Source: Chloroflexota bacterium (GTDB taxonomy: Bacteria > Chloroflexota > Anaerolineae > Promineifilales > Promineifilaceae). Taken from it: a stretch of 25,305 bases of DNA. How positions within the stretch are numbered: the stretch's first letter is position 1; every line of letters begins with the position of its first letter. The notes beneath the pieces are model-generated. The model had not been told where the DNA came from. It saw only the letters and a program-made list of their open reading frames with translations, and did not search any database. Positions 1 through 25,305 of this stretch are shown here, piece by piece. The DNA lies in contig JAAEOP010000251.1 in assembly GCA_024223125.1 (NCBI GenBank), positions 1 to 25,305 on the forward strand, given 5' to 3'. Position numbers and translations under genes: made by a program.

Positions 1-1509
1 CCCAGCCATCAACTGTGGGAACAAACAGAACCGCTCATCATTAACGATGTGGCTCAAGACGACCGTACTGATGCCCTGCGATCTATCATGCTGGCTGAAG
101 GTTTTCAAGCTTACGCCATTTTCCCTCTGACCACGGCTCAGAATGATTTACTGGGCGCTCTGATTACCTATCGTGATCACAAAACGCTTTTCTCGGCCGC
201 TGAAATAACCTTAGGGCAAACCCTGGCTCACCTATGTGCTTTAGCCATATTAAATATTCAATTATTGGATGAAACCCGACTCAATCTGCTGCACGAAAGA
301 CAGCATAACAACATCACTCGCGCTTTGGCCAGCGCCCTAAACTTGCCCACCATTTTAGGGCAGGTTATTCATTTAGCGGCCAAACTTGTGGGGGCCGACG
401 CTGGTTTATTGGGCCTGGTCATAGATAATCAGGTGATGACTTTTTACCCCTACAATATTCCCGATCAGATTGTGCTGCGGCCGATGATTAAAGGGCATGG
501 GGTAGCTTGGCGGGTGGTAAGCGCTCAGGAGACAATCCATATTGCTAACTACCCGGTGCATCCCCTGTCTTTGCCCAAATGGGTGCAGGCTGGGGTTAAA
601 GCCGTTGTCAGTGTGCCTATCACAATTAATGATGATTGTCTGGGCGCTTTATCCTTGTTGCATCTGGTCCCCTCTGCACACTGTTTCAGCAGCCGCGAAA
701 TTACCTTATTGGAGTCTGTTGGTCGTCAAACCGGTATTGCCATTCAGCATGTCCGCATGGTAGCTGAGGAGCGTCAGCGTACGGTCGCCCTGCGCAGCGC
801 TCTGTCCCGGCAAGCGGAGTTAGATGAACTGAAAAACCAGTTTGTGCAGAATGTTTCCCATGAATTACGTACCCCGTTGGGTATTATTTTTGGTCATGCA
901 GAACTTTTGGATTCAGGTGCGTTTGGAGAGATTGACGGCCGTCAAAAAGAGACCCTGCAAATCATTATCCGCCGGGTACGCATGCTCATTGATCTGGTAA
1001 ATGATTTAACAGCCCTGCTCGCGGCCGAAACACAAGAAATGCGCCGTGAAACAATCAACCCTGTGTATTTGTTGTATTCTATGTTGTCAGAATATCGTCT
1101 CCAGGTCGCTTCGTATGAAATTTCATTAGAGGCCGAATTCGCCAAGGAACTGCCTATGATTGAGGGAGACATTACCCATTTGCGGCGAGTCTTTGACAAT
1201 CTAGTGACCAATGCTTGTAAGTTTACGCTGCCCGGCGGCACGGTCACGCTGCGTTCCTGGGCCGAGGCGGGTGATGTTCTCATCGAAGTAACCGATACAG
1301 GGGTGGGTATTCCCGAAGAAAAGTTACAGCGGATTTTTGAACGCTTTTTTCAGATACGGGAGAAATCAACCAGCCACCGGCCAGGCACAGGCTTAGGGTT
1401 AGCTCTGGTACAAGAGATTGTAGAAGCGCATCGGGGAGAACTGTCTGTCAGTAGTGAAGTTGACGTAGGGACAACTTTTCGCATTATGCTACCGGGGATT
1501 GCTTCGTAA
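1..1509 (+). CDS. GAF-domain sensor histidine kinase (5' end outside window)
   Basis: The reading frame is open from base 1, and the first residues (PLIIND, then a GAF-like segment) are coding, so the GTG at 49 is probably not the true start. Numbering from 49, an incomplete GAF domain covers roughly residues 1-70 and a second GAF about 95-235. A short linker leads to a HisKA domain whose H-box reads VSHELRTP, with phospho-acceptor His about residue 271. The HATPase_c domain follows with N-box (DNLVTNACKF), G1 (DTGVGIPE) and G2 (GTGLGLAL). No membrane segment is visible, so the retained part looks cytosolic. It is presumably one half of a two-component system, but no response regulator is in the window. 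It is convergent with sbcC, with 47 bp between them. Family assignment is secure; the ligand is unknown. Confidence 0.93.
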   Translation, partial: PSHQLWEQTEPLIINDVAQDDRTDALRSIMLAEGFQAYAIFPLTTAQNDLLGALITYRDHKTLFSAAEITLGQTLAHLCALAILNIQLLDETRLNLLHERQHNNITRALASALNLPTILGQVIHLAAKLVGADAGLLGLVIDNQVMTFYPYNIPDQIVLRPMIKGHGVAWRVVSAQETIHIANYPVHPLSLPKWVQAGVKAVVSVPITINDDCLGALSLLHLVPSAHCFSSREITLLESVGRQTGIAIQHVRMVAEERQRTVALRSALSRQAELDELKNQFVQNVSHELRTPLGIIFGHAELLDSGAFGEIDGRQKETLQIIIRRVRMLIDLVNDLTALLAAETQEMRRETINPVYLLYSMLSEYRLQVASYEISLEAEFAKELPMIEGDITHLRRVFDNLVTNACKFTLPGGTVTLRSWAEAGDVLIEVTDTGVGIPEEKLQRIFERFFQIREKSTSHRPGTGLGLALVQEIVEAHRGELSVSSEVDVGTTFRIMLPGIAS

Positions 1510-1556
1510 TCCATAATCCGAAAACGGGACACAGATTACGGAACACGGAACACAGA

Positions 1557-4538
1557 TCACGAGATAGAAATGCTGGAGCCAGACGGCCGTTTCTCAACCT
1601 CAATGCGAGTCGGGAAGGCATCCCGTAGCTCATCAATGTGGGTGATTACCAGAATCACTTTGAAATCTTTCTGAATGGTGTTAATCGCTTCAACCAGACG
1701 TTGACGGCCGATAGGATCTTGACTGCCAAACCCTTCATCCACCACCAATGTTTGCAGCCGCGCTCCGGCTCGTTTAGCCAACACCTGCGAAAGCGCCAAC
1801 CGGATGGCAAAGTTAACCCGGAACTGTTCACCACCACTAAAATTGCTGTATGGTCGTTCGCCAGCATTATCCACAATGCGAATATCCAACGTTTCTGCCA
1901 GCGCATCACGGGTTTTTAGCTGGCGCTGTGTGTCGAAGATGACTCGCATTTGGCCGTCGGTCAGACGGTCGAGCAGTTCATTGGCTCGGTCTTCAATTTC
2001 GGGCAGCGTCTGTTCAATCAACAAGGCCTGCACCCCATTACGGCCGCATGCTTTTTCCAGCACCTTCAACCGTTGAATCTGAAGAGTGGTTTCGCTGCGT
2101 TCGCTGTGCAGGTGTGTTTGGCGGCGACGTAAATCATCCAAAACATCCAGCCGTTGTTGGGCGGCTCCTACTTTACGGTTAGCTCTGATTTCTTCTTCAC
2201 GCAGGTTTTGAACCGCATCCTCAATCTGGTTGAGATTGCCGCCATCCTGAGTAAGTATTTCTAATTCAGTCACGACCGTATCGTGCTGCTGCTGTGTGTC
2301 AGCCACCAATGATTTTTGCTCGGTAATCTGTTGCTGCTGGTCAGCCAGACTATCGGTCAATGGTTTTAGGGCAGCCATGGCTTGTTGCAACTGCTGCTGT
2401 TTTTCAGGCGCATCTGCCAGAGTATCACGGGCAGTAATGGCGGCTTGATGATCGGTTTCATTGTAGGCGACGGCCGTTAACTGCGCCTCCAAATCGGCCA
2501 ATGCAGTTTGCGCTTCGGGGGCATAGTCACTCGTTTCAAGCTGCTGTTGGACGGTCGTACGTTCAGCCTGCCCTTCATCTTCCCAGACCGTAATCAGGCG
2601 CTTGGTTTCTGTAAGCCGGGCTTCGTCGCGGGCGATTTGCTGTTGGGCGGCGTGGCGTTCTTTTTCCAGGGCTGTTTTTTGGGCGACGGCCGTTTCCAGT
2701 TCCGCCACTTCTGTTTTTAGTTGTTGGATGGGAGCCTGGTTGGCCATGGCCGTTTCCAATTCTACCAACCGTTTAGCCCCTTCCGCTTCCCACTCGGCCG
2801 CTGCTTGTTCAATTTCATCCAGACGGGCAACGGCTCTGGCTTTGCGGTCTCGTTGGGTTTGTTCTTGTTGTTCCAATTTGGGTTTGGCTTTCAGACGGCC
2901 GTCCAGCGCCGCCACTTCCGCGCTCAACGTTTCAATCTGGGCTGCATTCTCACGAAACTCGTCCCCCATTTGGCTGCCTTCTTGCTTTAATTCGGCTAAC
3001 ACTTTTTGGCGATGATCGGCCGTTAACGGTTGCCCGCACAAGGGACAACTACTGCCCGTTTCCACAGAAAGCTGATCCAGTCGCTCTTTGTGCTTTTTCA
3101 TTTGCTGACGCAGGTTGGGCTGCCATCTTTGCAAGGTGTCCCGGTCAGCCATTTTCGTCAGGTAGGTTTGATTGACGGTTGCTAAAGTAGCGATTTCGGC
3201 GGCCACATTAACCAGCGTTGTCTCTGCTTCTTGCAAATTTTTGGAAACGGCCGTTTGCTCTTTTTTCATTTTCTCGATTTGCCGGGTACGGGTTTTTAAC
3301 TGTCCCACCTCTTTTTGTTGTAGAGCTAAATCCCCCTGGCGCTGTTGTAATTCAGCTCGCAGTATCTGGTATTCATTTTCTTGGCCAGCCAGAGCTTGCA
3401 AGCTTTCCTCAAAGGTTTGTAGTTGGGTTTGATTAACGCTGATAGTAGTGGCGAGGGTTTCTTTTTCGGCCGCGGCCGCGGCAGCCGCTTGCTCTTGTTT
3501 GCCTAGTTCACGCAGCCGCTGTTCCCGGCGGGATATTTCTTGGGTGAGAGTGAGTTCATACGGCCGTTTGGCCTGCTGCAAACGATTGTACGTGTTCCCC
3601 TTTTCCTGCCAGCTTTGCACGGCATTGTCAGTTTTCTGCCAGGCAGAAAAGGCAACAGCAATCTCGTCAGCCTGATCCACAATTATCTGGTACGCGGCCT
3701 GTTCTTTTTCCCGTTGTGCATGAGTGTTCTGTAATTTGGTCAGGGTATGGCGGGCACGGGTCAGGTTGGCAGCCAGGGTTTGTACATTTTTTTTCTGCTG
3801 GGCAATGGCGGCCGCTATCCGGCGCATCTGTTCCAAAATGGCTTGTTTATCGGCCAGACGGGTAGCGATGGCAGTGTGGCCTTCCTGGGCTGATTGCAAA
3901 GCAGCTTGGCGTATTTCTGCTTCGTTCAACTCCGCTTCGATTTCGCTCAACTGCCCATCTAAAAGGAACAGTTGCCCTTCTTCTTCTTTGCGCCGGGCAG
4001 AAGCTAACTCTTTGTAACTGTCCCAAATATTTAAGCCTAACAAATCGGCCAAAACTTCTTTCCGTTTGTTGGCCGTTTTGGTGGTGAATTCATCTGCTTT
4101 ACCTTGCAGTAAAAAGCTGGCATTGATGAAGGTATCGTAGTTCATTCGCAGCAGCTTTTCAATTTCAGTCTGAGTTTCGCGTACTTTGCTTTCAGTGAGG
4201 GCTTTCCAATGCTCGTTTTCGCCCTGTATTTGCAGTTCAAGCCGGGTGGCTTTGGACGACCGTTTACGCCGCGATACTCGATACGTTGTGTTTTCCAAGG
4301 CAAATGTAAAACGCACCTCGGCGCCATCTCCATTTGCGGCCGCCATCCGGTTGACTAGATCATCATCGCTTTTGCTGCGACTTTTGCCAAAGAGAGCGTA
4401 AGTCATGCCATCCAAAATGCTGGATTTGCCCGCCCCGTTTGCCCCAGAAATACAGGCCAGATGGATGCCGTCAAATTGGAGTACGGCCGTGTCCCGGTAA
4501 GAAAGAAAATTTGTTAGTTCTAGTTTAAGTGGAATCAT
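1557..4538 (-). CDS. sbcC: SbcC exonuclease subunit (SMC/Rad50-like ATPase)
   Basis: 993 aa, normal for SbcC/Rad50. The N-terminal Walker A is GANGAGKSS (about residues 32-40). Long Gln/Glu/Ala-rich coiled coils flank a central zinc hook, CPLC, with cysteines at about 498 and 501, almost exactly mid-protein. The C-terminal lobe has the ABC signature FSGGEQ (about 900) and Walker B LVVDEG (about 931-936). With SbcD it forms an ATP-driven nuclease that opens and trims DNA ends and cleaves hairpins and palindromes. The start ATG gives the expected short N-terminus (MIPLKLELTNFLSY). Normally sbcD and sbcC abut or overlap; here about 880 bp of decayed gene and repeats separate them. Several CGGCCG palindromes lie in the coiled-coil region, including a tandem pair near 3470 encoding an Ala run. 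Confidence 0.96.
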   Translation of the reverse strand: MIPLKLELTNFLSYRDTAVLQFDGIHLACISGANGAGKSSILDGMTYALFGKSRSKSDDDLVNRMAAANGDGAEVRFTFALENTTYRVSRRKRSSKATRLELQIQGENEHWKALTESKVRETQTEIEKLLRMNYDTFINASFLLQGKADEFTTKTANKRKEVLADLLGLNIWDSYKELASARRKEEEGQLFLLDGQLSEIEAELNEAEIRQAALQSAQEGHTAIATRLADKQAILEQMRRIAAAIAQQKKNVQTLAANLTRARHTLTKLQNTHAQREKEQAAYQIIVDQADEIAVAFSAWQKTDNAVQSWQEKGNTYNRLQQAKRPYELTLTQEISRREQRLRELGKQEQAAAAAAAEKETLATTISVNQTQLQTFEESLQALAGQENEYQILRAELQQRQGDLALQQKEVGQLKTRTRQIEKMKKEQTAVSKNLQEAETTLVNVAAEIATLATVNQTYLTKMADRDTLQRWQPNLRQQMKKHKERLDQLSVETGSSCPLCGQPLTADHRQKVLAELKQEGSQMGDEFRENAAQIETLSAEVAALDGRLKAKPKLEQQEQTQRDRKARAVARLDEIEQAAAEWEAEGAKRLVELETAMANQAPIQQLKTEVAELETAVAQKTALEKERHAAQQQIARDEARLTETKRLITVWEDEGQAERTTVQQQLETSDYAPEAQTALADLEAQLTAVAYNETDHQAAITARDTLADAPEKQQQLQQAMAALKPLTDSLADQQQQITEQKSLVADTQQQHDTVVTELEILTQDGGNLNQIEDAVQNLREEEIRANRKVGAAQQRLDVLDDLRRRQTHLHSERSETTLQIQRLKVLEKACGRNGVQALLIEQTLPEIEDRANELLDRLTDGQMRVIFDTQRQLKTRDALAETLDIRIVDNAGERPYSNFSGGEQFRVNFAIRLALSQVLAKRAGARLQTLVVDEGFGSQDPIGRQRLVEAINTIQKDFKVILVITHIDELRDAFPTRIEVEKRPSGSSISIS

Positions 4539-4617
4539 ACAAACTCAACTGAATTGACAACAATGGATAAAGGAATAAACGGATAATGGTTTGGGGGTAT
4601 TCTATCCAAAATTTGTG

Positions 4618-5232
4618 ATGAAAACGAAAATTAAGCTGAGGCTGCGCCAATCACGCTGGTTAACCCGCCTGACAGTTGTTTATCTGTTCGGGTTATGGGG
4701 CTGGTTTTTGTTGTGGGTTCTTACAGGGGAATCCTTTTGGTGGATGATGCCGCTAAATCGAGCCGTTCCTTATTTGTTTGTCCCGGCGTTGTTGTTGGGT
4801 TTATTGGCGATTTGGTATAGGAATGGGAAGGCGCTGGGGATGACGACTATGAGCCTGCTGCTGTTCGTCTGGCTTTATGCCCCTTATCTGCTGCCACGGC
4901 TAACCCCATCTCAAACGAAAACAAAATTCTCAGTGATGACTTTTAACGTGCTGTACAGCAACCGCCATTATGATGAGGTGGCTGAAATCATAGAAACCTA
5001 CCGGCCCGATGTGGTAGCGCTGCAAGAGGTGCAGCCAGAAATGATGGCGTCGTTACAACATTTGCTGGCCGACAGCTATCCCTATTCGATCATGGGCAGT
5101 GAGCATGATTATGGCACAACGGCCGTTCTGACCATTATCCGCTGCTGGCTCAATTTAGCCTGGGATTGCAAATCCCAGGCTGCCACACAAAGTACGCTGA
5201 AGCGCACTAAAAGTGAGCCGCGCACAAACTAG
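4618..5232 (+). pseudogene. Truncated membrane-anchored endonuclease/exonuclease/phosphatase (EEP) family gene
   Basis: The frame opens at TTG 4591, but ATG 4618 before a basic stretch (MKTKIKLRLRQ) is the better start. Three hydrophobic segments follow (about residues 15-35, 45-65 and 70-90 from the ATG), then the start of an EEP domain (FSVMTFNVL, then DVVALQEV with the metal-binding Glu). Homology stops near 5126: the annotated frame runs into unrelated sequence, while the next frame from 5127 continues plausibly as SDHYPLLAQF. This indicates a frameshift. The second catalytic half (the Asp/His motifs) is absent, and the 3' end is made of inverted repeats. Typical proteins of this layout have more than 300 residues. 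I conclude it is a broken gene lodged between sbcD and sbcC on the opposite strand. Its former role (nuclease or phosphodiesterase) cannot be decided. Confidence 0.75.
5157..5181. repeat. Perfect 11-bp hairpin with 3-nt loop
   Basis: Arms AGCCTGGGATT and AATCCCAGGCT surround the loop GCA. It sits where EEP homology ends, has no T-run, and looks like a small palindromic repeat rather than a terminator. Confidence 0.7.
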
Positions 5233-5265
5233 GAATGGCCGGTTTAACGCGCTTGAGCGCGTTTT
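5189..5265. repeat. Imperfect inverted repeat, 23-bp arms
   Basis: The arms at 5189-5211 and 5243-5265 match at about 17 of 23 positions when one is reverse-complemented (shared core AAGCGC..TAAA). No clear target duplication was found. It may be a decayed miniature element filling the space where the EEP C-terminus should be. Confidence 0.45.
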
Positions 5266-5267
5266 TT
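5246..5267 (+). terminator. Rho-independent terminator-like hairpin
   Basis: Stem AACGCGC / GCGCGTT with loop TTGA is followed directly by a T-run. It lies 14 bp after the stop of the EEP remnant on the same strand. It is also the right arm of the surrounding inverted repeat, so it could be incidental. Confidence 0.55.
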
Positions 5268-5269
5268 AT

Positions 5270-5392
5270 ATCAGATGATCATAAGTGTTAACTTAAGCGA
5301 AGACCTCGCAGGTTTTAACGCAAAACCTCAGAGGGGCGTAGATCATTTTGGAAACCTGCGAGGTCTTAAGTTAACGACAATGATCAGATGAT
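5270..5392. mobile_element. MITE-like element B (103 bp) with 10-bp direct repeats
   Basis: A long near-palindrome: the left arm 5287-5316 and the right arm 5352-5375 share GTTAACTTAAG and AGACCTCGCAGGTTT, the left arm carrying 5 extra bases. The putative element 5280-5382 begins CAT and ends ATG. It is flanked by the perfect 10-bp direct repeat ATCAGATGAT at 5270-5279 and 5383-5392. CAT ends and a duplication of about 10 bp recall some IS4-family groups; that parentage is inference. It carries no gene. Confidence 0.65.
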
Positions 5393-5416
5393 GAATGAAT
5401 TCATCGGACATCGGGT

Positions 5417-6652
5417 TCATTTATCGGCGAAGACTGCCAGCGCCAAAGCTTGCATAGCCTGTGCCTCATCCGCTTCCATGCCGATGGTGTCCCAATACGT
5501 TTCCAACAATTGTTCTGGCGTCATTTCCTCTACGGCCGCCGTATCCCCCAGACGAGACCGTTTTTCCACCAGATGATGTTTGCGAATATGGACTTCAAAC
5601 GCATTTTGCAGATGGTCGTAAATCGCTTTATCATCCAGCAGCGGCTCCTGATCGCGGGGATAGGTCAGGCGGACGCGGCAGATGGCGTCTGTTACCGCAT
5701 CGGCCGCGGGAAGCTGACTGAGAATGTCGGCCATAAAGCTGTCGGCCGAGGGGGTGATGGGATCGGGGTCTATAAAGCGGCGGGTTTGCAGTTCGCAGAA
5801 TTCCCAACTGGTGTGGCCTTTATTGATTTCGGCCAATACAAACCCTTTCTTTTCCCGTACTTCGCCAAAATCTATGCGTTCAATGGAGCCGGGATAAACG
5901 ACGGGTGGATGGGAACCGGCCTCGTTAAGCGCCTGGTGTTTGTGAATATGCCCCAGGGCGACATAGTCCAGCCGGTTATCCTTTACCAGCCGTCCGCTGA
6001 TGACCAATTCCTGACCTAGCATGACAGCTCGTTCGCTGCCAAATTTAGCTCCCTGTACACTGGCGTGGGCGGTAAGGATAAGGGGGATGTTGGGATCGGC
6101 CGTTTCCAAAAACCGTTCTACCCGCTTTTCAATTTGCTCTTCAATGTAAGCGTACACATCATCGGCCGATAGACCGGCAATCTCTTCACGGGTCACAAAG
6201 CGACTGCGCGATACCCAGGGAATGGTGATGATCTGTACTGGTACGCCCAGTTCTTCCGGCGACCATAAACGCACAGTGTCGGCTACATGAATGTAGGGTA
6301 CGTCGAGGGTGCTAAATTCGTGCATGGTGTGCGCCCGGCCGCTGGCAGGTGCGACATCATGGTTGCCCACCAGCAGCAAGGTGGGGATTCCAGCCTGAGA
6401 AAGGCGCATCATGCGGCGACCCCATTCTCGTTGAAAGGTGGGTTGGGGATTGCGATCTTTGTAAGCGTCTCCGGCAAAGATAACCAGGTTTACAGCTTCA
6501 GACACGGCCGTGTCCACAATCTGGTCCAGCGCCTGTAAAAAGTCCATTACGCGCATGGGTAGGGCGGTGGTGGGATCGTGACGGCCGTAGTTGGCCATGT
6601 CAATATGCGCGTCGGCAAAATGACATATCCGCACAGGTTTCGTGGTAGACAT
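5417..6652 (-). CDS. sbcD: SbcD exonuclease subunit (Mre11-like phosphoesterase)
   Basis: 411 aa calcineurin-like metallophosphoesterase. The metal-binding motifs are in order: HFADAHID near the N-terminus, FAGDAYKDRNP, VGNHD (about residue 97), LTAHASVQG and ALGHIHKHQ, followed by the SbcD-typical YPGSIERIDFGE. This is the nuclease subunit that pairs with SbcC for double-strand-end processing and hairpin cleavage. The ATG at 6652 is preceded by a good ribosome site (GAGGAAA). It is upstream of sbcC on the same strand, the normal order, but the EEP pseudogene and several repeats lie between them, so co-transcription would have to run through that region. Confidence 0.95.
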   Translation of the reverse strand: MSTTKPVRICHFADAHIDMANYGRHDPTTALPMRVMDFLQALDQIVDTAVSEAVNLVIFAGDAYKDRNPQPTFQREWGRRMMRLSQAGIPTLLLVGNHDVAPASGRAHTMHEFSTLDVPYIHVADTVRLWSPEELGVPVQIITIPWVSRSRFVTREEIAGLSADDVYAYIEEQIEKRVERFLETADPNIPLILTAHASVQGAKFGSERAVMLGQELVISGRLVKDNRLDYVALGHIHKHQALNEAGSHPPVVYPGSIERIDFGEVREKKGFVLAEINKGHTSWEFCELQTRRFIDPDPITPSADSFMADILSQLPAADAVTDAICRVRLTYPRDQEPLLDDKAIYDHLQNAFEVHIRKHHLVEKRSRLGDTAAVEEMTPEQLLETYWDTIGMEADEAQAMQALALAVFADK

Positions 6653-6878
6653 ATTTCCTCGCTGTCAAATGATCATTTACAGTAACATAAAACTTGTCAA
6701 ACGACTTGCTTAGTTGCTAGCGTCAACACTCTCTAGCGATAGTTTATTCTCACGGGTAACTCGAATTAAAAACCGCAGAGCTTCATTCACTGAAAGCACA
6801 GGGTAGCACAAAATTTGGCAGATTGGTTTATTTGTTTTGTAATCTGATAGATGAAGTACTCAACGGTCGTTTCCTATT
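6653..6878 (-). pseudogene. Intergenic stretch with possible RelB/DinJ-like antitoxin remnant
   Basis: This gap between sbcD and the miniature element has no intact gene. On the minus strand, 6710-6795 reads LSVNEALRFLIRV, then TRENKLSLESVDASN and a stop. The pattern resembles the C-terminal end of RelB/DinJ-type antitoxins (S-x-NEAIR-x-FL). The frame runs back only to a stop near 6855 with no credible start codon or N-terminal half, so it would be a relic. The resemblance is weak and rests on recall. Nothing else was recognised here. Confidence 0.3.
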
Positions 6879-6886
6879 AAAATTTA

Positions 6887-6979
6887 GTAACTGTACAGGT
6901 GCGACGCACTTTTCCCAGAGTAATGTCAATGCCGCTGCTCTTTGCAAGTGCGTCGCACCTCTGGAAGCTAAATAGTTAC
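6887..6979. mobile_element. Miniature inverted-repeat element A, copy 1 (93 bp)
   Basis: Ends are GTAACT...AGTTAC. Just inside each end is a self-complementary block, AGGTGCGACGCACTT on the left and its complement on the right. A perfect 8-bp direct repeat AAAATTTA flanks it (6879-6886 and 6980-6987). It differs from copy 2 at only two positions and is inserted in the opposite orientation. The right target duplication contains the stop codon of the Kelch gene. Too short to encode a transposase. Confidence 0.9.
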
Positions 6980-6984
6980 AAAAT

Positions 6985-8973
6985 TTATTTGAGAACGCCT
7001 AACCGATAATACGAATCGTCTGATTGGCCTACAATTCGTTCTACCAAAATATAGTATCGACCAGTGGGGAGTGAATTGAGAGTGATGGTTTCATCCAGAT
7101 TGCCGGCATTATTGCTGCCTCCCAAAATCAACTTATTGTAATTAAACAGGTAAAGATCATAATCGCTGCCAGAGGGAATGTCCCGTAGTTTAGCTGTTAC
7201 TGTACCGCTGTTGTTAATGAAAAAGGTATAGAAGTTATAGAAGTCTGTACTTTCTTCATAATCCCCACCTACCCAATTATTCAACGATAGGGAGCGGGCG
7301 GTAGCTAGAGTGTTGTCTTCATCTGGGTAACCAGGTTTTAGGATAATAGGTAAAAAATAGGATTCTTTGGGTAACTCTAATTTTTGGGTGAGGGGTGAAA
7401 CGACATAATCTACCGTATTATGGCCGCCGGTTACATAAAGGCTGTTGTCTATAAATTCACCGCGCGGAAAAGCGCGGGATAGGACGGTATCGGGATCAAC
7501 CAGATCGAAGGGAATGTTCATGATCTGCCATTGGGGATTGGTAGAATTGGGGTCGTACACTTCAGTGGAAGCCACGGGCGTTCCATTCCCTCGAATACCA
7601 CCGAATACATACCAACGGCCGTCTTCATCTACCGCGCTGCCAGCCCCATATCGGGGAATGTTGAGAGACGGTATTGTTTGCCAGGAACTAAATGGTTTTA
7701 GACATTCCCCACCACCCAATAAAACACTCGAAGGGCTAATGCCGCCCACCACACAAACAGAATTCCCCAGTCTGGCTCCCGTGTGGCCAAAACGGCCGAT
7801 ATTTAGTGCAGGAGCTGGCAGCCAACTGTCTTGAGCCAGATTGTACTTCCAGGTATTGCTGATAACCTGAGCATTACTGGTTCCGAGTGGAGCCGTAATG
7901 CCGCCAATCAGATAATAGCCACTGTCGTCATTGGTAGGCACGGCCGCTGCCCAGCCGACGGGACCAACGGCCCCAACGTCCGTGGCCACAGGCGCACATT
8001 CTGGCCCTGAAGTGCAAGACAGATTGGAAAAAGACCAGGCGTCATTATTGACATCATAAACATAATGGGTTCTATCAAAGCCATTCAACGCATTGTTGTC
8101 GCCGCCAGGCACATAAATCTTACCTTTCAGATACACGGCCGACACATTGGTAACGCCTAACCCCGGCATTTGCGTCCTTTCTTCCCAGGTATTGCTTGCC
8201 GCGTAGTAACGATGAAGCGAATTGGACAATTGGGGCGATCCGGCCGCATTGGGCTGCCCGCCAATTAGAAACATCGTGTTATTGTCTGAGACAGTGGCGT
8301 GGTGGGTGCGCCCCGGAGCTAGTGAATTAGCTAAAGTCCATTGAGAAAGAATGGGCTGTGGTTCAATGAAGATATTAAGTGAGGTGTCGCCGGATACGCC
8401 TTGATTCCAGTCGGCCGTTACCACATAATAAGTAACCCCTTGCAGCACGGAGAAAGACAGTCTTGAACTAAAGCCAATAAAATCATCATTACAGGCAATG
8501 GCGGTCAGGCTACTGCATGAGCCGATGAAAACGCCTACAACCGTATCGTAATTGCTGGTTTGGGTGCTGATGTTGACAAGGCCGTTGGTCACGGCCGTAA
8601 ATTCATACCAGACTGTGCGATACCCTCTGTTTCGAGCGGGAGCGCCCCATATACAATCTAAAACCGGGTCTGAGGATGATTCGGTAAATGTCTCTACATT
8701 TTGCGTTTGCGCCCCGATGGGTTGGTTGGTGTAGGCAAAATCGGTGGCGTTGTCACAACTATCCCCCCCATCAGCCAACGGCGCAAATGGAGAAGCGTCC
8801 TGTTGGGGCGCATCAATGGGCGTCAGCCAAACAGATTGGGCGCCAGGCGGCAGTTGCAGCGGCGGCGCATAGATGCTCTGTTCATTTTTATCTACGGCCG
8901 CTTCCTGCGCGGCCGCTAACAAAGCCAACCCTAACAATAGTACCGGTATTAACAACAAAACGATTCGACGCAT
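6985..8973 (-). CDS. Secreted Kelch-repeat protein with PPC domains
   Basis: 662 aa. A signal peptide is obvious (RRIVLLLIPVLLLGLALLAAAQ). A PPC-like beta-sandwich domain covers about residues 70-205 (TVWYEFTA, YDTVVGVF, ACNDD, YYVVTADW). Kelch-type beta-propeller repeats cover about 215-540, with recurring GG turns and aromatic signatures such as MFLIGGQ, IYVPGGDN, YYLIGGI, VCVVGGI, WYVFGGI and LYVTGGH. The C-terminal domain, about 555-662, is again PPC-like (SDYDLYLFNYN, GRYYILVER). The protein is probably extracellular or cell-surface and binding rather than catalytic; no protease or oxidase residues were recognised. The ATG at 8973 follows AGAGGGG. Its stop codon lies in the target duplication of element A copy 1, with copy 2 upstream, so the gene is bracketed by inverted copies of one element. 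Confidence 0.88.
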   Translation of the reverse strand: MRRIVLLLIPVLLLGLALLAAAQEAAVDKNEQSIYAPPLQLPPGAQSVWLTPIDAPQQDASPFAPLADGGDSCDNATDFAYTNQPIGAQTQNVETFTESSSDPVLDCIWGAPARNRGYRTVWYEFTAVTNGLVNISTQTSNYDTVVGVFIGSCSSLTAIACNDDFIGFSSRLSFSVLQGVTYYVVTADWNQGVSGDTSLNIFIEPQPILSQWTLANSLAPGRTHHATVSDNNTMFLIGGQPNAAGSPQLSNSLHRYYAASNTWEERTQMPGLGVTNVSAVYLKGKIYVPGGDNNALNGFDRTHYVYDVNNDAWSFSNLSCTSGPECAPVATDVGAVGPVGWAAAVPTNDDSGYYLIGGITAPLGTSNAQVISNTWKYNLAQDSWLPAPALNIGRFGHTGARLGNSVCVVGGISPSSVLLGGGECLKPFSSWQTIPSLNIPRYGAGSAVDEDGRWYVFGGIRGNGTPVASTEVYDPNSTNPQWQIMNIPFDLVDPDTVLSRAFPRGEFIDNSLYVTGGHNTVDYVVSPLTQKLELPKESYFLPIILKPGYPDEDNTLATARSLSLNNWVGGDYEESTDFYNFYTFFINNSGTVTAKLRDIPSGSDYDLYLFNYNKLILGGSNNAGNLDETITLNSLPTGRYYILVERIVGQSDDSYYRLGVLK

Positions 8974-9044
8974 AAACCCCTCTTTCAGTGGTCAGTTTTT
9001 AGTGGTCAGTTTTCGGCCGTTAGCCATCAACGAATTGTACAAAG

Positions 9045-9080
9045 AAAAACGAGCAGACACCATTCTCGCGTCTGCTCGTT
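9045..9080 (-). terminator. Rho-independent terminator, minus strand
   Basis: Perfect 11-bp stem AACGAGCAGAC / GTCTGCTCGTT with an 11-nt loop. Read on the minus strand it is followed by TTTTT. It lies about 235 bp beyond the ileS stop, with repeats in between, and is the likely end of the ileS transcript. Confidence 0.75.
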
Positions 9081-9093
9081 CATCAAATAGACA

Positions 9094-9191
9094 TTATCGG
9101 AAATAACTTTTTTGATAGGATTAACACGATTAACTGGATGAAATAATCCTGTTAATCTCGTAAATCCTGTCTGATTTCTTATTTCCGATAA
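9094..9191. repeat. Inverted repeat with 13-bp perfect arms
   Basis: TTATCGGAAATAA (9094-9106) and its exact complement (9179-9191) enclose 72 bp with AATCCTGTTAATC-type satellite-like sequence. No target duplication was found. It may be another miniature element. Confidence 0.55.
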
Positions 9192-9203
9192 GGTTGAATA
9201 CAA

Positions 9204-9296
9204 GTAACTATTCAGCTTCCAGAGGTGCGACGCACTTGCAAAAAGCAGCGGCATTGACATTACTCTGGGAAAAGTGCGTCGCACCTGTACAGTTAC
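9204..9296. mobile_element. Miniature inverted-repeat element A, copy 2 (93 bp)
   Basis: The reverse complement of copy 1 with two mismatches over 93 bp. It is flanked by a different perfect 8-bp direct repeat, GAATACAA (9196-9203 and 9297-9304), so the boundaries are independently defined. It inserted 18 bp beyond the ileS stop codon. Confidence 0.9.
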
Positions 9297-9314
9297 GAAT
9301 ACAAAACTGTTGTG

Positions 9315-12300
9315 TTAACTGGCTTTACGCAAAGCCAAAGTAACGTCCTGATCGCCGACGGACACGGCCGTTTTGTATAACGCTTGATCCAATTTGCCTG
9401 TGACTAGATTCGTCGTCAATGTTTCTGCTGAAATGTAGTCACCAAAGGTGGCAAAAGCGGCCGTCACATCCCCCTCGGCTACATACGCCAATTCGATGCG
9501 ATCTGAAATTTCCAGACCGGCCTCTTTACGCATATTGTTCACATGACGGATGATATCCCGCGCATACCCTTCTTGCAGCAGGTCTGGTGTCAGTTCGGTG
9601 TCTACGGCTACGGTTACGCCTTTTCCGCTAGCAACGGCCGTACCCCCGCGAGATTCCGTCTGTACCAATACATCTTCACCAGTTAGAGACACCGTTTCGC
9701 CAGCCACATCCAGTTCAATCGTTTCGCCAGCCTGGACAGTGCGAGCGACATCGGTCGGATCAAGTGCGTTCAGGGCATTTCTTACCTTGGGGAACAAGCG
9801 GCCAAATTTCGGCCCCAAAACCCGATTGTTAGGCAAAATCTTGTAATTCACCAATTTACCCACTTCAGAGACCACTTCTATTTCTTTCACATTGATCTCT
9901 TCCATCAATACATCCCGCAGTTCACGCAAATCATCCCGCGCCTGTTTACGGCCGACATTGACCCGTGCTTTGGCTAACGGTTGGCGCAGTTTAATATCGG
10001 CCGACGCCCGCGCAGCCCGCCCTAAACTTGCCGTTGTGATCGCCAGCCGCATCTTGTTCAGCAGCTGCCGGTCCAAAGCAGCTTCATTCGCCGCCGGATA
10101 AAAGGTGTGATGTACACTCGTAGGCGCATTTGCATCTACGCTACCCACCAGATTTTGGTAAATTGCTTCCGTGGTAAAAGGAATGAATGGGGCCAGTAAT
10201 TTAACGAATTCAACCAACACATGATGCAGGGTGGCATAAGCGGCATTTTTGTCAGCATCTGCCTCGCTCTTCCAAAAGCGGCGCCGCGACCGGCGCACAT
10301 ACCAATTGCTCAAATCATCCAGATATGCTTCCAAATGCCGCGTCGCCTTTTCGGCGTCATAAACATCTAACGCCGTCCGAACCGCCAGCGTCGTCTCTGC
10401 CAGCCGTTCTACTATCCAACTATCCATCTGTGCGTTGGCAGAGATTGGAGATTCAATCTCTAATCTCCGATCTCCAATCTCCGGCTCCCAGCCATCTAAA
10501 TTCGCATACGACACAAAAAACGAATATACATTCCACAGCGGAATGAGGAAACGGCGGCGGGTGTCGTCGCCAATGTGGTAACCGAAGCGCAGGTTTTGCT
10601 CTGGTTTGCAACTGGCATAGAGCCAGCGCATCGTGTCCGCGCCCATTTTGTCGGCCGCTTCGTTGAACTCGATCATGTTGCCCCAGGATTTGTGCATTTC
10701 ACGGCCGTCTTCCGCCATCAACGTACTATAACCAAACAAATTCTTAAACGGGCCAACCCCATCGGCCATCAACGTGCTTTGGGCCAGCAAACTGTAGAAC
10801 CAGTTGCGGAATTGGCCGGGAAAACTTTCGCTAATCCAATCGGCCGGATACCATTTCTGCCAATAGTCATGATCTGTGCTGTAATGGATGGTGCTGATGC
10901 CCACAATACCGGCATCCAGCCAGGGGTCGCCCACATCTTTAATCCGTTCCACCGGCTCACCGCAGTTGGGACAGGCGATCTTGACCGCATCAATATACGG
11001 CCGATGGGGTGTGTGACCTTCAAAAGCATCCCAACCTTCAATCGCCCGTTCTTGCAATTCTTCCCGACTGCCGACCACATGGAAATGATCACATTCCTGA
11101 CATTCATAGATGGGCAGCGCCAGACCGTAATACCGCTTTTTGCTGATCATCCAGTCGTGCATATTTCGCAGCCAATCCATTTCCCGGTCATAACCAAAGC
11201 CGGGATACCAGTTTGCCTGGTCTACGGAATCCATGATCTGGTAGCGGAAACTGGCGGCTTTTTCTACGGCCGTCACTTCGCTGCGCGGCTTGTCATATAG
11301 GTCGCCCATATTGATAAACCACTCGTCCACGAGCCGGTACACTAGCTCGCTGCCACAGCGCCAGCAATGCGGGTAACGGTGGGAATATCGTTGTTTACGA
11401 TAATATGTCCCTTTCTCACGCATATTTTCAAAAATATCCGCGGCCACATCATGAGCGGAACGGCCGCTCAACCAATCAAAACCAGCTTCATAAATACCAT
11501 TCTCATCCAAAGGGGCAATAACAGGCAGATTGTTTTCCTTGCTCAGTTCAAAGTCCTCCGCACCGCAGCCGGGCGCAATGTGGACAATACCTGTCCCTTC
11601 ATCAGCTCCCACTTCCTTCCAGGAGATGACACGATGGGTGTAGTTGTTTTCGGCAAATGCGTGGGTGACTGCCGGTAAATTGTCAAAAGGCCCGCTGTAT
11701 TCCCAACCCAGCATTTCTTCCCCTTTTAGCCTATCCACCACTTCATATTTACCGATGAGCGACTGTTTGAGCGCTTCTTCGGCCAGGTAATATGTCCAGC
11801 CATCTTCGGCTTTAACTTTAGCGTATGTTAATTCGGGGCCGACGGCCGCGGCCACATTACTCGTCAATGTCCAGGGCGTTGTTGTCCAGACCAGCAGCGC
11901 TTCCTTTTCCAAAACCCGAAGGGTCTCTGAAGACCCTTCGGGTTTAGAGACGAGCGGGAAACGCACAAACACAGACTCATGAGTTACTTCCTGGTAGCCC
12001 TCAGTCACAATCTCGTGCTGACTGATGCCGGTTCCGCAGCGGGCACACCAGGGCATCACATCCCGCCCTTTATACATCCAGCCGCGATCAAAAATTTTCT
12101 TCAGGTAGCTCCAGATTTGATAATTGTTCTCATCGCTAAAGGTGAAGTAAGAGCCACCCATTTGGGGCATACCTAACTGTCCCACCACTTGCTCTACTGT
12201 GCCGCTGATTGGCCCGTCAACCCCCTGCACAGTCACAGGTTGCAGCGGGTCTTCTTCCATCAGATCGCGTAGATGGCGCAGCGTAGCCGGGTCGTTCCAA

Positions 12301-12743
12301 TCCATCCAGTAGCCCAGCCGTTGGGATTGTTCTGTTTGCACGGCCGAAAAATTGAGTACTTGAAGTTTGCATTCGGCCGTGAATTTTTCCAGACCAAACT
12401 TTTCGATTTCTCGTTTGCTGTTGAAGCCCAGTCGCTTTTCTACATTGACTTCCACCCACAAACCCTGGCAGTCAAACCCATTTTGCCAGCGCAGGTTTTT
12501 GCCTTGCATCGCCTGGTAACGCTGGTACAAATCTTTGTAGGTGCGTCCCCAGGCATGGTGGGCGCCCATGGGATTGTTGGCGGTGATGGGGCCGTCTATA
12601 AAGCTAAAGATGCCATGTTCAGCTTCGGATTCAGCCCGCAGGCGGCGTAGTTCATTGAAGGCGTCAGTTTCTTGCCAAAATTGTAATATTTCTTGTTCCA
12701 ACTGGACGAAACTCACTTTGTTGGAAACGTCTTTAAAAGGCAT
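9315..12743 (-). CDS. ileS: Isoleucyl-tRNA synthetase
   Basis: 1142 aa class I synthetase that charges tRNA-Ile. Seen in order: the N-terminal catalytic segment with TANNPMGAHHAWG in place of the HIGH region, the editing domain (LLVWTTTPWTL), zinc-type cysteine pairs (CARCG, CWRCG, CQECD, CPNCG), the KMSKS region as MHKSWGN, an anticodon-binding domain, and a C-terminal extension (RASADIKLRQPL). Both signatures are altered (GAHH, MHKS). I recall this as a subfamily trait, so activity is assumed but unproven. Two palindromic repeats lie within the coding sequence (10441-10483, 11912-11945), adding residues between conserved blocks without breaking the frame. The ATG follows GAGGAG. No T-box precedes it directly, but it is the last gene of a run headed by a T-box. 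Confidence 0.93.
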   Translation of the reverse strand: MPFKDVSNKVSFVQLEQEILQFWQETDAFNELRRLRAESEAEHGIFSFIDGPITANNPMGAHHAWGRTYKDLYQRYQAMQGKNLRWQNGFDCQGLWVEVNVEKRLGFNSKREIEKFGLEKFTAECKLQVLNFSAVQTEQSQRLGYWMDWNDPATLRHLRDLMEEDPLQPVTVQGVDGPISGTVEQVVGQLGMPQMGGSYFTFSDENNYQIWSYLKKIFDRGWMYKGRDVMPWCARCGTGISQHEIVTEGYQEVTHESVFVRFPLVSKPEGSSETLRVLEKEALLVWTTTPWTLTSNVAAAVGPELTYAKVKAEDGWTYYLAEEALKQSLIGKYEVVDRLKGEEMLGWEYSGPFDNLPAVTHAFAENNYTHRVISWKEVGADEGTGIVHIAPGCGAEDFELSKENNLPVIAPLDENGIYEAGFDWLSGRSAHDVAADIFENMREKGTYYRKQRYSHRYPHCWRCGSELVYRLVDEWFINMGDLYDKPRSEVTAVEKAASFRYQIMDSVDQANWYPGFGYDREMDWLRNMHDWMISKKRYYGLALPIYECQECDHFHVVGSREELQERAIEGWDAFEGHTPHRPYIDAVKIACPNCGEPVERIKDVGDPWLDAGIVGISTIHYSTDHDYWQKWYPADWISESFPGQFRNWFYSLLAQSTLMADGVGPFKNLFGYSTLMAEDGREMHKSWGNMIEFNEAADKMGADTMRWLYASCKPEQNLRFGYHIGDDTRRRFLIPLWNVYSFFVSYANLDGWEPEIGDRRLEIESPISANAQMDSWIVERLAETTLAVRTALDVYDAEKATRHLEAYLDDLSNWYVRRSRRRFWKSEADADKNAAYATLHHVLVEFVKLLAPFIPFTTEAIYQNLVGSVDANAPTSVHHTFYPAANEAALDRQLLNKMRLAITTASLGRAARASADIKLRQPLAKARVNVGRKQARDDLRELRDVLMEEINVKEIEVVSEVGKLVNYKILPNNRVLGPKFGRLFPKVRNALNALDPTDVARTVQAGETIELDVAGETVSLTGEDVLVQTESRGGTAVASGKGVTVAVDTELTPDLLQEGYARDIIRHVNNMRKEAGLEISDRIELAYVAEGDVTAAFATFGDYISAETLTTNLVTGKLDQALYKTAVSVGDQDVTLALRKAS
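10441..10483. repeat. GAGATTGGAGATT palindromic repeat inside ileS
   Basis: The 13-mer GAGATTGGAGATT and opposing AATCTC/CCAATCTCC units form a hairpin. On the coding strand it is translated as a GDRRLEIES-like stretch between conserved IleRS blocks. The same 13-mer occurs at 14564-14576 and 19261-19273. Confidence 0.75.
11912..11945. repeat. Perfect 15-bp hairpin inside ileS
   Basis: Arms AAACCCGAAGGGTCT and AGACCCTTCGGGTTT with a 4-nt loop. Translated on the minus strand as SKPEGSSETLRVLE, just before the conserved LLVWTTTPWTL block where homologues are usually shorter. Confidence 0.75.
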
Positions 12744-12896
12744 GTTGTTTACTCCTCAAGCGCTAAGTGCGTTATTTTGTAATGGGGTGATTTGGTAATT
12801 GAGTAATTGGGTCATTCCCGACGACGGTGTGGTGGGGTACGGCCGTGTCGGGGCTGGTAATTCGACGTTCAAAAAGATGCATTAACATTTCTGACT

Positions 12897-13160
12897 TCAC
12901 TCTTGTGATTTTGCCTTCATTGGCTTATTAGGGAGGAATCTGAGTTCCTCCCTCTCTGTGCTAACTAACAGAAGTGTTGAAGCTGGCTCTGATTGCCAAA
13001 CTTCCTGTAATTTTTGTAACCCTTCATGGCGTGACTCAAACACCTCAACCATTTCAAAGTTGTCAATTATTTGATGATTTCGCTCATCAATGTGAGATTT
13101 TAGTGGTTCTATTAATAACCACTTGTTTGGGTATCGCTGACAGGTTGTTTGCCAGTTCAT
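12897..13160 (-). CDS. Small conserved-type protein, paralogue of the gene at 13578-13838
   Basis: 87 aa, no recognised domain, no signal peptide or membrane segment. It begins MNWQTTCQRYPNKWLLIEPL and ends with a beta-rich LLLVSTEREELRFL. It aligns along its whole length with the 86-aa protein two genes upstream (shared: N-terminal M-x-W-Q, R/K-x-YP-x-x-WLLIE, a central V..V/IDRY/VFES region, and a closing FHTDRPEL/VSTEREEL). AGGAATA precedes the ATG. It lies 37 bp downstream of the retropepsin gene. The sandwich arrangement suggests a functional set, such as a protease with two adaptor or substrate proteins, but that is inference. Confidence 0.75.
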   Translation of the reverse strand: MNWQTTCQRYPNKWLLIEPLKSHIDERNHQIIDNFEMVEVFESRHEGLQKLQEVWQSEPASTLLLVSTEREELRFLPNKPMKAKSQE

Positions 13161-13197
13161 GTCTATTCCTGGATTGACGGGTTTCTACGGCCGTCCA

Positions 13198-13581
13198 TCA
13201 CCCAGCCGCTCTAATCTCCATCGCCGTTAAATCAATCAACGCGCCAGTTTGCCGCAAAAAGTCAAACCCTAACAAGCCGTCAATAACAAAACCATAATTC
13301 ATTGCCCCTATATCCACAGAAAAATGTGCTATATGTAAATTCCCCACTTCAATTTTTTCGATGCGTTTGGCTACAACCGTTTCTGCCCCACCAACACCGC
13401 GTACTTGTTCAACAACATCATCAGATGCAAAGACAATGCCAAGCTGTAACAAATCATCCATCCGAAAAAGAGTTGTCGCAGAACCCGTATCAATGACCAC
13501 ATTTTCCAGGGTGATTGTTTTGCCATGATGGATCAATTTTGTAGAAACGTAAGGCAGTCCATCTTTAATTTCAATTTTCAT
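13198..13581 (-). CDS. Retropepsin-like aspartic protease
   Basis: 127 aa, one retropepsin lobe. The catalytic motif DTGSATT is at residues 31-37, preceded by the usual beta-strand (LENVVI), and the C-terminal psi-loop signature GLLGFDFL is followed by a LIDLTAMEI strand. With only one DTG motif, activity would require a homodimer, as in retroviral proteases. There is no signal peptide or transmembrane segment, so it is probably cytosolic. Its ATG overlaps the stop of the upstream small gene (ATGA at 13578-13581), which implies translational coupling. A paralogue of that small gene follows 37 bp downstream. The substrate is unknown; the two small neighbours are obvious candidates. The family call is strong, the role unknown. 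Confidence 0.85.
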   Translation of the reverse strand: MKIEIKDGLPYVSTKLIHHGKTITLENVVIDTGSATTLFRMDDLLQLGIVFASDDVVEQVRGVGGAETVVAKRIEKIEVGNLHIAHFSVDIGAMNYGFVIDGLLGFDFLRQTGALIDLTAMEIRAAG

Positions 13582-13838
13582 CGTATACCTCGAAGTCCTA
13601 ACCAGCGCTTGATAGTAATGTCCAATTCTGGGCGGTCTGTGTGAAACACAAACATTTCCCGATCTGGATTCTCTCGATGAGCTGCTGCGTAAGCCTGCCA
13701 GGCAGTCTGTCCGTCAAGATAACGGTCTATTACACTGATTTGATCAAGTACGCGCTTATCGTTTTCAGTATGAGCTTCAATAGCTTCAATCAACAGCCAC
13801 GTATCTGGATAAGTTTTACGAATGTCTTGCCATTTCAT
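13578..13838 (-). CDS. Small conserved-type protein coupled to retropepsin
   Basis: 86 aa (MKWQDIRKTYPDTWLLIEAI...), no known domain, soluble. It is paralogous to the 87-aa protein at 12897-13160 despite clear divergence, so the duplication is not recent. A strong ribosome site (GGAGGT) precedes the ATG. The stop overlaps the retropepsin start by 4 bp. I recall proteins with a YP-x-x-WVLIE N-terminus next to single-lobe aspartic proteases in cyanobacteria and Chloroflexota, but know of no assigned function. Confidence 0.78.
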   Translation of the reverse strand: MKWQDIRKTYPDTWLLIEAIEAHTENDKRVLDQISVIDRYLDGQTAWQAYAAAHRENPDREMFVFHTDRPELDITIKRWLGLRGIR

Positions 13839-13862
13839 TTTTTTGTACCTCCATACTCCAGT

Positions 13863-14549
13863 TTAATACCAGATGTAGCGGGTTTCAACGGCCGTTAACA
13901 TCCCCCCATCCACCATCTGCCGCTCCATCTGCACCGGCCAACCACGGCCGTCACGAGAAATTACCCGCACCTCATCCTGCCAACGCAGCATCCAAGGCAC
14001 AACCAGCGCCGTTTGCCGGCCGATTTTTATTTCTACCTGATCCGTAATCATCATCGAGCGGGTCAGATTAACTGGCTGCAAGGCAAGTGTGTTGTTTGTG
14101 CCGACCTGATTGTTGAGGGTCACGGCCGTACTCGTGCCCACCTTACCATCCAAAACCAAACCCAACCCAATCGTTGATGGAAACCAAAATAGCGTACCCG
14201 ATTCCACATCTAAATCCTCAGAATAAACATTCCCATTCACAGTTCGTGTTCCGGTAATATGCGTATCAGAAAAAAGTAATGTCCCTTCTATTTCTAATCC
14301 AGCGCCCCAAAAACGATACGCCAGCCGTTCTGGGGCGCTGCCTGCCCGCCGTACCAAATGATACAGATACGAATGTCCCGACACGGCCGCTCTTGCATCC
14401 AAATCCACCCGCAAAACTTCATACCCTTCCGTCGCTTGCGTTAGCCGCCATGTTTCCACCGCGCCAGTCGGCCGTCCAGCCAAATCATACCGGAACTGTC
14501 CGGCAGCGATTGGTTTCTCGTAATCCTGTTCGTGAACGATAAATCTCAT
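13863..14549 (-). CDS. Uncharacterised beta-rich protein
   Basis: 228 aa, not recognised. It starts MRFIVHEQDYEKPIAAG, has no signal peptide or membrane helix, and alternates short hydrophobic and polar stretches with many Gly and Thr residues, as in an all-beta fold. Similar outlines occur in proteins that store a measured or default value (lipocalin- or DUF3108-like), but I cannot assign it. No Shine-Dalgarno is visible: the bases just before the ATG belong to a GAGATTGGAGATT-type repeat that fills the gap to alaX. Same strand as its neighbours, 24 bp before the small-protein gene. Confidence 0.65.
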   Translation of the reverse strand: MRFIVHEQDYEKPIAAGQFRYDLAGRPTGAVETWRLTQATEGYEVLRVDLDARAAVSGHSYLYHLVRRAGSAPERLAYRFWGAGLEIEGTLLFSDTHITGTRTVNGNVYSEDLDVESGTLFWFPSTIGLGLVLDGKVGTSTAVTLNNQVGTNNTLALQPVNLTRSMMITDQVEIKIGRQTALVVPWMLRWQDEVRVISRDGRGWPVQMERQMVDGGMLTAVETRYIWY

Positions 14550-14614
14550 TGGAGATTGGTTATTGGAGATTGGAGATTGGGGTTGCGGTCACACAATCTC
14601 CCAATCTCTAATCT
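14550..14614. repeat. GAGATTGGAGATT-family repeat between alaX and the 228-aa gene
   Basis: Direct GGAGATTGG units on the left face inverted CAATCTC / TAATCTC units on the right, forming a hairpin. It occupies essentially the whole intergenic space. It belongs to the same family as the copies at 10441 and 19261. Confidence 0.75.
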
Positions 14615-15325
14615 CTACACATCCAGTTCAATATAAATTCGCTTGTTAATCTTGCCTTTGCTTTTGTAATTAGTGATTCGCATACGGCCGACTTCGTTTG
14701 TGTTTTTAACATGTGTGCCCCCATCCGCTTGCAAATCCAGTCCCACCAATTCTACCGTGCGTACCTCTTGAATTCCTTCTGGCAACAGGTTGATTTTGGT
14801 GCGAATCAGATCGGGAATTTGGAACGCTTCAGCGCGGGGTAGAATCTGGACTCGTGTTTCGCGGGCGGCCGTTACTTCTATATTTACCGCTGCTTCAATG
14901 TCGGCTACCAATTCCTGGCGCATCGTTTCAAATTCAAAATCCATACGCCCTTTCAGCGGGTTCATATTGCCACCCGTTACCGAAGCCCCATAGTCGCGCC
15001 AGACCACGCCACAGAGAATGTGCATGGCAGTGTGCGTCCGCATCAATTGGTAGCGTCGTTCCCAGTCGAGTTGTCCGGTCACGACCGTACCCACCACAGG
15101 CAGTTCCCCAACTACAAAATGCACCACTTTACCGCCCACCTTCTTCATCTTTGTCACATTCCAGGCCTGTTCCCCGACAGATAACGCACCATAGTCGCAT
15201 GGTTGACCGCCGCCTCCCGGATAAAACGCTGTTCGATCCAGCGTCACGCCACCTTCAACCTGTTCCGTCACGGCCGCCTCAAAGCTCTGCGCATACGCAT
15301 CTGTCAAATATAACAATTCACTCAT
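14615..15325 (-). CDS. alaX: AlaX-like trans-editing tRNA deacylase
   Basis: 236 aa, resembling the AlaRS editing domain freestanding as AlaX, which hydrolyses mischarged Ser- or Gly-tRNA-Ala. The N-terminal part has TAFYPGGGGQPCDYG. The zinc site shows RTHTAMHIL (HxxxH) and, near the C-terminus, DLQADGGTHVKNT. In most AlaX and AlaRS proteins the residue two before GTH is Cys (CGGTH); here it is Asp, so one metal ligand differs or this is a variant subfamily. The start ATG at 15325 follows GGAG by six bases and comes only 12 bp after the T-box terminator T-run, so expression is directly gated by that leader. It heads the minus-strand gene run that ends with ileS. Confidence 0.87.
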   Translation of the reverse strand: MSELLYLTDAYAQSFEAAVTEQVEGGVTLDRTAFYPGGGGQPCDYGALSVGEQAWNVTKMKKVGGKVVHFVVGELPVVGTVVTGQLDWERRYQLMRTHTAMHILCGVVWRDYGASVTGGNMNPLKGRMDFEFETMRQELVADIEAAVNIEVTAARETRVQILPRAEAFQIPDLIRTKINLLPEGIQEVRTVELVGLDLQADGGTHVKNTNEVGRMRITNYKSKGKINKRIYIELDV

Positions 15326-15337
15326 AACTCACTCCAT

Positions 15338-15673
15338 AAAAAAACGCCCTCATCCCATTATTGGGACGAAGGCGTTATATCTTCGCGGTACCACCCAAAT
15401 TTCTGGCTAGACCAGACACTTAGTTCAGCATCAGCCATTGCGAATGCTGCAATCCCGGTAACGAGGGATGAGTTCGTCTGAGCCTAATTTTCAGTGTACA
15501 GTTTGCAGTGCTCAGTAGATATGTCCGATTACTGATAACTGGAATTGTTCAGTCAGAAGCTCCGGAGGGATTTTCAATAACAGCCCCTTACCTGGCTTGC
15601 ACCATCCCAAGTTCGCTAAAAGAGGCACTGCCGTTTACTCGTCTCCATCTCAGCCTTTTATTTGTTAACTGTG
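15338..15673 (-). ncRNA. T-box riboswitch leader upstream of alaX
   Basis: The minus strand has the canonical T-box sequence GGGTGGTACCGCG (15384-15396). It is followed by a long terminator stem (15343-15376; AACGCC...GGCGTT with AUAA loop) and seven U (15338-15344). Upstream, a Stem I fold is visible: a GAUGGAG / CUCCGGAGC kink-turn region, an AGUA motif, and an opposing GAAAAUCC strand. By position the specifier would be AUC (15569-15571, Ile) or AAU. The UGGU bulge predicts a tRNA with discriminator A, which fits Ile (or Ala) and argues against Asn. The T-box call is firm; the specifier is a hand fold. Confidence 0.88.
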
Positions 15674-15679
15674 GGGGCG

Positions 15680-15708
15680 ATTATGCCAAAACGGCCGTAG
15701 CCTGTCAA
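15680..15708 (-). promoter_or_regulatory. Sigma70-type promoter for the T-box/alaX operon
   Basis: On the minus strand: TTGACA (15703-15708), a 17-bp spacer, CATAAT (15680-15685). Transcription would start near 15673, giving a leader of about 350 nt. Confidence 0.8.
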
Positions 15709-15716
15709 TGTGAACT

Positions 15717-15746
15717 TTGACAGCTTATCCAATAGTGAACTAAAAT
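15717..15746 (+). promoter_or_regulatory. Sigma70-type promoter for the 166-aa gene
   Basis: TTGACA (15717-15722), an 18-bp spacer, TAAAAT (15741-15746), 60 bp before the start codon. Its -35 box lies back to back with the opposite-strand -35, eight bases apart, making a compact divergent promoter. Confidence 0.75.
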
Positions 15747-15805
15747 GATGGTAAATGGTACTATCCACCATCCACCAATCACTATTTACAGAGGATTGTT
15801 TGTTT

Positions 15806-16306
15806 ATGTACCCAGAAGATCGTGTCCTGGTTGCCTATGTGCCCAAGCCATCGGACTTTGCACTCATTCAGCAAGACGGTTGGTATCGCATTCCCCAAAA
15901 ACACGCCCCCAAAGGATTGTATGCTGAATATTATGCTTTTTATTTCGGCCGTCTTTTTGGGGATGATAAATGGACGATCCAATATTTCGCAGCCCAAGAG
16001 GGACGCGAGCTTGTTACCCGGCGCTCCTTATTCCCCGATCAACCAAATCATTCCCGTGCGGATGATTTGTATTACAAAGTACAATTAGGACGGCTGCAAA
16101 CATTGCCACAGCCCATTGTCAGTCTACGCTGGCGGCGAATTACCTTTATTCATACCACCTGGGATCGCTTTCAAGATGCCAGAGAAGTCATTGATTTGTT
16201 TGTAGATGGAGGCGAATATGTTGACCGACTGTATGCCACCTTGAAAGATGGAGATGTGCAATCAGAGCGAAATTACCAGGTGAAGGAAGCAGGCAAACAT
16301 GACTAA
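15806..16306 (+). CDS. Conserved-type protein of unknown function
   Basis: 166 aa from ATG 15806 (MYPEDRVLVAYVPKP). The frame extends upstream to 15755, but AGAGGA lies about 11 bases before this ATG and the added residues look non-coding. No signal peptide or membrane segment. Rich in aromatic and basic residues, with blocks such as GWYRIP, ELVTRRSLFPD, ADDLYYKVQLG and RWRRITFI. The pattern matches a family I recall as uncharacterised in Chloroflexota and relatives; the YRIP...RRW layout suggests a nucleic-acid-related protein, but that is a guess. Transcribed divergently from the T-box operon by its own promoter; element A copy 3 lies 83 bp downstream. Confidence 0.78.
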   Translation: MYPEDRVLVAYVPKPSDFALIQQDGWYRIPQKHAPKGLYAEYYAFYFGRLFGDDKWTIQYFAAQEGRELVTRRSLFPDQPNHSRADDLYYKVQLGRLQTLPQPIVSLRWRRITFIHTTWDRFQDAREVIDLFVDGGEYVDRLYATLKDGDVQSERNYQVKEAGKHD

Positions 16307-16389
16307 TTTCCTATCATTCTTAGCCTATACAATGATCAAATCTACAAAAAAGTAACCGGGTTCTTAACCAAGAATTGCTAAAAATAAAA

Positions 16390-16478
16390 GGAATTATTCA
16401 GCGACCAGAAGTTAGACACACTGGCAACCAATAAAGTTGTACTAAATTACTCTGAAAAGTGCGTCGCACCTGGGTTAC
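16390..16478. mobile_element. Miniature inverted-repeat element A, copy 3 (89 bp, diverged)
   Basis: It aligns over its full length with copy 2: ATTCAGC near the left end, ATTACTCTG, then AAAAGTGCGTCGCACCTG and GGTTAC at the right. The left inner palindrome is degraded. It is flanked by a perfect 8-bp direct repeat AAATAAAA (16382-16389 and 16479-16486). The third distinct target duplication confirms independent insertion; the divergence shows it is older. Confidence 0.8.
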
Positions 16479-16538
16479 AAATAAAAAAGTTCTCTATCAA
16501 AAGCTGATCTTTTCAAATAGGCAATCCTCAACGATTAG

Positions 16539-17252
16539 ATGTATGCAGAATTATTGCAGTTGCCCGCTACCGGGAAGTGTTACATGTATTTGCATAATAT
16601 CGTTAGCGATATTGACGACTTTTTACCCCAATCTCCATACGTCCGTGAAGGCGGCAGTCTCTTGTTGATGGTGGGACTACCGGGAACAGGAAAATCATCT
16701 GTAGTAGAAAATTTACAAAAACGGCTCCCTTGTGTTGTTGTCAGCACCGATAATATTAGGTTACTCATGCGCAACAAACCAACTTATACGGCCGCTGAAA
16801 TGATGCTGGTCTATGAAGTTTGTTACTCCATCATCGAGGCTCGCTTGAAGCAGGGACAGCGCGTTATTTTTGACGCCTCTAACTACCTGTCTGCCCGCCG
16901 TGAATATCTCAAAAAATTGGGTCATCGCGCCGGAGCGCCCGTAGCCATCTGTTACGTACAAGCCTCACAGGACATCATTCGAGACCGGCTGCAACAGCGC
17001 AATAGCGGCCGCCGACGGGCCACAGATTTGTCAGATGCTGACTGGTCTGTTTATAAATGGATGGTAGAAGCCCAAGAACCTGTTATGGGTGATCATTTAA
17101 TCATAGATACGACTGATTCACGCGCCACTGAATTAGCCGCCCAACTGTACCAATATTGGCTTAACTGTGAAACAACTGCCGCAAGCGACCCTGATTTACA
17201 ATCCCCTAGCTGGGCCCGCCAATTTAGCCGCGCCAATAGCATTGGTAGCTGA
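16539..17252 (+). CDS. P-loop kinase (AAA_33/polynucleotide-kinase-like)
   Basis: 237 aa as drawn. Walker A GLPGTGKSS is at about residues 46-54 and is followed by VVVSTDNIR, EARLKQGQRVIFDAS, a long helical region and RDRLQQR, the layout of small-molecule or nucleic-acid kinases of the AAA_33/Zeta-like group. The substrate is unknown. The start is uncertain: ATG 16539 lacks a ribosome site, while ATG 16584 has a weak GGGAAG. The last 29 residues overlap the lipid kinase by 86 bp in another frame and look unnatural. A TGA forming a GTGA overlap with the lipid-kinase start exists one frame away, so a small indel near the 3' end may have extended the protein. Confidence 0.8.
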   Translation: MYAELLQLPATGKCYMYLHNIVSDIDDFLPQSPYVREGGSLLLMVGLPGTGKSSVVENLQKRLPCVVVSTDNIRLLMRNKPTYTAAEMMLVYEVCYSIIEARLKQGQRVIFDASNYLSARREYLKKLGHRAGAPVAICYVQASQDIIRDRLQQRNSGRRRATDLSDADWSVYKWMVEAQEPVMGDHLIIDTTDSRATELAAQLYQYWLNCETTAASDPDLQSPSWARQFSRANSIGS

Positions 17253-18141
17253 TATGTGGCAGGCTCAGGGTTGGGATATTTCCATCTGTCCCACCAAAGC
17301 CCCAGGCCATGCTACAGAACTTGCGGCCGCGGCCGCGGCCGCTAATCATCGCGTTGTGCTGGCGGCCGGGGGAGATGGCACGTTGGGAGAAATTGCCAAT
17401 GGGCTGGCCGGTACATACACAGCAATGGCCCCCCTACCCGTAGGTACGTCCAACTCCTTTGCCCGCGAACTACTCATGCCCCGCCCCAATATTTTAGAAA
17501 AGCACAAATTGCTAGATGCGTCAGAAGCATTGCTGGCCGGTCAGATTCAAATGATGGATATGGGATCATTGACGGATGCAGAAGGCAACGGCCGAAACTG
17601 GCTCTTATGGGCTGGTACAGGCGCCGATGGCTATCTGGTAGACCGCATTGAACCGCGTCCGAAATGGTCTAAAAAAATGGGACGCATTGGTTACTTTCTG
17701 CAAAGTTTTGCCGCGGCCCCCAGTTTGCCACAAATACAGGCCCGTATTGAAATAGATGGAACCCAATTTGAAGATCATTATATATTGATCCTGGTCAGCA
17801 ACTGCCGCCTCTATGCTGGCGGACAATTAATGCTTAGTCCAGATGCGGCTTTAGATGATGGTTTGTTGGAAGTATGGATGTTTCAGGGAGATGGATTGGC
17901 TACGGCCGTACAATATTTCCTCGAAGCCAAACTAGAACGACATCAAAAAAACCCTAATATCAGGCGGATACGCGGCCGTAATATCATCATTCACACCGAC
18001 CCTGCCATGCCCTGCCAGACCGACGGCGACAAAGCTGGTAATACTCCCATCCACATACAAATCAAACCAGGCGCCCTACGCTTACTCGTTCCCAACACCG
18101 CCCCCCCAGACCTATTTACCCAACCAGGAGAACCCCTCTAG
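17167..18141 (+). CDS. YegS/diacylglycerol-kinase-like lipid kinase
   Basis: 324 aa. The catalytic domain begins with ATLIYNPLAGP and has the nucleotide-binding GGDGTLGEIANGL (about 68-80) and PLPVGTSNSFAREL. The C-terminal beta-sandwich has GADGYLVDRIE, CRLYAGGQLMLSP, DDGLLEVW and the closing QTDGD. The family phosphorylates diacylglycerol, sphingoid bases or related lipids at the inner membrane face. GTG start with no clear ribosome site, probably coupled to the preceding kinase through the overlap. An eight-Ala run (about residues 53-60) is encoded by three tandem overlapping CGGCCG palindromes at 17324-17341. Confidence 0.9.
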   Translation: MKQLPQATLIYNPLAGPANLAAPIALVADMWQAQGWDISICPTKAPGHATELAAAAAAANHRVVLAAGGDGTLGEIANGLAGTYTAMAPLPVGTSNSFARELLMPRPNILEKHKLLDASEALLAGQIQMMDMGSLTDAEGNGRNWLLWAGTGADGYLVDRIEPRPKWSKKMGRIGYFLQSFAAAPSLPQIQARIEIDGTQFEDHYILILVSNCRLYAGGQLMLSPDAALDDGLLEVWMFQGDGLATAVQYFLEAKLERHQKNPNIRRIRGRNIIIHTDPAMPCQTDGDKAGNTPIHIQIKPGALRLLVPNTAPPDLFTQPGEPL

Positions 18142-18186
18142 CGTCTGCCAGTTGGCAAACTTCCCAATATTACGTAAACTTCATAC

Positions 18187-19236
18187 ATGGATAGAATTGA
18201 TTTTCGCTCGGACACTGTTAGCTGGCCTACCCCAACCATGCGTCAGGCCATGGCCCAGGCGACCTTAGGGGATGATGTTTACGGTGAAGATCCTACCGTC
18301 AATAAATTAGAAGAGATGGCCGCCACCCTGGTGGGCAAGGAGGCGGGCTTGTTTGTTACCAGCGGCACAATGGGCAACCTGACCGGTATTCTGACCCACG
18401 CCGACCGGGGCGATGAAGCCATTGTAGGGCAAGATTCCCACACCTATCTACATGAAGCCGGAGGCATGGCAGCTTTAGGCGGCGTTGTTCCCCACCCCTT
18501 ACCCACAGACCGCAGCGGCCGTATGAACATCCATGAAGTAGCCGCGGCCGTGCGCGAAGACGATCCCCATTATCCCCGCAGCCGCCTTATCTTGCTGGAA
18601 AACAGCTATGGCAGCGCTGGCGGCTACCCCATTCCCCCAGATTATTTTGCCAACATGAGAGAAGTTGCCAACCAACACAACTTGAAAATTCATCTGGATG
18701 GGGCACGGTTGTTCAATGCGGCCGTCGCCCTCAACGTGGATGCACGCCAGATAACCGCCGACGTAAATTCCGTCAGTTTTTGCTTGAGCAAGGGATTATG
18801 CGCCCCCGTCGGCTCCATTTTATGCGGCTCCCACGATTTTATTTACCAGGCCAGACGCATCCGCAAATCGTTAGGTGGCGGGATGCGGCAGGCCGGGATT
18901 CTGGCCGCCGCCGGCATCGTCTCACTCAGCGAAATGATTGAGCGACTAGCCGAAGACCACGCTCATGCACACATGCTGGCGGCCGGGTTAGCCCAAATTC
19001 CGGGCATTAAATGTGATGTAGACAAGGTTAAAACCAATATGGTCTTTTTCAATTTCAATCCGGGAATACGGTTGACGGCCGACCAATTTGCCACCCAACT
19101 ACGTCAACAGAGTAACATCTGGCTAGGCCCCGTTGGCCCACGCCATTTTCGGGCTGTCACTCATTACTGGATTGGGCAATCAGAAGTTGAACAATTATTA
19201 AAAGCCGTCGCCATCATTATGGATAAATATCGTTAG
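18187..19236 (+). CDS. ltaE: Low-specificity L-threonine aldolase
   Basis: 349 aa, normal length. A PLP fold-type I enzyme that cleaves L-threonine/allo-threonine to glycine and acetaldehyde. Seen: N-terminal FRSDTVSWPTP, GDDVYGEDP, phosphate-binding TSGTMGN (58-64), His of QDSHTYLHE (about 85), HLDGARLFN (Asp about 171), and the PLP Lys in CLSKGLCAPVGS (Lys202). The C-terminal small domain is complete (MVFFN, HYWIG). It starts 45 bp after the lipid kinase; no strong ribosome site is visible before this ATG, but the conserved FRSDT places it correctly. Probably cytosolic and tetrameric by family. Confidence 0.94.
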   Translation: MDRIDFRSDTVSWPTPTMRQAMAQATLGDDVYGEDPTVNKLEEMAATLVGKEAGLFVTSGTMGNLTGILTHADRGDEAIVGQDSHTYLHEAGGMAALGGVVPHPLPTDRSGRMNIHEVAAAVREDDPHYPRSRLILLENSYGSAGGYPIPPDYFANMREVANQHNLKIHLDGARLFNAAVALNVDARQITADVNSVSFCLSKGLCAPVGSILCGSHDFIYQARRIRKSLGGGMRQAGILAAAGIVSLSEMIERLAEDHAHAHMLAAGLAQIPGIKCDVDKVKTNMVFFNFNPGIRLTADQFATQLRQQSNIWLGPVGPRHFRAVTHYWIGQSEVEQLLKAVAIIMDKYR

Positions 19237-19260
19237 AACCGAGAGCTAAATGGGTTTCAA

Positions 19261-19298
19261 GAGATTGGAGATTGGACGAATCTCTAATCTCCAATCTC
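19261..19298. repeat. GAGATTGGAGATT-family hairpin before the Ser/Thr kinase
   Basis: Perfect 13-bp arms at 19261-19273 and 19286-19298. It lies between ltaE and the kinase, about 14 bp upstream of the kinase ribosome site, and could form a hairpin in the leader. Confidence 0.8.
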
Positions 19299-19321
19299 AT
19301 ATCTCATTTCATGGAGGGATT

Positions 19322-22300
19322 ATGACCAGTTTAATCGGTCAAACCATCAACAATCGTTACCGGCTTGAATCGCTTTTGGGGGATGGCGGCATGGGCACGG
19401 TATATCGCGCCTACGACATCAATCTTGACCGTCAGGTAGCACTCAAATTGATGCACGCCCATTTTGCTCGCAACGAAGAATTCCGCGCCCGGCTCATTCA
19501 AGAAGCCCGCACGGCCGCTCAACTGGATCATCCCTCGGCCGTGCGCGTGTATGACTTTGGAGAATCAGATTCCGGGCTGTTTATTGCCATGGAATATGTG
19601 GATGGCGGCAGCCTGCGCGACCATTTGCGCCGTTTGCAGCGGATGCAAAAGTATTTGCCCCCGGCCCAAAGTTTGCAGATTGGGGCGCAAATTGCCGACG
19701 CTCTGGATTACGCCCACAACAAAGGCATTGTGCATCGGGACATCAAGCCGGGCAATATTATGCTCAAGCGGCTGATGCGCCCCGATGAGCCAGGCGAACA
19801 ACCATTCCGGGCTGTGTTGACCGATTTTGGTCTGGTCAAGCTGCAAGAAGGAACAGCCATCACCCAGAGCGGAGCCACCCTGGGGACGCCCACCTATATG
19901 TCGCCAGAACAATGCGCCGGAGAGAAAATAGACGGTCGTGCCGACATCTACGGCCTCGGTGTGGTTTTATACGAACTATTTACCAACCGTTTACCGTTTA
20001 CCTTCCAAACCCTGGCCGAAGCCCTGGCCACCCACCAACGCGGCGACATGCCCCAACCTGCCAGTGAGATTCGCACCGATATCCCCCAAATAATAGACAC
20101 CATCCTGGTCCGCAGTCTGGCCAAAAATCCCGACGACCGGTATGATACTGGCGCTGAACTGACAGACGCCCTCCGCAGCGCTGTTATTGCCTTGGAAGGT
20201 GCGCCTACTCTGGTCATGACGCCGGACGAAATGGATATTTTGGAGCGGGTGAGCGAGCCGCCCCCCGGCCATGAGCTGCTTATAGATACCCCCGGTCATC
20301 CGCGCAGCATTGTGCCTCTAACCCAGGCCGTCATCACCCTCGGCCGTCAGGCTGATAATGAAATTGTCTTACCGGCCGATGGCGTTTCCCGCCATCATGC
20401 CCGTTTGCAAGCCACTGCATTAGGCTGGGAAGTGTTAGACCTGGGAGGCATTAATGGCACTTATCTGAATGACCGTCGTTTACGGGCTGATGATCCCACA
20501 CCCATTACGCCTGGTTCCCATTTACGCATTGGGCCTTATGAATTGACTTTGCAAGGGCCAGAAATTGCCGTCCATGAACCGGACCCGGATGAAGTCCACA
20601 CAATCATGGGGGGCACGGCCGAGCAAATTACAGTCCCGCCCGGTGAAATGCCGCCCACTCAAATAGAAGACGTTCCGGCAATGGCCATGTTTCTACCTAG
20701 CGACCGTATTTCTATAGAGCCAGGTCAGCGGGCGGAAATGGTGGTTGAAGTTGTCAATCGTAGCGATGAAGATGATCGCATCTCTATTCGCGTACAAGGG
20801 CTGCAACCGTCATGGGTGGTCACGCCGGGGCAGTTTGTCAATGTGCCCGCCGGAGCGACCGTCCCCATTCGCCTTGCTTTTCGGCCACCACGACATCGTA
20901 GTACGCCCAGCGGCCGGCAACGGTTCCGTTTAGAGTTGGTATCGCAGCAAAATCCAGCGCTTAAAGTGGGCATCTCTGCTTCACTCATCATTGGCTCGTT
21001 TATTGCTTTTGAGGCCTCGTTGGATCAGGAGCAAGTGCGCCTGCCGGATATTGTAACGGTGACAGTGCGGAATACGGGCAATGCGCCCGGTGATTTTAGC
21101 GTCGTCGCTCGTGACCGTCAGGGTGGGTTGAAGTTTCGGGGTGAACGCGGCCGTATCCGGCTGCAAGGCGGCCAGGCAGCTCATGTTGAAATTGAAATTG
21201 AAGCCGAGCAATCCAGTTTACTAGGGGGCAGTGAACTGTTTCCTTTTGAGATTGATGTGGCTTCTACCGCCGGCGGCCGTCAGGTCCTTTCTGGTGAAGC
21301 GCATACCGGCCCAGCTATTCCGCCAATCTTTATGTATGTGATTATATTTTTTATTACCTTTGCCTGTGCCATTGCCGCTTTAACCATTGTGTTCAATCGG
21401 GATGTGCTGTTTGGCCGGGACGACCCGACCATCACCCCCACTATGGATATGACGGCCGAACTATTTGTGACAGAAACGGCCGCAGCCCAATTGACCGTCA
21501 TCGCCAACGCCACCAATGTAGCTGCCACCGCCACCATCCAGGGAGATTCTGACGGGGACGGTTTAAGCGATTTGCAAGAAGCAGAAATTGGCACTGATCC
21601 CTTTAATCCTGACACAGACAGCGACGGTTTAGGGGATGGTGAAGAAGTGTTGCGCTATATAACAAATCCCCTTAATCGGGATACAGATAATGATATTTTG
21701 ATAGATGGGGATGAAGTGCATACGTATAGTACTGATCCTGCCAACCCCGATACAGATGGCGGCTCTGTCTTTGACGGCACAGAATTAACCCGCGGCACGA
21801 ATCCATTAGACCCCAATGATGATGTACCGGCTACGGCAACGGGCACAGCGACATCGCCAGGGCCAACAGCTACGTTTACCCTAACTCCTCTGCCGAGCGC
21901 TACCCCGTTGCCTAGTGTGACACCCTTGCCGTCGGCCACATTAATACCCTCGCCCACGCCCACCAATATACCCCCGCCGACGGACACACCTCTGCCTTCG
22001 GCGACGCCCACCCAAACAGCCACGCCAACTGTGACTCCCACGCCGTCTAATACCCCCCTGCCTAATCCGGCCGTTTCCTGGCTGGCTTCTCCACCGACGA
22101 TTGATGGCACGTATAATCCCGCAGAGTGGCCGTCGCAACCGTTTGTACAATTTTCGGTTGTAGGTAATCCGGCCGCATTGGTGCAGGTTTATTTCGGCCG
22201 CGATGCTCAAAATCTTTATCTGGCATATCTGGTTAATGATGGCGTCAATGATGCCACTGATTCGGTGAAGATGTATTTTGATACATTGGGCAATCAGGGC

Positions 22301-22624
22301 GACCCGGATGCAGCCGACCGTTTCTTCCAAATCGGCCGTGATGGGGCCACAGAAATACAGGCTGGCATTGGCAGTAATACAGATGGTTTGTTGTGGAATT
22401 CGGCCTATACCAGTACCAATTGGAGTTCGGCCGTTGGCGAGTCGGGTGTGCAGTGGGTGGTGGAGATGCAGATTGACCAACTGGCGGAGATGCCCTCGCT
22501 GGCGAATCCGTTTGGCATGATGTCCCAAGTCTTATTTACGGGTGAATTGGCTACCTGGCCAGACGGTGCCAGTTCGGCCGATTTGAATTCGTGGCAGTTT
22601 GTGGATAATGTGAGTAGTCCGTAA
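19322..22624 (+). CDS. Membrane Ser/Thr protein kinase with FHA, TSP3-like and CBM9-like domains
   Basis: 1100 aa from ATG 19322, preceded by GGAGGGA; the frame runs back to 19250, but that extension is only repeat sequence. PknB-type kinase domain about 10-290: Gly loop LGDGGMGTV, Lys42, HRDIKPGN (Asp140), DFG (Asp168), GTPTYMSPEQ. FHA domain about 325-410 (GRQADNEIVLP, SRHHARL, NGTYLN), which binds phosphothreonine. Two beta-sandwich segments, about 455-660, then one transmembrane helix (about 668-691). Outside: acidic DSDGDGLSD / DTDSDGLGD calcium-binding repeats (about 742-835), a Thr/Pro-rich spacer, and a C-terminal CBM9-like domain (about 918-1100) starting WLASPPTIDGTYNPAEWP. It reads as a surface-sensing kinase, possibly for glycan or wall ligands; the ligand is inference. 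Confidence 0.9.
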   Translation: MTSLIGQTINNRYRLESLLGDGGMGTVYRAYDINLDRQVALKLMHAHFARNEEFRARLIQEARTAAQLDHPSAVRVYDFGESDSGLFIAMEYVDGGSLRDHLRRLQRMQKYLPPAQSLQIGAQIADALDYAHNKGIVHRDIKPGNIMLKRLMRPDEPGEQPFRAVLTDFGLVKLQEGTAITQSGATLGTPTYMSPEQCAGEKIDGRADIYGLGVVLYELFTNRLPFTFQTLAEALATHQRGDMPQPASEIRTDIPQIIDTILVRSLAKNPDDRYDTGAELTDALRSAVIALEGAPTLVMTPDEMDILERVSEPPPGHELLIDTPGHPRSIVPLTQAVITLGRQADNEIVLPADGVSRHHARLQATALGWEVLDLGGINGTYLNDRRLRADDPTPITPGSHLRIGPYELTLQGPEIAVHEPDPDEVHTIMGGTAEQITVPPGEMPPTQIEDVPAMAMFLPSDRISIEPGQRAEMVVEVVNRSDEDDRISIRVQGLQPSWVVTPGQFVNVPAGATVPIRLAFRPPRHRSTPSGRQRFRLELVSQQNPALKVGISASLIIGSFIAFEASLDQEQVRLPDIVTVTVRNTGNAPGDFSVVARDRQGGLKFRGERGRIRLQGGQAAHVEIEIEAEQSSLLGGSELFPFEIDVASTAGGRQVLSGEAHTGPAIPPIFMYVIIFFITFACAIAALTIVFNRDVLFGRDDPTITPTMDMTAELFVTETAAAQLTVIANATNVAATATIQGDSDGDGLSDLQEAEIGTDPFNPDTDSDGLGDGEEVLRYITNPLNRDTDNDILIDGDEVHTYSTDPANPDTDGGSVFDGTELTRGTNPLDPNDDVPATATGTATSPGPTATFTLTPLPSATPLPSVTPLPSATLIPSPTPTNIPPPTDTPLPSATPTQTATPTVTPTPSNTPLPNPAVSWLASPPTIDGTYNPAEWPSQPFVQFSVVGNPAALVQVYFGRDAQNLYLAYLVNDGVNDATDSVKMYFDTLGNQGDPDAADRFFQIGRDGATEIQAGIGSNTDGLLWNSAYTSTNWSSAVGESGVQWVVEMQIDQLAEMPSLANPFGMMSQVLFTGELATWPDGASSADLNSWQFVDNVSSP

Positions 22625-22637
22625 AATTTGGCGCTGC

Positions 22638-22671
22638 AGACAGCCGATTCCTTTAAAGAAATCGACTGTCT
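22638..22671. repeat. 34-bp imperfect palindrome
   Basis: AGACAG / CTGTCT outer arms and CGATT / AATCG inner arms around CCTTTAAAG. It sits between the kinase stop and the HD gene. No T-run, so it is a repeat or weak structure rather than a standard terminator. Confidence 0.55.
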
Positions 22672-22686
22672 CACAAGGGAGCTGAT

Positions 22687-23325
22687 TTGCAATCCGTCTG
22701 GCAAGAATTAGTTACGACCGTTGTGCATCTTCTCAACCAAACTGCCGCCAACCATCTGTTTGATGATGTGGTTGTGCGGTATGGGGAAGACGGCCGTTAT
22801 TACCATACATTACAGCACATCCAACAGATGCTAACTGATGTGGCTCCATTAAAATGTGAAGTTGAGAACTGGACGGCCGTGCAATATGCCATCTGGTTTC
22901 ATGATGTCGTTTACGTACCGGGGGCCAATGATAATGAAGAACGCAGCGCTGCCTATACCTGTGATGCTTTAGATAAAATGGGGATTTGCCAGTTTACCGA
23001 TCAGGTTGAGGGTATGATATTAGCTACGAAATTGCAGGCAGCGGCCGTAACAGACCCAGATACCCAAATTTTGTTAGATGCCGATTTAGCCACTTTGGGT
23101 TCCCCACCACACAAGTACCGACAGTATGCCCAGGCTATTCGTCATGAATTTACCTTTGTCCCCCTGCCAGACTATTGTCAGGGACGCATAAAAATACTTT
23201 CTCAATTTCTGCAACGGCCACAAATTTATTACACCGAGCGCTTCTATGACAAATATGAATCCCAGGCACGAAAAAACCTCCTACACGAAATCTCTCAATT
23301 AAATAACCAACGTGGTTTAGCCTGA
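22687..23325 (+). CDS. HD-domain predicted metal-dependent phosphohydrolase
   Basis: 212 aa from a TTG start supported by AAGGGAG five bases upstream; the next ATG is too far inside. Motifs: YHTLQHI (about 39-45), the HD pair in WFHDVVY, NEERSA, LLDADLATLG, and a C-terminal YYTERFYDKYESQARKNLL. This arrangement (YHNxxHI...HDxxY...NEExSA...DxDLxxLG) matches a widespread family of predicted HD phosphohydrolases without a firm substrate. Soluble. It follows the Ser/Thr kinase by 62 bp on the same strand and may share its transcript. CGGCCG palindromes are present at 22791, 22873 and 23042, as in the upstream genes. Confidence 0.85.
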   Translation: MQSVWQELVTTVVHLLNQTAANHLFDDVVVRYGEDGRYYHTLQHIQQMLTDVAPLKCEVENWTAVQYAIWFHDVVYVPGANDNEERSAAYTCDALDKMGICQFTDQVEGMILATKLQAAAVTDPDTQILLDADLATLGSPPHKYRQYAQAIRHEFTFVPLPDYCQGRIKILSQFLQRPQIYYTERFYDKYESQARKNLLHEISQLNNQRGLA

Positions 23326-23361
23326 CAAAAAGTTACCACTGACCTAAAAAAGCCCGGCTCC

Positions 23362-23448
23362 GCTCCTGCTGGTTTTGGCAAAACAACGCTGGTTACAGAA
23401 TGGATAGCTCAAATTCAAGATGTAACCAGTACCTATTTACAAAACTAA
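23362..23448 (+). pseudogene. Fragment of a MalT/LuxR-type (STAND) ATPase
   Basis: Translates to APAGFGKTTLVTEWIAQ followed by a stop a few codons on. This is the characteristic Walker A of MalT-like LAL regulators, normally near residue 40 of a protein of about 900 aa. No start, no rest of gene: a relic. Confidence 0.6.
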
Positions 23449-23549
23449 GACTCTACAGAAAAAAGGTCGTTTTAGCCAAAAACCCCGGTTCCTCTAACGG
23501 TTGGGGCGGTTGTGTATCGAAACGATCTCATTCCCGCTGGTAAGACTGG

Positions 23550-23729
23550 CGGCATGTGGCGGTGCAAATTCTGAGTGAGGCGTTGTTGCTGGGAGCGCAG
23601 GGGAGCTCTAGCGGTGTTTTATTAGGCGTGGGGGTAACGGCCGTTTACGCCAACATCAAAGAGTGGGCAACCATCGTACCGCCAATTGCGATGGCTGAGG
23701 GGCTGGCGGCGGCGTTAAGAATGACGTAA
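23550..23729 (+). pseudogene. C-terminal fragment of a MacB/FtsX-type ABC permease
   Basis: One frame reads RHVAVQILSEALLLGAQG, GVLLGVGVTAVYAN, then IVPPIAMAEGLAAAL and a stop. This matches the last two membrane segments of MacB-type permeases (the GATRRHV...EALLLSLLGG region). A stop at 23541 cuts it upstream and it ends early, so it is a remnant. The last CGGCCG of the window lies here. Confidence 0.6.
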
Positions 23730-23876
23730 TCCTGGAGGTGGGCAGGTAACATCCTTTCTTACTTAGTATCGGATATGTGATCAGCCACTTCATCCGACGA
23801 TACCAATACTGGGTCACCAAATTCCAGACGAAACGCCAGTTAGGGGCAAAATACCAAGTTGGAAAAGCAACACAAC

Positions 23877-24479
23877 TCACGCACCTAATAGTCGGTTAAT
23901 AGTTGGTGCGGCAAGGGTTTGATACATTGCATCCATCGCTTCAGGTGATTCAGGCATATCTGTAATCACCCATTCAGTTATTAATGCAATCAAGGCGCTC
24001 ACCAAATATGTCGCCATCATCCGCCTGGGAATTTCATCATGAGCGTCTGGCAAATCCATCTTATCAAGCTCAATCTCCAAGCGTTTGACCAAAGGGGGAA
24101 TCAACATTCCCAATCCTGATTCAGGGTTCGTAGCACCTTCCTTAAACCAGCGATGTTTTTGAACTGCGATCCGAAATAGGGCTAAACTTGGAACCAGGAT
24201 TTGAGTGGCGCTTTGAGTGGCGCTTTCTTCCAGACTGATCTGAATTTCCTCCTCAATCTGCGCCAAAAGTTTGCTAAACATGAATCTGCCGAGATCCTCT
24301 TTGTCATCAAAATGGGCATAAAAGGTGGCCCGCCCGATATCTGCCCGCTCTACAATATCGCTGACGCTGATTTTCTTATATTCCTTCTCCAGAACTAATT
24401 CCCGCCATGCTTCCACGATCAAACGTTTGCTGCGAATAGCCCGTCGGTCGATTTTGATTGGTTTGTCTTGAGTTTCCAT
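23877..24479 (-). CDS. TetR/AcrR-family transcriptional regulator
   Basis: 200 aa. The N-terminal helix-turn-helix has the TetR signature ISVSDIVERADIGRATFYAHFDDKED at about residues 38-63, after a basic RRAIRSKR start. The C-terminal ligand domain is helical and ends at LLGA, similar in outline to TetR_C_33-type regulators. It is divergent from the SRPBCC gene pair, with 150 bp between start codons holding two inverted repeats, so it probably represses that promoter and itself. The ligand is unknown. Unlike the rest of the window, it has no CGGCCG palindrome. Confidence 0.92.
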   Translation of the reverse strand: METQDKPIKIDRRAIRSKRLIVEAWRELVLEKEYKKISVSDIVERADIGRATFYAHFDDKEDLGRFMFSKLLAQIEEEIQISLEESATQSATQILVPSLALFRIAVQKHRWFKEGATNPESGLGMLIPPLVKRLEIELDKMDLPDAHDEIPRRMMATYLVSALIALITEWVITDMPESPEAMDAMYQTLAAPTINRLLGA

Positions 24480-24492
24480 ACAATTTTCCTAT

Positions 24493-24514
24493 TTTTGTCT
24501 GATACTGGACAAAA
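24493..24514. promoter_or_regulatory. Candidate TetR operator
   Basis: Perfect inverted repeat TTTTGTC / GACAAAA with an 8-bp spacer, 14 bp upstream of the tetR start. A related, weaker repeat (GTCT...AGAC, 24548-24565) overlaps the -10 box of the divergent promoter. Confidence 0.6.
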
Positions 24515-24530
24515 CTTAAATTTTTGCATC

Positions 24531-24558
24531 TTGACGTTAATAATACGGTCTGTAAAAT
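24531..24558 (+). promoter_or_regulatory. Candidate promoter for the SRPBCC genes
   Basis: TTGACG (24531-24536), a 16-bp spacer, TAAAAT (24553-24558). The -10 region lies within the GTCT...AGAC repeat, as expected for a TetR-repressed promoter. Confidence 0.6.
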
Positions 24559-24629
24559 ACTAGACATATGTATTTTAGCATACGATCACCTGATAAGCAA
24601 CAGCTAATCGATAAAACAGGAGCGATAAA

Positions 24630-25091
24630 ATGGAATTCGAAAGAGAAGTAACAATTAGTGCATCAGTCGATAAAGTATGGAAAATCATCGGTACAGATTT
24701 CAACGACATCAGCGAATGGGCCAGTCCCGTTCTCGAATCGCACGCCATCCCCAACCTGCCTGAAGGCAGCGGACGGGTTTGTAATGTTGACGGGGCTGGC
24801 AAAGTCACCGAAGCGCTTTTTGAATATGATGCCAAGAAACAGGCCCTGGCATTTACGCTGGACGGTGAAAAAAACCCCTTTTTCTTCAAGCGTGTCGAGA
24901 ATCATTGGCGTGTCGAACCCAAAGGCGACAACCAATCTGTAGCCTATTTTGGTGTCAGTATCGAACTTCTGCCCGTATTCAAACAATTATTAAGCGGTCG
25001 TTTGAAGAGCAAGCTGCAAGTGCGGGCCGATAAATTTGTCGGCGAATTGAAATACTTTGCTGAGCATGATCAACCAAAACCAAAAAATTAA
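24630..25091 (+). CDS. SRPBCC (START/polyketide-cyclase-like) family protein
   Basis: 153 aa. It opens with the typical first strand and helix, EFEREVTISASVDKVWKII, then a region ending GSGRVCNVDG, VTEALFEYDAKKQALAFTLDG, a long strand HWRVEP, and the amphipathic C-terminal helix that closes the hydrophobic pocket. Members bind or transport small hydrophobic ligands; catalysis is not implied. AGGAG lies 8 bases before the ATG. First gene of a tandem pair divergent from TetR, so probably induced by the ligand TetR senses. No signal peptide. AT-richer and free of CGGCCG. Confidence 0.85.
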   Translation: MEFEREVTISASVDKVWKIIGTDFNDISEWASPVLESHAIPNLPEGSGRVCNVDGAGKVTEALFEYDAKKQALAFTLDGEKNPFFFKRVENHWRVEPKGDNQSVAYFGVSIELLPVFKQLLSGRLKSKLQVRADKFVGELKYFAEHDQPKPKN

Positions 25092-25130
25092 ATAAAAAAA
25101 CACCAGGAAATAGTTAAAGGAAAAAATACC

Positions 25131-25305
25131 ATGAAATTAACGTTTAAAAACACAATTAGCGCATCTATCCCAGAAGTATGGGACAAATTGGCAATCCATT
25201 TTGATCGAGCAGAGGATTGGATGTCCTTGATTCCAAAATCGGTTGAAATGACAGATGGTGTGATGGCAGATGGCGCGCCAATGGTTGGCAGAGTTTGTGA
25301 TTTGA
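25131..25305 (+). CDS. Second SRPBCC family protein (3' end outside window)
   Basis: 58 codons visible. MKLTFKNTISASIPEVWDKL, then a segment ending MVGRVCDL, parallels the preceding protein (TISAS..xVW..., GRVC). It is therefore a tandem paralogue. AAAGGA precedes the ATG by about 9 bases; the gap between the two genes is 39 bp, so they form one operon. Confidence 0.85.
   Translation, partial: MKLTFKNTISASIPEVWDKLAIHFDRAEDWMSLIPKSVEMTDGVMADGAPMVGRVCDL

Follow-up and report, generated by a model that had tools for sequence, protein, structure and literature searches.

The window, the whole 25,305-bp stretch of a Chloroflexota contig that was analysed, carries ileS, a kelch gene and three non-coding copies of a miniature element (MITE) of 93, 93 and 89 bp. 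Copy 1 occupies 6887..6979 on the minus strand with the ends GTAACTGTACAG and GTAACTATTTAG, in the opposite orientation to copy 2, which occupies 9204..9296 on the plus strand with the ends GTAACTATTCAG and GTAACTGTACAG. Copy 3 (16390..16478, plus strand) is diverged, and its left end and left arm are degenerate. The original prediction of a three-copy miniature element was confirmed with exact coordinates. Once reverse-complemented, copy 1 agrees with copy 2 at 91 of 93 positions, which bears out the predicted 2 differences; in copy 2 these are positions 9213 and 9243. The inverted terminal repeats of copies 1 and 2 have 9 and 10 matches out of 12 between their ends. All three copies had been said to share GTAAC/GTTAC ends and inner blocks, which holds for copies 1 and 2 but not for copy 3, where the left end reads GGAAT without GTAAC and the sole arm kept is the right one, GTGCGTCGCAC. 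Copy 3 is genuinely related: aligned to copy 2 it gives 69 identities in 95 columns and a score of 82, whereas 1000 shuffles average -9.4 and reach 17 at most.

Target duplications and scan of the window

As predicted, each copy has its own exact 8-bp direct repeat, and the three sites are unrelated. Copy 1 lies between AAAATTTA at 6879..6886 and at 6980..6987, the final three bases of the right repeat forming the kelch stop codon (minus strand); copy 2 lies between GAATACAA at 9196..9203 and 9297..9304, and copy 3 between AAATAAAA at 16382..16389 and 16479..16486. Given the local base composition, the chance of each match is 2-3e-5. The claim that copy 3 is old found no support, since its duplication is perfect; its divergence may for that reason predate its insertion.

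When the window was searched for GTAAC-type ends spaced by 60-2500 bp, allowing up to 3 mismatches in 12 and requiring an exact 8-bp duplication, copies 1 and 2 alone came up; copy 3 was missed because its left end has decayed. Pfam detected no transposase domain among the 18 window ORFs scanned, drawn from 57 mechanical ORFs of at least 80 aa. At Rfam gathering thresholds the only match in the window was a T-box, with none at the element.

IS66-type ends in relatives and the origin of the element

Among the 34 IS66 locus ids scanned in relatives, seven (L114, L115, L118, L167, L168, L227, and L246) have a perfect 12-bp terminal inverted repeat (TIR) with an exact 8-bp duplication, six of the GTAAC...CAG type, whereas the best end pair at 31 control loci had at least 2 mismatches. 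More IS66 loci bear such TIRs with a duplication that was untestable or did not match. Pfam assigns these seven loci and L226 to IS66; in NCBIfam L115, L118, and L167 score over the IS66 cut-off and L168 under it. The relatives' IS66 elements measure 1.48-1.87 kb, and most have the same end type as the window element. The proposed check for a full-length IS with the same terminal sequence succeeded in the genomes of relatives: L226 has GTAACTATTCAG at both ends, identical at 12 of 12 positions to the left end of copy 2, and the ends of L227, L244, and L114 match its right end at 11 of 12. The end variants GTAACTATWCAG, GTAACTACTCAG, GTAACTACTAAG, and GTAACCGTTCAG each occur on both IS66 elements and arm-bearing MITEs.

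A set of 48 arm-bearing candidates with two TIR-like ends was examined for duplications. An 8-bp duplication with at most one mismatch was present at 19 of them (16 exact), window copies 1 and 2 included, compared with 0-1 for shifted flanks (six shifts) and 0-1 for swapped flanks (five shuffles). The other 29 have no duplication of their own. Sixteen of these come from one MAG (isolate G576, G017), where 11 have an exact flanking 8-mer in common with another copy from the same MAG, a count made without a control; such sharing is the pattern that recombination or misassembly would give. One more match joins two MAGs. Nine others have poor ends (at least 5 of 12 mismatches) and are probably not elements, and four have fair ends. 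Other genomes yielded no near-identical copy of the element, their closest match reaching 80% over 83 of the 93 bases, and a 109-bp query was unmatched in plasmid, phage, and E. coli collections.

Among known systems, ISDge4 (IS66 family, ISBst12 group) has the ends GTGACTACTCAGCA and GTAACTGCTCAGCA and an 8-bp repeat, and its transposition has been seen (PMC12898284, in the part available); its ends are similar to those of the window element, and both make an 8-bp duplication. Unlike the single-ORF IS66 elements of the ISBst12 group, the window element has 93 bp and no transposase gene; about 12-15 bp are common at the ends, and the core of its inner 15-nt arms is lacking in all 34 scanned IS66 loci. 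According to the accessible parts of PMC3189936 and PMC9769881, MITEPsy1 (100 nt, IS5-like) and MITECca01 (IS982-derived) are bacterial MITEs derived from IS elements. Like the window element they are short and non-coding and have terminal repeats in common with a full-length IS, but they belong to other IS families and MITEPsy1 also differs in duplication length (4 nt). No MITE derived from ISBst12 or IS66 was found in the searched open literature, as far as its accessible parts go.

The ends and duplications of the relatives' IS66 elements, the arm-bearing MITEs and ISDge4 support the original prediction that GTAA ends with an 8-bp duplication fit IS66 and that an IS66-type transposase may move the element. 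Judged from sequence, the 93-bp element is very probably an IS66-type MITE moved by an ISBst12-type transposase encoded elsewhere. This IS66-family enzyme would bind the GTAACT(A/G)T(T/A)CAG ends and, once bound, would insert the element and leave the 8-bp duplication. We infer that the genome of the window has, or once had, such a transposase and that it moved these copies. The best reading is that of an IS66-type MITE built around a separate palindromic repeat: the inner 15-nt arms, which match a class-wide palindromic repeat, would most likely be cargo or have been captured between IS66-type ends. This reading would link a Chloroflexota MITE family to the apparent single-ORF ISBst12 branch of IS66.

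IS66 was the only transposase family sought with GTAAC-type ends, and 8-bp duplications are made by other IS families too. The element might be a MITE moved by another family making such duplications, its GTAAC-type ends being a coincidence. The MITE-bearing MAGs G226, G147, and G255, which hold the most similar MITEs, and also G388 and G017, have no match to PF03050 (IS66), and such a match is missing in 15 of the 17 MAGs picked for related MITEs or arms, MAGs being assemblies that may miss repeats. In none of the genomes examined was an intact IS66 element shown to occur together with an arm MITE that has identical ends and flanking duplications. The parallel end variants of IS66 elements and arm MITEs argue against a coincidence, and we consider this alternative unlikely.

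Inner arms and tight hairpins

The conserved arm of the element is the 15-mer AGGTGCGACGCACTT / AAGTGCGTCGCACCT, listed here on the plus strand. It is exact twice in copy 1 (left arm AGGTGCGACGCACTT, 6897..6911; right arm AAGTGCGTCGCACCT, 6946..6960), twice in copy 2 (left, 9223..9237; right, 9272..9286), and once in copy 3 (surviving arm AAGTGCGTCGCACCT, 16457..16471). With up to 3 mismatches the 14-mer GGTGCGACGCACTT has 11 matches in the window, compared with a mean of 2.4 and a largest value of 7 in 100 shuffles; these are the five arms, each found again on the partner strand (3 mismatches), and an unrelated match at 11551.

Beyond the window, the analysis brings to light this 15-nt palindromic arm in 69 of the 396 genomes of the class, one of which has up to 130 exact matches, and 47 occurrences were counted in a Calditrichota-labelled MAG. 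In four genomes 42-52% of the arm matches within 2 mismatches were exact after subtraction of the control, and in G003 the cores and flanks were unrelated. In the searched open literature the matches to the arm core were unrelated by title, and no repetitive extragenic palindromic sequences in Anaerolineae were found. The arm pair could be an independent palindromic repeat system across phyla, with a constant arm and variable loop, core, and flanks, that was repeatedly packaged in IS66-ended MITEs; we put this forward tentatively, at somewhat less than even odds. If true, the hairpin would be maintained separately, with a mover or binding protein of its own, and the MITE would be one of its vehicles. 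What keeps the arm constant is a testable question. The bare 15-mer also has 16 matches in viral contigs, which by a rough estimate is about the chance number or fewer for a collection of that size.

In several genomes the arms often form tight hairpins of 33-34 nt. Six genomes have 8-43 hairpins each of the form AGGTGCGACGCACTT-N3/4-AAGTGCGTCGCACCT; neighbouring pairs with the same loop occur at L318, L328, and L329, two hairpins stand side by side at three loci of the G119 tight set, and loops differ among copies selected for intact arms. GT..AC ends with an exact 8-bp duplication were found at none of 82 tight hairpins and at 11 of 103 wide ones (controls at most 1), totals summed over sets that possibly share a few elements. 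The wide hairpins that passed were 2/6 in G119, 0/12 in G003, 0/24 in G420, 0/4 in G211, and 9/57 among class loci. The boundary of L314, one of the two from G119, is implausible. With GT..AC dropped, duplications were seen at 4/15 tight hairpins in G119 (control mean 0.85), 2/11 in G057 (0.6), 1/9 in G211 (0.25), and 1/17 of the class loci (0.2), and at 6/24 wide hairpins in G420 (1.85), 2/4 in G211 (0.65), 1/12 in G003 (0.15), and 18/57 of the class loci (2.6). Some sets thus exceed their control without the GT..AC demand, so that a duplication with other ends is possible for some hairpins.

The idea that the tight hairpins are themselves mobile and make target duplications was considered and rejected: direct flank words of at least 8 occurred in 8 of 76 versus 2-6 in five shuffles, and inverted flank words in 7 of the 76 versus 4-6 in three shuffles. 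The gene context of 43 tight hairpins, judged by ORF length, was too noisy for a reading.

These hairpins, with their adjacent same-loop pairs, could also reflect a palindromic repeat of the REP/BIME kind that a RAYT (REP-associated tyrosine transposase) spreads, the IS66-like ends being incidental, and in G014 a Y1-transposase gene (L255) has arm repeats on both sides. Y1 transposition is not known to leave a target duplication, whereas all window copies carry one, and the arm-flanked Y1 transposase was seen at only 1 of 17 Y1 loci. REP palindromes are like the tight arm hairpins in size; the arms seem to differ from REP/RAYT systems (REPtrons) in their variable loops, in that single linkage to a RAYT and, in G003 (42 flanks), in having no conserved tag beside them. 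A base-by-base look at G003, G007, G057, and G420 did show an A next to the arm in 37 of 44 flanks in G007. A RAYT may fit the arms; for the 93-bp element we regard it as very improbable. REPs situated within longer palindromic repeats have been described (PMC3733652, in its accessible part).

Insertion near stop codons

The element lies at the kelch stop codon in copy 1 and 18 bp past the ileS stop codon in copy 2. For the site of copy 2, the ileS loci of 10 relatives were compared, three of them without a kelch match in the available stretch; the proposed check of empty sites found the ileS-kelch interval without the element in 7/7 relatives showing that gene pair. As RNA, copy 1 folds better than shuffles on one strand (z -4.6) and copy 2 on two (z -3.2 and -3.8), whereas copy 3 does not beat shuffles on either (z -0.1 and -1.2).

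The position of copies 1 and 2, their folding and a hairpin after ileS in the relative L217, which has a T-run behind it and contains GTGCGTTGCAC, one base from the arm core, would suit a cassette of use to the host, retained near stop codons as a transcription terminator or to stabilise the mRNA 3' end. We give this explanation next to no weight, in view of the folding of copy 3, the seven element-free intervals, the T-rich hairpin seen by eye directly after ileS in several relatives without the element, and a scan of 6500-9600 in which neither copy 1 nor copy 2 had a G+C-rich stem with a T-run. For these two copies the scan likewise lends no support to the original suggestion that the element may act as a terminator. 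A terminator-like hairpin lies beyond copy 2, at 9047-9081 on the minus strand, though the scanned region has two such sites in all, not above shuffles (2.9).

Insertion sites of the element in the window

The boundaries of the miniature element and its 8-bp duplications are established. When checked, all three copies (6887-6979, 9204-9296 and 16390-16478) and their flanking repeats agreed exactly with the original prediction, and each exact duplication has a chance of 2-3e-5 under a local composition model. Copy 1 differs from the reverse complement of copy 2 at 2 of 93 positions, and copy 3 (89 bp) gives 69 identities in 95 columns, well beyond 1000 shuffles. A kelch-repeat gene (6985-8973, - strand) ends at copy 1, whose right duplication takes in the stop codon. 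Copy 2 lies 18 bp past the stop of ileS (9315-12743, - strand), and copy 3 is flanked by two + strand genes. A Pfam scan covering 18 ORFs of the window detected no transposase domain.

The ileS loci of 10 relatives were retrieved, and the kelch gene follows ileS in seven of them (L213-L219). Copy 2 is absent from the ileS-kelch interval in 7/7 relatives, where neither the element nor a match to the pattern of its terminal inverted repeats (TIRs) was found, and no base-exact empty site was obtained. In L217, GTGCGTTGCAC, which differs from the arm core at one base, lies within the stem of a T-tailed hairpin directly after ileS; the remaining arm-like matches in the relatives' ileS loci are all beyond the interval. 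A T-rich hairpin directly past the ileS stop was seen by eye in several relatives. In the window, reading on from ileS, copy 2 comes first, then a second inverted-repeat unit (9091-9194) with TTATCGGAAATAA ends, and then a terminator-like hairpin (9047-9081, - strand); the end of the inverted-repeat unit is also present in one of the loci retrieved, L251.

The proposal that the element acts as a terminator gained no support, since neither copy 1 nor copy 2 carries a terminator-like site. RNA folding gave stable structures for copy 1 (z -4.6, one strand) and copy 2 (z -3.2 and -3.8, two strands), but not for copy 3 (z -0.1 and -1.2). Nothing in these results supports a function of the 93-bp element for the host.

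Ends shared with IS66 elements of relatives

The IS66 transposase profile PF03050 matched in 5/6, 2/17 and 21/52 genomes of three overlapping sets (20 of the 21 above the cut-off). The 17 genomes had been selected for arms or related MITEs. The 15 of them that gave no match count against each genome having its own partner, provided that the MAGs are not missing it. The ends of the IS66 elements were searched in 34 locus ids, demanding an exact 8-bp duplication and presuming no end sequence. Seven combined this duplication with a perfect 12-bp TIR: GTAACTATACAG in L114 and L227, GTAACTACTCAG in L246, GTAACCGTTCAG in L115, L118 and L167, and GTATCTTCTCAA in L168. Among the other 27 are contig-end pieces and weak PF03050 matches. 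The 31 control loci, namely those L171-L210 stretches that are 3000 bp or longer, gave no TIR pair with fewer than 2 mismatches. A second search of 22 ids presumed GTAAC-like starts and demanded no duplication. It added GTAACTATTCAG at both ends of L226, the ends GTAACTACTAAG in L230 and GTAAGCGTTCAG in L232, TIRs with one mismatch in L233 and two in L229, all without duplication, and GTAACTATACAG in L244, whose right end is the contig end. No convincing ends were found in L112, L113, L117, L228, L231, L234, L245, L247 and L248.

The left end of copy 2 is identical to that of L226 (12/12), and the right end of the MITE differs at 1/12 from L227, L244 and L114, the match to one L227 end running 3 bases further (14/15). 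The MITE and the relatives' IS66 elements have matching ends and each show 8-bp duplications, in line with the original prediction, which was based on GTAA ends together with an 8-bp duplication. The seven elements with TIR and duplication are 1.48-1.87 kb long, with a single main ORF in L115, L118, L167, L168, L227 and L246 and two overlapping frames in L114. ISDge4, put in the ISBst12 group by its authors, has the ends GTGACTACTCAGCA / GTAACTGCTCAGCA, an 8-bp repeat and observed transposition (PMC12898284). The Chloroflexota elements are putatively ISBst12-type, judged by their one ORF and similar ends.

An ISBst12-type transposase would mobilise the 93-bp MITE in trans, and the MITE may have captured, or grown around, a pre-existing palindrome. 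Its right end and one L227 end both run on as CAGGTG, so that the first bases of the arm (AGGTG) overlap the IS66 end, which could offer a simple route for joining the two. A MITE derived from a known IS family is already a known kind; in the open-access literature, which leaves most subscription journals outside, we found no ISBst12-type MITE and no relevant paper with the arm core, the two papers that contain it being unrelated by their titles.

Copies of the element in relatives

The pattern of arm and GTTAC end was found at 63 loci over genome contigs, 62 with Chloroflexota-type labels and one (L019) in a Calditrichaeota MAG. The closest ileS proteins (82% identity, in G372 and G265; 353/396 class genomes matched) suggest that the window host is a relative at about family distance. 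DNA searches with the 93-bp element matched 5/18 (E 0.001), 6/396 (E 1e-5) and 6/52 genomes (E 1e-6) of overlapping sets, the top match being 80% over 83/93 bases (L107, G226), and none of these searches found a near-identical copy beyond the window.

A selection that required a pair of TIR-like ends and a pair of arms, and disregarded the duplication, gave 48 candidates; copies 1 and 2 are among them, the one-armed copy 3 is not. An 8-bp duplication was present in 19 at ≤1 mismatch (16 exact), versus 0-1 in controls with 1-3 base shifts and 0-1 with swapped flanks. These were 8/24 in the isolate G576 (G017) and 11/24 elsewhere. In an uncontrolled count, 11 of the 16 G017 copies without duplication have an exact flanking 8-mer that recurs at a second copy in G017, a pattern that recombination between copies or misjoining of contigs would give; among eight listed matches of this kind, one (L038-L111) connects two different MAGs. 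Nine of the 13 other candidates without duplication have ends with at least 5 mismatches and probably do not represent elements. L222 (G226) is 93 bp long with the exact duplication GCTGGATG, L108 (G147) has a duplication with one mismatch, and in L107 an arm MITE lies close to one end of a larger element that has an exact duplication.

The 15-nt arms as a dispersed palindrome

The arm core GTGCG[AT]CGCAC was absent from the 34 IS66 loci of the end search. The 15-mer AGGTGCGACGCACTT was present in 69/396 class genomes, with a maximum of 66+64 matches (G119); the reversed 15-mer gave none in the genomes inspected, save one match in G091. Counts were 82 in G003 and 47 in the Calditrichota-labelled MAG G420, where the arms mostly form pairs of ~80 bp end to end (20 fetched stretches); G110 and G355 had no match. 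Six of eight chosen genomes have 8-43 perfect arm hairpins each with loops of ≤6 nt. At ≤2 mismatches, matches numbered 181, 218, 115 and 306 in G003, G007, G420 and G119 (controls 22, 6, 4 and 1), so that 42-52% are exact, a fraction biased because these genomes were picked for exact copies and stretches fetched by exact arms. Little is conserved outside the 15 nt in 42 G003 flanks. Both sides are altered in G420 pairs AGGTGCCACGCACTT with AAGTGCGTGGCACCT (2/3 units of L288) and AAGTGCGACGCACTT with AAGTGCGTCGCACTT (first unit of L286), which are single examples. L277 and L288, both of G420, contain tandem arm units, three at a ~100-bp period.

The GT..AC ends with an 8-bp duplication were found in 0/82 tight and 11/103 wide hairpins, sets which may have a few elements in common; among wide ones, G003 gave 0/12 and G420 0/24. 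Neighbouring tight-hairpin pairs with an identical loop (L318, L328 and L329, G119) resemble BIME-like duplication. Some tight hairpins of G057 (L191-L203) are nested in longer inverted repeats whose outer ends are of the GGTTC type, and TACAGGCT flanks one on both sides in L194. A Y1-transposase gene in L255 (G014) has an arm hairpin (1420-1452) just 5' of its start and an arm (2058-2072) just 3' of its stop, a layout like that of REPtrons.

Other repeats occur in the window. The palindromic octamer ACGGCCGT, which we take to be a HIP1-like iterated palindrome, was counted 27 times over the 25.3 kb, where 0.4-0.7 occurrences would be expected; the relatives L211-L219 have 95 occurrences in 55 kb. 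We found no open-access paper naming a highly iterated palindrome together with Chloroflexi. GAGATTGGAGATTGG-type repeats lie at 10431-10482, 14541-14580 and 19250-19305, one within the ileS reading frame. The sbcC- and sbcD-like genes (1557-4538 and 5417-6652) adjoin palindromic copy 1; SbcCD is a palindrome-cutting nuclease. An inverted repeat with AAACCTGCGAGGTCT arms (5270-5392) has sbcD on one side and a short endonuclease/phosphatase-like ORF on the other; the match between ORF 4591-5232 and the endonuclease/exonuclease/phosphatase profile extends over no more than the profile's first third, and this ORF is probably truncated or frameshifted. A T-box leader (15359-15660, - strand; Rfam RF00230, 104 bits) has an alanyl-tRNA-editing-like gene (14615-15325) downstream.
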